DNA of 64,000 nucleotides, taken from positions 62,001-126,000 of the forward strand of contig NZ_AUIA01000017.1 in the NCBI RefSeq assembly GCF_000423465.1, given 5' to 3'. Below the pieces are notes generated by a model that saw only the letters and a program-made list of their open reading frames with translations, had not been told where the DNA came from and did no database searches. Positions 1-64,000 of the stretch are shown here, in pieces; position 1 is the stretch's first letter; every line of letters starts with the position of its first letter. Source of the stretch: Propionicicella superfundia DSM 22317. GTDB lineage: Bacteria > Actinomycetota > Actinomycetes > Propionibacteriales > Propionibacteriaceae. The position numbers were made by a program, and so were the translations under genes.

Positions 1-2
1 TG

Positions 3-89
3 GGCACCCACGATCCCGGCGCGGCCGACGTCGCCGATCAGTCCTTCGATCTTGCCGACGGACGGCTGGTTCCCCATGTGGCGCACTAG
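3..89 (+). CDS. ABC transporter ATP-binding protein, C-terminal tail (partial)
   Basis: Only the last 28 codons lie in the window, ending at TAG 87-89. The peptide begins GTHDPGAADVADQSFDLADG and ends RLVPHVAH. The T-H-D of the switch (H-loop) region followed by ADQ..DLADGRLV is the usual end of a MacB/LolD-type ATPase. The permease start at 76 overlaps this gene by 14 bp, so the two are surely translated together as one exporter. The rest of the gene lies before the window. Confidence 0.8.
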   Translation, partial: GTHDPGAADVADQSFDLADGRLVPHVAH

Positions 90-2430
90 CGGATTCATTG
101 CCCGCCTGCTGACGCGATCGTCCCTGCTGCGCTCCACGGTGGTCGGGCTCGCGCTCGTCACGGGCGTGCTGTGCGCCATCACGACGGCGCTGCTCAGCCT
201 GCCTCTCAGCCCCGAGCAGCAGGCGACGCAGACTCTGGGCGGCGCTGACGGCCAGACAACGTCTCCCATCCACCGCGTCGCCCCCGGATCAACCGGGTCC
301 ACCGAGTGGGAACGCGCCGCGCGCGAGCACGGGGCGACCACCGTCGTTCCCGAACTCGTGACACGCCTCGATGCGATCACGTCGGACGGGCCCACCCAGC
401 TCTTCTTCATCGAGACCGCCCCACCGTCGATCACGATCGAGGGGCGGTACGAGCTCCTGGAGGGCCGGTGGCCGCAGCAGGCGGGTGAATGCATCGCGAG
501 CGGCTCCCTGACCGAGGTGCGGCTGGTTCCGGGCGATTTCGCACTCACTCTCGTGGGCCGGGTTCGCGATGTCTTCGACCCGCGCGACGCCATGGTGCTG
601 TGCGCCCCCGGGACCTGGGCTTCGTGGAGCGTGCCCGATTATCTGGCGGATGGCCTGAGGGCTTCCACCGCCTACCTATGGATGTCCCCTCACCCGGCCG
701 AGACGGCCGCCGCGCTCGCCCAAGAGGGTGTCGTCTATTCGCTGTCGCGCGATCAGATCCTCGATGACGCCTTCGAGGTGGATCAGCAGAACGCCACCTC
801 GTCCTGGCCGTCCTTCGTCGTCGTGCTCGGAGTGAACCTCGCCGCCGTCGTGCGGCTGCGGCGCTGGCTCGCGCGTCAGACGACGATCCTGTGGCAGGTG
901 GGCGTGCCGCGCCGCCCGGTCGCCGCGAGCCTGGCTCTCGCCCTCGTGGCGGCGGCCGCGCTCGCGTGCGCCGCAGGCGTGGTCGTCGGCGTCGGGATCG
1001 CCTTCGCCGCTCGTCCCGGTCTGGTCGAGCTGAACGGCGGCAAGCCGATCGCCCCGCTGGAAATCCCGACGGGGGTGCTCGCGGCGATGGGGGCGATGGC
1101 CGCGGTGGGGGTGGCGCTCGGGCTGCTGCTGCCGGTTCGCGCCCTGTCCGGGCGAGCTGCGGCACGGGCGAGGGCCAGGCGGCAGCGACTCAGCGACGAG
1201 ACGGCGCTCACGCTCGCCGGAGCGGCATTCCTGGCGTTCCTCGCGATCGGCATGTTCTCGCGCTCCAGCCTGCTGCTCGCGCTCGGTTCCGCCCTCGCCG
1301 TGGTCTCCGCGACACTGTGCCTGCCGTGGCTCCTGAGCCGTGCGCTGCCGCGACTGCGGCGCGGTGTGCGCCCCCGGGCGCTGGCCGCGCGCATCATCGG
1401 CGAGCAGCGAGCCCGGACCGACGCCCTCACCGGCAGCCTCGCCCTCGGCGTCGGGCTCATCGCGGCCATGCTGACCATGAGCTCCGCCGCCGCCGCCGGC
1501 GTCGACGCGATCAACGAACCGGCTGTTCCGGCGGGCACCGCCGTCGCCACCGTCACGCGTGTCGACGGCACGACGATCCCCGCCGACGCGGTGTCGGCGT
1601 TCATGGCCGCGATGGGCGACCCGCCGTCCATCGAGCTGACGCACGTCGGTTACGTCCAGGGTCACGGACCGGTCGTGTCCGTCGCCTCGGTCGAGGAGGC
1701 CCGGCGGCTCCTCCCTCAGCTCAGCACGCAGGGGCAGGAGGCGCTGGCGCGCGGCGAGATCGTGTTCGTCCAGGACGTGAGCGGCCCCGTCGAGCTGAGC
1801 TTCAACGACGGGAAGACGACCGCGCAGGCCACCGCGTTCGCCCACCCGCTGCCGGCGTGGCAGAGATCCGTCCTCTTCTCGGGGATCGTCCTCACCGACA
1901 AGGTGGCCGCCCCGCGCGACGGGGTCCAGGTGTACAAGGTCTTCTACGGCCTGTCCGACGAGCAACTGGCGGCTGCCGAGCACTACGTCGACACCACCGG
2001 GCTCGCCGCGGACTTCGACTACCACCGCCCGGTGCAGCCGTGGGGGATCCCGCTGTGGCTCCAGCTCGCGGCCGTCGCCTTCGGGTTCGGCTTCGCGCTG
2101 TTCGCCGCGTTGTCCCTGCGGCTGGAACTCCAGGTTCTCGCGCCCGCCCTCTCCGGGCTCCGGGCACTCGGGCTGTCGCGGGCCTGGATCACGCACGTCG
2201 CCCTGTGGATCACCGGGCTCGTCGTCGTCCCCGCGCTCGTGGCCGCCGCCGTCGGGGCGGTCGTCCCCGTGCCGCTGATCCTCTTCGCACTCCCGGGGTG
2301 GTACGACCCCGCGGGAGTGCCCTGGGCCGCTCTGCTCGCGACCTGTTCGGCCGTGACGCTGGGGGCGGCCGGCGGGGCGCTCTGGGCTCTTCGACAGGTG
2401 CGCTCCCAGGCGCGCGAACTCCAGGCCTGA
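76..2430 (+). CDS. FtsX-like ABC transporter permease
   Basis: Membrane subunit of an ABC exporter of the MacB/FtsX class; its substrate cannot be read from sequence. The ATG at 76 (MWRTSGFIARLLTRSS) is preferred to one 24 bp upstream because it overlaps the end of the ATPase gene, the usual arrangement of such pairs. The protein has 784 residues. One hydrophobic helix near the N-terminus is followed by a large extracytoplasmic domain, a block of four or more membrane helices (about residues 260-440), a second external domain, and a final three-helix FtsX block (about residues 665-775). This two-module layout is that of large actinobacterial FtsX permeases. Transcription probably ends at the hairpin at 2447-2488. 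Confidence 0.85.
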   Translation: MWRTSGFIARLLTRSSLLRSTVVGLALVTGVLCAITTALLSLPLSPEQQATQTLGGADGQTTSPIHRVAPGSTGSTEWERAAREHGATTVVPELVTRLDAITSDGPTQLFFIETAPPSITIEGRYELLEGRWPQQAGECIASGSLTEVRLVPGDFALTLVGRVRDVFDPRDAMVLCAPGTWASWSVPDYLADGLRASTAYLWMSPHPAETAAALAQEGVVYSLSRDQILDDAFEVDQQNATSSWPSFVVVLGVNLAAVVRLRRWLARQTTILWQVGVPRRPVAASLALALVAAAALACAAGVVVGVGIAFAARPGLVELNGGKPIAPLEIPTGVLAAMGAMAAVGVALGLLLPVRALSGRAAARARARRQRLSDETALTLAGAAFLAFLAIGMFSRSSLLLALGSALAVVSATLCLPWLLSRALPRLRRGVRPRALAARIIGEQRARTDALTGSLALGVGLIAAMLTMSSAAAAGVDAINEPAVPAGTAVATVTRVDGTTIPADAVSAFMAAMGDPPSIELTHVGYVQGHGPVVSVASVEEARRLLPQLSTQGQEALARGEIVFVQDVSGPVELSFNDGKTTAQATAFAHPLPAWQRSVLFSGIVLTDKVAAPRDGVQVYKVFYGLSDEQLAAAEHYVDTTGLAADFDYHRPVQPWGIPLWLQLAAVAFGFGFALFAALSLRLELQVLAPALSGLRALGLSRAWITHVALWITGLVVVPALVAAAVGAVVPVPLILFALPGWYDPAGVPWAALLATCSAVTLGAAGGALWALRQVRSQARELQA

Positions 2431-2446
2431 CGGGCCGGACACACAA

Positions 2447-2488
2447 CGTGGAGGGTTGATGTTGGACTACCAACAACAACCCTCCACG
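2447..2488. terminator. bidirectional hairpin terminator
   Basis: Arms of 19 bases (2447-2465 and 2470-2488) pair with a single mismatch around a four-base loop ACTA. It lies exactly between the convergent permease and ribokinase genes, so it should end transcription from both sides. Confidence 0.8.
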
Positions 2489-2498
2489 CTGACGACGA

Positions 2499-3419
2499 TC
2501 AGGCGTGCGCCGCCAGGAAGGCGTCGATCTCGGCGGCCGTCGGCAACGACGGCTGAGCGCCGAGCTTCGTGCAGGTCAGGGCGCCGGACGCATTGGCGTA
2601 CGTCGCCGCCGCGACGATGTCGCCGTTCAGCTCGACGTAGGCCTTGGCCAGCGTTCCGGTGAACGCGTCACCGGCCGCCGTCGGATCGACCGCGTCGACC
2701 TTGTTCGTCGGGACGAGGGTGTCGATGCCCTGGCCGTAGATGTACGAACCGCGATCGCCCAGCTTGAGGACGACGTACGTCGGATGGTTGATCTCCATCA
2801 GCTTCTGCGCCGCCTCGCGGCACGTCGCGTCATCCCCCGGGTACACGCCCACGAGCGCCTTCGTCTCCGTCTCGTTCGGCGACAGGATCGTGACCGGCGG
2901 CAGGCCGTCCAGGGCGTTCGCCCGCACCGGGCCGGCGTCGAGGACCGTGATGATCCCGCGCTCGTTGGCCAGCTCGATCGCCCGCTTGTTGGTCTCGGAC
3001 GGGATCTCGAACTGCAGCAGGACCGCGTCGCAGCCGTCGTCGAACGCCTTCTCCAACTCGTCGGGCGGGGTCTCCATGTTCACACCCGGGAAGATGATGA
3101 GCCGGTTCTGGCCGCTGTCCTCCAGCGTGATCGCCACGAATCCGGTGTTGCCGTCGCGGCGCAGCACGTGGGTCGTGTCGACGCCCTCGTCCTTCCAGCG
3201 GTCCAGCAGGTAGTCGCCGTTCGAGTCGTTGCCCACCGTCGCGTACGCGACGACCTTCGCTCCCGCACGCGCGGCCGCCACGGCGGCGTTGCTGCCCTTG
3301 CCGCCGGGAGCATTGCGGTAGTCGTGCCCGAGGACACTCTCACTCGGCTCCGGTGCGCGCTCGCACCGCAGGATGAGGTCCATCATCACGCTACCGACAA
3401 GGAGAATCTTCGCTGCCAT
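2499..3419 (-). CDS. rbsK: ribokinase (PfkB family)
   Basis: Predicted to phosphorylate ribose, or a related sugar, with ATP in the cytoplasm. The 306-residue protein starts MAAKILLVGSVMMDL. The ATG at 3419 is chosen because GGAGGGG lies about 8 bases before it; upstream codons would add only non-conserved residues. PfkB signature 1 is visible (GGKGSNAAVAAARAGAKV), as is the C-terminal catalytic signature DPTAAGDAFTGTLAKAY, whose Asp in GDAF is the usual catalytic base. The normal 'DTTGAGD' reads 'DPTAAGD' here. No ribose transporter or regulator is next to it, so substrate assignment rests on family resemblance alone. Confidence 0.85.
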   Translation of the reverse strand: MAAKILLVGSVMMDLILRCERAPEPSESVLGHDYRNAPGGKGSNAAVAAARAGAKVVAYATVGNDSNGDYLLDRWKDEGVDTTHVLRRDGNTGFVAITLEDSGQNRLIIFPGVNMETPPDELEKAFDDGCDAVLLQFEIPSETNKRAIELANERGIITVLDAGPVRANALDGLPPVTILSPNETETKALVGVYPGDDATCREAAQKLMEINHPTYVVLKLGDRGSYIYGQGIDTLVPTNKVDAVDPTAAGDAFTGTLAKAYVELNGDIVAAATYANASGALTCTKLGAQPSLPTAAEIDAFLAAHA

Positions 3420-3675
3420 CGTCCAAACCCCTCCGTTGGGAACCACCTCAGCGGCTCGGCCGAACGCCGATGTCCGTGCCCGTCACGCACGCTGCGTCTC
3501 AACTCTGCCACACTCCACCGCTTCGCGGCAGACCGCGTGCCACGCCCGCGAACATGGCCCTCAGAAGCGGAAACGTGACCGGGGAGCGAAAGGGGGAGAG
3601 GGGTTCGCGACCAGCGCCGACGGCCACGCGAACGAGCCGAGCGGCTCTTTCCACTTCCAACGTACAACGCACAGG

Positions 3676-3694
3676 GGGGCTTGCCGCAAGGCCC
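3676..3694. promoter_or_regulatory. rifamycin-associated element (RAE) upstream of helR
   Basis: The 19 bases GGGGCTTGCCGCAAGGCCC form an almost perfect inverted repeat. They match the RAE described upstream of actinobacterial rifamycin-inactivation genes and helR, apart from the central base or orientation. It lies 49 bp before the helR start in the 323-bp gap between rbsK and helR, the position expected of the rifamycin-responsive promoter element. Nothing else in that gap could be named. Confidence 0.85.
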
Positions 3695-3742
3695 GGGGGG
3701 AGGCGCAGAATCGACGTCCGATCCAATCTGGGAGCTGATGAC

Positions 3743-5893
3743 GTGACCCCACCGGCAACCGGCGTTTTCGCCCTTCCCGAGCACCTGTCGGCCAAGGCCG
3801 ACCCGGCGTTGATCGCCCGCGATGCGCGGCACCTCGCCCTCATCTCGGCGACCCTCGCGCGACAGGTCGCCGAGCTGACCCGACAGCTCGACGCGCTGCG
3901 GCGTGACCCCGGCGGAAAAGGCAGGCAGGCGCTCGACCGCGACCTGGAGATCCATCGCCTCACAGCCCGGCTGCGCATCCTGCGGCGGTCCGGTCTCGAC
4001 CTGTGCCTCGGCCGGATCGTCCGCGTGGACGATCCGGAGCCCGTCTACATCGGACGGGTCGGCCTCACCGACAGCACGGGCGAGCCGCTGCTGATCGACT
4101 GGCGCACCCCCGCCGCCGAACCGTTCTTCGCCGCGACCCGGGCCAACCCGCAGGGCCTGGCCGGGCGCCGCCGCTACCGCTGGGCACGCGGCCGGATCAC
4201 CGACTACTGGGACGAGGCATTCACCCCCGACGGCCTGGAGGGACACGCCGCGCTGGACGACGAGTCGGCGTTCATCGCCAGCCTCGGCGCCGTCCGCTCG
4301 GCCCGGATGCGAGACGTCCTCGGCACCATCGCGGCCGACCAGGACGCCATCATCCGCGCGGACTCCCGCGGCGCGCTCGTCGTGGACGGCGGCCCCGGCA
4401 CGGGCAAGACGGTCGTGGCGCTGCACCGCGCCGCGTACCTGCTGTACTCCGACCCCCGCATGGGCGAGGGCCGGGGCGGCGTCCTGGTGGTCGGCCCGCA
4501 CCGGCCCTACCTGGCCTACGTCGCCGACGTCCTCCCCGCGCTCGGCGAGGAGGGCGTCCGGACCTGCACCCTGCGGGACCTGCTCCCCGAAGGCGCCGCG
4601 GCGGTCCCCGAGACCGACCCGGAGGTGGCGCGGCTCAAGGCGTCCGCCGACCTGTCGACGGCGATCGAGCCGGCCGTCCGGCTGTACGAGGAGCCGCCGA
4701 CCGACGACCTGGTCGTCGAGACCGACCGGGGCGATGTCGTCCTCACCGCCGCGGACTGGGCCGAGGCGTTCGCCGCGGCCGATCCCGCCACGCCGCACAA
4801 CGAGGCGCAGCAGGAGGTCCGGGAGGAGCTCCTCACCATCCTCGCCGACCGGCTCGGAGACGAGGACACGCCGCCCGCGACGCTCCGCGCGTCGCTGCTG
4901 CGGAACGCCGACCTGCGCACGGCCTTCCGCCGAGCGTGGCCGATCCTGGATCCGCGCGAGACCGTCGGCGATCTGTGGACGGTCCCCGCGTACCTGCGGA
5001 TGTGCGCCCCCTGGCTCTCCCCCGACGAGGTGCGCCGTCTGCAGCGCACCGAACCGCAGGCGTGGACGACGTCCGACCTGCCGCTGCTCGACGCCGCCCG
5101 GCTGCGAGTCGGCGACCCCGAGGCGCCCGCCCGCGCGCGCCGCCGCGAAGCCGCTCTCGCGGAGCAGCGCGAGTACATGGACCGGGTCGTCGACTACCTG
5201 ATCGAGACCGACGACGACCCCGAGAGCAGCCTGATGATGCTGCGCGGCGACGACCTGCGGCAGGCGCTCCTCGACGAGGACGCGGAGCCGGCCGCCGACC
5301 CCGACGTGCTCGCCGGGCCGTTCGCACACATCATCGTGGACGAGGCCCAGGAGCTGTCCGACGCGGAGTGGCAGATGCTGCTGCGCCGCTGCCCGTCGCG
5401 CAGCTTCACCGTCGTCGGCGACCGCGCCCAGGCCCGGCACGGCTTCGCGGAGTCCTGGCAGGAGCGCCTCGAGCGGATCGGCTTCGACCGCATCGGGCTC
5501 GCCACGCTCGGCATCAACTACCGCACGCCCGCCGAGGTCATGGCGGAGGCAGGTCCCGTCATCCGCTCGGTGCTGCCCGACGCCAACGTGCCCGTCTCGG
5601 TCCGTTCCACCGGTGTCCCGGTCGTCCACGGACACGCCGCCGAGCTGGGCGCGGTGCTCGACGACTGGCTCGCCGCCCACGCCGAGGGCGTCGCGTGCGT
5701 CATCGGCGACCCGACGTTCGCGGGGACGCCACGCGTCCGGTCGCTCACCCCCGAGCTCGCGAAGGGACTCGAGTTCGACCTCGTCGTCCTCGTGAACCCC
5801 GACCGGTTCGGCGCGGGCATCGAGGGCGCCGTCGACCGGTACGTCGCCATGAGCCGCGCCACGCAGCGGCTCGTCGTCCTCACCGGCGACTGA
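3743..5893 (+). CDS. helR: HelR, HelD-like RNA polymerase recycling ATPase (rifamycin tolerance)
   Basis: UvrD/Rep-superfamily ATPase that binds RNA polymerase and, in the HelR subgroup, dislodges rifamycins. The GTG at 3743 is used because GGAG stands 8 bases before it. The protein has 716 residues. Residues about 25-85 are a predicted coiled coil rich in Leu and Arg, as in the HelD secondary-channel arm. Walker A GGPGTGKT is at about 216-223. The split ATPase continues with Walker B IIVDEAQELSD at about 530. The C-terminal UvrD motifs KGLEFDLVVLVNPDRF and YVAMSRATQRLVVLTG follow. The RAE 49 bp upstream separates it from an ordinary HelD and predicts induction by rifamycins. It is monocistronic, divergent from rbsK. 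Confidence 0.88.
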   Translation: MTPPATGVFALPEHLSAKADPALIARDARHLALISATLARQVAELTRQLDALRRDPGGKGRQALDRDLEIHRLTARLRILRRSGLDLCLGRIVRVDDPEPVYIGRVGLTDSTGEPLLIDWRTPAAEPFFAATRANPQGLAGRRRYRWARGRITDYWDEAFTPDGLEGHAALDDESAFIASLGAVRSARMRDVLGTIAADQDAIIRADSRGALVVDGGPGTGKTVVALHRAAYLLYSDPRMGEGRGGVLVVGPHRPYLAYVADVLPALGEEGVRTCTLRDLLPEGAAAVPETDPEVARLKASADLSTAIEPAVRLYEEPPTDDLVVETDRGDVVLTAADWAEAFAAADPATPHNEAQQEVREELLTILADRLGDEDTPPATLRASLLRNADLRTAFRRAWPILDPRETVGDLWTVPAYLRMCAPWLSPDEVRRLQRTEPQAWTTSDLPLLDAARLRVGDPEAPARARRREAALAEQREYMDRVVDYLIETDDDPESSLMMLRGDDLRQALLDEDAEPAADPDVLAGPFAHIIVDEAQELSDAEWQMLLRRCPSRSFTVVGDRAQARHGFAESWQERLERIGFDRIGLATLGINYRTPAEVMAEAGPVIRSVLPDANVPVSVRSTGVPVVHGHAAELGAVLDDWLAAHAEGVACVIGDPTFAGTPRVRSLTPELAKGLEFDLVVLVNPDRFGAGIEGAVDRYVAMSRATQRLVVLTGD

Positions 5894-6000
5894 TCCCGGG
5901 TCGGGCCGTGTCCCGCTGCCCGGTGCACCCGCGGCGAGGCGCCCTCCCACACTAAGGTCTGAAACGCCGGGGACGCTCGGGCACCGGCCGGAAGGAACGC

Positions 6001-7035
6001 ATGCGCGCCATCGTCTACGACGCCGTCGGGGAGCCGCCGCGGCTCACCGAGATGCCCGCGCCCGTGTGCGCGCCCGGCGGAGCGGTGATCGACGTCACGG
6101 CGACCGGCATCTGCCGCTCCGACTGGCACGCCTGGCGCGGCCACGACCCCGTGCCGCTGCCGATGATCCCCGGCCACGAGTTCGCCGGCGTCGTCGCCGC
6201 CGTCGGCGAGGGCGTGACCCGCTTCGCCCCCGGCGACAGGGTGACCGCCCCGTTCGTGAACGCCTGCGGGCGGTGCGCGTGGTGCCTCGCCGGGCAGGCG
6301 CAGGTGTGCCCGCAGCAGACGCAGCCCGGCTTCACCCACCCCGGGTCGTACGCGGAACAGGTCGCCGTGCGAGCCGCCGACTTCAACCTCGTGCAGCTTC
6401 CCGACGCGGTGGACGATGTCGCGGCGGCGTCCCTCGGGTGCCGGTTCGCGACGGCCTATCACGCTCTCACCGCGCAGAGCAGGCTCGCCGCCGGCGAATG
6501 GCTGCTCGTCGTCGGGTGCGGTGGAGTGGGACTGTCCGCGATCCTCATCGCCGCGGCCCTGGGCGCGCGGATCGTCGCGGCCGACCCGTCGCCCGCCGCC
6601 CGCGCCCGCGCACTCGACCTCGGCGCGACGACCGTGCTGCCCGTCGCCGACCCGGACGTCCTCGCCGACCTGACCGGCGGCGGCGTCCACGTCTCGCTGG
6701 ACGCCGTCGGCTCGCCCGCGACCGCCGCAGCCTGTGTCGGCTCGCTGCGCCGCCGCGGCCGGCACGTCCAGGTGGGGCTGATGCTCGCCGAGGACGCCGT
6801 CGCCCCCCTCGCCTGGGGTGACCTCGTCTCGCGCGAGCTGGAGATCGTCGGCAGCCACGGCATGGCCGCGTCCGACTACCCGGGGCTGCTGGAGCTGATC
6901 GCGGGCGGGCGGCTGGATCCGCACCGCCTCGTCGGGCGCGTCATCGACCTGGCCGGAGCGGGCGACGCCCTCATGGCGATGGACGCGCCCGCGGGGGCCG
7001 AGGCGGGGCTGACCGTGGCGACTGTGACGCGCTGA
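6001..7035 (+). CDS. zinc-dependent alcohol dehydrogenase (MDR family)
   Basis: Medium-chain NAD(P)-dependent dehydrogenase of 344 residues. The ATG at 6001 follows GGAAGG. Catalytic zinc ligands expected in the family are present: Cys38 in TGICRSDWH and His59/Glu60 in IPGHEF, with Cys in SLGCRF near residue 149. The structural zinc site has all four cysteines (89, 92, 95, 103, in CGRCAWC...C). A Rossmann motif VVGCGGVGLSA lies near residue 175. The alcohol or aldehyde substrate is not evident. It follows helR by about 100 bp and could have its own promoter; no functional link to neighbours is apparent. Confidence 0.85.
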   Translation: MRAIVYDAVGEPPRLTEMPAPVCAPGGAVIDVTATGICRSDWHAWRGHDPVPLPMIPGHEFAGVVAAVGEGVTRFAPGDRVTAPFVNACGRCAWCLAGQAQVCPQQTQPGFTHPGSYAEQVAVRAADFNLVQLPDAVDDVAAASLGCRFATAYHALTAQSRLAAGEWLLVVGCGGVGLSAILIAAALGARIVAADPSPAARARALDLGATTVLPVADPDVLADLTGGGVHVSLDAVGSPATAAACVGSLRRRGRHVQVGLMLAEDAVAPLAWGDLVSRELEIVGSHGMAASDYPGLLELIAGGRLDPHRLVGRVIDLAGAGDALMAMDAPAGAEAGLTVATVTR

Positions 7036-7049
7036 CCCGGAGGCGGGGC

Positions 7050-8021
7050 TCAGCGCTCCGGATGCGCTCGCGCATACGCCGCGAGCACCTGGGCCGGGAC
7101 CCGGCCCTTCGCCGACACCTCGATACCCGCTGCCCGGGCCCAGGACCGCACCTCCGCGGCGGTCGCGGGCAGCGGCTCCGGCGGCGGCGCACCACCGAGC
7201 TGCCCGAGCCTGCGCTCGACCTCGGCCTCCTGGCGCCGCTCGGCGAGGCAGGCCGCCAGGAACCGGTATGCCCACTGCTGGGCCAACGGCCGTGTCTCCG
7301 CGAAGACGATCGGCACGGCCGGGAACCTGGCCTGACACTCACCCAGCCGGTCCGCCACCGCAGCGGGACGCACGTGGGTCAGGCCGAAGATCCGCGAGTA
7401 CCGCTCCTCCACGACGACCGCCGCCCGCGGGACGGCCGCGAGCCCGGCGAGCATCGTCCACACCCTGTCCGAGGTCAGGGTCGACACGAGGTCGTCCAGC
7501 GACTTCCGCTCCACGACGGCAACGACCGACCCGTCGGCCTCGACCGCGTAGTCGCCCGCGGCAAGAGGTCGTTTCGTGACCTGGACGTCCTCCTTCGCGA
7601 ACGTCCAGCCGTATCGCTCGTGGACGTCCATCACGATCTCCAGCCGAGCAGTTCCGGCGGCACGGGCCGACGGCGTCCGTACATCCGGCCTGGCCTTTCG
7701 GGACGTCCGGGCCGTCTGCCAGAAGATCACCTCGCGCCCCTTGGCGGAGGTGAGGATGAACTGTGAGCGGTTCTCGCGGCCCCGCTCGAGGACGAGATCG
7801 ATGGCGGCGCCGCGTCGCACGCACGCGACCGTGGCCGCCCGGTCGACCACCTCGGGGTCGGCAGGCCAGGCGTCGGTGCGATGGCAGTACACCTTGGCCG
7901 TGCGGGGCCACACCTCGCGTGTCTTGAGCACGACGCCCTCCTCACCAAGGGGGAGGCGGACGAGATACGGCAGAGTCGATCCTGGCTCGGGGTTCTTGAC
8001 CACGAGGAAATCGTCCGGCAT
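7050..8021 (-). CDS. ERCC4-type nuclease domain protein with Lsr2-like C-terminus
   Basis: The 323-residue protein starts MPDDFLVVKNPEPGSTLPYL (ATG 8021). The first 100 residues are a small domain without a clear name. The middle resembles the XPF/ERCC4 nuclease fold: EIVMDVHERYGWTF, then the active-site signature VERKSLDDLVSTL, matching the ERKxxxD motif of that family. The last 40 residues (AAEVRSWARAAGIEV, then GRVPAQVLAAYARA) look like the Lsr2 DNA-binding domain, which binds AT-rich minor groove. It is probably a DNA-structure-directed or DNA-binding nuclease; its cellular role is unknown. It converges with the dehydrogenase gene with only 14 bp between the stops. Confidence 0.75.
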   Translation of the reverse strand: MPDDFLVVKNPEPGSTLPYLVRLPLGEEGVVLKTREVWPRTAKVYCHRTDAWPADPEVVDRAATVACVRRGAAIDLVLERGRENRSQFILTSAKGREVIFWQTARTSRKARPDVRTPSARAAGTARLEIVMDVHERYGWTFAKEDVQVTKRPLAAGDYAVEADGSVVAVVERKSLDDLVSTLTSDRVWTMLAGLAAVPRAAVVVEERYSRIFGLTHVRPAAVADRLGECQARFPAVPIVFAETRPLAQQWAYRFLAACLAERRQEAEVERRLGQLGGAPPPEPLPATAAEVRSWARAAGIEVSAKGRVPAQVLAAYARAHPER

Positions 8022-8178
8022 GGCAGTGAGGCTAGCCGGACGAGAACGCCGTCGCGCAGCGATCTGCGACCCGTCGCCCGAGATCCAGCTCACGTGCTTG
8101 CCGAAGCGCGCGCCCGCGGCGGTCGCAGACCCGGTGCGAGCCACAGGTCGCGTCCTCGCCGGCCGACCGGTCCGCCCG

Positions 8179-8673
8179 TCAGACCGCCCGCTCCAGATAG
8201 CCGACCGTGAAGGGAAGGTGGGGGAACGTCGCGGTGCCGGTGTGGACGAAGCCGAGGGCCGCGTACCACTGTTTGAGCACGGTGTTCTCCTCGATGATGC
8301 CGATGGTGAGGCGAGCGGCGCCGCGGGTGCGGGCGGCATCCGCGGCGGCGGCGACCAGTGCCGCTCCGGCACCGTGATGCCGGTGCTCCGGGAGGACGGC
8401 GAGCTTCTCCATCTCGCAGGCGTTCCGGTCGGGACGGCGCACGGCGGCGAAGCCGACGAGTGTCCCGTCCGTCAGGTACGCGCCCAGGTGGAGGTCGCCC
8501 CGGTCACGCTCCCGCGCCAGCCGCGACACCGACAGGAAAGCCGCGTTCGTCGGGCAGGTGGCGGGAGTCAGACCGAAGCGCTCGGCCACCGTGGCGAAGG
8601 CACGCCGTACGACCTCGGCGGACGCGTCCAGCTCGTCGGCGAGGGTCGGCCGTACCGTCACGACAGAGCTCAT
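8179..8673 (-). CDS. GNAT-family N-acetyltransferase
   Basis: Acetyl-CoA-dependent acyltransferase of about 164 residues, acceptor unknown. The ATG at 8673 (MSSVVTVRPTLADELD) is preferred because homology-like sequence begins there; a start 51 bp upstream is possible and neither has a strong ribosome site. The acetyl-CoA pyrophosphate loop is visible as HRHHGAGAALV (R/Q-x-x-G-x-G/A pattern) after the beta strand MEKLAVLPE. The C-terminal end has the usual N-x-x-A..W-Y-x-x-x-G-F pattern (ENTVLKQWYAALGF). It is followed by an unrelated reductase on the same strand. Confidence 0.8.
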   Translation of the reverse strand: MSSVVTVRPTLADELDASAEVVRRAFATVAERFGLTPATCPTNAAFLSVSRLARERDRGDLHLGAYLTDGTLVGFAAVRRPDRNACEMEKLAVLPEHRHHGAGAALVAAAADAARTRGAARLTIGIIEENTVLKQWYAALGFVHTGTATFPHLPFTVGYLERAV

Positions 8674-8772
8674 CACGCCGCTATCGTGGCGCGTCGGCAC
8701 CCGTGCCGCATCCGCTTTTCTCACTGTGCCGGGGCTCGCTCGGGTGCACGGCTGCCGGGCCCGTCGCGTCCG

Positions 8773-9414
8773 TCAGGCCGGACGCGCGACCCCCGTGACC
8801 TGGTCCAGCGCGAGCCCGCTCTTCGCGAACGGCGCCGGGCGCAGCACCAGGTACCCCACGGTGCCGTCGAGAACCTCGGCCCGGAGCACTTCGAAGCCGT
8901 TCGGCGGGGTGCCGTCGGCGAAGAGTCGTTTGCCGGTGCCGACCGCGACGGGGAACACGATCAGCCGGTACTCGTCCACCAGGCCCGTCGCGTGCAGGGC
9001 GCTGGCGAGCTGCCAGCTTCCGTGCACCTGCAACTCGCCGTCCCCGACCCTCTTCAGAAGCGCGATCTGGTCGGACCATCCTCCCCGCAGGGCTTGGGCA
9101 TTGGCCCAGTCCAGGCAGGTGAGAGTCGAGCTGACCACGTACTTCGGAGCCGAGTTGAGGACTGCGGCCACGGTGTCCTCCGTGTCGGCGAGCCGGCTCC
9201 AGTAGGGGTGCATGAGACCGTAGGTCGTGCGCCCCATGAGCACCGCGGACGTGCGCGCGAACCACTCGCCGACGACCCGTCGCCAGCCTGGAAGCTCGGC
9301 GAACGGGGCCATCCAGCCACCGTGCGCGAAGTCGCCCGAGGAGTCCTCCTCGGGCGACCACGGCCCCTGCATGACGCCGTCCAGCGTCAGCAACTCGTGT
9401 ACGACAAGTTTCAT
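8773..9414 (-). CDS. dihydrofolate-reductase-like protein (RibD C-terminal family)
   Basis: A 213-residue NADPH-binding reductase-like protein of the RibD_C/YyaP group common in actinobacteria; real substrates are rarely known. The ATG at 9414 (MKLVVHELLTLDGVMQGPW) has GAGGAAGG just upstream and begins at the conserved first strand, so upstream codons are excluded. Recognisable pieces are SLDGV-like LTLDGVMQ, LMGRTTYGLM and GELQVHGSWQLASALHATGL (the G-S-xx-L loop that contacts NADPH), then VDEYRLIVFPVAVGTGKRLF. It is not the essential DHFR, being of a different subfamily. Confidence 0.85.
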   Translation of the reverse strand: MKLVVHELLTLDGVMQGPWSPEEDSSGDFAHGGWMAPFAELPGWRRVVGEWFARTSAVLMGRTTYGLMHPYWSRLADTEDTVAAVLNSAPKYVVSSTLTCLDWANAQALRGGWSDQIALLKRVGDGELQVHGSWQLASALHATGLVDEYRLIVFPVAVGTGKRLFADGTPPNGFEVLRAEVLDGTVGYLVLRPAPFAKSGLALDQVTGVARPA

Positions 9415-9573
9415 CGCCTTCCTCTCTGTCGGCGCGGGCCTTCCGGCCGACACGGATGGCCACGACGCTACCGATCAGTCACTGACCGGCGAGGCCACAA
9501 ACCGGACGATGTCCCCTGCGCGGTGGGGATCCCGGCGCCCGGGTCGCCACCGAGAGTGTCGACGACCGCGGAC

Positions 9574-9601
9574 TTGCTACCCTACCCCCCTAGGGTATAC
9601 T
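9574..9601 (+). promoter_or_regulatory. leaderless promoter overlapped by CsoR operator
   Basis: A -35 TTGCTA (9574-9579) and a -10 TATACT (9596-9601) are 16 bp apart. Transcription should begin at about 9608, the A of the copB ATG, so the message is leaderless. Between and over the boxes lies the palindrome TACCCTACCCCCCTAGGGTA (9578-9597), a GC-rich inverted repeat with the T-A-C-C-C/G-G-G-T-A arms of CsoR operators. The repressor would occupy the whole spacer. Confidence 0.8.
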
Positions 9602-9607
9602 GGCGAT

Positions 9608-11782
9608 ATGTCGCATGCGGGGCACGATCACCACCAGCACCACGAGCACGACCACGACGACCTCGGAACGACGCACATGCATGCCATGGACGTCGATCCC
9701 GGCCGCACCGACACCAGCCACGCGTCCCACGACAGCCACGCGGCCCACACCGGCCACGGCGACCACACCGGCCACGGCGACCACGTGGCCCGCTTCCGGC
9801 GCCTGTTCTGGATCATGCTCGCGCTCGCGATCCCGGTCGTGGCCTTCTCGGCGATGTTCGCGGACCTGCTCGGGTACGCCCTGCCCGCGACGGGGTGGAC
9901 CACGTGGGTCTCACCGCTGCTGGGCACGGTCATGTTCTGCTGGGGAGGCTCCCCGTTCCTCACCGGCGCGTGGGCGGAGATCCGCTCCCGCCGTCCCGGC
10001 ATGATGCTGCTCATCGCGCTGGCGATCACCGTGGCGTTCCTCGCCTCCTGGGGTGCCGTCGTCGGCCTGCTGGACCACGCGCTGGACTTCTGGTGGGAAC
10101 TGGCCCTGCTCATCGTGATCATGCTGCTCGGCCATTGGCTGGAGATGCGCTCCCTCGCCCAGACCACCTCGGCGCTCGACTCGCTCGCGGCGCTGCTGCC
10201 CGACCGGGCCGAGGTCGTCGACGGCGCCGCCACACGGCTCGTCGATCCGGCCGACCTGCAGGTGGGCGACCTCGTGGTGGTGCGGCCGGGCGGTCGCGTC
10301 CCGGCCGACGGACGGATCGCCTCGGGGGCGGCCAGCATGGACGAGTCGATGATCACCGGGGAGTCCCGGGCGGTCCGTCGCGGCGCCGGGGACCTCGTGG
10401 TGGCGGGCACGATCGCGACCGATTCGGCCGTCCGGGTCGAGGTGACCGCCGTCGGCGAGGACACCGCCCTGGCCGGCATCCGGCGACTGGTGGACGAGGC
10501 CCAGAACTCCTCGTCCCGAGCACAGCGGATCGCCGACCGCGCCGCCGCCTGGCTCTTCTGGTACGCCCTGGTCGCCGCGGCTCTCACCATGACCGCGTGG
10601 ACGCTGTTCGGGCTGCCCGACGACGGGCTCGTGCGCACCATCACCGTCCTGGTCATCGCCTGCCCGCATGCCCTGGGGCTGGCCATCCCGCTCGTCGTGT
10701 CGATCGCGACCGAGCGGGCCGCGCGCGGCGGCGTCCTCGTGAAGGACCGGCTCGCGCTGGAGCGCATGCGCACCGTCGACACTGTGCTCTTCGACAAGAC
10801 CGGCACGCTCACGCGTGGCGAGCCCGCACTCACCGCCATCGAGCCCGGCCCCGGATACACCGCCGAACGCGTCCTGGCGCTCGCCGCCGGCGCCGAGGCG
10901 ATGTCCGAGCACCCGCTCGCCCGGGCCATCGTCGCCGCCGCCGAGCGGCAGGGACTCGGGATCCCCGCCGCGACCGGCTTCGCGTCGACCCCGTCACTGG
11001 GAGTCAGCGCAGCGGTCGACGGGATCGGCGTCCGGGTCGGCGGGCCGCGGCTGCTGGCCGACGCGGAGGTGGACGGTCTCCCGATCGCGGCCTCCTGGGA
11101 CGCGGAGGGTGCCACCGTCCTGCACATCCTGGCGGACGGCCGGGTCATCGGCGCCCTCCGCCTCAGCGACGCCGTGCGCGACGAGTCGGAGCGCGCCGTG
11201 GCGGCCCTGCACGCCCTCGGCATCCAGGTCGTCATGGTCACCGGGGACGCCGAACCGGTCGCCCGCACGGTCGCGTCGGCCCTCGGCATCGACCGCGTGT
11301 ACGCGGGGGTCCTGCCCGCCGACAAGGCCTCCACCGTCCGCGAGCTGCAGGGCGAGGGACGCACCGTCGCCATGGTCGGCGACGGCGTGAACGATGCCCC
11401 GGCGCTGGCCCAGGCCGATGTCGGCATCGCCATCGGCGCGGGCACCGACGTCGCGATCGCGTCAGCGGGGGTCATCCTCGCCGGGTCCGACCCGCGCTCG
11501 GTGCTCTCGGTCGTCCAGCTCTCCCGCGCCGCCTACCGGAAGATGACGCAGAACCTGTGGTGGGCCGCCGGGTACAACCTCCTCGCCGTCCCCCTCGCGG
11601 CCGGGGTGCTCGCCCCCGTCGGGTTCACCCTGCCGATGTCGGTGGGCGCCATCCTGATGTCGCTGTCCACCATCGTCGTCGCGGCCAACGCCCAGGTGCT
11701 GCGGCGCCTCGACCTGCGACCCGAGGCCGGCGCCGACCAGATCCTCCCGCCGAGGCACCACGAAGGAGACGAGCACCGATGA
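9608..11782 (+). CDS. copB: CopB-type copper/silver P1B ATPase
   Basis: Membrane pump exporting copper or silver ions with ATP. It has 724 residues. The N-terminus is an extended His-rich metal-binding tail (14 His in the first 50 residues) instead of CxxC domains, as in CopB. The membrane metal site is CPH (in VIACPHALGLAIP, about residue 351), the CopB signature, where CopA has CPC. The phosphorylation motif DKTGTLT is at about 396. TGES is in the actuator domain, and SEHPLARAI and GDGVNDAPAL in the nucleotide and hinge regions. The ATG at 9608 sits 6 bases after the -10 box. The stop overlaps csoR (ATGA), so the pump and its repressor form one copper-regulated operon. Confidence 0.92.
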   Translation: MSHAGHDHHQHHEHDHDDLGTTHMHAMDVDPGRTDTSHASHDSHAAHTGHGDHTGHGDHVARFRRLFWIMLALAIPVVAFSAMFADLLGYALPATGWTTWVSPLLGTVMFCWGGSPFLTGAWAEIRSRRPGMMLLIALAITVAFLASWGAVVGLLDHALDFWWELALLIVIMLLGHWLEMRSLAQTTSALDSLAALLPDRAEVVDGAATRLVDPADLQVGDLVVVRPGGRVPADGRIASGAASMDESMITGESRAVRRGAGDLVVAGTIATDSAVRVEVTAVGEDTALAGIRRLVDEAQNSSSRAQRIADRAAAWLFWYALVAAALTMTAWTLFGLPDDGLVRTITVLVIACPHALGLAIPLVVSIATERAARGGVLVKDRLALERMRTVDTVLFDKTGTLTRGEPALTAIEPGPGYTAERVLALAAGAEAMSEHPLARAIVAAAERQGLGIPAATGFASTPSLGVSAAVDGIGVRVGGPRLLADAEVDGLPIAASWDAEGATVLHILADGRVIGALRLSDAVRDESERAVAALHALGIQVVMVTGDAEPVARTVASALGIDRVYAGVLPADKASTVRELQGEGRTVAMVGDGVNDAPALAQADVGIAIGAGTDVAIASAGVILAGSDPRSVLSVVQLSRAAYRKMTQNLWWAAGYNLLAVPLAAGVLAPVGFTLPMSVGAILMSLSTIVVAANAQVLRRLDLRPEAGADQILPPRHHEGDEHR

Positions 11783-12078
11783 GCACCGAGACCGGCCACC
11801 ACGGCTACCTGTCCGACAAGACGCGCTATCTGCAGCGCCTCAAACGCATCGAAGGCCAGGCCCGCGGCATCCACCGCATGGTCGACGAGGAGCAGTACTG
11901 CATCGACATCCTCACCCAGATCTCGGCCCTCACCAGCGCCCTGGAGAACGTCGCGCTCGCCCTGCTCGACGACCATCTACGGCACTGCGTCGTGGACGCG
12001 GCGAGGCAGGGAGGGCCGGAAGCCGAGGCGAAACTCGCCGAGGCGAGCGCCGCGATCGCGCGCCTCGTCCGCTCCTGA
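11779..12078 (+). CDS. csoR: copper-sensing repressor CsoR
   Basis: Small all-helical repressor (99 residues, DUF156/CsoR family) that leaves its operator when it binds Cu(I). The three copper ligands are all present with exact family spacing: Cys41, His66 and Cys70 (in YCIDILTQIS and DDHLRHCV). The basic DNA-contact surface lies in RYLQRLKRIEGQARGI. The start overlaps the copB stop by 4 bases, so it is translationally coupled and autoregulated through the operator at 9578-9597. Confidence 0.93.
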   Translation: MSTETGHHGYLSDKTRYLQRLKRIEGQARGIHRMVDEEQYCIDILTQISALTSALENVALALLDDHLRHCVVDAARQGGPEAEAKLAEASAAIARLVRS

Positions 12079-12106
12079 CCGGCGACCGAACACCGCTCCG
12101 GCGCTC

Positions 12107-13300
12107 TCAGGGCTCGCGCGAGAACGGCGCCTTCGGGAAGGCCCGCCGGGCGAGCAGGATGAGGAGCGCCGCCGACGCCATCAGGACCGCCGCCACCCAC
12201 GCGAGTCCTTCGACGCCCGTCAGGACCAGGACGCGCCCGCCGATCGCCGCTCCGACGGCGATCCCGAGGTTGGCGGTGCCGTTGATCCATGCCCCGGCGA
12301 TCTCGGGCGACGTCGCCCGCGTGCGGACCGCCACGGTCTGATACAGCGAGGGGATCGGGCCGAACGCCATCGCCCACACCGCCCCCGCGACCACGACGCC
12401 GGCGAGCACGGGGTACGCGATGCCCACTCCGACGATGCCGAGGACGAGTGTGCCGGTCATCACCAGCGCGCTGGCACGGGTGTGCAGATCGAGTCGCGGT
12501 CCCGCGATGGCCAGGCCGATGAGCCCGCAGACGCCGAAGACCAGCAGGACGGGGCCCACCCACTCCGGGGCGGCGCCCGACCGGAGAAGCACGACGCTGA
12601 CGAAGGTGTAGAGCACGTACTGGCCGAGGAAGGTGAGCCCGTTGGCGCCGACGACCGCGACGAACTGGCGCAGGTGGCCCGTGTAGGCGCTGCGGTGCTC
12701 GACGGGCGCCTCCACCGACGGGAGCACGAGCACGACCAGCACGAGGACGACCGCGAGCAGCACGACCAGGGCGACGAAGGCCGTCCTCCACCCGGCCGCG
12801 TTGCCCAGGGCCGTCGTCAGGGGGACGCCCAGGATGAAGCCGGCCGATCCGCCCGCCGAGGACAGGGCCATCGCGCGGCCGGTCAGCGACGGCGGGACCA
12901 GCCGGGCGGCGTAGCCGATGCACACGGAGAAGAAGAGCGCATGCGTCGCGCCGCCCAGGGCGCGGCCGATGCCGACGACCAGGAGGGATGGCGCCAGCAC
13001 GACGATCAGATTGCTCAGCAGGTAGCTGCCGAGAGTGAGGAGCAGCAACGGCTTGCGACGCACGTGCCGGGTGAGGAAGGTCAGCGGGACGGACAGGACC
13101 GCGACCATCACCGCGTAGAGGCTGACCAGCAGCCCGGTGGTGGACTCGCCGACGCCGAATCCCGCGCCGATCTGCGGGAGGAGCCCGACGGGCACCATCT
13201 CGGTCGTCACCGCGGCGAAGGCGGAGGCCGACAGGCTCAAGAGGCCCGCCCGGGCGCCGCGGAGCGTCGTCCCGCCGTCGTGGGAGACCCCCTGCGCCAT
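12107..13300 (-). CDS. MFS drug-efflux-type transporter (12 helices)
   Basis: Major facilitator of 397 residues, DHA1-like. The sequence ASAFAAVTTEMVPVGLLPQI in helix 1, RALGGATHALFFSV and the two-times-six helix pattern suit the AraJ/YdhP/Cmx group of sugar or drug exporters. The ATG at 13300 has GGAAGGGG about 9 bases upstream. It is divergent from a ROK-family regulator 60 bp away, with a palindromic site between them, so that protein probably controls it. The ROK link would suit a sugar or sugar-derivative export substrate, but this is inference. Confidence 0.82.
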   Translation of the reverse strand: MAQGVSHDGGTTLRGARAGLLSLSASAFAAVTTEMVPVGLLPQIGAGFGVGESTTGLLVSLYAVMVAVLSVPLTFLTRHVRRKPLLLLTLGSYLLSNLIVVLAPSLLVVGIGRALGGATHALFFSVCIGYAARLVPPSLTGRAMALSSAGGSAGFILGVPLTTALGNAAGWRTAFVALVVLLAVVLVLVVLVLPSVEAPVEHRSAYTGHLRQFVAVVGANGLTFLGQYVLYTFVSVVLLRSGAAPEWVGPVLLVFGVCGLIGLAIAGPRLDLHTRASALVMTGTLVLGIVGVGIAYPVLAGVVVAGAVWAMAFGPIPSLYQTVAVRTRATSPEIAGAWINGTANLGIAVGAAIGGRVLVLTGVEGLAWVAAVLMASAALLILLARRAFPKAPFSREP

Positions 13301-13323
13301 CGGTTCGACCCCTTCCCGTGGTT

Positions 13324-13340
13324 TACTCGTTCTACGAGCA
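13324..13340. promoter_or_regulatory. putative operator between MFS and ROK genes
   Basis: TACTCGTTCTACGAGCA has 7-base arms with one mismatch around TCT. It sits in the 59-bp divergent gap, where a ROK repressor would be expected to bind and shut both promoters. Confidence 0.5.
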
Positions 13341-13359
13341 TATTCCTGGGGGTGAGACG

Positions 13360-14574
13360 ATGCCAGCCGTGACCGGTCGTTCCCGGCCGAGGTCGGCCCG
13401 GTTGCGCTGGACGACGGCCTCGGAGCTTCTCCGGCTCGTCCACTCCGAGCCGCGGATCACCCGCACCGAGGCCCGCGCACGCCTCGGGCTGTCCAGCGGT
13501 GCGGCCGCGGAGCTCATCGAGCGGCTGCGGGGGGCCGGGTTGCTCGCCGAGCACCGGGCGCCCCCCGCGGGCCCCGGACGGCCGACGACGACGCTGGGCG
13601 CCCACCCGCGGGGTCCGCTCGTCGCGGTGGTCGACCTGCGTTCCGGCGGGTGGCGGATCGTCCTGAGCGACCTGACCGGCGGGATCACCGAGGTCGCCTC
13701 GGGAGTGTGGGGCGACGAGGACCTCGCCGGGCGACTGCCCGCGATCGCCGGCGAGATGGCGCGCGCGGTGTCCGCCCATGCCGGGCGCATCCGCGCGGTC
13801 GTCGCGGCCGTGGCAGGCACGGTCAGCGGCTCCAGGCTCCTGCAGTTCTCGACGCGCGGCTGGGGCGAGGCCGACCTCGGCGTCCTGACCGGCCGGATCG
13901 AGCCACCGGGCCGGGTGCGCCTGCTGGCCGGCAACGACGCGACCCTCGGCGGCCTCGCCGAGGCCCGCACCGGAGCGGCGCGCGACGCGCGGGTGGCCCT
14001 GCACGTCCTGGTCGCGGTGGGGGTCGGCGGGGTGCTGCTGGTCGACGGACGTCCGGTCACCGGAGTCCAGGGGGCCGACGGCGAGTACGGCCACCTGCCG
14101 TTCGGGGATCCGGAGCTTCGCTGCCCCTGCGGGGCGAGGGGGTGCTGGGATCTCACCGTCGACGGCCGAGCCCTCGCACGCCACCTCGGGGCGCCGGTTC
14201 CCGACGATCCCGTGGCGTACGCCCAGGGCCTGCTGGACGACGTCCGGTCCGGCCGGGCCGGGGACTCCGCGCAGCGGCGCGCCGTCGACCTGACCGCGCA
14301 TGCCCTGGGGGCGGGGATCGCGGGACTCGTGAACCTGCACGGGCCCGAGGTGGTGACGCTCGCCGGCGTGGCGACCGACCTCCGCGCGGCGGCGCCCGTG
14401 GCGTTCGCCCGCGGCTTCGACGAGGGGCTGATGCGCTTCCGGCGCGACAGCCCGCCCCTGGTGCGGGACGGCCTGTACAGCCGCAACGGCCCGGTCCGTG
14501 GAGCGATCGGTCTCGGCGTCGAGGAGATCACGAGCCCCGCGGCCCTCGCCGAGTGGGGTTCCGTCACCTCATAG
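13360..14574 (+). CDS. ROK-family transcriptional regulator
   Basis: A 404-residue protein. The ATG at 13360 follows GGGGGTGAG. Residues about 15-75 form a winged helix-turn-helix (TASELLRLVHSEPRITRTEA, then ARLGLSSGAAAELIERL). The rest is a ROK sugar-kinase-like domain with VGVGGVLLVDGRPVTG and the zinc-binding cluster CPCGARGCWD (family pattern C-x-C-G-x-x-G-C). The GADGEYGHLPFG stretch is the ROK signature with the catalytic-type His. It likely represses the divergent MFS gene and senses a sugar or derivative. Confidence 0.85.
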   Translation: MPAVTGRSRPRSARLRWTTASELLRLVHSEPRITRTEARARLGLSSGAAAELIERLRGAGLLAEHRAPPAGPGRPTTTLGAHPRGPLVAVVDLRSGGWRIVLSDLTGGITEVASGVWGDEDLAGRLPAIAGEMARAVSAHAGRIRAVVAAVAGTVSGSRLLQFSTRGWGEADLGVLTGRIEPPGRVRLLAGNDATLGGLAEARTGAARDARVALHVLVAVGVGGVLLVDGRPVTGVQGADGEYGHLPFGDPELRCPCGARGCWDLTVDGRALARHLGAPVPDDPVAYAQGLLDDVRSGRAGDSAQRRAVDLTAHALGAGIAGLVNLHGPEVVTLAGVATDLRAAAPVAFARGFDEGLMRFRRDSPPLVRDGLYSRNGPVRGAIGLGVEEITSPAALAEWGSVTS

Positions 14575-15645
14575 GGCCGGCTTCGCCACCCTTCTCGCGG
14601 CCGCGCGGGCGGCGCGACGTCCGGCCCGCGTGGCGCCGAGGGTCGACGCCGACGCGCCGTAACCGGCGAGCAGCAGCCGCGGCTCTCTCGCGACGAGGGT
14701 GCCGTCGGTGCGGATGCCGCCGCCGGGTTCGTGGAGGTGCAGGGGTGCGAGGTGGTCGACGGAGGGACGGAACCCCGTGGCCCACAGGATCACGTCGGCG
14801 TGGACCGTCTCGGCCGTCGACCCCGGGGACGCGCCGGTCCCGGGCGGGAACACGACGCCGTCGGGTGTGATCCGGGTGAACATTCCCCGCGAGACCAGGA
14901 GCCCGGAGGCGATCCCCCGCCGGTACTCCTGGGTGAGCGGCAGCCCGGTCGCCGCGACCACGCTGAGCGTGGGCAGGCCCGCGAGGGTGCGCTCGCGGAC
15001 CCGGCGCTCGACGTCCGCCCCCCATTCGGTGTCGAACGGCGCGTCGGTCCACTGCGGCGGGCGGCGGGTCGCCCAGGTCGTCCTCGCGGCGACGCCGTCG
15101 AGCTGCAGGAGGAACTGCACGGCCGACGTCCCGCCCCCGACGACGACCACGTCCAGGCCGCGCAGCTCGTCGGCGGAGCGGAAGTCATGGGTGTGGAGCT
15201 GGCGGCCCGCGAACGTCTCGCGGCCGGGTATGTGCGGCCAGTACGGCCGGTCCCACGTGCCGGTGGCGTTGATCACCACCCGCGCACGGTAGGTCGCCGT
15301 GTCGGTCCGCACGGTCAGGGGGCCGTCGGGGCCGTGGTCGGACGTCACGGCGTCGACCCGGACCGGACGGCGCACCGGCAGGGCGAAGCGCTGCTCGTAC
15401 TCGCCTTAGTACCGCGCGACCACCTGCGACGCGGGCTCGTGCGGGTCGGGGGTGCCCAGTTTCAAGCCGGGCAGGTCGTGGATGGCGTGCGCGCCGCCGA
15501 AGGTGAGGGACGGCCACCGGTGCCGCCACGCGCCGCCCGGCCCCGGGTTCGCGTCGAGGACGACGTGCTCCACGCCCTCGCGCCGCAGGTAGTAGGACGA
15601 CGACAGCCCGGCCTGACCCGCTCCGATGACGACGACGTCGATCAC
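14569..15645 (-). pseudogene. flavin-containing monooxygenase-like gene with in-frame stop
   Basis: The upstream part (ATG 15645, SD GGAGG) encodes MIDVVVIGAGQAGLSSSYYL, the FAD-binding GxGxxG strand. It then reaches TAA at 15406-15408. The same frame goes straight on with GEYEQRFALPVRRPVRVDAV, NATGTWDRPYWPHIPG, the NADPH motif VVVGGGTSAVQFLLQL and the C-terminal ATGFRPSVDHL. These are the ordinary domains of a class B monooxygenase/oxidoreductase, so only one codon is wrong; family members usually have Phe or another residue in this Y-x-x-x-Y-E position. Either the gene was recently inactivated or the stop is a sequencing error. The 3' end overlaps the ROK stop by 6 bases. Confidence 0.8.
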
Positions 15646-15657
15646 CCGAACCTCCTA

Positions 15658-15671
15658 GTTGACATGTCAAC
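15658..15671. promoter_or_regulatory. perfect 14-bp palindrome upstream of the monooxygenase gene
   Basis: GTTGACATGTCAAC is a perfect palindrome lying just before the Shine-Dalgarno of the broken monooxygenase gene. It resembles operators of TetR or MarR repressors. No such regulator is adjacent, so the partner is unknown. Confidence 0.5.
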
Positions 15672-15854
15672 CATATCTCGGGCGGACTGGTTCCGCCCGA
15701 GCTACTGCGGGTGACGTACTCCGGAACACCGCAGGCGGAGGACTCGCGGACGCGCTCGTCGAGAGAACCTGGAGACGTCACCTCATCGGACGACACCGAG
15801 AAGCTGCGATGAGGATCCATCGGTCCGCGACGGACCGGAGAAGGAGCCACGGCA

Positions 15855-16136
15855 ATGACCGACAAGACCCACGACGAAGAGTTCACGGTCTCCGGGAACG
15901 ACCTCCTGGGCAGGGTGCGAGGACTCATCCGCGAAGGCAACGTCCGACGCGTCTTCCTGAAGGACGAGGCCGGGACCACGCTTCTGGAGATCCCGCTGAC
16001 CGCCGGCCTCGCCGTCACCGTGCTCACCGCGGCATTCGCCCCGGCACTCGTCGCCGTCGGGGTGGTCGCCGCCCTCCTCGCCCAGGTCACCGTCGGCGTC
16101 GAGCGGAGCGAATCGAGCGCGGAGCATCCCGCCTGA
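15855..16136 (+). CDS. DUF4342 domain protein
   Basis: Small protein of 93 residues with AAGGAG 8-13 bases before the ATG. The first half (SGNDLLGRVRGLIREGNVRR, then VFLKDEAGTTLLEIPL) matches the pattern of DUF4342 proteins. A hydrophobic hairpin follows (residues about 50-80), probably membrane-embedded. Function is unknown. It stands alone; the 209 bp upstream hold the palindrome at 15658 and nothing else recognisable. Confidence 0.75.
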   Translation: MTDKTHDEEFTVSGNDLLGRVRGLIREGNVRRVFLKDEAGTTLLEIPLTAGLAVTVLTAAFAPALVAVGVVAALLAQVTVGVERSESSAEHPA

Positions 16137-16205
16137 CCGGCGAAACGGCCGGTTTCGCCGACGGGCCGCGCAGCCCCTCGGCTCGGGCTGGGTGCGGGCG
16201 GGCTG

Positions 16206-16370
16206 ACCGCCAGGTTGCGAGGCGTTGCCGACCGGGTCGTCAGGCCGCCGCGCGCCGACCGCCAGGTTGTACCGGCTATGCCGCCTCGCTTCACCGTCGT
16301 ATGCCATACAACGTGGCGGCCACCTCTTGTGGGTCCGGCCATCGGAGCAGGTATGCCGCACAACCTGGCA
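16206..16370. repeat. REP-like cluster of four inverted/direct repeats
   Basis: Four copies of a roughly 20-25-bp element with core GCCGCCAGGTTGT. Two are direct (about 16206 and 16257) and two inverted (about 16306-16321 and 16351-16375). Copies two and three form a long imperfect hairpin whose arms also share a GGCATAC/GTATGCC part. The element fills the 296-bp space between the DUF4342 gene and the P-type ATPase gene. It may be a REP/BIME-like element and could also act as terminator. Confidence 0.55.
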
Positions 16371-16432
16371 GCCAGCGCCACGCCACAGGCCGGGGATTCC
16401 CTCGGCCCTTCGGTCCACGAGCTCGCCCCGGG

Positions 16433-19261
16433 TCAGGACGCCTCCGCGCGCCGCCGCTGCGCTGCGCGCAGCACCAGTTTGCGCAATTCGTCGGCCCACA
16501 GCACGGTCGATGCCAGCGCGACGACGACCGCCCAATGCCTGAGATCGAGTGAGGCGGTGCCGAAGGCCGTCTGGAGCACCGGCACCTCGACGACGGCGAT
16601 CTGCAGCGCCAGCGCGACCGCCAGCGCGCCCCACAACCAGCCGTTCCCGAAGAGACGGCGGGCGGCGCTGGCCGTCTCGGATCGCGAGTTGAGCGCATTG
16701 AAGAGCTGGGCGAGCACGAGGGTCGTGAACCCGGCGGTGCGGGCGACCGCGAGCGTGTCGGTGCCCTCGATCAGACCGCCCGGCAGGAACACGTCGATGG
16801 CCAGGAGCGAGGCGACGGCCATCACGAGCCCCACGTACAGGATGCCTCCCCACATTCGGCCGTCGATCAGCCGGTCGGACGGGGAACGCGGCGGACGGGC
16901 CATCACGTCGTCGATCTCAGGATCCACACCCATCGCCAGGGCGGGCAGGGAGTCGGTGACGAGATTGATCCACAGGATCTGGACCGCGAGCAACGGGACC
17001 ACGACCCCGCCCCCGCCGTCCGCCAAGCCGATGGCCCCGGCCAGGACGACCCCGAGAAAGACGGTGAGGACCTCGCCCATGTTCGACGACAGCAGGTAGC
17101 GCAGGAACTTCTTGATGTTGTCGAAGATCACCCGCCCCAGACGGATCGCGACGATGATCGTGGCGAAGTTGTCGTCGGCGAGCACCATCCGGCCCGCCTG
17201 CTTGGTCACCTCGGTCCCGGTGATCCCCATGGCGACGCCGATGTCGGCCGACTTCAGCGCGGGCGCGTCGTTGACCCCGTCGCCGGTCATGGCGACCACG
17301 AGGCCGCGGGACTGCAGCGCGTCCACGATCCGGTTCTTGTGCGCGGACGTCACCCGTGCGTACACGCTGACGTGCCGGGCCTCCTCGGCGAGCGTCTCGT
17401 CGTCGAGTCGATCCAGCTCGGCACCGGTCAGCGCGGGGCCGTCGGGGGCGGCGATGCCGAGGTCGGTCGCGATCCGAACCGCCGTGGCCGGATGGTCGCC
17501 GGTGATCATGACCGTGCAGATTCCCGCGCGTCGGGCCTCGGCGACGGCGCCGGCCACCTCGGGGCGCGGCGGGTCGATCATGCCGACGACGCCGACGAGG
17601 ACGAGGTCTCTTTCCAGATCCATGCCGTCGTCGTCCTCGGTCAGTCGTTCGTCGTCGGCCAGCGGTCGATACGCGACCGCCAGCGTGCGCAACGCCTCCC
17701 CGGCCATCCCGGCCGCGCCGTCGAGGAGGCGGGTGCGGTCGTCGTCCGCGAGCGCGACGACCTCGCCGCCACGCACCAGCCGCGTGCAGCGTCCCGCGAG
17801 GACGTCCGGTGCGCCTTTGCTCACCAGCAGCCGCTGGTCGCCCGCGACGAGCACCGACATCATCTTGCGGTCCGAACTGAACGGCACCTCGCCCTCGCGG
17901 CTGTGGCTCTCGATCGTCGCCGCTGCCTCGTCGAGTTTGCCGGCCGCGACGAGGAACGCCGCCTCGGTCGGATCACCCTCGATCTGCCACCGACCGTCCT
18001 GTTCGTGCAATTCGGCGTTGCTCGCCAGCGCGCCGTGGACCAGGGTCATCAGCGCCTCACCGCGCAGCGCACCGTCCGGCACCGGGCGACCGTCGCGAAC
18101 CAGGTCGCCCACCGGGGCGTAGCCGACGCCGGTCAGCTCGGTCACTCCCCCGGCCGTCAGCACCCGCTCGATCGTCATCTCGTTGCGGGTGAGCGTGCCG
18201 GTCTTGTCGGTGCACACCACCGACGCCGAACCGAGCGTCTCGACCGAGCTCAGTTGCCGGACGACCGCCTTCCTGCGGGCCATCTGCTGCGCGCCGATCG
18301 CCAGCACGACCGACAGGATCGCCGGCAGCCCCTCGGGCACGGCCGCGACGGCCAGCGACACGCCCAGCAGCAGGACCGTGACCAGTTCGCCGGCCGTCGA
18401 GATCTCGTTGACCAGGGCCGTGACGATCATGACGACGATCGCGATGGCGACGACGCTGATCCCGAGCAGCCGGGAGACGCCGGCGATCTCCCGGTCGAGC
18501 GGGGTGGGCTCCTCTCGTGTCTGCGCGAGCTGCTCGGCGATGCCTCCCACCTCGGTCGCCATCCCTGTGGCGGTCACCACCGCGCGGCCGACTCCCAGCG
18601 GAACGACCGTGCCCTTGTAGACCATGTTCGCCCGGTCCCCCAGCGGAACCGGTCCGCCCAGCGTGTCGACCTGCTTGGCCACCGGCACGCTCTCGCCGGT
18701 CAGCGAGGACTCCTGCACCCGCAGCCGGCCGGCCGACAGCAGGCGACCGTCCGCCCCCACCGCATCGCCCTCGGCCAGTACCAGGACGTCTCCTCGCACC
18801 AGCTCCGACGACGGGACGGTGTGCAGGCGACCGTCGCGCAGCACGGTCGACGTCGAAGCCGTCATCGAACTCAGCGCGGCGACGGCGCTGTCCGCGCGAC
18901 GCTCCTGGACCAGGCCGACGATCGCATTGAGCATCAGGACCGCCACGATGACGATCGGGTCGACCGGGACGCCCTGCGCGCCCTCGACCATCCACGCCGC
19001 GACCGCGACGGCCACCGCGACCAGCAGCAGGTAGACGAGCGGATTCTGGAACTGCCGGAGCAGCTTGCGCCACCACGGCACGCTCCGTGCGGCGCGCAAC
19101 TCGTTGGGCCCGTCGGCAGCGAGCCGGCGCGCGGCCTCGGCGGAGCTCAGCCCGCCGGCGGGGTCGACGCCGAGGGCTCGCGCGACCTCGTCGGCGTCGG
19201 TGATGGTGGGGTCGAAGGGCAGAGACTGTGCGGTCGAATCGGTGTTGACGGCAGACGTCAC
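16433..19261 (-). CDS. cation-transporting P-type ATPase (P2, PacL-like)
   Basis: A 942-residue membrane pump of the Ca2+/Mn2+ or Na+/K+-like P2 class. An N-terminal cation ATPase domain (DEVARALGVDPAGGLSSAEA) leads into helices M1-M2. The actuator TGES follows. Helix M4 has VAAVPEGLP, the PEGLP calcium-site motif of P2A pumps. The phosphorylation site is CTDKTGTLTRNEMT (Asp at about 351), and the hinge is MTGDGVNDAPALKSADIGVA. The C-terminal six-helix bundle has NLVTDSLPALAMG. The ion is not certain; divalent cation efflux is most likely. No regulator is adjacent. Confidence 0.88.
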   Translation of the reverse strand: MTSAVNTDSTAQSLPFDPTITDADEVARALGVDPAGGLSSAEAARRLAADGPNELRAARSVPWWRKLLRQFQNPLVYLLLVAVAVAVAAWMVEGAQGVPVDPIVIVAVLMLNAIVGLVQERRADSAVAALSSMTASTSTVLRDGRLHTVPSSELVRGDVLVLAEGDAVGADGRLLSAGRLRVQESSLTGESVPVAKQVDTLGGPVPLGDRANMVYKGTVVPLGVGRAVVTATGMATEVGGIAEQLAQTREEPTPLDREIAGVSRLLGISVVAIAIVVMIVTALVNEISTAGELVTVLLLGVSLAVAAVPEGLPAILSVVLAIGAQQMARRKAVVRQLSSVETLGSASVVCTDKTGTLTRNEMTIERVLTAGGVTELTGVGYAPVGDLVRDGRPVPDGALRGEALMTLVHGALASNAELHEQDGRWQIEGDPTEAAFLVAAGKLDEAAATIESHSREGEVPFSSDRKMMSVLVAGDQRLLVSKGAPDVLAGRCTRLVRGGEVVALADDDRTRLLDGAAGMAGEALRTLAVAYRPLADDERLTEDDDGMDLERDLVLVGVVGMIDPPRPEVAGAVAEARRAGICTVMITGDHPATAVRIATDLGIAAPDGPALTGAELDRLDDETLAEEARHVSVYARVTSAHKNRIVDALQSRGLVVAMTGDGVNDAPALKSADIGVAMGITGTEVTKQAGRMVLADDNFATIIVAIRLGRVIFDNIKKFLRYLLSSNMGEVLTVFLGVVLAGAIGLADGGGGVVVPLLAVQILWINLVTDSLPALAMGVDPEIDDVMARPPRSPSDRLIDGRMWGGILYVGLVMAVASLLAIDVFLPGGLIEGTDTLAVARTAGFTTLVLAQLFNALNSRSETASAARRLFGNGWLWGALAVALALQIAVVEVPVLQTAFGTASLDLRHWAVVVALASTVLWADELRKLVLRAAQRRRAEAS

Positions 19262-19515
19262 TCTTCCATGGTGCCTCGGAGGCGAAAGCGCTCAGGCCCG
19301 CCTCGGGCGCGTGCGGGGCACGGGCCGCCGCCCGCTGCCGATCACGGGGGCTCGGCGACGACGGGACTGTCGCGCACGGGCCATCTGCAGCCCGATCTGT
19401 TCGGCGATGCCGGCGGGCGGCGGGATGCAGCACACGACGACGCGGGGCGGGCGGCGACGCTCTGCACGCCGGACGAAGGCGCAGCCCGCGATCTCCCCTC
19501 CTGCCCTGGTCTCTC

Positions 19516-20229
19516 TCAGGAGTACGCGTCCGTCACTGTCCCGGCCGGCGGCTGGGAGGCGCGAAGGTGCTCGGCGCCGGCGATCAGCAGGTCCAGTTTG
19601 CGCCGCCACCACTCCTGCGGGTCCTCGTGGAGCATCTCGATGATGAATCGTCCGGTCTGCTCGGCCAGGGCGTCGTCCGCGGAGGGATGCTCGGCGCCGG
19701 TCGCCCGCGCGCTCGCCAAGTAGCGTTCGGCCAACTCCTCGCGACTGGGCCCGGTGGACCGTTCCGCGAGCTCGATCTGGTTGACGGTGTCCCCGGTCAT
19801 GTCCGAGATGCTGTCCAGGACGAGGACCGCCTCGGGTACCTGCCAGCCGTACCCGACCAGCCGCGCGACGCCGCGGGTCATCACCGCGCGCGCCGACTCG
19901 GTGACCTGTTCGAGTTCGTACAGGGTGGCGGCCAGTCCCCGGTTCTCCCGGAGCACCCGCCAGATCGTGGCGGCCACCGCCCGCAGGTAGGCCTGCCAGT
20001 CGGTGGCCGGCGGATCCCAGTCGCAGGCCGCGAAGACCCGCTCGACCGCTCCGAGGACCATCTGCTCGCGCGAGCCGATGTGCCGGTACAGCGAGGACTG
20101 TTCCACTCCCAGGTGCCTGGCGACGCTCGTGGTGGTCGCCGCGTCGAACCCGACCGCGATGACGGCCTGCTCGACGCGTTCCCGGCTGATCCTGGCCGGA
20201 CGTCCGGGTCCGCTGCGGGTGCCCTCCAT
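19516..20229 (-). CDS. TetR-family repressor
   Basis: A 237-residue regulator. The ATG at 20229 has AAAGGAGGGG directly upstream. Residues about 15-60 carry the TetR helix-turn-helix (VEQAVIAVGFDAATTTSVAR, then HLGVEQSSLYRHIGSREQM). The C-terminal part suits the TetR_C (tetracycline-repressor-like) ligand domain. It is divergent from a DHA2 exporter 91 bp away, with a perfect palindrome between them, and so should repress both until an effector binds. Confidence 0.87.
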   Translation of the reverse strand: MEGTRSGPGRPARISRERVEQAVIAVGFDAATTTSVARHLGVEQSSLYRHIGSREQMVLGAVERVFAACDWDPPATDWQAYLRAVAATIWRVLRENRGLAATLYELEQVTESARAVMTRGVARLVGYGWQVPEAVLVLDSISDMTGDTVNQIELAERSTGPSREELAERYLASARATGAEHPSADDALAEQTGRFIIEMLHEDPQEWWRRKLDLLIAGAEHLRASQPPAGTVTDAYS

Positions 20230-20242
20230 CGCCCCTCCTTTT

Positions 20243-20257
20243 GCAATAGCCTATTGC
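20243..20257. promoter_or_regulatory. TetR operator between tetR-like and MFS genes
   Basis: GCAATAGCCTATTGC is a perfect palindrome with 7-base arms around one C, 14 bp before the repressor start and about 64 bp before the exporter start. A further half-site-like CTTATTGC lies at 20288-20295. Confidence 0.75.
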
Positions 20258-20320
20258 GCTCGTGGATTCGCTTGCCATACCGTATCGCTTATTGCCCCGA
20301 CCGCGACCTGAGGAGCCTCG

Positions 20321-21787
20321 ATGAGCACCGCCGAGACCACGACCCCGGCATCGGACGCCAAGCCTCGCTACACCACCGCCGAGCGGCTGATCCTCACGGT
20401 GGTCGTGCTGGCCTCGACGCTGATGTCCATCGACATGCTCATCGTCACCGTGGCGCTGCCGCAGATCGGCACGGACCTGCCCGGCGCGACCCTCAGCTCG
20501 CTGCAATGGGTCGTGGTCGGGTACGCCGTCGCGTTCGGTGCGCTGATCCAGCCGGCCGGATCGCTGAACGACCGGATCGGCACCAAACGCATGTTCATCG
20601 GGGGCATGGCCCTGTTCACCGCGGCGTCCCTGGCCTGCGGGCTGGCCCCCAGCGGCGGCATGCTGGTCGCGTTCCGGCTCGTCAAGGGCGCGGCGGCGGC
20701 CACCATGTTCGCCTCCGTCATGCCCATCCTCGCGCGCACCTTCGACGAGCGGCGACGCGCGATGGCCATCGCCATCTGGTCGGCTGCGGTCGGGCTGACG
20801 TCCATCGCCTCCCCCAGCCTCGGCGGGCTGCTGGTGGACGCCGCCGGGTGGCGATCGATGTTCCTGATCAACGTCCCGCTCGGCATCGTGTCGGTCGTCA
20901 TCAGCCTGCGCGTCCTGCCCTCCGACCGGGAGCGCACGCCGGTCCCGGGGCGCTTCGACTGGGTCGGAGCCGTGCTGCTGGCCGGCTCCCTGGGCGCGCT
21001 CAACTACGGTCTGACACTGGCCCAGGACGACGGCTGGACGGGGCCGCGCGTGCTGGCCTGGCTGGCCGGCGCGGTCGTGGCCGGGACGCTGCTGGTCGCC
21101 CGGGCGCTGCGGATCGCCCACCCGGTGCTGGACGTCCGGCTGCTCAGCCAACGCACCTTCCTGGGGGTGTCCCTGCTGGCGGTCCTCAACCGGGTCGGCA
21201 CGTCGGGGGCGACCGTCTACATCATGCTGTACCTGCAGTCCGGTCACGGGCTCACGCCCACCCAGACCGGACTGCTGATCCTGCCGCTGGGAGTGTGCGC
21301 GCTGATCGGTTCGATCGTCGCCGGCGCACTGCAGTCCCGTCTCGCCCCCCGCACCGTCCTCGCCGTCGGCTTCGCCCTGCTGGGCGCAAGCGCCGCGGTG
21401 ATCGCCTGGCAGGCGTCCACACTCGTCGATCCCTGGTGGTTCATTCCCTCGACGATGGTCTGGGGCTTCGGCAACTCGCTGGCCAACACCCCGTTGATGA
21501 GTGTCGCGACGAGCGCGGTCGCCGTGGACCGGGTAGGCATGGCGACGGGGCTGATCAACAGCTTCTACCCGATCGGGGCCTCGCTGGGAACCGTCCTGCT
21601 GGGGGCGATCTACACCGCCGGTGTCGGCGGTGCGGCCACCGCCGGTCCCGAGGCCCTGCTCGCGGCGATGGGGGGTGCGCTCGGGTTGATCTACCTGGTG
21701 GTCGCGGGCGCCTGTGCGGTGTCCGTGGTGATCGCCCTCGGGCTCGTCGGACGGGATCGGCCCGCCGGACACGCGGCGACGGGATAG
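20321..21787 (+). CDS. MFS multidrug exporter, DHA2 (14-helix) type
   Basis: A 488-residue proton-coupled drug exporter of the EmrB/QacA group. The ATG at 20321 follows GAGGAG. Helix 1 contains the DHA2 motif D1 (STLMSIDMLIVTVALPQIG). Motif A appears as GSLNDRIGTKRMFIGG. Motif C-like glycine-rich sequence is in helix 5 (LGGLLVDAAGWRSMFLINVP). About 14 membrane helices can be counted. Expression is presumably opened by an inducing drug through the divergent TetR regulator. Confidence 0.88.
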   Translation: MSTAETTTPASDAKPRYTTAERLILTVVVLASTLMSIDMLIVTVALPQIGTDLPGATLSSLQWVVVGYAVAFGALIQPAGSLNDRIGTKRMFIGGMALFTAASLACGLAPSGGMLVAFRLVKGAAAATMFASVMPILARTFDERRRAMAIAIWSAAVGLTSIASPSLGGLLVDAAGWRSMFLINVPLGIVSVVISLRVLPSDRERTPVPGRFDWVGAVLLAGSLGALNYGLTLAQDDGWTGPRVLAWLAGAVVAGTLLVARALRIAHPVLDVRLLSQRTFLGVSLLAVLNRVGTSGATVYIMLYLQSGHGLTPTQTGLLILPLGVCALIGSIVAGALQSRLAPRTVLAVGFALLGASAAVIAWQASTLVDPWWFIPSTMVWGFGNSLANTPLMSVATSAVAVDRVGMATGLINSFYPIGASLGTVLLGAIYTAGVGGAATAGPEALLAAMGGALGLIYLVVAGACAVSVVIALGLVGRDRPAGHAATG

Positions 21788-22052
21788 GGGCTGATCGAGA
21801 CCGGGACGCGCCGGCCGCCGCGATCGTGGGCGGGCTGGTCGTAGCTACCCTCCGGGCCAGGACGCTACGCCAAAGCCGCGACGCTACCGGTCCCCCCGTA
21901 GCTTCCCGGCCGGAACGTAGCTACGCGAGAATCTCCCCGCCCTACCGACAGGCAGGGCCCGGACCCAGGCACAGGCCCGGCCACTCAGCCAAGCCCCGTC
22001 CCCGTGGGCGCGACCTGTCGCGGGCGGCAGGCGGTTGGCTAGGGTGACTGTC

Positions 22053-22691
22053 GTGATGCTCCCGGACGGGCTCCTGCCCCGCCTCGATGACGTCTCGGCG
22101 GTGCTGTGGGATTTCGACGGCGTCGTCGCAGACACCGAGCCCCGCCAGATGGCCGCCTTCGCCGACATCCTCCGCCGGCACGGTGTGGACGTGTCCCCGG
22201 AGTCGCTCGCGGAGTTCATCGGCGAACCGGAGGCCCGGATCTGGGCGACGCTTCGCGAACGGTGCGGAATCAGCACGGACATCGCCGAACTCAAGACCGA
22301 GCGGTCGGCCGACTATCTGGCGCGATGCCGAGACCTGCGTCCGAACTGGTTCGTGACCCCTTTGCTGGACCACCTGGCAGCGCGCGGCATCCCGAGTTGG
22401 ATCGTGAGCTCGGGCAGCTACAAGCACATCGGTGCGCTCCTCGACCTTCTGGACCTGCGGAAGCGGTTCGACGCCGTGCTCTGCGAGGGCTCGCCGGACG
22501 ACCCGGAGGTCGACGGCAAACGCGGGCGGCTGGACTTCACTCAACGCTCCTGGGGTCGCGACGCGTGCCTGGTCGAGGACCGGCCGGAGTACCTGCGATA
22601 CGCCGACACCGCAGGCTGGCTGCCGGTGGCCGTGAGCCACGGGTTGAACGACATCGACTCGGGCGACTGGCCTTTCACGCTCGTCGCGTGA
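22053..22691 (+). CDS. HAD-superfamily phosphatase
   Basis: Cytoplasmic phosphatase of about 212 residues, substrate unknown. The GTG at 22053 is chosen because TAGGGT (22040-22045) lies 7 bases before it, the spacing of a leaderless actinobacterial promoter; ATG 22056 is the alternative. Motif I is LWDFDGVVADTEP, with both aspartates. Motif II is IVSSGSYKHIG, and motif III/IV is read as RDACLVEDRPEYLRYADTAG. Its stop overlaps the end of the convergent kinase gene by 17 bp. Confidence 0.8.
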   Translation: MMLPDGLLPRLDDVSAVLWDFDGVVADTEPRQMAAFADILRRHGVDVSPESLAEFIGEPEARIWATLRERCGISTDIAELKTERSADYLARCRDLRPNWFVTPLLDHLAARGIPSWIVSSGSYKHIGALLDLLDLRKRFDAVLCEGSPDDPEVDGKRGRLDFTQRSWGRDACLVEDRPEYLRYADTAGWLPVAVSHGLNDIDSGDWPFTLVA

Positions 22692-23637
22692 GAGCCGGAA
22701 GACGCTCCACGAGGCAGTTCATCGCCGGCTCGCAGTACCGCAGGAAGTACTCCGCGTGCCGTCTGTCGATCGGCGAGGCGACCTCCGCGTCCCGGGTTCG
22801 CCCGAAGATCTCCGCGTCCACGAGGTAGAAGACCGAGCCGGCCGTCCGGATCGCGTCCACGACCTCGCCGAACCGCTGGGCTCCGTACACGGAGGTGTAG
22901 CCGTCGAGAAAGCGCTGGACGAGGTCCCGCCAGGCCGGCCCCGGCCACGCCGCGAAGTGGAACGCCGCAAGCCCGAGATCGAACAGCCTCGGCCCGGGGG
23001 CCGCCTTCTCCCAGTCGAGCACGTGGAGCCCGGATTCGGAGACCACCCAGTTCGACGCTCGGTAGTCGGTGTGAACCATGACGCCCTCGCGCGGGAGCGC
23101 GACGCAGTTCCGCAGCGCTGTCTCGACGAGCGGGCGGTCGGGAAGCCGCAGACCGGTCGGGTCCGCGAGCGGCTCCTCGTAGAACCACGCCCGCCCGGTC
23201 GGCACCCGGGCTCCGTGGACGAACGCGAGCTGCCGGCCCGCGAGGTACGCGAGCGCGGGCGTCATCTCCGCCACGTCGGCCTGCGCCCCGGTGATCCACG
23301 GCCGGATCGACACGGGTGCGCGCCCCACGTGACCGATCCAGACGGGCAGCGGGATGGCGTTCACCCCGTGGCGCGCGGCGCTCTCCGCGTACGCGAAGTC
23401 GCATTCGAGATCGGCGAGCGAGCGGAAGAGCTCGATCCGCGCGACGAACTCATGCCCGCCCGACCTGCAGTACAGGTTCGCGGAGGAGACCCCCGACGCG
23501 AGCGGCTCGACCTGCGCCGCCGCGCCGGTGAGTGCGCTCAGCTCCGTGGCCACCTGGTCCATGAGTCCACGGTCGACGACGGCACCGTTGGACACGCGTC
23601 GCCGGGCGTCCGACGACCCCTCGGAGCCGTCGGTCAC
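22675..23637 (-). CDS. aminoglycoside phosphotransferase-family kinase
   Basis: Protein-kinase-fold small-molecule kinase of 320 residues (APH/choline kinase group). The GTG at 23637 forms a GTGA overlap with the stop of the upstream membrane gene, so this start is preferred to an internal ATG 26 codons later. The catalytic loop VMVHTDYRASNWVV carries the Brenner motif HxDxxxxN near residue 190. The metal-binding segment follows as LHVLDWEKAAPGPRLFDLGL. Substrate and any resistance role are unknown. The coupling suggests it works with the small membrane protein. Confidence 0.82.
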   Translation of the reverse strand: MTDGSEGSSDARRRVSNGAVVDRGLMDQVATELSALTGAAAQVEPLASGVSSANLYCRSGGHEFVARIELFRSLADLECDFAYAESAARHGVNAIPLPVWIGHVGRAPVSIRPWITGAQADVAEMTPALAYLAGRQLAFVHGARVPTGRAWFYEEPLADPTGLRLPDRPLVETALRNCVALPREGVMVHTDYRASNWVVSESGLHVLDWEKAAPGPRLFDLGLAAFHFAAWPGPAWRDLVQRFLDGYTSVYGAQRFGEVVDAIRTAGSVFYLVDAEIFGRTRDAEVASPIDRRHAEYFLRYCEPAMNCLVERLPALTRRA

Positions 23638-24023
23638 ACGACACGCGCCAGGAGGACGACGAGCCACGTCACAGCGAACAGCCCGGGAATGACGTAGGCC
23701 ATGACGGCCGTGTTGGAGAAGCGCCAGATGCGATGGGTCCGCGATGCGCGCGTGGAGTTGTACTCGGGGAACTCCTCCGCGCATTCCGCCTTCAACTGGT
23801 TGAGCAGATATCGCTGCTTCGCCTGGACATAGCACCACAGGACGGTCAGAAGCAGTCCCAGGATCGACACCGCCAGCCGGGCGACATCGGGGGTGCCCAT
23901 TCCGTCGACCGCGGCCAGGAGCAGGAAGGACTGCGCCAGCAGGAAATAGTTCGAGATGCTGTTGAAGTCCTCGTTCGTCGTCTGCCGGTGCTCCCACAGG
24001 CGCTGTCTCGCCGCGTCGTCCAC
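23634..24023 (-). CDS. small membrane protein, unknown function
   Basis: About 129 residues with two pairs of hydrophobic segments: FLLAQSFLLLAAV and SILGLLLTVLWCYVQ in the first half, and VMAYVIPGLFAVTWLVVLLA at the end. A GTG start at 24023 is preferred because the region RLWEHRQTTNEDFNSISNYF looks like a true N-terminus; an ATG at 24083 would add 20 unconvincing residues. The product of such genes is usually annotated as an integral membrane protein of unknown function. It is translationally coupled to the following kinase. Confidence 0.6.
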   Translation of the reverse strand: MDDAARQRLWEHRQTTNEDFNSISNYFLLAQSFLLLAAVDGMGTPDVARLAVSILGLLLTVLWCYVQAKQRYLLNQLKAECAEEFPEYNSTRASRTHRIWRFSNTAVMAYVIPGLFAVTWLVVLLARVV

Positions 24024-24097
24024 GACCGACTTCTTACCATGGCCCGCACGCAGGCGGGCAAACGTCCTGCGGACGCAGCGCATGCCTGGGCCCCATC

Positions 24098-24454
24098 GTG
24101 CCGCCGAGGTGGTACCCGGACGGGCCGCTGCCGCTGGCGCTGGTGACCGTCGGTGCCGGACTCGTCGACGCTTTCAGCTACCTCGAACTCGGTCGCGTCT
24201 CCGTCGTCAACATGCCCGGCGACGTCGTCTTCCTGTCGTTCGCGCTCGGGGGCACCTCGGGTTTCGTCTGGTGGGCATCGGTTCTGGGTGTCCTGACGTT
24301 CATGATCAGTGCGTTCGTCGGCGGACGAATCAGGACGGCCCATGGCGCCCACCGCAGGCGGCACGTGCATAGAGCGGCGCCTGGCTCCTTCGACGTTTCG
24401 CCCTTCCGGCCCCGTAGAGCCGCGCGGCCGAATCCGCGCCGAGGCCGCCGATAG
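24098..24454 (+). pseudogene. truncated DUF1275 (YoaK-like) membrane protein
   Basis: From GTG 24098 the translation gives LALVTVGAGLVDAFSYLELG, VVNMPGDVVFLSFALGG and AFVGGRIRTAHGAHRRRHV, the first three helices of a DUF1275 protein, which normally has about 220 residues. Family resemblance stops near 24375. The rest of the frame to 24454 is unrelated low-complexity coding. The remaining two-thirds are absent. The break is followed at once by defence genes, so it probably marks the left edge of an inserted island. Confidence 0.7.
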
Positions 24455-24463
24455 AGTACGGAC

Positions 24464-25588
24464 ATGAGTGAGCAGCCCGACGCAGGACCCGATACCGTCA
24501 GGGACTTGCTCGACCTTGGATCGACTGAGGTCGACGACGTCGACGAGTCCGACGAGGTCGCATCTAAGGCGGTACCGATCTCCTACTTCGGGACCGAGTT
24601 CGACATCCACGGTCTCGTTCGGCGCTACAACGAGCGCTCGATCGTCGTCCCAACCTTCGACCCGACAGTAGAACTGCCCGACCCGAACGCTACGGGCTTC
24701 CAGCGCGGCCGGGTCTGGCGACGGCCCCAGCAGGACCGCTTCATCGAGTCGCTCCTCCTCGGCTATCCAGTACCTGGAATCTTCCTTGTCGAACAGCCCG
24801 GCAAGAAGTACCTAGTTCTAGACGGACAGCAGCGTCTGACGACACTCGCAGCGTTCTACACCAGTCAGTTCCGGCTTGATGCGGTCGACGACGCGTTCAA
24901 GTCAAAGACGTACGGAACGCTCAGCGACGAGGCCCGCCGCGGTCTTGACGACACCTTCATCCAGGCGATCATCATCCGCTCTCCGCAGTCAGTTGAGGAG
25001 TACGAGAGCGTTTACCAGATTTTCGAGCGCCTGAACTCCGGTGGAACCAACCTTCAACCACACGAGATTCGCGTCGCCCTATACGGCGGCAAGGCGGTCG
25101 AGGCGATCCGCGCGCTCAACAACGACACGAACTGGCGCAAGATCTTCGGGAAGCGCAGCGATCGACTCAAAGATCAAGAGTTGATCCTGCGCGTCCTGGC
25201 ACTGTACGCCGACAGCGGGAATTACGAAGCCCCCTTGAAGACGTTCCTCAACAACTTCCTCGCCAGTCACCGGAACGGTGTGGACGTTGATCTTGACGGC
25301 CTTGGCAGCCTGTTCACGCGAGCGACGGCGATTCTCTCTTCCCGAGACCGGATTTTCCGACTCCGCACCCAGGTGAACGCGGCCATCCTCGACTCGGTCT
25401 TCGTAGGTCTGATGCACCGGCTGGCGAGTGATTCCTCCGCGGACGTCGCCACTGAACAATGGTTGTCGGCGTACGACGCTCTCGTGGCAGCTCCCGAGTT
25501 CCTTGACGCCGTCACGAAGGCGACTGCCAACGAGGAGTCGGTGGCCACCCGCCTGCGTCTCGCGCGAGCCGCGTTCGCCGACGTATGA
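24464..25588 (+). CDS. DUF262 domain protein (ParB/Srx-fold, GmrSD-like N-domain)
   Basis: A 374-residue protein. Residues about 60-210 form the DUF262 domain: WRRPQQDRFIESLLLGYPVP, then YLVLDGQQRLTTLAAFY. The D-G-Q-Q-R motif (about residues 119-123) is the nucleotidase or nuclease motif of GmrS-type proteins, and FERLNSGGTNLQPHEIR is the usual follow-on. The C-terminal DUF1524 HNH nuclease domain of full GmrSD enzymes is absent. The last codons overlap the start of a HEPN gene (ATGA), giving a two-gene unit beside brxL. It probably acts in nucleic-acid-directed defence, with the HEPN protein as effector or partner. Confidence 0.8.
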   Translation: MSEQPDAGPDTVRDLLDLGSTEVDDVDESDEVASKAVPISYFGTEFDIHGLVRRYNERSIVVPTFDPTVELPDPNATGFQRGRVWRRPQQDRFIESLLLGYPVPGIFLVEQPGKKYLVLDGQQRLTTLAAFYTSQFRLDAVDDAFKSKTYGTLSDEARRGLDDTFIQAIIIRSPQSVEEYESVYQIFERLNSGGTNLQPHEIRVALYGGKAVEAIRALNNDTNWRKIFGKRSDRLKDQELILRVLALYADSGNYEAPLKTFLNNFLASHRNGVDVDLDGLGSLFTRATAILSSRDRIFRLRTQVNAAILDSVFVGLMHRLASDSSADVATEQWLSAYDALVAAPEFLDAVTKATANEESVATRLRLARAAFADV

Positions 25589-26076
25589 CCGCCTACGTCG
25601 ATCGGCGCTCCGCTATCAAGGCAGAGCTCCGCGAGATCGACGAACTCGTCCTTCTCGCGGACGCCGCTGAAGAACTCGCAGTGCGAGGCCACCTCGCACG
25701 TCTCGCGGTCATTCGTATGAGCGGGTTCATCGAGTCTGCTGTCCAGCACATGGCGAACGCGTACCTCGAAGAGCACTCGTCGCACCGAGTGCTCGCTTTC
25801 GCTCAGACGCAGGTTGGCAAGCAGACGAACCTCAATCCGACGAATCTCGAACGGCTCGTGGGGAACTTCGATGCCCAGTGGCGCGCCGAGCTGACGGATT
25901 TCCTCGCGCAGGACGAGCGTCGCCAAAGCCTTGGGAACCTGATCGGGGCCCGACACAAGCTGGCGCATGGCGGGAGTCAGGCGATCTCGACCGCAAACAT
26001 GCACACGTATCACAGGCTGACCGAGGAGGTTGTGAAGTTCCTCCTCGGCCGCTTCCTTCCGTTGCCTCGGAACTGA
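25585..26076 (+). CDS. HEPN-domain protein (predicted RNase) paired with DUF262
   Basis: A 163-residue, mostly helical protein. The motif GARHKLAHGG (about residues 121-130) contains R-x4-H, the catalytic motif of HEPN ribonucleases. The pattern RMSGFIESAVQHMANAYLEE earlier in the chain matches the MAE_28990/RiboL-PSP HEPN group. The start overlaps the DUF262 stop by four bases. Such pairing suggests a sensor/effector or toxin/antitoxin-like defence unit; which partner controls which is unknown. Confidence 0.75.
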   Translation: MTAYVDRRSAIKAELREIDELVLLADAAEELAVRGHLARLAVIRMSGFIESAVQHMANAYLEEHSSHRVLAFAQTQVGKQTNLNPTNLERLVGNFDAQWRAELTDFLAQDERRQSLGNLIGARHKLAHGGSQAISTANMHTYHRLTEEVVKFLLGRFLPLPRN

Positions 26077-26312
26077 CCGCCCTAGTCGTCACGAGTTCCG
26101 ACCGGCGGCGCACCCGTCGACACGGCCGAGGCGTGGGCGCCCGTCGGCGTCGCGGAAACGCTTGGCGTCGCGGTCGTGGGCGTCCTCCGCCGGACAATCG
26201 ACTGGCTCGCCACGGACGGGAGGATGGACGAGCGCGACGCATACTCCTTCAACACCGAACTTTGTTTGACCCAACCAGCGCGGTCACGCGCCCGAGTGAG
26301 ATCTGAGTACTC
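26077..26312. other. convergent intergenic region with no gene
   Basis: Between the HEPN and brxL stops. No conserved coding is seen. A strong hairpin (8-bp arms CGATCGAG 26331-26338 and CTCGATCG 26344-26351) lies just inside the end of brxL and may serve as terminator for the BREX operon. Confidence 0.45.
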
Positions 26313-28544
26313 TCAATCGACTGAACAGCTCGATCGAGATCGACTCGATCGCTGCGCGTCCTCCCCGCCGTCGACCACCGGGATCTTCACGTAGTGGACG
26401 CTGAACGCCGAGCCGATGAGGCGGAACTCCTGGTGGTTGCGGCCGAAGTCGAAGGGGTTGTCGCTCGGCTTCTGCCAGATGTCGAGGCCCTTGCCGAGGT
26501 CGATGCGCCAACCGTGGTTGGTCTCGATGCGGCGGTCGTGGATCGTGTCGTCGAGCCGGACCCTGAGGCGAACACCAACCGCGTCGGACGCGTCCTTGAT
26601 CGACTTGAGCATGAGCAACTGGTTGCGCTTGAACTCGGCCTTGGGCTCCTCCGTCGTGATGAGGTCGACGTCGATCTCGTCGGCGTCGTCCTTGGCCGCG
26701 GCGAGCAGGCTGAGCAGATCGGCGAGGTTGCGCCCCTGGTGCGGCATGCGGATGTACGGGTCCGTGATCGTGATCTTGGTCGCGCCGTGAAGGTAGGGCA
26801 GCAGGAGGGTCCCGTAGGAGACGCCCTTCTGGCCGGCCGTGAAGTCCCGGTGCCCCTCGGTCAGCGGGGAGACGGCCTCAGCAGCAACCTCCGGCGTCGA
26901 TGAGGCGGCGGCGGTCGCCGGGCCGCTGGTTGGCACCGGTTCAGCCGCCTCGGCCACGCCCCCGCCAGGCCCTCCGTCACCGTAAGGTGTCGCGTCGTAG
27001 CTGCGCCGGTACAGCTGCGGGTACTGGCTCTCTTCAAGGGTCGTGACCTCGTGCCACGTGCCCGTCTTGTCGGCGTACCGGAAGTTGACGGGGGTGTCGC
27101 GCATCGTGGCGTCGATCCGAAGGATCGAATCCTTGACGCGCTTGCGACCCTCGATCGCGAACTCAAGGAGCGCGCAGACCTCGTCCTCGGTGGCCTCGCC
27201 CGTTGGGTGTACGAGCTTCATCAGCCCAGAGAAGGTCTTGCGGACCCCGTCCTGGTCGCGCGTCGAGATCGAGGTGTCGAGCGTGAAGTAGTCCTTGTAC
27301 TTGTCCGAGAAGTCCTCGGTGCGCTTCGCCCGCAGGATCTCGGCGAGATAGTCGACGACGAAGCCGTAGCCCGCGGAGAACATCTCCGCGCGAATCGGGG
27401 CGACCTCCCACCCCGGCACATAGTGGTGGATGCGGTCGAGCCATGCCGGGTCGCGGTACGCGTCGGGCAACTCGTCGAACAGGTCGGTGTTCTTGAGCAT
27501 GTACGGCACCGTGTGCGTGGTGTTGCCGATGAATGCCATCGACGCCTCAGCGCCGTAAATGCTCGTACCTCGCGAGAACGACTTGTTCGCGAGGTAGTTC
27601 TTCATCACGTTGACGAGGTTCTGGTCGGTCCGCCGGTTCGCGGCGAACTCATCGAACGCGACGCAGTCCCAATACCCCACCAGGCCGATGCGTCCGCTCG
27701 CGTTGTTGACGAAGAGCTTGGCGACCGTGACTTCGCCGCCGGAGATGAGGATGCCGTTCGGGGAGAACTCGCTGAACGTGTGGGACTTACCGGTACCCTT
27801 GGGGCCGAGTTCAACGACGTTGTAGTTGCGCTCGACGAAGGGAATGAGGCGGGTCAGGGCAATAAGCTTGCCTCGCTCGTTGAACTGCTCGGGGTTGAGG
27901 CCGATCGACTGCATGAGCAGGTCGATCCACTCCTCTGTGGTGAACGCCTTGCGCGCCTCGTTGTAGTGGTCGATGTCGACGCCGGCGACCTGGATGGGCT
28001 TCAGGCTGCCGAGGATCCACGGCACGACACGCTGGTCGTCGGAGTGGAAGTACTCGATCTCGGAGATACACCAGACCCCGCCGACGAGGAGCTTGGGGTT
28101 CTGCTTGACCGTGACGTCGTCGATGATGACGCCCTTGACCTGGAGGTTCTCGAACTCGGCCTCGTGGACGTCGTTCTTCTCGTTGAGAGTGACGGTGACC
28201 CTGTCGATCACGCGGAGGAGGCCTTTGCGGCGGATCTCGGACTTCACGAGCATGTGCTCGTTGCGGTTCACGTAGTGGGTCGCAAGGATCTGGCGGACGC
28301 TGTCGATCCCAGCCTGGATCGTCGCTTCGTCGTCTGACGCCGCGTACTGGCCCAGCAGGTACTCCAGGACGTACGACGGCACGACGGCGTTCCCTCGGAC
28401 CGCTTTGACGAGGTCCTTGCGAACGACGGCACCGGCGAACTGCTCGTTGATCTTGTCGTCGAGCGCGGACTTCGCCGGGGTGGTGTCGGCCGCGTTCACG
28501 GCGAGGACATCGAACTCGCCGAGAGCCTCTTCAAGGTTCGTCAT
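26313..28544 (-). CDS. brxL: BREX protease-like ATPase BrxL
   Basis: Last gene of a type 1 BREX operon. BrxL is a Lon-related AAA protein that forms ring assemblies on DNA and is needed for phage exclusion. The protein has 743 residues. The N-terminal part (ALDDKINEQFAGAVVRKDLV, then PSYVLEYLLGQY) is the BrxL domain. Walker A VELGPKGTGKSHTFSEFSP is at about residues 245-262, and Walker B VAFDEFAAN about 60 residues on. The C-terminal half holds a Lon-type protease-like fold and EIDVDLITTEEPKAEFKRNQ. The ATG at 28544 is preceded by AGGAG, and the gene follows pglZ by 7 bp. The last 15 residues (Arg/Ser rich) look non-conserved. Confidence 0.93.
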   Translation of the reverse strand: MTNLEEALGEFDVLAVNAADTTPAKSALDDKINEQFAGAVVRKDLVKAVRGNAVVPSYVLEYLLGQYAASDDEATIQAGIDSVRQILATHYVNRNEHMLVKSEIRRKGLLRVIDRVTVTLNEKNDVHEAEFENLQVKGVIIDDVTVKQNPKLLVGGVWCISEIEYFHSDDQRVVPWILGSLKPIQVAGVDIDHYNEARKAFTTEEWIDLLMQSIGLNPEQFNERGKLIALTRLIPFVERNYNVVELGPKGTGKSHTFSEFSPNGILISGGEVTVAKLFVNNASGRIGLVGYWDCVAFDEFAANRRTDQNLVNVMKNYLANKSFSRGTSIYGAEASMAFIGNTTHTVPYMLKNTDLFDELPDAYRDPAWLDRIHHYVPGWEVAPIRAEMFSAGYGFVVDYLAEILRAKRTEDFSDKYKDYFTLDTSISTRDQDGVRKTFSGLMKLVHPTGEATEDEVCALLEFAIEGRKRVKDSILRIDATMRDTPVNFRYADKTGTWHEVTTLEESQYPQLYRRSYDATPYGDGGPGGGVAEAAEPVPTSGPATAAASSTPEVAAEAVSPLTEGHRDFTAGQKGVSYGTLLLPYLHGATKITITDPYIRMPHQGRNLADLLSLLAAAKDDADEIDVDLITTEEPKAEFKRNQLLMLKSIKDASDAVGVRLRVRLDDTIHDRRIETNHGWRIDLGKGLDIWQKPSDNPFDFGRNHQEFRLIGSAFSVHYVKIPVVDGGEDAQRSSRSRSSCSVD

Positions 28545-28551
28545 GGCTCTC

Positions 28552-31044
28552 CTAGAAGTCGAAGTCCGTCGTGAACGACCGCCTGATCGTGTAGTTCCCC
28601 TTGGAGAATGTCTTCCACTGCGTCGTGTTTGGGATCGGCTCTTCGAGCCGCAACTCGACGGGCCTGTTGTTGTATTCGTCGGCGTCCTGGGTCAGGTACA
28701 GGACGGCCTTCTGGTACCGATCGCGCTGATCCTCGGATGCGCTGTCGAAGGTCAGGACGGGCTGGTCGGAGATCGGGGTCTCCCCAACGTACAGGCCGAG
28801 CCGGACCTGGCGCGGTTGGATCTTGTCCGTGACGGCCTCGCGCTGGAGCAGCTTGACCGCGATCTGGCCCGTGGTGATCTTGTCGGTCTCCGGCATGAGG
28901 TCGACGTTGACCGGGCGGATGTCGCTCTTGCGCTTCTTGTTGACCGTGATCACCGGGACGACGATCTCCTGGAGGGCCGCGCCGCCGTGGACGTAGCGAG
29001 TGCCAGCGCCGGGCTGCGGGATGCGGTGGATCGACTTGGGGATCTGGATGTCCAGGTCGCCCGCGAGCCCGGCCTGCGCCGAGGTGAACGTCATGAACGA
29101 TGGAGACGGCTTCAGCGAGCGGCCCAGGACGTAGCGACGGTTGGTCTTCGTCACGGCATCGCCCTGGGGGGTCCGCGAGACATAGCACGACTGCTCCAGC
29201 GGAGTGTCCTGATAGAGGAACCCGTGGTCCGCGGTGATCAGGATGTTCGTCGCGTTCGCGTTGGTCCACTTCTTCACGAGAAGAAGCAACTCACGGAGGG
29301 ACTCCTCGGTCGCCTCGAAGACGGTTCGCTCTGTCGAGGCCTTGTCGCCCGCCGCATCGATGCGGTCGTGGTAGACGTAGAAGATCTGGTGCTTCGTATA
29401 CAGCTCACGAAGCTCGATTCCCGGCATGGCCAGTACCTCGGCGGCCGTGATGGCGTGCCCTCTGACCGCCTGGAGGATCTTGTCGCGGTTCGCGGTGCCG
29501 TTCGTCGGCTTCCCGTCCGCCAGCACCGGCAGACCTTCGGGGTCGAGCTCCAGGCTCGACTGCGGGAGCAGCGACGCCATGCCGAGTTGCGTGTAGCTCG
29601 GCAGCGAGCCGAGCACAGCCGAGAGCGAGGCGTCGAAGCGGTCCTCACCCCGGATCATGGATGCCAGTTCCTCGGCAACCTCGTAGCGCATGCCGTCGGA
29701 GATGATGACGACCGCCTTGGTGCGGCCGTCCTTGACGACGGGTGCGACATCGCGGTCGAAGAACCTCGCCTGCGGCGCGAGCACGGCAGACTTCCACTCG
29801 CCCATCGGCTCGATGGCCTGCTGCCACAGCCCGCCGAAGTCGTAGAGGTACTTGTTGGCGTACTGCTTGTCGACCTCGGTCTTGAGTGCTTCGAGCGGCT
29901 TCTGGAAGTCGGCCGTCTGGTGGGCGTAGGTGAACCACCGGTACTGCTGGTCGATGCGGTACCAGTCGGACTGGTATTTCTCCAGGCCCAGCGCGGCTGA
30001 GGCGATGGTGTGCGGCAGGCCGGCGATCGCTGCGAGCAGCTCGGATGCACTCTGGATGGCCTGGTAGAGCTTGGCGTACTTGGCCTTCCACAGGCTTTCC
30101 TGGCGCTGTCGGACGAGGTCTGCGACTTCACGCGGCGTCACCGACTGGGTGGCGACAGCGGCGGCGAGATCGACGATGACCTTGCGGTCAACGTCCTCGA
30201 AGATCGTGACCTTGGCCAACTCACGGAAGTCGCGGTGCTCGATCTTGGACTTCACGTCTAGCGCGTCGGCCGCGCGGGAGGCCAGCGCCGTCATCACGTC
30301 CTGGGTGCGGACGTCGTAGCGCAAAGCGTTGAAGTCGCTGCGGATGTTGCGGAACTCGTCGGGTGTGGTCGAGGCGAAGTCTTCGATGGCGCGACCGAAC
30401 ATCCACAGGACGAAGTCGTCGATCGTCGGGGTCTTGCTCGGGTACCTGTAGATGTTGGCAAGCCCGTCCCAGAAGAACTGGTCGAGGCCGTAGGTGACGA
30501 GTTCCTCGAATTTGGCGGTTCTCCCGGCGGCGTTCTCGACGAGAACCTCGCGCACGATGTCGGTGAGCTTGTGGCCCGATGCCTTGACGAGCACCTGGCA
30601 CATCTTGGCGCGCAGGCGGGCGGTGTCGTCCCCGTCGTCCAGGAGCCTCAGCAGCGCCTGCTTGCGACTGTTCGCTGCGAAGAACTTCTGGTGCTGCTCG
30701 ATCACCGACACCAGCGCCGGATCGTTGAGCCCAAGCTCCTGCTGAAGCATCGAGGTCTTGTCGGCGGTGAAGACGCCGTAGGCGAGCTCCAGGTCGAGCA
30801 GCCAGTTTGCGGTGCCGCGCGGCAGGTCACCGGAACGGTAGACGAGGTGCTTGCTGACATGGTCGGCGAGGAGGGTGTTCTTCACGCCGAACTCGTTGTC
30901 CTCGACACGGATGATGTTGACCGCGTCAAGGTCCAGCGCGTCGAGGTCGGCAGCGTACTCACCGGCAGGGTCATGCCAGAACACGACCCGCTGCGAGACG
31001 AGTCGGCTCTGCAGGGCGTCTTGGATGGAGGTCAGATCAGTCAC
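28552..31044 (-). CDS. pglZ: BREX phosphatase-like PglZ (type A)
   Basis: An 830-residue alkaline-phosphatase-superfamily protein, the marker gene of BREX. It starts MTDLTSIQDALQSRLVSQRV (GTG), the usual PglZ N-terminus followed by VVFWHDP. The metal-binding core appears as KAVVIISDGMRYEVAEEL (about residues 438-455) and ILITADHGFLYQD (about 598-610), matching the D-x-M-R and D-H-G motifs of the family. The GTG overlaps the stop of the AlbA-type gene (GTGA), so they are coupled. Its biochemical substrate in BREX is still unsettled. Confidence 0.93.
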   Translation of the reverse strand: MTDLTSIQDALQSRLVSQRVVFWHDPAGEYAADLDALDLDAVNIIRVEDNEFGVKNTLLADHVSKHLVYRSGDLPRGTANWLLDLELAYGVFTADKTSMLQQELGLNDPALVSVIEQHQKFFAANSRKQALLRLLDDGDDTARLRAKMCQVLVKASGHKLTDIVREVLVENAAGRTAKFEELVTYGLDQFFWDGLANIYRYPSKTPTIDDFVLWMFGRAIEDFASTTPDEFRNIRSDFNALRYDVRTQDVMTALASRAADALDVKSKIEHRDFRELAKVTIFEDVDRKVIVDLAAAVATQSVTPREVADLVRQRQESLWKAKYAKLYQAIQSASELLAAIAGLPHTIASAALGLEKYQSDWYRIDQQYRWFTYAHQTADFQKPLEALKTEVDKQYANKYLYDFGGLWQQAIEPMGEWKSAVLAPQARFFDRDVAPVVKDGRTKAVVIISDGMRYEVAEELASMIRGEDRFDASLSAVLGSLPSYTQLGMASLLPQSSLELDPEGLPVLADGKPTNGTANRDKILQAVRGHAITAAEVLAMPGIELRELYTKHQIFYVYHDRIDAAGDKASTERTVFEATEESLRELLLLVKKWTNANATNILITADHGFLYQDTPLEQSCYVSRTPQGDAVTKTNRRYVLGRSLKPSPSFMTFTSAQAGLAGDLDIQIPKSIHRIPQPGAGTRYVHGGAALQEIVVPVITVNKKRKSDIRPVNVDLMPETDKITTGQIAVKLLQREAVTDKIQPRQVRLGLYVGETPISDQPVLTFDSASEDQRDRYQKAVLYLTQDADEYNNRPVELRLEEPIPNTTQWKTFSKGNYTIRRSFTTDFDF

Positions 31045-32483
31045 TTGGTAGCCTCCAAGAACGCGCGTCCAGCGTCGGTGATTCGATACCGCTGAGCCTT
31101 GCTGCGCGGCTTGTCAGGCACCGTCATCGCGAGCAGGCCCGCTTCGATGAGCGGGGCGACGTGGCGTGTGTAGTTCTGCGACAGCGGCTTGAGGCCGACT
31201 GCTTCGAGGAGGATGTTGCGGTGGACGGGACCTTCGACTGCCGCGCTCAACATGCCCACATCATACCTACCGACATGCCTACCCTCATTGCTACGCGCGT
31301 AGGTATCTTGCTCGGCCGACCTGGGTGTCGCCGAGTGGTCGGCCACGTGGATCGTGACGCGGACCCGGTCGACGATCTCCTCGATGTCAGGGGCGGGGAG
31401 GCCGGCCTTCGCGATCTCGCTATAGACGCGGTTGACGCCGCTACCCCACTGTTCGATGAGCCCGGCGTCTCGGAAGATGCGGGCGAGGGACGGGTTACGC
31501 AGCCGCGACACCCCGCGCATCGTCTCCACCGTCATGCCGGACACGAGGCCGCCGGGACTCTCGACCACGATGCGGTTGTCGTAGAAGCCGACACGGATGG
31601 GCGTACCGCGCTCCGCATAGCTCGCATGAACGAGCGCATTGATGATCACCTCACGGATCGCCTCGACGGGGATCGAGTAGACATCTTTGCGACGCGCCTC
31701 ACCGAACACGCCCGTCTTGTAGGCGTGCTTGGTCAAGAAGGCCATCACGTCATCAACCGCCTGCGGGAGGGGCTTGTGAATCTCGGCCTGGTCGAAGATG
31801 TCGATGCCCTCTGGGCCGCGAAGCCGCCCGCACTGAACCCACGCTGAGGGGAGGAACAGGGTCGGTTCAGCACAGGCGGCGAGGATCCCGGCATTGGTCG
31901 GCACGACCTGCGTCCCATGCTTCACCGCGAGACCGAGAGCGACGAGATCCTTGGCGGTCGTGGCACGCCCCCGGAGGTTGCCGAGCTGTGCGAGATCGAG
32001 GTCTGCGAGCGACGCGCGCGGCTCGGGCAAGTCCTCGAATGCCACGCCCCTCGCGGTGCGCTCCAACTCGGCCACCAGCGCCGGGTCGGCCTGACGGGTC
32101 GTCGACCCGAGGCGCACATAGACACCGCCGTCGATGCCCTGCGCCTTCATGTAGTGCGGGCGTCGCGTGCTCAGGGGCACCTCGACTACCAGCACGGTCT
32201 CGCCAGCGACGGTGGCGAGGTCGATCGCCGGAACGAGCTGCGGCTCGATGCTGTCCGCGATCAGGCTTGCGAGCCGCTCCTCCTCGGCGAGAGGGTCGGC
32301 CACCCCGACGACGGTGCCGTCGTCCGCGACGCCGACCACGAGCTGCCCGCCGGCGGAGTTCGCGAAGGCCACGATGGTGCGAAGTGGCTTGGTCGGTGAG
32401 GACAGATCGCGCTTGTACTCACGGGTCTTTCCTTCGAGCGCGGCAACCCGGCCATCCGCATGCAGCGCCCAGAGATCAGCCAT
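31041..32483 (-). CDS. AlbA_2 / HATPase_c_4 ATP-binding protein within BREX
   Basis: A 480-residue protein. The ATG at 32483 is used because GGGAG stands 8 bases before it and MADLWALHADGRVAALEGKT begins the conserved part. The first 130 residues are a Schlafen/AlbA-2 domain (KTREYKRDLS, then ANSAGGQLVVGVADDGTVVG). Residues about 230-380 are the ATP-binding HATPase_c_4 type (REVIINALVHASYAERG, then RNPSLARIFRDAGLIEQWGSG). A winged-helix region ends the chain (LKPLSQNYTRHVAPLIEAGL). Genes of this kind occur between pglX and pglZ in some BREX loci as an accessory; the role is unknown. Confidence 0.82.
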   Translation of the reverse strand: MADLWALHADGRVAALEGKTREYKRDLSSPTKPLRTIVAFANSAGGQLVVGVADDGTVVGVADPLAEEERLASLIADSIEPQLVPAIDLATVAGETVLVVEVPLSTRRPHYMKAQGIDGGVYVRLGSTTRQADPALVAELERTARGVAFEDLPEPRASLADLDLAQLGNLRGRATTAKDLVALGLAVKHGTQVVPTNAGILAACAEPTLFLPSAWVQCGRLRGPEGIDIFDQAEIHKPLPQAVDDVMAFLTKHAYKTGVFGEARRKDVYSIPVEAIREVIINALVHASYAERGTPIRVGFYDNRIVVESPGGLVSGMTVETMRGVSRLRNPSLARIFRDAGLIEQWGSGVNRVYSEIAKAGLPAPDIEEIVDRVRVTIHVADHSATPRSAEQDTYARSNEGRHVGRYDVGMLSAAVEGPVHRNILLEAVGLKPLSQNYTRHVAPLIEAGLLAMTVPDKPRSKAQRYRITDAGRAFLEATK

Positions 32484-32499
32484 CACGATCTCCCATCGG

Positions 32500-33444
32500 T
32501 CACTCGGACGCTTCCAGGCCCGCGATCTTGCGGAGTGCGGCACCGAACTTCGGGTAGTTCGTCCTGACCCCGTCGTCAAGATCGATGGTGACGTTCTCCG
32601 AGGCCTTCGGATACAGGGTCTCGTGCTCGTACTCGTTGAGCTCGACGAGGATGCGGCGGAGCCGGTCGGACTCGGGCGCGTTCCCGGCACGCTCGGCCTG
32701 CTGGAGGGCCGACTCCAGCTTGGTCACGTACTCGCGCAGGTAGGTCAACACCGTCGAGACGGTCGAGGGCGTGTAGCGGTGCATGTAGATGAGCGCGTTG
32801 AACGTCCCCTTGGGGCTGGAGAACAGCCAGTAGATCGGCCGCTTCTTGTAGCGCTGGACGTGATCGTCGTAGAACTTCGAGGACGAGCCGCGCGCCGTGG
32901 TCCTGATGAAGTAGTCGCGAAGGCTCTTCACCCCGAGCGTCTCGTTGACGAACCGCAGGTTCTCCTCGAAGTACTGCGCGCCGAAGACCGTCCGGAGGAA
33001 CAAGCGGAACCGCTCGACGATGTCGTCCTCGAACCAGTCGCTGTCGACGATCGGGACGACGTTGTCCTTGTCCGGCATGAACGTGGGGTTCGGGACTCTG
33101 GCGAGGTAGTCGTCGAGCGTGGATCCCTGGTCGCCGAGGATGAGCCCTGTCTCGTCCACACTGTAGCGGCCGAACATGCAGCCGACGGCGTAGGAGATGA
33201 GGTCGACGATGGCGGACTGCGCGAACAGGGCGTCGCGCTCTTCGGGCGTCCTGTTCGGCCACCGGAACGCGGAGTTGTTCGTCAGTGACACTCGTTCGAG
33301 AGGCACGTACGACGGCACCTCGTCCTCGAGCCCGTACAGCTTCGCAACAGCCTCGTTGTTCGCGATCTCCAGTTGCTGCTGGGCAAGCGAGCGCGCCGCC
33401 CACTCGTCGCGGTGCTGTGCAACGGTCTCTTCAAGAGTCTTCAA
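32500..33444 (-). CDS. pglX: PglX C-terminal domain, separated from the rest of pglX
   Basis: Encodes 314 residues that correspond to the last quarter of a BREX class 1 PglX methyltransferase: SYAVGCMFGRYSVDETGLIL, FYDDHVQRYKKRPIYWLFSS, YMHRYTPSTVSTVLTYLREY and the end IDLDDGVRTNYPKFG. It begins with TTG at 33444, with GAGG 8 bases upstream and a TGA three codons before it, so it can be translated on its own. Upstream in the same frame the codons read N-P-S-stop-G-T-Q-L, which echoes the end of the N-terminal piece (N-P-L-V-S-G-T-stop at 36035). A junction at GGYAC would fuse both in frame to about 1,167 residues, a normal PglX length. Confidence 0.85.
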   Translation of the reverse strand: MKTLEETVAQHRDEWAARSLAQQQLEIANNEAVAKLYGLEDEVPSYVPLERVSLTNNSAFRWPNRTPEERDALFAQSAIVDLISYAVGCMFGRYSVDETGLILGDQGSTLDDYLARVPNPTFMPDKDNVVPIVDSDWFEDDIVERFRLFLRTVFGAQYFEENLRFVNETLGVKSLRDYFIRTTARGSSSKFYDDHVQRYKKRPIYWLFSSPKGTFNALIYMHRYTPSTVSTVLTYLREYVTKLESALQQAERAGNAPESDRLRRILVELNEYEHETLYPKASENVTIDLDDGVRTNYPKFGAALRKIAGLEASE

Positions 33445-33505
33445 CTGGGTGCCTCACGAGGGATTGCCGGGTCTCGACCTCCCCTGTGGGCCACGGCCCG
33501 GGCAC

Positions 33506-33532
33506 GGAGGGGTAGCCATTGGGGTAGCCGAT
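33506..33532. repeat. GGGTAGCC repeat downstream of the recombinase gene
   Basis: Contains GGGGTAGCCATTGGGGTAGC, two tandem copies of a 10-bp unit. A nearly identical direct copy lies at 34789-34813 on the other side of the recombinase gene. This is the pattern of arm-type integrase sites. Confidence 0.6.
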
Positions 33533-33547
33533 GTGCTCGTGTCAAGG

Positions 33548-34759
33548 CTACCGGCCCAAGCCCAGCAAGTCCGCGGACGCCACGAGCGCAGCGCGGGTTC
33601 GCGTCCGGTCTGTGTGCAGGTAGGACTGGGTGCTCAGCACCGAGGAGTGCCCGAGGATCGCTTTGATGGTGGTCTCGTCGATACCGTTGGCGAGCAGCAG
33701 GGTGGCGGCGGTGTGCCGCGCCTCGTACAGCAAGGGGCGTCGCGTCCGGCCGTCGGGGAGCGTCACGGTGACCTGCGCCTGGTCGGCGATCTCGCACCAC
33801 TGACGCCGGTCGAGCTCGGCCGATCGCGGAGCGCCGTCGTCCCGTGGCCAGACCAGCCCGTGAAGAGAGGGCGCCTGCCCACGCCACGACTTGAGGGCGT
33901 GGGCCAGCCAAGGGACGAGCGGGATGACTCGGCTGCCTGCGCGGGTCTTGGGACGCACGAGATGGTAGGCGCCTTGCAGGTGGCGAGACTCGAAGCCGCG
34001 CGGAACGCGGAAGCCGCTGTCAGGATTGCGGTGCTCGACGTACGGGAGCGCTTTGAGTTGCCAGGCGAGCGTCATCGTCTCGCTGTCAAGGTCAACCATC
34101 TCCCAGGTCAAGCCGAGCGCCTCGGCAGGGCGGAGACCTTCTACGAGCGCTGCTACCCAGCGCGACGCGTCGGGCCGGTCGGCCGCCACGGCGAGGATCT
34201 TCATCGCGTCGGCGATGGTGAGCGACTGCCTCGGCGAGGGCCCGAGGCCGGGGCTTGCCGTCTCCCGTGCGCGTTGGCAGACCTGGTACCCGTCAGCGAC
34301 CGCGTCGGCGAGGAGCTTGCCCAGTACAGCGTGGGTGCGCTGCATCGTGGCGAGAGCCAGCCCTGCGTCCTCTTGCGAGGCGGCCACCTTGCGGATATCC
34401 GATGGCGTCAGGGAGTCGAGCCGCAGGTGCCCAATGGTCGGGACGATCCACCGGCGGACCGCTGAGCGGTCCGAGACGAACGTGCCGGGGCGCACGATGC
34501 GCTGGCGTTGGGCGAGCCACTGGTCGGCCCAGCGCTTCATCGTGACGGTGGCGAATGGTGCGGCGGGCCCCTCGGTCGCGATGCGTCGCTGAGCCTCGGC
34601 CAGCCGGGCACGTACCTCGGCTTCGGTCCGCGCCTTGAGCGTGAGCCGATGCCGGGTTCCGTGCGCCGTCCAGCCGGCCTCGATGACCGCGACCCACTGC
34701 CCCCGCGAGTTCTGGTAGACAGAACCTGATCCTTTGCTGCGCTGCTTCGACCTGGACAT
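33548..34759 (-). CDS. tyrosine site-specific recombinase (phage-integrase family)
   Basis: A 403-residue recombinase. The first 65 residues, GSGSVYQNSRGQWVAVIEAG, resemble the arm-binding AP2-like domain. A SAM-like core-binding domain follows (TVTMKRWADQWLAQRQRIVR). The catalytic domain has Arg210 (EGLRPAEALGL), Arg348 with His349 (YEARHTAATLLLANG) and the nucleophile Tyr380 (STQSYLHTDRT). The His of the usual HxxR box is Tyr345 here, a tolerated but uncommon change. ATG 34759 is preferred to an upstream TTG. It sits between two halves of pglX, next to an inverted silent specificity cassette, and so is the prime candidate for the inversion or excision enzyme. Confidence 0.88.
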   Translation of the reverse strand: MSRSKQRSKGSGSVYQNSRGQWVAVIEAGWTAHGTRHRLTLKARTEAEVRARLAEAQRRIATEGPAAPFATVTMKRWADQWLAQRQRIVRPGTFVSDRSAVRRWIVPTIGHLRLDSLTPSDIRKVAASQEDAGLALATMQRTHAVLGKLLADAVADGYQVCQRARETASPGLGPSPRQSLTIADAMKILAVAADRPDASRWVAALVEGLRPAEALGLTWEMVDLDSETMTLAWQLKALPYVEHRNPDSGFRVPRGFESRHLQGAYHLVRPKTRAGSRVIPLVPWLAHALKSWRGQAPSLHGLVWPRDDGAPRSAELDRRQWCEIADQAQVTVTLPDGRTRRPLLYEARHTAATLLLANGIDETTIKAILGHSSVLSTQSYLHTDRTRTRAALVASADLLGLGR

Positions 34760-34788
34760 CCCCAATCGTCACAGTCTCGGCCGGACCA

Positions 34789-34813
34789 GGAGGGTAGCCA
34801 TCGGGGTAGCCAT
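34789..34813. repeat. GGGTAGCC repeat upstream of the recombinase gene
   Basis: GGAGGGTAGCCATCGGGGTA followed by GCCAT; direct copy of the repeat at 33506-33532. It lies about 30 bp upstream of the recombinase start and could also affect its promoter. Confidence 0.6.
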
Positions 34814-34895
34814 CCGTCGCAGAGCTCCCGGCGGCACCGGTACCGGCGTTGGGCCGCGAGAGACCGTCTGCGGCCGAGAAGCCCACTGACCGCAA

Positions 34896-34921
34896 CACAG
34901 TTCATGAAGGACGAGTACCCG
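34896..34921 (+). repeat. 26-bp inverted repeat, silent-cassette copy (IR-L)
   Basis: Core CACAGTTCATGAAGGACGAG, then TACCCG. It is identical, in inverted orientation, to 37116-37141. Sequence identity stops abruptly on both sides, as expected at a recombination boundary. Confidence 0.85.
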
Positions 34922-36026
34922 GACGCCAAGCAGGATCTCTACGGCGCCTTTATCCTGCGCGGCATCGAACTCGCCGATGGCGCCGCGTTGCTCGCCATCG
35001 TGGTCGGGGACGCTTGGATGTCCCTCAAGTCATTCGAGGAGCTACGGCGGCGGCTGCTGGACGGTCACTCCTTCGAGTCTTTCCTGCACCTCCGGGATAC
35101 CGCCTACCACGCGGATACCTTCGGCGCGAACACCGCCTTCGTGCTGTCGATGACCGGAAACCGCAGCCGGCACGCGCCGTTCGTCCGCCTCACACCCCTC
35201 GGGTCCGAGCCCAAGGACAAGGACCTGCGCGTCGCTCTTGCTGAACGAACCGGGCAAGCAGGGTTCTTCTACAAAAAAAACGGCCATCCCCGGCTCGCCG
35301 ATCGTTTACTGGCTCAGTGAAAAGATGCGGACCGCGTTCAAGGTCGGGAAGCCGCTTGGCGAGCTCGCTGAGCTGTTGGTGGGTCTACGGACGGGCGACA
35401 ACGGCCGCTTCATGCGGCAGTGGTGGGAGGTGTCGCAGGATCGCACGATGTTCGACTGCGAGTCGCTGGAGAGTGCCGGTTCAAGTGGGCGGCGTTGGTT
35501 CCCCTACAACAAGGGCGGCGCGTTCCGGAGGTGGTACGGCAACCAGGAACACGTCATCAACTGGGAGCACGATGGCCGGGAGATCGAGGAGGGGCTCGCC
35601 GAGCGATACCCGTACATGGTGCCGAAGGGCAAGAAGCTGGTCCGGGGGCAAGGCCGTGACCGGTACTTTTCACCGTCCGTGTCATGGTCCGACATCTCAT
35701 CCGGGGAGGCCGCGTTCCGCCGCTACCCCCAGGGCTTCATCCATGACTCGACAGGTCACTCGGGTTTTGGTGATCCGACGATGCTGGACCAGATCACCCT
35801 GCTGCTGAACTCCAGTTTCGTGATGGGCGTCATGAAGGTGGTGGCACCCACGCTTCACTTCCACATCGGGTATGTGGGGCTCGTCCCGGTCGCCGAGGAG
35901 ATCAGAGAACTTCCGACGGACAGTATCAACCGCCTCGTTGAGACTTCGCGAGAGGACTGGAACGTTGCGGAGACGTCGTGGGGGTTCACGAAGAACTCGC
36001 TGGTCGAGTTGTCGACGTTGACTTGA
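34904..36026 (+). pseudogene. pglX: silent inverted pglX specificity cassette, frameshifted
   Basis: Encodes, on the strand opposite to pglX, about 374 residues matching pglX from just after the NPPY motif to the end of the N-terminal piece. The first part (FMKDEYPDAKQDLYGAFILR) differs strongly from the active copy. The second (AIPGSPIVYWLSEKM, RWFPYNKGGAFRRWYGNQEH, then YFSPSVSWSDISSGEAAFRR) is close or identical. The two parts are in different frames; the shift falls in a run of eight A at 35273-35280, and seven A would restore FFYKKTAIPGSPI. No catalytic motif, promoter or ribosome site is present, so it is a donor cassette. Confidence 0.88.
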
Positions 36027-36082
36027 TCCAAGCGTCATGTACCTGAGACCAGAGGGTTCTTCGTGAACCCCCACGACGTCTC
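35970..36082. repeat. 27-bp perfect inverted repeat at the meeting of the two cassettes
   Basis: Arms 35970-35996 and 36056-36082 encode the shared A-E-T-S-W-G-F-T-K-N end of the active and silent copies. Further inverted identity of about 65 bp (near 35664-35728 and 36324-36389) and 45 bp (near 35281-35328 and 36712-36757) lies further out. Confidence 0.85.
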
Positions 36083-38593
36083 GGCGATATCCCAGTCTGC
36101 TTGTGCCGACTCAGCGAGGTCAGCAAGAAGGTCCGCTGGGAAATCCTCAACCCCAGGCGCGACCGGTACCAACCCGACATACCCGATATCGAAGTGCATG
36201 GTCGGGGCGAGCACCCGTAGCATCCGCGTGACAAGCGTCGAGTTCAGAAGAAGTGCTAGCCGGTCAAGAAGCGCCTCCTCGCCAAACCCGGAATGCCCTG
36301 TGTTCGCGTAGATGTATCCCGACGGGTAGCGGCGGAACGCGGCCTCCCCGGATGAGATGTCGGACCATGACACGGACGGTGAAAAGTAGGTGTCCGTGTT
36401 CTGCGCCCTTGATCGGGGGCGCCCGCCGCGCCCCGCTCCGAACACCCGGATCTCTGCGCCGTCGTTCTCCCAGTTGACGACGTGTGCCTGGTTCCCGTAC
36501 CACTTCCGGAAGTCACCTCCCTTGTTGTACGGAAACCAACGCACACCGCTGGCTGCGGCCTCTTCACGCGACGTGCAAGCGAACGCCGCACGGCTCCCCG
36601 AGACCTCCCACCACTGGCGCAGGAACTGGCCGTTGTCGGCAGTCGCCAGCCCCTGGCGAAGGTTCGCGACCTCGCTCAAAGGCTTCCCCGTCGAGAAGGC
36701 CGCGCGCATCTTTTCACTGAGCCAGTAAACGATCGGCGAGCCGGGGATGGCCGAAAAGTCAGCCTGCGACACCTCGTATCGGTTGTACGTGCTGTCACGG
36801 AACAGCGCCTCGATCGCGGCCACGGACCTGACATCGACGTGCTGTTCGAAGAGCCGTCGGTAGACGCCCCGCGCCGTCGCAGGGCGCACGTTGTCAACGA
36901 CGAACGCGACAGTGCCGAAGTCCGATCCAAAGATCCCGCGTCCTAGGTGTGCCATTGACGCGATCCGCTGGTCCTGGAGCAGGTCGTGCCGGAGGTCTTC
37001 GAACGACTTCAGCGACATCCACGACGGGAGGTTGATCATCGCCCAGACGCCGCGGGGTGCTGACAACACCTGAGCCCGAACCATGAACGCCGTCATGAGA
37101 TCGGACTTGCCGGTCGGGTACTCGTCCTTCATGAACTGTGAAAGCAGGGCGTTCATCTGCTTGCTGCCCATGTAGGGCGGGTTTGCCACCACGACCGCGT
37201 AGCCGCCCGTCAGGTACGTGGCTTGGTCGATGACGCGCTGAGCCCAGTCGAGTGCATCAGCGCGGAGGATGTCGCCGTCCGCGTCGAGCGTCGCGAGGTG
37301 GTCTGCAAGACGGGCGGTCAGCGCGGGATCCGGCTGGATGAGGGAGCCGAATGTGTCGGCGTTCACGAACTGGTTCCAGAACGCTTCCTCCGCGTGCCGG
37401 TCGCCGTCCTTGGTGACGAGGTAGCTCAGCTCGTCGGCGCTGAAGGAGATCGGGTCGAGCACGCAGACGTTCGGCTCGACCGGGTTCTTGAGGAAGAGCT
37501 TGCGCTTGGCCGCAGCTTTCATCGTGAGGGCGAATGCCGCGAGCACTCCGGCACGGGGGTCGATCTCTGTGCCGTAGAGGTTGTTCGTGAGGATCAGTCC
37601 GGGGATCTGCGAGGGGGTGTAGCCCTCCTCCTCGTAGATCGCGTAAAGGAGATCGAACGCGTAGGTGAGCATGTGACCCGAACCGCACGCCGGGTCGATC
37701 ACCGTGAGTTCCTCGGGCTTGGTGATCGTGAGGAAGTCGGTCTCCTCGTCGACCGGGGCGATGTAGTAGTCCATGCGGTCGACCAGACTGGACTCTGGGT
37801 GGTTGAGCATCCACAGTCGCCCCAGGGAGTTCTCGACGAGGTAGCGAACGATCCAGTGCGGGGTGAAGAGCTGGGTGGCTGCGGGGATCTCGTCGGCACC
37901 GGCCTTCTTGTTCTTCTTGAACCCGGCGAAGACCTCGTCCTTCCGCTCGGCGACGTAGAACTGGTAGAGCCAACCGATGGCCTCGACGTCCTGGCAGACC
38001 TCCTCGGTGAGCACCCTGACGGAGCGGCTCAGGACGGAGTCCTCGGCGAGCACGTTGGCCGGGATGAGCAGTTCCGTGAAGTCGCCTTCGCGTTCGAACA
38101 TGAAGGGCATGGCTCTGTTCCAGAAGCGGCAGTAGTCCGCGAGGAGGAGCGCGTATGCCTCGGCCTGGGCGTCGACACCCGGCCGGGGCTTGCGGGTGCC
38201 GTTGAGCAGTCCTGTGACGGTCGCGGCGCTCGCGCCCTTGACCACATCGCCGTCGAGCTGTCCGCGCTTGGCCGCGGCCAGTGCCTCGGGCTGGCCGACC
38301 TGGTCAGCCGCGGGTGAGACGACGCCGATACTGGTGTAGCCGTTGGCGTCCATGAAGCGCAGGGCGATGATGCGGTTGAACCAGGTGTAGGCGACCTTGT
38401 CGGCGACATGCGCCCTGCCTTTGACGCCCCCTCCCCCGGCGGCGATGGCCCGTTCCAGAGCGGATACGGCTCGCGACTGCTCGACGCGCTCGGGTGACGC
38501 CTGAGCAAGTACGGCGGTAATGCGCGCGCCCACCTCGCGGATGAGTTCCGTGCGCGCCCACGTGGCGAAGGACCTGAGCGGTGCGGTATCCAT
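36035..38593 (-). CDS. pglX: BREX adenine methyltransferase PglX, catalytic and specificity part
   Basis: An 852-residue protein that starts MDTAPLRSFATWARTELIRE, overlapping the brxC stop by one base. S-adenosylmethionine motif I is VIDPACGSGHMLTYAFDLL (near residue 300). The N6-adenine motif IV is VVVANPPYMGS (NPPY at 471-474). The specificity region follows, then the conserved YFSPSVSWSDISSGEAAFRR and AETSWGFTKNPLVSGT ending at TGA. A full PglX continues for about 300 more residues; these are encoded separately at 32500-33444. PglX marks host DNA in BREX, so this piece sets which site is methylated. The 26-bp repeat at codons 485-493 is the boundary beyond which the silent cassette can replace it. 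Confidence 0.92.
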   Translation of the reverse strand: MDTAPLRSFATWARTELIREVGARITAVLAQASPERVEQSRAVSALERAIAAGGGGVKGRAHVADKVAYTWFNRIIALRFMDANGYTSIGVVSPAADQVGQPEALAAAKRGQLDGDVVKGASAATVTGLLNGTRKPRPGVDAQAEAYALLLADYCRFWNRAMPFMFEREGDFTELLIPANVLAEDSVLSRSVRVLTEEVCQDVEAIGWLYQFYVAERKDEVFAGFKKNKKAGADEIPAATQLFTPHWIVRYLVENSLGRLWMLNHPESSLVDRMDYYIAPVDEETDFLTITKPEELTVIDPACGSGHMLTYAFDLLYAIYEEEGYTPSQIPGLILTNNLYGTEIDPRAGVLAAFALTMKAAAKRKLFLKNPVEPNVCVLDPISFSADELSYLVTKDGDRHAEEAFWNQFVNADTFGSLIQPDPALTARLADHLATLDADGDILRADALDWAQRVIDQATYLTGGYAVVVANPPYMGSKQMNALLSQFMKDEYPTGKSDLMTAFMVRAQVLSAPRGVWAMINLPSWMSLKSFEDLRHDLLQDQRIASMAHLGRGIFGSDFGTVAFVVDNVRPATARGVYRRLFEQHVDVRSVAAIEALFRDSTYNRYEVSQADFSAIPGSPIVYWLSEKMRAAFSTGKPLSEVANLRQGLATADNGQFLRQWWEVSGSRAAFACTSREEAAASGVRWFPYNKGGDFRKWYGNQAHVVNWENDGAEIRVFGAGRGGRPRSRAQNTDTYFSPSVSWSDISSGEAAFRRYPSGYIYANTGHSGFGEEALLDRLALLLNSTLVTRMLRVLAPTMHFDIGYVGLVPVAPGVEDFPADLLADLAESAQADWDIAETSWGFTKNPLVSGT
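37116..37141 (-). repeat. 26-bp inverted repeat within active pglX (IR-R)
   Basis: Inverted copy of 34896-34921, placed at codons 485-493, 10-15 codons downstream of NPPY. Reading frame is kept across it, so recombination with IR-L joins the silent cassette in frame. The two repeats bound a 2,246-bp segment (34896-37141). Confidence 0.85.
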
Positions 38594-41500
38594 CAGAGCG
38601 TTATTCGCTTGCCGTCGTTGAGGGTCTCGACGAGCGCGTTGCGCAGCGCGGCGAGGTAGTTGTCGACGTCGTTCTCGGATTCGAGGACGCCGGAGACGCC
38701 CGTGACCTGGATCGTCTTGACCGAGACCATCGACGGCGACGGAGCGTCATCTCCACCGCTCTGCTGCGACGCAACGAGCTGGCTCAGGAGCTCCGGGTAG
38801 TCGTTCTGCTCGAAGGTCGCCCCTGCCTGGAGGACGAGCGCGATCTGGCTCTCACCGTCGAGCCGCGCGAGAATCGCGTCGATACTGCGAATCACAGTGC
38901 TCTGCGCGGCGGGGGTGGCGTTGGCGTAGTACGCGCTGCCGAGGATCTCAGCCTTGCGTCCCTCGATCGCGTCGGTCACGTCGGAGCGCTTGTCGGCGAT
39001 GACGTCGTCGATCTGACCCCGCAACGCGTCGGCCGAGGCCTTGAGCTGGTTCATCTTGTTGCCGCGGAAGGCGTTGGCGTCGCCGAGCAGGGTCTTGATG
39101 GCGTCGGCGCTGCCTGCGGGGAGGTAGCTGAGGTTCCCGGTGTTGGCGTTCAGCAGGGTTTGCGCGTCATCGAAGATCTTGGCTTGCTGGCCGTGGAGGA
39201 AGGACTTGATCGGGTCGACGAGGTCTTCCTTGGCTTCGAGCAGTTCGTCGGCCTTGTCGAAGTCGGTGAGGTACCAGTCGACCTGCTTGCCGACGACCTC
39301 GTCGAGCACGGCGACGACGCCGGAGAGCTGGGCGACGAACGGGTACCGGCTGCTGCTCACGAGGCCGTTGAGCTCGTCACGCCGGGACGTGAGCTGGTCC
39401 TTGCCGAACCTGGCCAGCTCGGCAGGGTCGCTCGGCACGGCGCCCTCATCGAAGAAGTCGGCGCAGAATCTCTTGAAAGAGGAGACCTTCGCCTGGTCAT
39501 AGGCCTTCTGCGGGGCGACGACGACGTGTTGCTGCTTGGTCGTGTTCCGGATGAGGGCCACCGCCTCGGTTCGAACGACCGGGTTGGAGTCGACGCTCAG
39601 CGAGACCTTCCCGTTGCCGACGAGCCAGCCCAGGACAACCTCGATGGAGCCGAGATCCCAGCCGTAAGGCTTGGTCTCGAAGCGGTTCACGATCTTCTTG
39701 ATGGTCACCTGTTCGCCCAGGCCCGTCTGGGTGATGATCCAGGACTCCACCTCGGCGCCCGGAGAGACGAGGACACTAGAGCTTCCAGCGCTGAACAGCC
39801 CATGGTCGTTCTGCACCGCTCCGGCGACCTGCTGTTCGGGGTACACCTTGCCGCCGAGCAGGCCGAGGTTCGTGTAAGTCCGGCTCACCAGTTCCTGGAA
39901 CCCGTCCGTCAGCCGAGTCACTGCATCCTGAGAGCTGGAGGGGATCTCCGCGGCGTTGATGATCAACTGCGCCTTGCCAACGGCCTGGCGCAGGCGCTCG
40001 ACGAGTTCCTTCTCGCGGTCGGCGTTGAGGATCTGCTTGGACTGCAGGATCGCCTGCGTCGAGGGGGTGGCGCCGGAATTGGTGCGCTGCTTGGTGTACT
40101 TCTCGGTCTTGAGGAGCAGGCGCAGGTCTGCGAGCAGGCGCTTGTCGCGGCCGAGGAAGACCCGCAGTTCGTCTCGGCCCATGCTCTGAGTCGCGATCTC
40201 GGAGTCGCTGTAGCTCGTCTCGGGCGTGATGAAGTGGATGGTCAACTCACGCTGGTTTCCCTGGACGATGTCGTCGAGCTTGTAACCGAATGAAAAGTCC
40301 TGGCCGTTCTTGAGGTACTTGAGCTTGTTGGTCTTCAGGATGTCGGACGAGAGGTAGCGGAAGAGCTTGCTGGAGACCTCGGACGAGTCGATGTCGACCG
40401 CCTTGATCTCCTTCTCGATCTCTTGTTCCTCGTTGGTGAGGTACTCGTAGACGTTGCCGTTGCGCTGGACGTACGACTGGGTCTCCAGCAGGTTGAGTGC
40501 CTCCTGCACCTGCTTGCCCAGGCCTGTGAGGTCGAGGCCGAAGCGGTCGTAGACGAGCACGGTGAGGTTGCGGGGCGTGGCCTTGAAGGTGTCGACGTAC
40601 TTGACCAGGAACAGCGCCTTGAGCAGGCGGTTAGCGACGATCGTGACATCGGAGCCGGGGTCGGGCAGGTGCCTCTCGGCCTGAAGGATGGCGCTCTGGG
40701 CGGCCGACTTCAGCGCGGCGCTGATGCCCGCGAACATCTGGTCGAAGGTTGCGAGGCCGCCGACCTGTTCGGTGCCGATACGCTTGGCGACCTCCTGGAC
40801 CACGCCGAGCATGGAACGTTCGCCGACCGAGCTGTTCTTGCCCTCGAACATGTTGTGGTCCGACAGACCCTCGATGGCGGCCTGGAACATCGGGATCTGG
40901 TAGGTGACGAACGGGTAGGTGTTGATGAACCGGGCTTCGTCGATGTAGTTGCGGTAGGTTTTCGCGCCGTCGACGAAGTTGAAGATCGTCGGGAAGTTGC
41001 CCGCTTCCGTGGAGTAGATCAACGCGAGTGCGGCAGTGCCCGCGGCGTTCTTCTCCAGCAGGCGCTTGCTGATGACCTCTTCGACGTCCTGACTGGTGAG
41101 CTTCACCTTGGCGCTGAACCGCGCCTGGATCTTGGAGAAGTCGTTGCCCTGCTGCCTGGAGCGGTCGCCGATGACCTTGTCCATGTCCTCTTGCGAGGTG
41201 ACGAACACCCACGAATGTCCCTTGCACTTGGTGTTGAGGGACTCGGCGATGGTCTGGAGGTTGAGCATCAGCTTGACGTCGTCGGCGATGAACTGCCCGA
41301 CCTCGTCGACGAAGAAATTGAGCCGGAATCCAGGCTCCTGCTGGTCGATCCACGCCTTGACCGATGCAGCGAAGTCCTCGATCGAGACGGCATAGGACTT
41401 CTGGTACTGGGCGATGATCCCGGAGTTCGCCTCACCGTTGACCTCAGTGAACGCCTTGTCGATGTTGTGACCTTCGAGTGCGGTCTGCTCGCGCCCTTGC

Positions 41501-42072
41501 GACCAGTCGATGCCGGCGTGCTTGGCGAAGGCGGCCTTGAACGCCTCGTACTGACCGCGTTTGTCGAGGTCCTCCTCGAAGCGGGCGACGGCGCCGTCAT
41601 TGCCGAAGTAGCCGCGGCTCTCGTCGAAGACCTTGACGAAGACCTTGAGCAGGGCATCGGTCTGGTCCTTGACGATGAGGGTCGCCTTCTGGTCGATATT
41701 GAACAGCAGACTCTTCGCCGGAATCGAGGCGGCTTTCTTGAGCGAGGCGATGAGCATCGCGTCGTCGGTCTTGCTGAGGAAGCTCTCGCTGACCTTCTCG
41801 CGGGGGAACGCCTGGCCCTCGACATCACCGAGGAGGTGCGCGAGCATCTTGAGTAGGTGGGACTTACCAGAGCCGAAGAAACCGGATATCCACACGCCGT
41901 TGGCGTTCGCGTAGTTGGTGTACTCCTCCAGCAGCGGCGCGACGCCCTTCGCGGCGTCATTGGTGAAGACGTACTCCTCGACCTCGATGCCAAGGTGGTC
42001 GACGTCGTCGGCCTTGACGACGCCCTCGATCGAGCGGGTGACGTCCTTGAGGAAGATCTCGCTGAGTTTCAT
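38593..42072 (-). CDS. brxC: BREX P-loop protein BrxC
   Basis: A 1,159-residue ATPase of the BREX core. The N-terminus MKLSEIFLKDVTRSIEGVVK is the BrxC type. Walker A GFFGSGKSHLLKML is at about residues 64-77. The Walker B-type FFVDEVGQFIADD is near 260, and an arginine-rich segment DRSRQQGNDFSKIQARFSAK follows. The long C-terminal part is helical with coiled-coil character. It starts 4 bp after brxB and its stop shares a base with the pglX start, so the operon is tightly coupled. BrxC is thought to act as a motor or switch in the complex. Confidence 0.93.
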   Translation of the reverse strand: MKLSEIFLKDVTRSIEGVVKADDVDHLGIEVEEYVFTNDAAKGVAPLLEEYTNYANANGVWISGFFGSGKSHLLKMLAHLLGDVEGQAFPREKVSESFLSKTDDAMLIASLKKAASIPAKSLLFNIDQKATLIVKDQTDALLKVFVKVFDESRGYFGNDGAVARFEEDLDKRGQYEAFKAAFAKHAGIDWSQGREQTALEGHNIDKAFTEVNGEANSGIIAQYQKSYAVSIEDFAASVKAWIDQQEPGFRLNFFVDEVGQFIADDVKLMLNLQTIAESLNTKCKGHSWVFVTSQEDMDKVIGDRSRQQGNDFSKIQARFSAKVKLTSQDVEEVISKRLLEKNAAGTAALALIYSTEAGNFPTIFNFVDGAKTYRNYIDEARFINTYPFVTYQIPMFQAAIEGLSDHNMFEGKNSSVGERSMLGVVQEVAKRIGTEQVGGLATFDQMFAGISAALKSAAQSAILQAERHLPDPGSDVTIVANRLLKALFLVKYVDTFKATPRNLTVLVYDRFGLDLTGLGKQVQEALNLLETQSYVQRNGNVYEYLTNEEQEIEKEIKAVDIDSSEVSSKLFRYLSSDILKTNKLKYLKNGQDFSFGYKLDDIVQGNQRELTIHFITPETSYSDSEIATQSMGRDELRVFLGRDKRLLADLRLLLKTEKYTKQRTNSGATPSTQAILQSKQILNADREKELVERLRQAVGKAQLIINAAEIPSSSQDAVTRLTDGFQELVSRTYTNLGLLGGKVYPEQQVAGAVQNDHGLFSAGSSSVLVSPGAEVESWIITQTGLGEQVTIKKIVNRFETKPYGWDLGSIEVVLGWLVGNGKVSLSVDSNPVVRTEAVALIRNTTKQQHVVVAPQKAYDQAKVSSFKRFCADFFDEGAVPSDPAELARFGKDQLTSRRDELNGLVSSSRYPFVAQLSGVVAVLDEVVGKQVDWYLTDFDKADELLEAKEDLVDPIKSFLHGQQAKIFDDAQTLLNANTGNLSYLPAGSADAIKTLLGDANAFRGNKMNQLKASADALRGQIDDVIADKRSDVTDAIEGRKAEILGSAYYANATPAAQSTVIRSIDAILARLDGESQIALVLQAGATFEQNDYPELLSQLVASQQSGGDDAPSPSMVSVKTIQVTGVSGVLESENDVDNYLAALRNALVETLNDGKRITL

Positions 42073-42076
42073 CGGA

Positions 42077-42688
42077 TCATGCTTCCTGGTCGAGGATGCG
42101 CTTGGCGCGGTAGAAAGAGTCGTCCTTGAGTTGACCGAACAGGACCAGCGCTGAGCCTTGCGTAGCCGACACCTCGTACCGCCCGGGGAAGAACATCAGC
42201 ATCGGCTTGTCGGAGACGACGGTTTGAAGGTTGTTGAGCACTGTGTGGGAGCGCACGAACGGAAACACTTCGCCGATGCCGGTGAGGAAGAGGATCTGGA
42301 ACGACTCGGCTGCAATGCGCTCCCTAATGGCTGGGGCGAGGTGCATCTGGGGGTCGAGCATGTTCTGCAGCGTCTTGAGAAAGTCAGGCTTGTCCATCGT
42401 CGGCTCGGCGGCGAGGACGCGCTCCCATACGTTGCGCCTCTTGAGCAGTTCGACGCACAGGTCGTAGAGGTTGACCTCGAAGACCTTGATACCCAACTCG
42501 GTGTCGAGCTTCGTCTTGATGCGCTTCTTGGCTTGGGCGACATCGAGCGCCCACGTCGGGTCGTAGTCGTAGATGAAGTGGGCGACCTCGTTGCCGAGGC
42601 CCTCCATCTTCAGGAAGCGCTGGCTACTGAGGACCTTGAACAGGTGCTCCTCTTGCTGAGCCAGTGTGGGCTTGGGCTGTAGGGGCAT
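42077..42688 (-). CDS. brxB: BREX protein BrxB (DUF1788)
   Basis: A 203-residue BREX core protein. It starts MPLQPKPTLAQQEEHLFKVL (ATG 42688), overlapping the brxA stop by one base. The DUF1788 pattern is clear: EGLGNEVAHFIYDYDPTWAL, then the end FPGRYEVSATQGSALVLFGQ. Upstream codons in this frame belong to the antisense of brxA and are not used. Its biochemical role is unknown; it is always found with brxA and brxC in type 1 systems. Confidence 0.92.
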   Translation of the reverse strand: MPLQPKPTLAQQEEHLFKVLSSQRFLKMEGLGNEVAHFIYDYDPTWALDVAQAKKRIKTKLDTELGIKVFEVNLYDLCVELLKRRNVWERVLAAEPTMDKPDFLKTLQNMLDPQMHLAPAIRERIAAESFQILFLTGIGEVFPFVRSHTVLNNLQTVVSDKPMLMFFPGRYEVSATQGSALVLFGQLKDDSFYRAKRILDQEA

Positions 42689-43308
42689 CAGGCCACCCTC
42701 GTCGGAAAGAAGCGGATGTCGCTCGGCGTGCGCTGGGCAAGGCAATCGGTGACGCGAGCCGAGAGGAGAGCGGGCTCGATCGCACCCTGCGGCGTCAGCA
42801 ACTCTGCCTCGACCATCATCTTGAAGAGCACCTGCCGGAGCTTCTTGTAGGTTGCGGGCGAGACGGCGTCGAGCTCGTCGTGCCACATGGCCTTAGCGCG
42901 GTAGAACGAGTCATAGTCCTCGTATGAAACCGCGCCAGCCAAGGTGAGGTAGCGCTCACGGAGCACCTCTTCGGCGAACTCCCCGACGAGGTCGTAGCGG
43001 CGGCATGCGGCCGCCCACATGAGGTGGCCGCGCTCCGAGGCGGTGAGGTCCGCGAGGATCTCGACCTCGTGGTCGGAGAGCGCCGACATCCTCTGGACCG
43101 TCTCACGAACGAGCCGCACGCCCGTCTGGTGGGTGCGCGCCTTCAGGAGGTTCTGCCCGACAGCAACGTCTCGGACGTTCGCCCAGTCGCGGTACTCGAC
43201 GTAGACAGGCGCCAAGTTGGTGGCCTCGCGCTCCAGGAGGCCGCCGGTCGTGAACGAGAGCGCGTAGCGCAGCGCTGCGGCAGAGTCGCTGCTCACGGGG
43301 ACACCCAC
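42688..43308 (-). CDS. brxA: BREX protein BrxA (DUF1819)
   Basis: First gene of the BREX operon; 206 residues of the DUF1819/BrxA family, a small DNA-binding helical protein. The GTG at 43308 (VGVPVSSDSAAALRYALSFT) is chosen because CGGAGG lies 8 bases before it. Typical pieces are GGLLEREATNLAPVYVEYRD and ERGHLMWAAACRRYDLVGEF. It is followed without a gap by brxB. The promoter and palindromes just upstream suggest the whole BREX operon is controlled here. Confidence 0.92.
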   Translation of the reverse strand: MGVPVSSDSAAALRYALSFTTGGLLEREATNLAPVYVEYRDWANVRDVAVGQNLLKARTHQTGVRLVRETVQRMSALSDHEVEILADLTASERGHLMWAAACRRYDLVGEFAEEVLRERYLTLAGAVSYEDYDSFYRAKAMWHDELDAVSPATYKKLRQVLFKMMVEAELLTPQGAIEPALLSARVTDCLAQRTPSDIRFFPTRVA

Positions 43309-43335
43309 GCCGATGACCTCCGAGTTTGGATGCGC

Positions 43336-43388
43336 GATGCGTGCGCATCTCACCCTATCGGCGTCGAAACCCGGCTGTCACCCGTGAC
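43336..43388 (-). promoter_or_regulatory. BREX operon promoter with two flanking palindromes
   Basis: Read on the minus strand, a -35 GTGACA (43381-43376) and a -10 TAGGGT (43357-43352) are 18 bp apart. They predict a start near 43345 and a leader of about 37 bases to brxA. A palindrome GTCACCCGTGAC (43377-43388) covers the -35. Another, GATGCGTGCGCATC (43336-43349), covers the predicted transcription start. Both are placed as repressor sites would be; no BrxR-type regulator gene is seen nearby. Confidence 0.5.
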
Positions 43389-43812
43389 GCTCCGCATCAC
43401 CCGGTCAGAAGCGGTTTCACCGCTCTTCCCAGTCGGGGGTGCGAGTCGGGCCGGCGCGTCAGCCCCGCACGTGGTGTCGAGGTCTTGCGAGGATGGAGGT
43501 TCTCACACTCGCCATCTGGAAGCCCTCGACGTGCTTGACGCTACCGCCGGTCGGCTTGGGCCGGCCTGGCGTGACAGCCTTCGCTCGACTCGATGGGCTC
43601 GCCTGATCGGTCAGCGACTCGAGCCCGGACGCTTCTCGAACTGCGCACGATCAACTGGGGCCGGGATTCCACTCCCCTCGGCGTCGGCACGCTCCCGCGC
43701 AATTTCGACGACCCCTACCTGCGCTACTTCGACTTCGACGAACGTGCTTCTCCATCAGCGCGGCGCACTCGACCGTGTTCCGTTGTCGTGCGCATCCGGT
43801 GAACGCGGGGTG
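43389..43812. other. intergenic region between BREX and the repeat protein gene
   Basis: No convincing gene. An open frame at 43593-43802 (plus) contains LELRTINWGRDSTPLGVGTL and DDPYLRYFDFDE, which has a protein-like composition. It lacks a ribosome site or recognisable family and could be a gene remnant. Confidence 0.4.
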
Positions 43813-46800
43813 CTACCGCCGCCTCCTCGGCGCAGTTCCGGTAAGCAGCACGGTTCCGACCGCCATGACGACGACGCCACCGATGAGCCACCACAGTGAG
43901 CCTGCGCCCGTCGCGGCGAGGTCCTCGTTCCCACCCTTGTCGCCGTCGGGTGGCGCGGTGCCTCCATCCTGGATGCGATTGGTCGCGACACACGTGACGT
44001 CGTCACCGACGCCGAGCACCAGCACGCCGTCATTGACCTGCGCATCGCCACAATTCCAGCCCTCGGCCACGTAGCCCTCGGTGGGACTGCCCGCCACAGG
44101 CTCCTCGGCCAGCACATACGTGCCGGGCTCCACCGCCGCGGCAGTCACGAGCGGGTCTCCGGTCACGCCCGAGACCGTGACGGGGCCCCTGGCGGTCAGG
44201 GTCCAGTCAGTGGGACTCGCCGATCCGCCCTGCACCTCTTTCACCAGTGTGAGTCGAGGTGGATCGAAGACGTTGATCACCGTGCAGTGCACATCGGCGC
44301 CGACCCCCACCTGGACGACCGACCCGTTCAGAGCCCCGCCGGTGCATGACCAGGTTCCCGCTGCGTACTGGTTGAGAGGGGCAGCGGTCGAGTTCGCCGT
44401 CTCGCTGAGAGAGTAGGCACCCGCCAGCACGGGCAGGTTCGTCACCGCGGACTGCCCGCTCGTGCCCTCGGCGGCGATCGCGCCACTGCTGTCGGTCGCG
44501 GACAGCGTCCAGTCCCCCGGAGCCGCGGTGCCGCCTTCCACCTGCTTGACCAGGGTCAGGGTCCCCCCGGACCAGGTGTTGGTGATCGTGCACGTCACGT
44601 CCAGATCGTCGTCACTCAGAGTGACCGTCGCGGTGCCGTTCGGGCCGGGCACCGCAGGCGACGCGCTGTCGCATGACCAGCCCGAGCTGACGTACCCGTC
44701 CGATGACGCCGACGCGGCGGTGGGCCGTTCCGAGAGCGTGTAGGTGCCGGCACCGACCGCGACACCGGTGATCTCGCTGTCTCCTGTGCGGCCCCAGCCG
44801 GCGTCGCCGCCGTCTTCGACGAACTGCAGCGTCCAGTCGACGGTGTCGGGCAAAGGTCCGCCGTCCACGACCTTGCGGAGCGTGAGATGCGGCGGGTCGT
44901 AGAGGTTCGACAAGGTGCAGGTGACGACCGCTCCCGGTTCCAGGTCGAGGACCCCGAGGCCGGGCTGGCCCGGGGTGAACGTGAAGCCCGACCCCGTGCA
45001 CCGCCACTCACCGGGGCGGTACTCCGGGTCGACCGTGGTGTTGACGGTCTCCGACAGCGCGTATTCTCCGGACAGCACGTAGTCGCTGCCGGTGCCGTCG
45101 ACATCGAGCCGGTCGTCTCCGCCGATGGCGCTCAGTCTCCAGTCGACCGGGCGGCCTGGGATATCGGGCTCCTCCTGGCCGTCGTCGACGACCTTGGTCA
45201 AGGTGAGCTGGGCGCCCGTCCACTCATTGGTGATCGTGCAGGTCACGTTGGCGTCCCCCACGGTCAGCGTGAGGGTCGCCGTGCCGGTGCCCTCCACCTG
45301 GACGGGAGCCTCCTGCGCTCCGACGCAGGTCCAGAGTCCTGCCCGGTAGCCTTCGACGGGCTGCTCGGTCAGTGTGACGGTGCCGGAGCCGACGGCGACG
45401 TCGGTGACCTCCGGTTCGCCGGTGACGCCGGTGCCCTGGCCAGGGTGGCCCAGATCGGGGTTGTCCCACGACAGCGGCCAGTCGTCGGGTGAGGATGCGG
45501 GCCCGCCGCCCGTGACCTGTTTGACCAGGGTCAGGTGCGGAGGCAGGAACTGGTTGGTGATGGTGCAGGTCACGTCGGCGCCCGACGCCACCGTGACGGT
45601 ACCGCCAACGAGCGATCCGCCCTCACACGACCACGCCGACGCCTGGTACTCGCCGGCTCGATCCGGCCCGTCGCCCGCGGTGGCCTGCTCGGTCAAGGTG
45701 TAGTCGCCGGCGGGAACGAACTGGTCGATGACTTCACTGCTGCCGCCCACGCCGGTCACCGTGGTGAGGCCGGTGGCGGTCAGCGTCCAGTTGGCGGGGG
45801 TGTTCCCCGGGCCGTTGCTGCCGTCGGCGACCTGCTTGACCAGGGTGAGACTGCCGCCGGTCCAGGTGTTCGTGATCTCGCAGGTGACGTCGAGGTCGCT
45901 GTCGGCGTCGAGCACAAGGGTTGCCGTGCTGTCGCCGGAGGCCGTGAGATCACCGCCGTCGCAGGACCAGCCGGTGGTGGTGTAGCCGGCCGTGGTCGCG
46001 GTGGAGTCGGTGGGCACCTCGGAGAGCGCGAAGCTTCCACCGCCGACGGAGCGCCCGACCAGGGAGGGATCATCCGCGGGAGCGGACACGACGATCGGGT
46101 CGTCCCCACCGTTCGCGGTCAGCGTCCAGTCGGCCAGCGCGTCGAGCGGGCCTCCGGTCACGTGCTTCACCAGGGTCAGGTGCGGCGGACGCAGCAGGTT
46201 CCGCAAGGTGCAGGTGATGTCGGCGTTCGCGCCCGCGTCGATCGTCAGCTCCGCCCTCCCGGGGTCGCCGGGAGTGAACGTGGTGCCGGTCGCGGTCGTG
46301 CACTCCCAGTTGCCCGGTCGGTAGTCGGCGTCGGCCGAGCCGGTCAGTTCCTCCGAAAGGGTGTAGTCGCCCGGCAGGACGAAGTCGGTTCCGCCTCCGA
46401 GTCCTTGCAGGACGTCGTCGTCGCTCTGGGCGGTCAGTGTCCAGTCGGTGGCCTCGCCGCTGGGGTTCGAGGTTTCGCCGCCGTCGTCGACCTGTTTGAC
46501 CAGGGTGAGTCTGCTTCCGGTCCACGTGTTGGTGATGGTGCAGACGACGTCGAGGTCGTCGGAGGTCAGCGTGAGCTCGGCGGTGCCGCCACCACCGTCC
46601 ACCACGACACCGCCCGTGCAGCTCCACGCGCCGGTGGCGTAGCCCTCGGCTGCCGCGGTGTCACTGGGTGTCTCGCTCAACTGGTACGTGCCCGAGCCGA
46701 CGGCGATCGCGGTGATCGGGTCGTCGCCGGTGACGCCGGATCCGGAGGAGCCCCCGGTGAACGCCAGGGTCCAGTCATCGGTGTCGGACAGCGGGCCACC

Positions 46801-49800
46801 GCCGGAGACCACCTTGCGCAGGGTGAGGTGCGGGGGCTGGAAGAGGTTCACCAAGGTGCAGGTGACGTCGGCGTCGACCCCCGCGGCGATGGTGAGCACG
46901 CCCTCGCCCGGATCGCCGGGCACAAGAGTGCCGCCGGTGCCGGTGCAGACCCATGCGCCCGGGTGGTAGTCGTCGTCGACCGGACCGGCGGTGAGCGCCT
47001 CGGACAGGTCGTAGTCGCCGGCCGGCACGGGCTGCGAGACGATCGCGGAACTACCGCCGGAGCCGGTCACGGACACCGGACCGGCGGCGGTCAGCGTCCA
47101 CGCCCCGGGGGTGGCCCCTCCGGGCGGAGAGACCTGGCCGTCGTCCACCACCTTGACCAAGGTGAGCGTGCCGCCCGTCCAGGTGTTCGTGATCGTGCAG
47201 GTGACGTCATCGCCTGGCGCGAGGGTGAGCCGGCTCCCGGTCAGCGCGCCTGCGTCACACGACCAGGCGCCGGCGGTGTAGCCGGCCGCGAGCGGGTCGG
47301 TGGAATCCACCGCAGCCTCGCTGAGGTCGTACGCGCCGGCATCCACCTCGACGCCCGTCACGGTCGCGTCCCCGGTGACGCCCGTATGAGGCGCGCCGGG
47401 ACCGTCGGCGGTGAGCTGCCAGTCGGCGGCGGTCGCCGGCCCGCCGACGACGTCCTTCACGAGCGTGAGGGTGGGACGCTGGACGGTGTTGACGGCGGTA
47501 CAGATCATGTCGTCGCCGACATCCAGCACCGCAACCCCGGTGGCCGCGTTCCAGCTCTCCCCGCCGGTGCATTCCCACTCGGCTGTGTAGCCGGCGGGGC
47601 CGTCCTCGCTGAACACATAGTCACCGGGCGGCAGCACGACCTGCGTGACAGACGAACTGCCGCTGGGGCCGGAGATCGCCGCATTCCCGGGGCCACGCGC
47701 CTTCAGCGTGAAGTCGGCGACGCTCGCGGTGCCGCCGCCGGTGTTGTCGATCTCCTTGACGAGCGTGAGCGTCGGCGGGACGGAGCGGTTCGTCACGGTG
47801 CAGACCACGTCCGATGACGGCGGGATCGTGACCAGGTCGTCATTCGGGTCCGCGTCGGAGTCGCCGTCTCCGAGGCATTGGTAGGACTGGAACTGGTAAC
47901 CGCCCGGGCCGTCGGTCTCGGTGAGCCGGTAGGTGCCTGGCGTGATCGACGCTCGGTCGATGCCGTTCGCACCGTTGCCGCTGAGCACGGTGGTCGCACC
48001 GTCCTGCGACTCGACGGCGAGGTCCCACTCACTGGGGGCGTGACTGCCGAAGGGGGTGTTGATGACCTGTTTGCGGAAGGTGATCGTCGAACCCTGCCAG
48101 ACGTTCCGGACCGTGCAGGTGACCTGCGCGCCCGCGGCGAGGTCGACGACGTTCTGCGCGGCGCCGGTGAGGGGCAGCTCTCCCGCCGCCGAGTCCACGC
48201 AGGTCCAGCCCTCGGACTGGTATCCGGAGACGTCGGCACCGCCGAAGGGGCCCTCGGTGAGGGTGTAGGCACCCGGACTCACGATCACGTAGGTCACCGT
48301 GTTCAAGCCCGAACGGCCCGAGATTGCCCGCGGCGGGCTTCCTCCCTGGGCACGCAGCCCCCAGTCCAACTCATCGAGCGTGCCGCCGCCGGCGTTGTCG
48401 ACCTCCTTGACCAGGGTCAACTGCGTGACGTTGCGGTTGCGAACGTTCACGATCGCGCAGGTGATCTCGGCACCTGCCGTGACCTCGACGCTGGACACGT
48501 GGGTGCTGCCGCCGTCGCACGAGAAGCCATCGGTGGTGTAGCCCTCGATCGGCCCGTCCTCGGACAGGTCGTAGTCGCCCGACGGAACCGGCACCCGGGT
48601 GACGGCGGTCGAGCCGGTCGTGCCCTCGACGGTGGTTCCTGCCGCAGCGCCGGTGCCGGTTGCGGTCAAGGTCCAGGCGGACGCAGGCTGAGCGCTGTCC
48701 ACCACTTGCTTGGTGAGAGTGAGCCAGCCGCCGGTGAACTCGTTGACGATCGTGCAGGTGACGTCGGCGCCCTCTTGGAGGGTGAGCGCGTCACCGGTGA
48801 GGGTGAACGTCGCGCCGGCCGGGTCGGTGCAGGCCCAGGAACCGGCCGTGTATCCGGCCGGGCCGGTCTCGGACAGGGTATAGCCGACGCCGACCTCCGC
48901 CTCGACGTGGGAGACCTGCGGCGACCCTGTCGTTCCGGTGATCACATCGCCACCGCTGCCCGGCGTGGCAGTCAGCGTGAAGTCCTCGGGCGCGTGGGCT
49001 TCTCCATCCGGTGACTCGATCTGCTTGACCAATGTGAGTTGAGCGCCGCTCGCCTCGGCCGTGTTCACGATGGTGCAGGTGACCGCTCTGTCGAGCACGA
49101 TCGTGATCTGGTTGTTGCCGTTTACCGCGACCTCCCCGGTATTGCCGAGATGGTCGACATACGTACACTGCCACGGCCCTGCCGTGTAGCCGCCGCCGGA
49201 CGGACCGCCGGACTCCTGGAGCCGGTAGGTGCCGATGCGCACCGACTGGTTCGTGACCGGCGGTGTGTTTGCGGTACCCCCGACGCCGGTCGGGCCGTCC
49301 AGTGCCTGCAGCGTCCACATGGATGCGGGAGCCGAACCGCCGTCGACCACCTTGCGCAGTGTGAGCGTCGACTGAACGGCCTCGTTGGTGATGGTGCAGG
49401 TGAGGCTCTGGCCTTCTGCGAGGGTGATGACCGGGGTCGGGTCGGTGTAGACCGTGCCACCGCAGTTCCAGTCCCGGAACCGGTAGCCCGCGGGGGTGTT
49501 GGCGGTGGCCAGCTCGGAGATCCGATACTGGCCGGAGGGGATGACCCTGGTCTGGAAACCGTTGAGGCCGTTGGCACGGATGGTCTCGGCCGTGTCGGTA
49601 TTGACCGCCTGGACGTCCCACTTGCCGCGATCGCCCTCGCTGGCACCGGTCGCGAGGTTCTCGATCGCCTTGTACAGCGACAGGGTTCCGTTCCCGGCAG
49701 CAGCCGCCGGCTCGACGACCGTGCCCAGGGTCAAGCCCGCTGATACAAGGGCGCCGACGCACACCAGCGCCACCCAGCGACGCGTACTTCGAAGGTTCAT
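43813..49800 (-). CDS. giant secreted wall-anchored repeat protein (prealbumin/SpaA-like domains)
   Basis: A 1,995-residue surface protein. ATG 49800 has GGAGG 6 bases upstream. A signal peptide follows (RRWVALVCVGALVSAGLTLG, cleavage near AAAAG). Next come 18 repeats of about 90-110 residues, each opening with LTLVK-V-G and closing with a C-T-I-T-N strand. Most carry G-Y-x-W-x-C before it, so there are usually two cysteines per repeat, possibly a disulfide. The end is a sorting signal: LAATGAGSLWWLIGG, a hydrophobic helix and RRRR. LAATG fits the LAXTG signal used by class E sortases of high-GC actinobacteria, though no sortase is in the window. Adhesion or a spacer stalk is likely. Confidence 0.85.
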   Translation of the reverse strand: MNLRSTRRWVALVCVGALVSAGLTLGTVVEPAAAAGNGTLSLYKAIENLATGASEGDRGKWDVQAVNTDTAETIRANGLNGFQTRVIPSGQYRISELATANTPAGYRFRDWNCGGTVYTDPTPVITLAEGQSLTCTITNEAVQSTLTLRKVVDGGSAPASMWTLQALDGPTGVGGTANTPPVTNQSVRIGTYRLQESGGPSGGGYTAGPWQCTYVDHLGNTGEVAVNGNNQITIVLDRAVTCTIVNTAEASGAQLTLVKQIESPDGEAHAPEDFTLTATPGSGGDVITGTTGSPQVSHVEAEVGVGYTLSETGPAGYTAGSWACTDPAGATFTLTGDALTLQEGADVTCTIVNEFTGGWLTLTKQVVDSAQPASAWTLTATGTGAAAGTTVEGTTGSTAVTRVPVPSGDYDLSEDGPIEGYTTDGFSCDGGSTHVSSVEVTAGAEITCAIVNVRNRNVTQLTLVKEVDNAGGGTLDELDWGLRAQGGSPPRAISGRSGLNTVTYVIVSPGAYTLTEGPFGGADVSGYQSEGWTCVDSAAGELPLTGAAQNVVDLAAGAQVTCTVRNVWQGSTITFRKQVINTPFGSHAPSEWDLAVESQDGATTVLSGNGANGIDRASITPGTYRLTETDGPGGYQFQSYQCLGDGDSDADPNDDLVTIPPSSDVVCTVTNRSVPPTLTLVKEIDNTGGGTASVADFTLKARGPGNAAISGPSGSSSVTQVVLPPGDYVFSEDGPAGYTAEWECTGGESWNAATGVAVLDVGDDMICTAVNTVQRPTLTLVKDVVGGPATAADWQLTADGPGAPHTGVTGDATVTGVEVDAGAYDLSEAAVDSTDPLAAGYTAGAWSCDAGALTGSRLTLAPGDDVTCTITNTWTGGTLTLVKVVDDGQVSPPGGATPGAWTLTAAGPVSVTGSGGSSAIVSQPVPAGDYDLSEALTAGPVDDDYHPGAWVCTGTGGTLVPGDPGEGVLTIAAGVDADVTCTLVNLFQPPHLTLRKVVSGGGPLSDTDDWTLAFTGGSSGSGVTGDDPITAIAVGSGTYQLSETPSDTAAAEGYATGAWSCTGGVVVDGGGGTAELTLTSDDLDVVCTITNTWTGSRLTLVKQVDDGGETSNPSGEATDWTLTAQSDDDVLQGLGGGTDFVLPGDYTLSEELTGSADADYRPGNWECTTATGTTFTPGDPGRAELTIDAGANADITCTLRNLLRPPHLTLVKHVTGGPLDALADWTLTANGGDDPIVVSAPADDPSLVGRSVGGGSFALSEVPTDSTATTAGYTTTGWSCDGGDLTASGDSTATLVLDADSDLDVTCEITNTWTGGSLTLVKQVADGSNGPGNTPANWTLTATGLTTVTGVGGSSEVIDQFVPAGDYTLTEQATAGDGPDRAGEYQASAWSCEGGSLVGGTVTVASGADVTCTITNQFLPPHLTLVKQVTGGGPASSPDDWPLSWDNPDLGHPGQGTGVTGEPEVTDVAVGSGTVTLTEQPVEGYRAGLWTCVGAQEAPVQVEGTGTATLTLTVGDANVTCTITNEWTGAQLTLTKVVDDGQEEPDIPGRPVDWRLSAIGGDDRLDVDGTGSDYVLSGEYALSETVNTTVDPEYRPGEWRCTGSGFTFTPGQPGLGVLDLEPGAVVTCTLSNLYDPPHLTLRKVVDGGPLPDTVDWTLQFVEDGGDAGWGRTGDSEITGVAVGAGTYTLSERPTAASASSDGYVSSGWSCDSASPAVPGPNGTATVTLSDDDLDVTCTITNTWSGGTLTLVKQVEGGTAAPGDWTLSATDSSGAIAAEGTSGQSAVTNLPVLAGAYSLSETANSTAAPLNQYAAGTWSCTGGALNGSVVQVGVGADVHCTVINVFDPPRLTLVKEVQGGSASPTDWTLTARGPVTVSGVTGDPLVTAAAVEPGTYVLAEEPVAGSPTEGYVAEGWNCGDAQVNDGVLVLGVGDDVTCVATNRIQDGGTAPPDGDKGGNEDLAATGAGSLWWLIGGVVVMAVGTVLLTGTAPRRRR

Positions 49801-50403
49801 GCCGCCTCCGCTCACCAGCCCCGAGCAGAGACCTCCCGCGGCAGGGTTACTTTGCGCCGGAGCTTACCTCAGATATCGGCGTCTGGCTCGGGCAAGATCT
49901 GGCCCAGGAAAGAGCCGGTCACGACGGCGGAAATCTCATCGCTTTGGCTTGTCGATGGCCGGTTGACGGGCGGAGCGCTCCTCGGACCCAGGCACCGTCG
50001 AAAGGTGCCGACAGCACCGCCGTGTTCAGGTCTGCCCCGCCTCCCGCGCGGGTGCACCACAGCGGCGCGCCTGCACTGGAGAGGTCGGGTCGAGCAGACA
50101 TGTCCGGGAACTCCGCCAGCAACGACCGCATACTCGGCTCGAACACCGGTCGCGAGGGGCCAGCACGTGGCCTGTAGACGTCCCGCTCTACGCGGTGGGG
50201 TTGTCGAGCGACGGGCGCACCAGGGGCTGCCGTGTGAGCTGCATCGACGGCGAGGCGACCCAGCACGTTTCGACGCTGTGGCGTCACTACCCCAGGCGCG
50301 GGCGATCGCCGTGACGATCCCGCCCAGGTGTGTGATAGCGGACGGTGCTCGGCAAGCAGGACGAGCGTGCCGAGGGCGGTATCCAATAGCGGTCGGGGCG
50401 GGG
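49801..50403. other. 600-bp region without a recognisable gene
   Basis: Open frames here have no start signal or family resemblance and are high-GC by-products. The upstream region of the repeat-protein gene (promoter not clearly identified) is at its left end. Confidence 0.4.
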
Positions 50404-51453
50404 TCAGCGTCCGAGTGTCGGGGGTTCCCGGCGTGGGGGCTGTGGGCGGTTCTCCGGTAGCGGCGCTGGTGTGGAGCGGCGTGGCATGACCTCGGGCGGG
50501 AGCACCCGGCGTAGGTGGGTGTGGCGTTTGCGGTGCTCGGCGCGCAGCTCGCCCACCGGCGCGCCGGGGGTGAGCATCAGGGATCGGATCATCGTGTCCG
50601 CGTCGGCTTGCAGGCGCAGGTAGGCGGGCGCGGTCTCGGAGCCAAGGTAGCCGGGCCGGGCGGCGGCCAGAGCGAACACGCCCTGGTAGTCGCGCAGCCA
50701 CGCGAACGCTTCCGAGTCGGCGAGCCTGCGGTGCTGTTCGGCGCGCAGCACCGACGCTGCTTTCGCCGGGTGCTCCCACTGCCCGGTGGCGGTGCGGGTG
50801 TTGTCGTAGAGGCGTCGTTCACGGGAGAACACCTGCAGCCGGGCGACGTGCGGGAGCGCTTCGAGCGCGGCGACCACCCCGGGCGAGTGCTTCAGTGCGG
50901 ACTCGTGCGCACTCGGTGGCGTCCACCGTCCCACGGCGGGCAGACCACCGGCAAGGGAGCGCATCTCCGCCGACAGGCGTGACACGACCGCCGGGGTGGC
51001 GACCGCGACGACTTCGACCCGATACCCGGCATCGGCGAACCGGGTCGCGGTGCCGGTGACCATCGCCGCATCGCGGAACGTGCCCTCCAGAAGCAGCGAG
51101 AACCTGCGCTCATGAGCGTGCTCGACGGCGAGGCGGACGAGACCGCCCGAGACCGGGGCGGTCTCGTTCGGCATCAGGAACGGCGCTTCACGGGCGAGCC
51201 GGTCATAGTCGGGGTGGTACCGGCGCAGGTCATCCCCGGTGACCTCGACCAGATCATCATCGGGGTGCTCGGCCAGGATCGTCCGTTGCGCCTGCGTCTT
51301 GCCCGCCGCGGGCTGACCACCCAAGAGCACCAGCACCGGGCGCTCACGATCCGGCCGGTGCCCCGCGAACAGCAGGTCGCGGGCCTCGTCAGTGAAGACG
51401 TGAGCGAGCCACGCCTCGCTGCCGAGCTGTGGCTCGTCGTCCAGGTCACTCAC
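50404..51453 (-). CDS. zeta-toxin-family kinase
   Basis: A 349-residue P-loop protein. The Walker A GGQPAAGKTQAQRT (residues 45-58) and the following DDLVEVTGDDLRRYHPDYDR match zeta/PezT toxins, which phosphorylate UDP-sugar precursors of the wall. LVRLAVEHAHERRFSLLLEG (strand and helix with the catalytic-region acidic residue) and FRDAAMVTGTATRFADAGYR are also typical. The C-terminal 40 residues are proline- and arginine-rich. GTG 51453 follows GGGGG. A 98-residue gene 16 bp upstream takes the position of an antitoxin but is not epsilon-like. Confidence 0.78.
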   Translation of the reverse strand: MSDLDDEPQLGSEAWLAHVFTDEARDLLFAGHRPDRERPVLVLLGGQPAAGKTQAQRTILAEHPDDDLVEVTGDDLRRYHPDYDRLAREAPFLMPNETAPVSGGLVRLAVEHAHERRFSLLLEGTFRDAAMVTGTATRFADAGYRVEVVAVATPAVVSRLSAEMRSLAGGLPAVGRWTPPSAHESALKHSPGVVAALEALPHVARLQVFSRERRLYDNTRTATGQWEHPAKAASVLRAEQHRRLADSEAFAWLRDYQGVFALAAARPGYLGSETAPAYLRLQADADTMIRSLMLTPGAPVGELRAEHRKRHTHLRRVLPPEVMPRRSTPAPLPENRPQPPRREPPTLGR

Positions 51454-51469
51454 CCCCGAGCCGCTTGCC

Positions 51470-51766
51470 CTACTGCCCGTCGCGCAGGGCGCTGGCCTCG
51501 TCCTCCCAGGCCTCGTTCTGCGCGATCAGCCCGGCCCGGTCGTCGGGGTCAAGCGCCCGAACCTGCTGCATGACCAACCGCTCACGGGCCACCCAGTGCT
51601 CTCGGTCGGCATCGTCAGTCGCGGCACGCTGACGACCCAGCAGAATCGACGTCAGCAGCGAGGCGGTGTGGCGGGCGATGTCGTAGAGCATCACATCCGA
51701 GACATGTGTGAAGTCCGGCCTCGTCCGCGCCGCCGGAGCGCCAGCGGTCAGGATCGTGTTACTCAT
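51470..51766 (-). CDS. small protein upstream of the zeta-like kinase (candidate antitoxin)
   Basis: 98 residues with a good ribosome site GAGGAG before ATG 51766. It reads MSNTILTAGAPAARTRPDFT, then HVSDVMLYDIARHTASLLTS, and then acidic ADDADREHW-type sequence ending EAWEDEASALRDGQ. Helical and acidic, without a named family. Its place just before the zeta gene and the shared strand suggest an antitoxin or TA-associated protein. Confidence 0.6.
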   Translation of the reverse strand: MSNTILTAGAPAARTRPDFTHVSDVMLYDIARHTASLLTSILLGRQRAATDDADREHWVARERLVMQQVRALDPDDRAGLIAQNEAWEDEASALRDGQ

Positions 51767-51839
51767 GGCCTGCTCCTCTCGCTCTGAGCCTTCATGTTAC
51801 CCGGCCACCTCCGACACCGGCCGGGAAGCCAGCCGTGGC

Positions 51840-52320
51840 CGTCTCCAACGGCTATCCGGTGCGCCCACGCCGTCCGGGCGGGAGCACGCCTTTGCTGCGA
51901 ACGCGGGCGACCCAGCCTTGCGCGGTCGAGAGGGGTACGCGGCTGATTCCCGCCATTCGCGCGGTGGGGTTCGGTCGCCGTCGTCCACGAGGCGGGTGTG
52001 TTGGAGGGCGCCGACCTCGTAGAAGTCCGGGGTGCGCTTCGGGCCCCCCAGCGGCTTCATCACGTCCTCGGAGCGGAGGATACGCCCGGAGGGCATCGTC
52101 ATCGTGCCGCCCTCGAACCGGGTGGCCCCGGTGACGGCGAACTGGCTGCGGTTGATCGCCGCCTCGATCCGCGAGGTCGGGAGGTTGCGGAGCATGGGGC
52201 TTGCCACCGGGGCACTCGCCCACTCGAGCAGGTAGACGATCCCGGGTGGTTTGCGCCTCGCCCTTGGGTTCGATGTCGGACAGGTACTGGCGTTGCAGCC
52301 GCAACAGCACACGGGTGGAC
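51840..52320 (-). pseudogene. frameshifted remnant with HTH-like C-terminus
   Basis: Coding-like sequence jumps between two minus-strand frames. LLRLQRQYLSDIEPKGEAQT is in one frame. YLLEWASAPVASPMLRNLPT, then SRIEAAINRSQFAV and MKPLGGPKRTPDFYEVGALQ, are in another. AGISRVPLSTAQGWVARVRS with KGVLPPGRRGRTG then returns in the first. The last part is a helix-turn-helix-like end common in actinobacterial hypothetical proteins. At least two frameshifts are needed, so it is probably dead. Confidence 0.45.
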
Positions 52321-52480
52321 GACTGGACGTGCTGGATCAGGAGCCAGCCCCCGTCGCGGCCGTCGTTGTGACCACCGCGCCGGACGGCTCCCGGAAGAGC
52401 TCGCCAGACTGCGGCGCGACGGACTGATCATCGTCGACGAGGCGGGCTACACGACTGCGACGGTGAGTAGGATCAAACGC

Positions 52481-52996
52481 ATGGGACTACTCGACGATGC
52501 GCGCCGCAATGCAGAAGCGGAACACCGCGCGAGAACCGAGGCCATTGACGAGGAGTCGAACAGGCTCCAAGAGTTCTGTCGAGAGTTCCTGGCCGCAGTC
52601 ACGCAAGAGAAGATTCCTCCACGCCAACTACTTGAAACGGTAGGGCACGCAAAAGAGGGCCTCTTGCGTACGAAGTCCTGGGAAACGCTTGAGCCTGTGG
52701 GGCAAGGGTGGCTGGTTGAGATCCACAGATACGAGGACTCCAGCTTCGGCTTCGCCAAAGTGGTTACTACCGATGGCCGCGCCCTTTCAAGTACGTATCT
52801 CAAAGAGTTCGCGGCACAGCCCAAGGGGTCACCCCACAGGGCCGCTCTCCATGCGCTCGACGGCCGCCCCGGTGCAGGTGACCCGCTCGTTGGAAGATGG
52901 GATGCTTTACAGCCGCATAACCTCAAGTATCTCGTGCGAGCCTGCGGAGACTACCTCGCTGCGGCCGCAGAGAATCGTCCCATCAAGCTTTGGTAG
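52481..52996 (+). CDS. hypothetical protein, probably leaderless
   Basis: 171 residues beginning MGLLDDARRNAEAEHRARTE. A -10 TAGGAT (52468-52473) ends 7 bases before the ATG, the spacing of a leaderless transcript. The first 60 residues are charged and helical (coiled-coil-like). The rest, GQGWLVEIHRYEDSSFGFAK, then KYLVRACGDYLAAAAENRP, is a small alpha/beta domain of no known family. Codon use is less GC-biased than in the chromosomal genes to the left. It lies among gene remnants. Confidence 0.6.
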   Translation: MGLLDDARRNAEAEHRARTEAIDEESNRLQEFCREFLAAVTQEKIPPRQLLETVGHAKEGLLRTKSWETLEPVGQGWLVEIHRYEDSSFGFAKVVTTDGRALSSTYLKEFAAQPKGSPHRAALHALDGRPGAGDPLVGRWDALQPHNLKYLVRACGDYLAAAAENRPIKLW

Positions 52997-52999
52997 CTC

Positions 53000-53223
53000 C
53001 TGCAGCACGCCGCCTGAAACGGCGGTTTCGGCGGCGTCGATACCGTCCTCGCTGAGGCCGACGATGAGGTGACCGCCGTCACGCTGGTTAGAGCGCGCGA
53101 GGACACGCGTGCAACGTTCGCCAGGAAGGCTCGGTCAGTGCGATCGCCCGCACTCTTGAACTCGACTCCACGCTGCTCATACCCGACTTCGATGATCGCT
53201 GCGAGCTGTTCGTCGTCGAGCAT
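53000..53223 (-). pseudogene. AlbA_2 domain gene remnant
   Basis: From ATG 53223: MLDDEQLAAIIEVGYEQRGV, then EFKSAGDRTDRAFLANVAR. A two-base shift then gives SNQRDGGHLIVGLSEDGID in another frame. This is the start of a Schlafen/AlbA-2 domain (E-F-K then G-G-x-L-I-V-G). It runs out against the end of the plus-strand gene at 52996. It is a truncated, frameshifted relative of the family seen at 31041. Confidence 0.65.
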
Positions 53224-53351
53224 GTTCCTCCCTTCGCGCGACACTGTGCGCGGTCGCGGCGTACATGCTGCGCTGTCCTCCCAGGTATCGACGGCTACAG
53301 CCTCAACCCAGTGACTGAGGCACCTGAGGCCGAGTCCTGTCCTGGAGGGCC

Positions 53352-53410
53352 ATCCAGTCGACTGGATAAACTCTGCACACAATCGCTTCTAGTGTGCAAG
53401 GATTTTATCC
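53352..53410. promoter_or_regulatory. nested inverted repeats before abiEi (likely AbiEi operator)
   Basis: A perfect 16-bp palindrome ATCCAGTCGACTGGAT (53352-53367) is followed by an outer repeat GGATAAA/TTTATCC (53364-53370 and 53404-53410). That encloses an inner one, TGCACAC/GTGTGCA (53374-53380 and 53392-53398). The last arm touches the abiEi ATG. AbiEi antitoxins are known to repress their promoter through paired inverted repeats. Confidence 0.65.
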
Positions 53411-54001
53411 ATGAAGGAGTTCGACGAGACGCTCCCGTCCACGTTCACGACGGAGACGGCCAGGACGCGTGGCGTGCACCCACGGGATCTATATGCCTGG
53501 CGGGATGTCGGCCAGATCGTGAAGCTCTCACGTGGCGTGTTCCGGCGGGCGGACGCGCCGCCGGCCTCCTACCCGGACGTGCTGGCGGTGGCATATCGCT
53601 CGCCGCGGGCGATCGTGTGCTGCGTGTCGGCAGCGGCGATCCATGAGTTGACGGACGAGATGCCGCCGACGGTGCAGATCGCCGTGCCGAAGCGGTCCCA
53701 TGCTCCGGTGATCGACTACCCGCCGGTGACGGTGTTCCGCTTCGAGGAGTCCACCTTCGAGCTTGGGCTCTCGACGTTCGATGCCGGGCCGGGCGAGCCG
53801 GTGCGCATCTATGATGCGGCCCGGACGGTGGTGGACCTGATGCGGTTCCGCCGCCGCTTCGGCGAGCCGATCGCGCATGCCGCCTTGTACCGCTACCTGG
53901 CCGCGCCGGGTGCGAGGCCTGCGCTGCTGCTGGAGTACGCGGAGGCGCTTGGCACGTTTGGCCCGGTGCGCTCCGCGCTCGATGTGGCGAGTGCCCGATG
54001 A
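53411..54001 (+). CDS. abiEi: type IV antitoxin AbiEi
   Basis: A 196-residue protein. The N-terminal winged helix (ETARTRGVHPRDLYAWRDVG, then QIVKLSRGVFRRADAPP) and the second domain (VYRS-like VAYRSPRAIVCCVSAAAIHE, then YDAARTVVDLMRFRRRFG) are those of actinobacterial AbiEi. It normally counteracts and represses the nucleotidyltransferase toxin AbiEii. Here the toxin gene, which begins in the usual ATGA overlap at 53998, is cut off after 29 codons, so AbiEi is an orphan. Its operator is probably the repeat group just upstream. Confidence 0.82.
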   Translation: MKEFDETLPSTFTTETARTRGVHPRDLYAWRDVGQIVKLSRGVFRRADAPPASYPDVLAVAYRSPRAIVCCVSAAAIHELTDEMPPTVQIAVPKRSHAPVIDYPPVTVFRFEESTFELGLSTFDAGPGEPVRIYDAARTVVDLMRFRRRFGEPIAHAALYRYLAAPGARPALLLEYAEALGTFGPVRSALDVASAR

Positions 54002-54087
54002 GCAGGCCGTCGCGGAACAGTGCGGCCGGGCGTGCGTATCTCGACCTCCAGAACCGGGCCCGCCAGCACGTTCATTTGATCCTGTAG
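53998..54087 (+). pseudogene. abiEii: AbiEii toxin gene, truncated to 29 codons
   Basis: MSRPSRNSAAGRAYLDLQNR, then ARQHVHLIL and TAG. The opening S-R-P-x-R..A-A-G-R-A-Y-L-D-L-Q-N is the usual N-terminus of AbiEii/AbiGii nucleotidyltransferases, which normally run to about 250-300 residues. Everything after residue 24 or so is missing, including the catalytic GSxxxDxD region. The four-base overlap with abiEi shows the original operon. Confidence 0.75.
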
Positions 54088-54217
54088 GTGACGAAGAACG
54101 CCGCAGCGTAGCTCCGCCCATTCGGAGGAGCCTCAACATCTTCAGCGGAGCGCAGCGAGACCGATGGTAAAGTAGGCTTTGATTAGTCCGCATCCCGCAA
54201 CGAGTAGGTGTTCAGTC

Positions 54218-54883
54218 TTGACGTGGTTCCGGCGTCAGCGTGTTCCGGTCACATGGTTGCGTGAGTTCCTGGTGGCCGTCTTCTCTGCGCTCCCTCGTGA
54301 GTATGAATCCTACGCAGAGCAGGTCAAGCGCGGGCTGATCGCAGGCCTAGTCCGACGGCCCAGCGAAAAGCCGAACTACCTGAGCGTGCAATATGGCGAG
54401 GAGGTTTCGGAGTACGAGGACCCTCGCGGCGCCTATGCCGAACTGTCCGGGATGACACTGTTGAGTAAGACCCACGGTCCGGTGAGCTTTGGAATACTCC
54501 TGAACGAAGGCGTCGTGATGGGGATGTTCTCAGACGTTCCCCTTCGCCCCGAAGACACCATGAGAGAAACCCTTGATATTTCCGGCCTCAGAGTACGCGT
54601 GTTCAACGGAGACCACACTGACGAACTGCGACGGCTCGGCATCGTCGACACCCGAGTAGATCAAGTGGACGAGGTCATCGTAGACGGCCTGCGGTTGCTG
54701 CGCATACGAGACCTCCACGACGGCGACTTCCTTGGCGTCAGCGACGCGGGATTCTTCATCGTGCTCGTTGGCCACCGACAGACTTGCCAAATCCCCGAAG
54801 TCCACATCGAGCAGCTCAAAGCGAGCTTCCCCACGATGGCGACGTCGGAGATCTACGCCTGCACCGATCCTCAACGAGGATAG
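54218..54883 (+). CDS. hypothetical protein
   Basis: About 221 residues. The start is uncertain: TTG 54218 (MTWFRRQRVPVTWLREF) or TTG 54179. It shows LREFLVAVFSALPREYESYA, MGMFSDVPLRPEDTMRETLD, and DGDFLGVSDAGFFIVLVGHR near the end. It is less GC-rich than the chromosomal genes and seems intact. No family is recognised. The 3' end lies close to the end of the remnant on the other strand. Confidence 0.55.
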   Translation: MTWFRRQRVPVTWLREFLVAVFSALPREYESYAEQVKRGLIAGLVRRPSEKPNYLSVQYGEEVSEYEDPRGAYAELSGMTLLSKTHGPVSFGILLNEGVVMGMFSDVPLRPEDTMRETLDISGLRVRVFNGDHTDELRRLGIVDTRVDQVDEVIVDGLRLLRIRDLHDGDFLGVSDAGFFIVLVGHRQTCQIPEVHIEQLKASFPTMATSEIYACTDPQRG

Positions 54884-54889
54884 GTGCAT

Positions 54890-55746
54890 CTTCTGTCTGA
54901 GGAGCGAGAACTTGGGAGCAGTAGGGGCGGGCAACGACTACCGGTTCGAGATCATCTGCTAGGAGCGGAAGGTTCACTCTTCCGCGCCGGGATGCAAACC
55001 CTTCGAGATAGGAAGTCAACGCCGCGAGCGAGGATGCTTCGAGCCCGGCAGGAGAATCACCTCCTGGTCGAACAACAAGTCCCGCCGTGTCACCGATCTT
55101 CCTGACCAATGTTGGAACGTCAGTTCCTAGCGCGCCCCCTGCCAACGCATGGAGCATGCTTGACAAGACGGAAATTGCCAGCCTCGTATCCCCCTCGATA
55201 ACTCCAGAAAGTAGTACCTCTAACGTCGCCGTCGTATCCCCGCTTATCGCGGATTCGGAGATATGCACCATATCTTGCTCGCTGACGGATCTCGTCACGA
55301 TGTCCTTCCGGGACAAGAGCATCCAATTTCTGTAATGCTGACAGCTCCGCCGTTCTTGAGATTTCTTGACCGAGACGCAGTCGGCGTAGGCCATCTGCGA
55401 GATCACGGACCCATCCAGCACAACTGCCAAAGGTCAATCCCAGCAAGTCGTTGGGCCCCATCCCTTCTTCGACCTGAGCGATCCAGCCGGCGACGGTCTC
55501 TTTGAACGATTTTCCCGCGTCCACGTGGTTCTTCGCCGAGATGAAGGCCTTCGTGCCGTCGTCGAGACTCAAGACAATGTCATCTGTGGGATCGGTAGTC
55601 TCGAAGTCCAACCGTTGAACCCGCGCTGTCTGGTTGAGCGGGGCGATCGGCTTACCGATGAGCGCGTACACGGCGAAATAGACCGCAGCGTCGCGACGGA
55701 AGACGCTGCCCGCTTCATTGGCCTGACCTGCACTACTCATGTCCAC
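54890..55746 (-). pseudogene. predicted defence nuclease (dsDNA-endonuclease-like N-domain), broken
   Basis: From ATG 55746: MSSAGQANEAGSVFRRDAAV, then FETTDPTDDIVLSLDDGTKA and FISAKNHVDAGKSFKETVAG. The pattern D-D-I....F-I-x-A-K resembles the restriction-endonuclease-fold N-terminal domain of many multi-domain actinobacterial defence proteins. The frame is lost after IRQRAR near 55272 by one extra base and continues as MVHISESAISGDTTATLEVL, then GVIEGDTRLAISVLSSMLHA, in the next frame. It stops making sense before about 54940. No C-terminal effector domain remains. Confidence 0.6.
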
Positions 55747-55943
55747 AGTTTATTGACCAGGGCAGACGTGATCGTGGAGTTGCCGTCCGTCCGCCCCGCG
55801 TGAAGTCACAGCCCGAAGTCAACCTCGCGTGCACGTTCAGCGCGCCCTCGTTCAACGACTGGAACCGTGGATGACGCGGCACGCGCTTGACGAAGTGCCC
55901 TCTCTGCTCGAACCCCGCGCAACGAACGCGGAAACCCCTGTAA

Positions 55944-56618
55944 GCCCACTACGCCGGAGCCGTCCCCGTCGATCTCCTCAAGACCGAGCAAGACCGCATC
56001 GGTCGCCGCCTCGCCTGGCTCGACGTGCAGATCGAGGCCTCGTCCACCGAGTACGAGCAAGCCAAAGCCCACCTCGACGACTGCCTCACCCTGGCCGGTG
56101 ACTGCCACAAGCTCTACATGAGCATCGACGACTCACTCCGCCGCACCTGCAACCAAGCGTTCTTCGAGACAATCTGGGCCAAACCCGACTCCGACACCGT
56201 CGAGGGAGCACCAGGCACACCCTTCAACGTGCTGCTCAACCCCGAAGTCCACACGCTCGCCCTGGACCACGAGGCCCAAGGGAGCGATAGGAGGATTCAA
56301 ACCGAAAACGTCGCCGGTTTGAACAACGAGCTTCTGGTGGACCGGGGCAGACTCCAACCACATGAGTGGAAGCGCGTCGAACGACTGGAATCCGTGTGGG
56401 AACTGGCGAAGCGGGGTCTCGGGGCGTCGGGCTCCACAGCCGATTCAGGCCTCGCCGGGGCTGTCACGGAACCAAAGAGACGGAATCGAACGCCTCTGAC
56501 TGCCAACCAGATAGACGCGATTCACACGGCCCGCGACAACGGCGAGAGCATCATGTCCATCGCCCGTCGGTTCGAGGTGAGCCGGATGACGGTCTGGGAG
56601 AGGACGAGGACCAGATGA
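55944..56618 (+). pseudogene. large serine recombinase, C-terminal remnant with HTH tail
   Basis: An open frame after TAA 55941 gives YAGAVPVDLLKTEQDRIGRR, then LAWLDVQIEASSTEYEQAKA and HLDDCLTLAGDCHKLYMSID. This is the coiled-coil and zinc-ribbon-following region of resolvase-type large serine recombinases. The catalytic N-terminal domain is missing. The chain ends with NQIDAIHTARDNGESIMSIA and RRFEVSRMTVWERTR, a helix-turn-helix as in small resolvases. It shows that a mobile element once sat here. Confidence 0.7.
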
Positions 56619-56636
56619 ATCCGGGCATGGAGGTCG

Positions 56637-56876
56637 CTACGGCAGGAGATCGAGCATCTGTGTGCGGGCCTTCATGGCGTGGATCACGAGTTCGTTCCCA
56701 CTGTCGAAGACCAGCACAATCGTCTCCAGCAGTCGGCCACGGGTGTCGAACCCGAGCCGAAGCTGCCGAGCCGGACTGTCATCATCGAGGTCCTCGATCC
56801 ACGTTGCCCAGGTCGCAGCCTGGATCGCGTCCTCGGCATCGACGCCGTGTTTGAGCGCCGACGGGTGAACTCTCAC
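56637..56876 (-). CDS. BrnT-like toxin
   Basis: 79 residues. The GTG at 56876 overlaps the antitoxin stop (GTGA). ALKHGVDAEDAIQAATWATW and FDTRGRLLETIVLVFDSGNE, then VIHAMKART, follow the layout of BrnT/DUF497-like ribonuclease toxins (K-H-G, then a strand pair, then a helix with A-x-K/R). The match is general, so another small toxin family is possible. It is downstream of a ribbon-helix-helix antitoxin, the reverse of the usual brnT-brnA order. Confidence 0.62.
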   Translation of the reverse strand: MRVHPSALKHGVDAEDAIQAATWATWIEDLDDDSPARQLRLGFDTRGRLLETIVLVFDSGNELVIHAMKARTQMLDLLP

Positions 56877-57130
56877 GCCGAAGCCAGCGCCTCGCGGATT
56901 ACCTCGGAGCGCGACTTGCCTTCACGCTCCGCCCGCGCATCAAGAGCACTGATCTCATCCGCCGTGAGACGCAACGCGATGACCTGAGACGGCTCCGCGC
57001 CACGACCCGGCCGACCACGACCCCGCTTCTTCAGCGCTGCCACGTCGTAGCCAGCCTCCGCTTCGGTCGCCCAGGCCGCGATCTGCTCCTCGGTGACGGG
57101 CGTGCCGTTGATCGTCTCGCGCTCGCTCAT
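56873..57130 (-). CDS. ribbon-helix-helix antitoxin
   Basis: 85 residues. The C-terminal half SQVIALRLTADEISALDARA, then EREGKSRSEVIREALASA, is a CopG/RHH DNA-binding fold. The N-terminal part (GTPVTEEQIAAWATEAEAGY) would wrap the toxin. A -10 TATAAC (57145-57140, minus strand) lies 9 bases before ATG 57130, and the palindrome CATTAATG (57133-57140) between them could be its operator. It forms a type II toxin-antitoxin pair with the following gene. Confidence 0.75.
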   Translation of the reverse strand: MSERETINGTPVTEEQIAAWATEAEAGYDVAALKKRGRGRPGRGAEPSQVIALRLTADEISALDARAEREGKSRSEVIREALASA

Positions 57131-57278
57131 GCCATTAATGTTATACGAAAAGGACTGAGTGGTACAGGCTGAGCAGAGCAGTGGTCAACACCTGCCTGCG
57201 CCGCGCGTATCGCTGCGCCGCCAGCCGGGAGAGTGCCGGCACCCATATTCTGGAGCAGAGGGCAGGAGGGAGGTAGCC

Positions 57279-58341
57279 ATGAGTGAGTATGACTTCGACG
57301 TCGCAGTGACATTTGCCGGCGAGGACCGAGTGTTCGTCAACGAGGTGGTCGAGCTAGTGAAGGAAGCTGGCTTCAGCGTGTTCTACGACGAGGACGCGAA
57401 GGTTGAGATGTGGGGGCCAGGACCTCACCGAGTACTTCCCCGACGTGTACGAACACCGCGCTCGCTTCGCCGTGATGTTCGTTTCCATGCACTACGCGGC
57501 CAAGCCGTGGACACGGCTGGAGAGGCGCAGTGTCCTGGTGCGCGCCTTGCAGAGCACAACGCCGTACTTGCTTCCGGTACGCCTCGATTCGACTGAGCTT
57601 CCAGGCGTTCGCAGTAGCGTCGCCTACCTCGACGGGCAGACCGAGGGGGCAGTCGGGGTTGCGCGAGCTGTCGTGGCCAAACTCGGCTCGTCTCACGCCG
57701 AAGGATCTAGACGTTTCAACGGGCGCGTACCGCGCACGCCGACCGAGGCCGCGATCCTCATTGGTGAACGACCAGCCGGATGGGAGTACATCCTTTTCAG
57801 CTACTGGTTAGCCGCAGGACTTGGGCAACGTAGCGATGCTTACAACGACCATCGCCTCCAACTCGCATTGGGCGGAGAGTTCATTCCCACAAGTGAGCTC
57901 CACAACTATGCACAGATCGAGTTCGCACGGATGATGAGCACCACCGAAGCGTTTGAACGCCTACTACTCGGTCCTGCTCAGGTTGCCGCAATGGGTGCCC
58001 CTGGGGAGGCCGGAGATCCGGACCTGATCCAACATCTCGCCAGTCGCATGCTGTTGATCTACGATGAGTTGCTCGGTTGGTCACATCGCATCCGCTCAGC
58101 AACAACTCCGCTTGAAGAAGGACGCGATACGCTCCGCGCACTCGCCGACTACGCGACACAACCCGTCGAGGCTGTGCATGAGTTCATCCTGGATTTCCGG
58201 CAACGAATGGACCAGTTAAACGAGACTCTCGAAAGCGGTGAATCCGTCTCGCTGGAACTACCCATTTCCTTCGATGTCCCCACCGATGTCTCAAAGCATT
58301 ACGGGGATTCCCTGAAGCGGTTCGAGAGGGCCCAACGTTAG
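57279..58341 (+). pseudogene. TIR-domain protein with one-base frameshift
   Basis: ATG 57279 follows GGAGGGAGG. The first 46 residues (DFDVAVTFAGEDRVFVNEVV, then ELVKEAGFSVFYDED) are a TIR domain. The frame breaks in TGGGGGCC (G5 at 57412-57416). With four G it would read EMWGQDLTEYFPDVYEHRAR and then FAVMFVSMHYAAKPWTRLE, which completes the TIR fold including the conserved W..E region. A helical domain of about 240 residues follows without a known family. Intact, it would be a 353-residue predicted NADase-type immune effector. It is either phase-off, dead, or a sequencing error. Confidence 0.78.
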
Positions 58342-58659
58342 AAGCGAACGCGCATCGGCCCGTCGACCCGCCGCATACTTCGCAGCACCGCGACCAACGG
58401 TCGACCACTCACCGTAGTCCGCATACGAAGCGCGTTGCCACACGTCTTTCAGAAGACGTCCACGACCCTGTCGCTGCTCCCGTTCGCAGACCTCGTTTGA
58501 GCTGCCACGCCTCTTGCAAGTCGAGGCGAACCAGTCGCACGACTGCATCGGACGTAACTGGAGCGTCTTTGGGGAGGCCGATAGCGGATCTACTTATTTG
58601 GGGAAACATGAGGGCCCGACCTCAGCAGATACCGCCAAGACAAGGAGTCACTGCGAGGT
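58342..58659. other. intergenic region, nothing recognised
   Basis: 318 bp between the convergent TIR and DUF4209 genes. Base composition falls toward the AT-richer block on the right. No gene or clear terminator is seen. Confidence 0.4.
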
Positions 58660-60616
58660 TTAGCTTCTATCAGCACTCCCAGCAGCAAGACAGAAATCAT
58701 CATTCATCTTGATGACCAGCGCTATAAGTGAGCGCAGCGCGATGAGGTATGAATTAAAGTGTGCATCTTCGCCGTCAGTATGAGCTTGTGAACCGTGCAA
58801 GTACCTATTGCGCAAGTTTGGCCCGTTACTGAACCCCACTCTGTTGAGGAAGTAATTGAAGTAATCGGCTTCAGCATCTGTGAGCAGCGAGGATCGTCGC
58901 GTCACCCAACCCTTTTCGACCATTTTATCAACATCAAGGCGCGCAGCAGATGATAGGTGATAGTAGTTCGCCGCCTCAGTATTGAACAGCGCCGAAAGAA
59001 GTACGAGTTGATCCAAGCTCCTGAACTGAACTCGTCCTCCAGCATTCTCAAGCACCCCGAGTCGGATGAGGTGGTCAATACTGGCCCGCTGATATTCGTG
59101 AAAGTCGGTGTATGAGATTTGATTTCGCAGCAGGAGTTCGACCGCGTTGTTACCCTGCAATCCCTCTTCGATGTAGGTCAATGATGATTGATCTGAAAAT
59201 AACAAGTGGAGGACGCCACCAATTTCCTGGTCAGCCACCGGGTATACATACTTGCCCTGAAGCAGGCTGGGTATCTCTCGATATCGGACCTGGTCCGCAC
59301 CCATAGTAAGCAACTCGCGATCAAGGTGTCCATCTTCGACGAACACGCTGAATTGGTTTGCAACACTTTCCATTTCCGCGAAGAGATGTCGAACCCTTTG
59401 GAGGTAGGGTGCCTCACTTGCCGACGGAGAGAATGAGAAGTTCGCTGCTTCAAATTCTTCAACTAAATACTTCTCGAAAAACCACGCAATCACGTCCTCG
59501 AGAGATATGCCGTGCGATTTCAAGAACAAACGATACACGTGAGTCTGAAGCAAAGAGCTTGCGTCTAGGCTTTGGAAAGAGACACCGGTTTTGTACTCCG
59601 CGTTTCCTGTAACCCCCATTATTCGCTCCATCACACCCAAGTGCGCAGGGTAGGAAGGCAGTGTCAGGATCACCTGCTGGTCGGTAAACTCAAACAAATG
59701 CTGGAAGTTGTTCAGGATGCTTGGGTATTCGGTGGTTTCCTCTAGCCATCGTTTGCTGTAGGTATGCCGCAACACTGATCCGTCAGAGGAGTCAATCTCC
59801 GATAGCGCCGGCTCATCTTGATCCTCAGCAATAGAGATTTCACAACCCTTCCTGAATCCAGAGTTCTGTTCAAAGAACTTCGCAGTCAGATCTTCATTTC
59901 TCCGCTTGGCTTTAAGTCTTAGCTTGGCGTCAATACCAGCTTCGGCATTGTCCTTCGCCGTAGAAAATTAGCCGCAGATAGTTTGAGTTCGCGTCATCAT
60001 CATCGATGTAACGTTCCATCAAGTCGCGTGCATCCTTAGACGTGAAGCTACCTGGCAAATAGACCTTCGCTTTCTCGTCTTTTTCCAAGTACTTGCGAGC
60101 AAGAATTTCTGCATTGCGCGGCTCGGCGAGTAGCTCGTCCCGCAGTTCTTCGTCATAGGCGGATACAAGACTTCTGTTCGTCAGCATCTCCGAGAGATGC
60201 ACTCTCGCCGCTTTCAGTGCGGGAATAGTCGCCGAGCTAGAGCAACGTTCAAAGACCTTGTGTTGTCCCAGCAAGGCAAGCAGATCACCATGAAACTCAT
60301 AGCTAACCTCAGCCACGAGGATGGCGACGTTCTCGTTATCAACCGATGCGAAATACCTCGCAACGGCGCTACGAATCTTCGGAACCTGCTCTACAAGCTG
60401 TTCTGCCTCCTCCTCTGAGTACGAGATTGGGAGCAGCCCATGCTCTAGATATTTCTGCACATTGTGGAGCTCAAGGGCATCCATGACACTCGTCAGTTCG
60501 ACCCCAGAATCGAATCCGGCGGCAAGCTCAGCCGCGCGTGGGACGAACACGCCTGCTGCTAAGTCGTGCACACCGTAGAAGCGAACCCGCCGTTGCTCCA
60601 CCTCAGCTTCGGTCAT
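58660..60616 (-). pseudogene. DUF4209 (RNxxxHG) protein with one-base frameshift
   Basis: ATG 60616 (MTEAEVEQRRVRFYGVHDLA) has GAGGTGA 7 bases upstream. The first frame runs to DDDDANSNYLRLI. There one T too many in CTAATTTTCT (plus-strand A4 at 59964-59967) moves it. The other frame continues STAKDNAEAGIDAKLRLKAK, then RRNEDLTAKFFEQNSGFRKG, to the end. The C-terminal GPNLRNRYLHG fits the RNxxxHG motif of DUF4209 and the R-x4-H of HEPN RNases. Repaired, it would have about 651 residues. The block is clearly AT-richer than its surroundings, a sign of transfer. A role in abortive phage defence is likely but unproven. Confidence 0.75.
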
Positions 60617-60942
60617 TATGCGGTCACCTCGCTTCAATCTGCGTCCCTGAGACATATCCACTGCCCGCGCGGAGGAAAACCTTCGCCGTCTAGACAAGCA
60701 TCTCACGCAGCACCGACACTTGTCCGGACTCGACTTCCGAACGACACCGCTCTGAGCACCTGCCGCATCTGCAAGACGCGTGTTCGCTAAGACTGGGCCG
60801 GTGGAGAGCGGGAGCCCGGGCGGTTTCCACGGCGGGGAAGGGGCTAAGAGCTCCTGAGTGATCCCACGCTCAGGCCGGTCAGTTCTGGGTGTGCGCGGCG
60901 TGCTTCCCGCTATCTGTGGCCTACTCATGGTAGTTAGTTGAA
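60617..60942. other. divergent intergenic region
   Basis: 326 bp between the DUF4209 gene and the methyltransferase gene. A short inverted repeat CCTGAG/CTCAGG lies near 60854-60875. Promoters for both genes must be here, but no strong -10/-35 pair stands out. Confidence 0.35.
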
Positions 60943-61803
60943 GTGAGAGATACAACTGGTTACAGCACGACCGCGGTCTTCGCTGCCGCAGCTCGTGCCG
61001 CGCATCCGATCGTCGACCAAGAACCACACCTGCTAGAGGACCCAGTCGCACAACGATTGTGCGACTCGACCAGCCCGTCCCCGCTCAGTTTTCAAGTCGA
61101 ACACCCCGAGGCGCCCGTGCTGGCTGCCGCACGCCTGTCGGCGTGTGCGCGTTCCAACTTTGCCGACCGGACGCTTCTGGACCTTGGTATTGATCAGCTC
61201 GTTATCGTTGGCGCAGGCCTGGACACCACGCTCCAGCGGGTTCACGACCGGTTTGATGGACAGGCATGGCTCGTGGACCTACCCGGGGTGCTTGCGTGGC
61301 GCGAAGAACTGTTCCGCAACGCCGGAGTCGCCGACTTCGCTCATCATGTTGCCGCCGATCTCAGGAATGGCCTGGACCCCCACCTGTTGAAGATGGCCGG
61401 TTTCAACACCCGACGCCCAGCAGTGATCCTCTGGCTCGGGGTAAGCATGTACCTGCCCCCGGCACAGTGCCGACGATTCGTCGCCGACCTCTCCGGCCTG
61501 TCACACGGGTCAGTCCTGATCTTCGACTACGTCCTTTCACCTAGACACCGAGATGAGTCGGGTGCGACCTACGCAAACGCTGTCGCAACGATGGCGGGCA
61601 AGGCTGGGGAGCCGTGGCTGTGCACGACCGCACCATCTGATGCACGCCGCTGGCTCGAAGAAGCTGGCTGGTATGTCCACCAAGATATTGACGAGGCGAG
61701 CGTGGTACCGCCCGAGTTCTGGGACCGGCAGACCCATCTCAAGCCCATGAAGCTGATCAGGCTCGTCTACGCGTCACTGCGCGTTGAAAGACGGCCAACG
61801 TGA
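60943..61803 (+). CDS. class I SAM-dependent methyltransferase (leucine carboxyl methyltransferase-like)
   Basis: 286 residues. GTG 60943 reads MRDTTGYSTTAVFAAAARAA. AGLDTT in QLVIVGAGLDTTLQRV is the S-adenosylmethionine loop of the LCM/PPM family, followed by WLVDLPGVLAWREELF, with the acidic ribose ligand, and LWLGVSMYLPPAQCRRFVAD. Family members methylate carboxyl groups on small molecules or peptides; the substrate here is unknown. No biosynthetic cluster is adjacent. Confidence 0.78.
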   Translation: MRDTTGYSTTAVFAAAARAAHPIVDQEPHLLEDPVAQRLCDSTSPSPLSFQVEHPEAPVLAAARLSACARSNFADRTLLDLGIDQLVIVGAGLDTTLQRVHDRFDGQAWLVDLPGVLAWREELFRNAGVADFAHHVAADLRNGLDPHLLKMAGFNTRRPAVILWLGVSMYLPPAQCRRFVADLSGLSHGSVLIFDYVLSPRHRDESGATYANAVATMAGKAGEPWLCTTAPSDARRWLEEAGWYVHQDIDEASVVPPEFWDRQTHLKPMKLIRLVYASLRVERRPT

Positions 61804-61887
61804 CAATTTCCACCGCCGCCCACTAACAGCTCTGCCATCTGGTTAACCAGTGAGCACCTATCCGGTATGGGAAAGGGGAGCGAGACC

Positions 61888-62724
61888 ATGACCGACCACG
61901 CGGGTGCCGTTATCAGTTTTCGCGATAGCGAGAAACTGCGTTGTCTGTTGTGTCGTCTGCACGAGCAGGGCGAGGGCGCGTGGGTGCATGATCCCGTCGC
62001 TGCCGATCTGATGCGGTACGCGCGGGACAAGTACGCCGCTCTCGCCGTCAAGCACCGGCTTGATCCGTGGGAGGCAGTCTCTGCCGCCTTCGAGGTGATG
62101 CGCACCCCGGCGGCGCGGCGTGCTCGTGATCCGTGGGCGGTGATCACGCATTCGGTGCGGATCACCTGCTCGGTCGAGGAACGCGGGCAGGGGCTCTTGT
62201 GCTCAGTGCATCAGGCCAGGCGGAAGCGGTTCACCGTGTTCCACGATCCCGAACGATTCTCCGACCGTGAGCACCCGATGGTGGACGACCACCCCGTGTT
62301 CGGGTTCATTGACGAACACTTCAACGACCTCGACACACCAGAACCCGATCCTGTCTCCACGCCTGTCCTTCACGCGGTCGAAGGGGCGATCACGCTCCTG
62401 GTGCTGCTGGGCTGGCCGGGCGATACGGCGCGGGATGCGGTTGAGCACGTCTGTGACGCACTGACGAAAGCCGGTGCACGGCAGGCCGCGTATAGCGCGT
62501 TGCGGCGCGATCAGCAGACTCCGGCGATGCTGGATCTTCCTCGCCCCGCCTGGCACGCACTGCTCCGAGCCCTACTAGGCAGCCCCGAACCCGTGCACGC
62601 GGCGACGCCCATGGGGCGGGGCGTGCTGTTGCGGCTGCTGATCGGCGAAACGATGCCGCTGCTGCTGGAGGATGATGACCTCGTCGCCGCCGTCTCCTTC
62701 GCTTCCTCCGGAGTGGGGAGGTGA
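61888..62724 (+). CDS. hypothetical protein of mobile-element type
   Basis: 278 residues. ATG 61888 is chosen because GGGGAG lies 8 bases upstream. It opens MTDHAGAVISFRDSEKLRCL, then WVHDPVAADLMRYARDKYAA and MRTPAARRARDPWAVITHSV. No catalytic motif or family is recognised. Its position immediately before a ParB-like gene, 6 bp away, suggests a maintenance or replication-associated function of an integrative element or plasmid-derived region. Confidence 0.65.
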   Translation: MTDHAGAVISFRDSEKLRCLLCRLHEQGEGAWVHDPVAADLMRYARDKYAALAVKHRLDPWEAVSAAFEVMRTPAARRARDPWAVITHSVRITCSVEERGQGLLCSVHQARRKRFTVFHDPERFSDREHPMVDDHPVFGFIDEHFNDLDTPEPDPVSTPVLHAVEGAITLLVLLGWPGDTARDAVEHVCDALTKAGARQAAYSALRRDQQTPAMLDLPRPAWHALLRALLGSPEPVHAATPMGRGVLLRLLIGETMPLLLEDDDLVAAVSFASSGVGR

Positions 62725-62730
62725 TCGGGG

Positions 62731-63717
62731 ATGGATGTGCCAAAGGATGGCTTCTACGTCGAACGCGCCGTCTCCTCCATCCCCGTCGGGAACCGGCACC
62801 GCAAGGACCTCGGCGAGATCGACACCCTCGCCGCATAGATTCAACGCCACGGCCTATTGCAACCGATCACGGTGAACCTTGACGGGTTCCTCATCTGCGG
62901 GGCACGCCGACTCACGGCGATCAAGAAGCTCGGGTGGAAGACCGTCCGCGTGTGGGTACGGTCCGGGATCTCCGACCGGCTCGGGCAGTTGCTCGCGGAG
63001 CAGGACGAGAACGTGCTCCACAAGCCGCTGAACCAGATCGAGGCCGCCGCCCTCTACCGAGAACTCAAAGCCCTCCTCGCCGAAGACGCCAAACGCAGGC
63101 AAGAAGCCTCACGGTTCAGCGAAGACCACCAACCCGGCAGTGACGGCACCGCTGACCCAGCGGCACCGTCCGGACAGGCAGGTGAAGCTCGGCATCAGGC
63201 GGCACTCATGGTCACCGGGCGGGCCTCGTATTCCCGGTTGGAGCAGATCGGGTTCATCGAGAAGATCGCCGACGATCCCACCCGTGAAGAACAGCTCCGC
63301 GCCCACGCGAAAACAGAACTCGAACAAATCGAAGCAGGCTGCCCCGTCACGCCCGCATACACTCGCATCCGCGATGAGGCGGCGGGTGAGCTGGATCGCC
63401 TCGCCCGCCAAGCCCTCGCCCGCGTCAAAGCGGAGAAGCGCGCGAAGCAGAAGAAGCGCAAGAGCACGTTCCAGCCCATGCCCAGGCTCAACGTTCGGGC
63501 GTTCGTGCTCACCTGGGACGAGTTCACCGGCTGGTGCGACCGCTACGACATCCCCCAACTCGCTGCGGAACTCACCGACGAGCAGATCGAGAAGTTCCAC
63601 GCCACCCTCACCGAACTACAAGCATTCGCTGAGCAGATCGATACCGCCCGTGAACAAGTCCCACCCGAAGAACGCGGTAGACGCATCACGCAACGCGGAC
63701 ACCTCCGAGCACTGTGA
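62731..63717 (+). pseudogene. ParB-like nuclease/partition protein with in-frame amber stop
   Basis: ATG 62731 has GGGGAGG in range. MDVPKDGFYVERAVSSIPVG and RHRKDLGEIDTLAA lead to TAG at 62836-62838. The same frame continues IQRHGLLQPITVNLDGFLIC, then GARRLTAIKKLGWKTVRVWV. The usual sequence at this point is L-A-x-S-I-x-x-H-G-L, so a TCG Ser codon has probably become TAG. G-A-R-R is the ParB sulfiredoxin-fold motif. The rest has a charged helix region (LDRLARQALARVKAEKRAKQ). TTG 62857 could start a shortened protein lacking the first motif. Confidence 0.75.
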
Positions 63718-63771
63718 ACCAGGAACGAACAAAAGACACGATCCAGGGGCGAGGTCGAGCACCTCTCCTCC

Positions 63772-63987
63772 ATGGGCTACTCCCGCACCACCGATACCGG
63801 CCGCCGCATCACCGCGACGCCGCGCGTGCTGGAGGAACCGGACACCGCCCGTCTCGTTGCGTTGGTGCTGCACCTCGCCGAACAGCTCCACCACGAAGAA
63901 GCCCAGGACCGCGCCATTCCCGCGCGAGACGATCAAACTCCCGCGCGAGACGATCAAACTAACGGCCCCGGCGACAGCACTGGCTAG
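63772..63987 (+). CDS. small hypothetical protein
   Basis: 71 residues. MGYSRTTDTGRRITATPRVL, then EEPDTARLVALVLHLAEQLH. The C-terminal third contains a repeated A-R-D-D-Q-T encoded by the tandem repeat at 63919-63960. No ribosome site is evident, so it may depend on translation from the ParB-like gene 54 bp upstream. Function unknown. Confidence 0.55.
   Translation: MGYSRTTDTGRRITATPRVLEEPDTARLVALVLHLAEQLHHEEAQDRAIPARDDQTPARDDQTNGPGDSTG
63919..63960. repeat. 21-bp tandem duplication
   Basis: Two exact head-to-tail copies of CCCGCGCGAGACGATCAAAC plus T (63919-63939 and 63940-63960) lie inside the small gene. Copy-number change would keep the frame, since 21 is a multiple of three. Confidence 0.85.
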
Positions 63988-64000
63988 GCCAAGGAAGGAC

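Follow-up and report, generated by a model that had tools for sequence, protein, structure and literature searches.

A methyltransferase of type I BREX, PglX, is encoded in Propionicicella superfundia DSM 22317 by two genes instead of one, and our best reading is that it probably works as a two-subunit enzyme whose specificity half can be exchanged by DNA inversion. This reading rests on sequence alone, and translation of the second chain, its docking onto the first, and inversion in living cells are inferred. The window analyzed was a stretch of 64,000 nucleotides (assembly GCF_000423465.1, contig NZ_AUIA01000017.1, positions 62,001 to 126,000). It contains brxA, brxB, brxC, pglX, pglZ and brxL together on the minus strand between 26313 and 43353: BrxA (42688-43353), BrxB (42077-42886, an ORF whose true start is probably further in), BrxC (38593-42072), the PglX N-part (36035-38593), a tyrosine recombinase (Int, 33548-34765), the PglX C-part (32500-33444), an AlbA_2/HATPase accessory gene (31041-32483, with its start chosen at the first ATG after the C-part stop), PglZ (28552-31044) and BrxL (26313-28544). 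Just beyond brxL, a GmrSD_N-domain gene overlaps a RiboL-PSP-type HEPN gene (24464-26076, plus strand), which looks like a small defense pair next to BREX.

The detached C-part is real, intact and very probably translated. It encodes 314 aa from a TTG start with no internal stop, and it matches PglX C-termini in PADLOC (PDLC02531, 2.2e-142) and in NCBIfam, where it covers positions 905-1209 of NF033452. The N-part covers positions 1-901 of the same model and, therefore, little or nothing is missing. This is the only PglX locus found in the genome assembly, and positions 904-1209 of the family model are matched nowhere else in it. The TTG is the only start codon in its frame because the frame opens 9 nt upstream. 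The sequence-only reading had proposed that the detached part is under selection, that PglX may work as two polypeptides, and that the specificity part is exchangeable while the C-part is constant. Our data support this interpretation, with some corrections. GAGG, within an SD-like GTGAGG, lies 7 nt before the TTG and not 8. The next gene does start 16 bp on, but it is the AlbA_2/HATPase accessory gene and not a core BREX gene. Also, the open frame, which had been taken as evidence, proves little here, since an antisense ORF of 373 aa covers much of the same stretch and 204 ORFs of at least 100 aa lie in the window. The evidence is instead homology, codon constraint and recurrence.

Next, the position of the break was compared with solved structures of fused PglX. 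The N-part aligns up to residue 886 of Salmonella PglX and the C-part picks up by about residue 929, while two long spacer helices have been placed at 850-960 in that structure (PMC11341690). When aligned with 16 fused relatives, the break sits in the variable-length loop between ..SWGFTKNPL and KTLEETVAQ. A 2026 survey of BREX describes a double-helical spacer followed by a wHTH and a coiled-coil-like tail (PMC12839542). The N-part (852 aa) thus carries the N-terminal domain, the methyltransferase, the TRD and spacer helix 1, and stops 4 residues after NPL. The C-part keeps spacer helix 2 and a linker (residues 1-76), followed by the conserved C-terminal domain (residues 77-314). The four side-chain ligands of the E. 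coli BrxX metal site (PMC11842806) map to D125, D127, D140 and Y235 of the C-part in an assignment made by hand from the alignments, and they are present in 10 of 10 split loci. No intein family was matched on either part. An AlphaFold2 model of the C-part was poor (mean pLDDT 58) and was not used.

The arrangement recurs in other bacteria. Recombinase plus C-part were found in 10 distinct actinobacterial loci, each with an inverted second specificity copy, and the expressed N-part is on the contig in 7 of these. Rathayibacter, 73-13 and G282 (G numbers are our labels for genomes) run into contig ends, so that their N-parts are not seen and their inverted copies are seen only in part; in 73-13 only site A' (described below) is present. 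Among 391 genomes of the order, 23 have a C-part match, at 24 places. The frame is 317-381 codons (detached) at 5 places and 960-1245 codons (fused) at 18, and one weak match (G302) was set aside. The 4 other detached loci show the recombinase and an inverted copy beside the C-part, whereas none of 16 fused loci (G098 and G102 were not included) has a recombinase match. The recombinase at 77% identity or more occurs in 6 of the 391 genomes: the 5 split loci and G362, whose contig ends in the gene with an inverted PglX copy beside it. Five other recombinases at 41-51% identity have no PglX match beside them, in loci of about 4 kb. No relative was found in viral contigs. A broader scan of genome contigs used MKTLE-type and AQHR-type peptide patterns and so favors detached forms of this kind; only the order-wide and phylum-wide searches give fair proportions. 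Of 265 plasmid records with a match, five were opened.

The start of the C-part is kept across the split loci. In 10 of 10, the codon before K-T-L-E is a start codon (8 TTG, 1 GTG, 1 ATG) with AGG 6-8 nt upstream, and 0 of 10 carry an internal stop. In 7 of 10 the frame opens only 9 nt before this codon, and in Rathayibacter too it is the only start in the frame; G198 and G282 have other possible starts further up. This is the strongest sequence evidence that the C-part is translated by itself. A promoter and terminator scan found nothing; no sigma-70-type promoter was detected (0.4 expected by chance), and other promoter types are not covered by the scan.

Selection on the C-part was estimated by counting-based pN/pS, since no maximum-likelihood omega could be read from an IQ-TREE run. 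Over the 10 split loci, pS is 0.58-0.60 for residues 2-76, residues 77-314 and Int alike. Synonymous sites are partly saturated at this level and, thus, the ratios are approximate. pN/pS is 0.102 (95% bootstrap 0.063-0.148) for residues 2-76, 0.316 (0.270-0.365) for residues 77-314 and 0.220 (0.190-0.252) for Int. In 16 fused relatives, residues 77-314 give 0.263 (0.220-0.309), a little lower than in the split loci, and residues 2-76 give 0.793 (0.724-0.858). Purifying selection therefore acts on the C-part, and residues 1-76, which are as variable as a TRD in fused PglX, are the most constrained stretch measured in split PglX. Mean identity for residues 1-76 is 0.89 between 6 split loci and 0.21 between 15 fused ones (G338, whose frame is broken in its N-part, was left out), while N 1-484 (0.70 and 0.72) and C 77-314 (0.76 and 0.76) are alike. 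We read this as fixation of a common adaptor. That its partner is spacer helix 1 is an inference, and spacer helix 1 itself is only moderately more conserved in split loci (0.43 vs 0.28), which is weaker than a docking model would like. The specificity halves differ between and within loci while residues 1-76 stay constant, but those of split loci are also more alike than those of fused loci (TRD 0.47 vs 0.33), so the constant stretch may suit only one class of TRD.

Trees of both flanks intersperse split and fused forms. For C 77-314 (from which G280b was missing because a pattern missed it), 6 changes are required, at least 4 of them forced by well-supported branches, and 0% of 200 bootstrap trees place the split rows in one group. 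For N 1-484 (without G338), there are 5 changes, at least 3 of them forced. In both trees the window groups with fused G064, in the first together with Rathayibacter. Against G064 the window has 79% identity in N 1-484, 4% in C 1-76 and 78% in C 77-314, while against the other split loci C 1-76 is 83-92%. Raw identity alone would not settle this, since split G198 has 79% and 77% on the two flanks and, thus, the mosaic claim rests on tree support. The tree of C 1-76 is badly resolved because the fused rows are very long (2 changes, 36% of bootstrap trees with one split group). The simplest account is that a module from the specificity halves to about C-part residue 76 recombined into different resident pglX genes, with each resident C-terminal domain then continuing as a separate chain. 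Repeated return to the fused form is not excluded. A bolder possibility, which we hold only tentatively, is that the stretch from the specificity halves through the recombinase to residue 76 is a mobile module that enters resident pglX genes by homologous recombination through the conserved methyltransferase part and the C-terminal domain. It would turn a one-chain PglX into a two-subunit enzyme with switchable specificity, with spacer helix 2 and its linker fixed as a general adaptor that lets one C-subunit serve many recognition halves.

The layout between the two parts is consistent with switching by inversion. An inverted silent copy of the specificity half, from site A to spacer helix 1, lies on the plus strand at 34896-36026. 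Exact inverted repeats link the expressed copy (minus strand) and the silent copy (plus strand): site A (26 bp, 37115-37140, core CACAGTTCATGAA) and A' (34896-34921); repeat B (49 bp, 36705-36753), at the hinge between methyltransferase and TRD, and B' (35281-35329); repeat B2 (65 bp, 36324-36388), within the TRD, and B2' (35664-35728); and repeat C (27 bp, 36056-36082), at the end of spacer helix 1, and C' (35970-35996). G198 has an exact inverted repeat of 300 bp and G366 one of 188 bp. The core CACAGTTCATGAA is present in 7 of 7 expressed and 10 of 10 silent copies of the split loci, but it is exact in 0 of 16 fused genes, where the best match in the 120 nt from the NPPY motif is 9 of 13. 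The recombinase motifs GLRP[AS]E, YEARHT and GHSS..[SP]YLH, with R, RH, GH and the tyrosine that are probably catalytic, are aligned in 10 of 10 split loci. A direct repeat pair, GGCTACCCCGATGGCTACCC, with a 12-bp period lies upstream of int (34792-34811, minus strand), with a second copy downstream (33510-33529, minus strand). Paired GGCTA[CT]C repeats of this period occur upstream of int in 9 of 10 loci (one member only in G282) and downstream in 8 of 10. They are proposed as recombinase arm or operator sites, but this role is a guess. Three types of first-half segment each occur expressed in some loci and silent in others; for example, the window's expressed segment is 94% identical to the silent one of G198. 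This support for inversion is indirect, as one assembly shows one orientation only.

The specificity halves end on their own. All 6 complete expressed halves stop 4-16 residues after NPL, and 5 complete silent halves are open and end in their own stop. The window's silent half is frameshifted near an A8 run at about 35275-35282, which in this GC-rich locus could be a slippage switch, decay or an assembly error. G012 (positions 4300-6648 of its locus) keeps site A, the recombinase and an intact C-part, although both TRD halves seem deleted and its N-part is cut to 632 aa. This could be a real deletion or an assembly collapse at the inverted repeats. An intact C-part alone, then, does not prove a working pair.

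Taken together, we propose that the two chains rejoin by packing spacer helices 1 and 2 against each other, as they do within one chain in ordinary PglX. The recombinase would flip the segment between sites A and A', swapping the expressed specificity half for the silent one, and exchanges at hinge repeat B would mix halves further. Each specificity half ends in its own stop codon and the recombinase gene lies beyond it, so in this model the C-terminal domain can only be supplied in trans, and one constant C-part serves every variant. An effect on phage specificity is likewise inferred. One observation on fused PglX does not favor the model: the isolated Salmonella C-terminal domain, cut elsewhere, could not be expressed (PMC11341690).

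A second split at the same loop was found in three Collinsella-type loci. Collinsella aerofaciens (NZ_OY725717) has an 836-aa pglX ending in NPLV, a 202-aa ORF, a 322-aa C-part annotated as a hypothetical protein, and then pglZ and brxL. Genomes G1036 and G846, one genus by their labels and with C-parts 68-73% identical to that of Collinsella, have the same break with about 2.2 and 5.5 kb of other genes in the gap. A stop reported inside the G846 match is, by its coordinates, the terminal stop of the C-part. The genes in the gaps of these loci (L066 5119-5727, L083 5583-7788 and L084 1559-7033 in our locus numbering) include the 202-aa ORF, which has no Pfam match and has a 29% relative in G846, and several other ORFs. 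That the same loop is broken in a distant group, with C-parts intact, supports the view that PglX works in two pieces. The gap before pglZ also takes varied cargo elsewhere. Matches to the window's AlbA_2/HATPase gene sit in the same gap in Rathayibacter (51%), G012 (36%) and fused G036 and G280, but not in the other split loci, and a Methylomonas koyamae plasmid BREX carries a PDDEXK nuclease gene and a Shedu-family gene between pglX and pglZ (L064 4803-7119).

Another possible explanation is that the C-part is translated but acts as a separate BREX subunit, a DNA-binding or adaptor protein for the BrxB-BrxC-PglZ complex, rather than docking by the spacer helices. Residues 1-76 are far more conserved than their helix-1 partner (0.89 vs 0.43), as if they had another fixed partner, and the E. 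coli study suggests that the BrxX-specific terminal domains may act within a larger BREX complex (PMC11842806). However, the split leaves one helix of the spacer pair in each chain, and in the E. coli structure the TRD and C-terminal domain together line the DNA groove, so we consider this explanation unlikely. It is less likely still that the split state is one phase of a switch and that rearrangement restores a fused pglX in part of the population. A recombinase and several inverted repeats do lie between the two parts, and phase-variable pglX is known. Yet no exact direct repeat of 15 bp or more occurs in the five split modules examined (window, G198, G012, G366 and G282), the exact inverted repeats of the window all lie on the far side of int from the C-part, the complete halves end in their own stops, and the C-part has a conserved start and SD of its own, needless if fusion were the working form. 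Least likely is that the C-part is a nonfunctional leftover of a pglX broken by insertion of the recombinase cassette: the frameshifted silent copy, the loss of the TRD in G012 and the weak TTG start in 8 of 10 loci fit this, but the absence of internal stops, the conserved start and SD-like sequence, the pN/pS values and the tighter constraint on residues 1-76 than in fused PglX all speak against it.

The role of the C-terminal region of type I PglX has been called unknown (PMC11341690), and a natural two-chain PglX would let that region be removed, titrated or swapped without touching the catalytic chain. It also shows where PglX tolerates a break, which would help in building PglX with changed specificity, and it suggests that BREX can change its target by DNA inversion while keeping its contacts with the rest of the complex constant. 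Annotation can miss such systems, as the Collinsella C-part illustrates. Among the openly licensed papers searched, no title or abstract dealt with a two-chain PglX, and no word beginning with split, integrase, recombinase or invert occurs in the main text of the 2026 survey (PMC12839542). PADLOC, however, has a PglX model of 359 positions that the C-part matches best, so such pieces may have been clustered before.

The nearest described case is the phase-variable PglX of Lacticaseibacillus rhamnosus/casei type I BREX, in which L. rhamnosus has a full-length pglX and a partial one with an integrase between (PMC7513527). Both systems are type I BREX with a site-specific recombinase beside pglX and a second partial pglX copy. 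In that case a full-length PglX (1198 aa) is present, while here the complete expressed chains end after spacer helix 1 and a separate gene supplies the C-terminal domain. Compared to the fused PglX/BrxX of Salmonella and E. coli (PDB 8c45, 8q56, 9ewz, 8zek), the two parts together cover the whole protein in order and keep the metal-site residues, but they are two chains cut in the loop between the spacer helices. The Collinsella aerofaciens, G846 and G1036 loci share an N-part ending in NPLV or NPLI and a stop, with the C-part as a separate intact ORF further down the operon. They differ in that no recombinase match or inverted copy was found, one or more unrelated genes lie in the gap, and the C-part is only 39-42% identical to that of the window. 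Invertible or shuffling HsdS of type I R-M and half-S subunits (PMC3874165; PMC6265443) likewise have recognition domains joined through helical spacers and specificity changed by recombination. HsdS is a separate specificity subunit, whereas here methyltransferase and TRD stay in one chain and the piece after the spacer loop is split off and constant.
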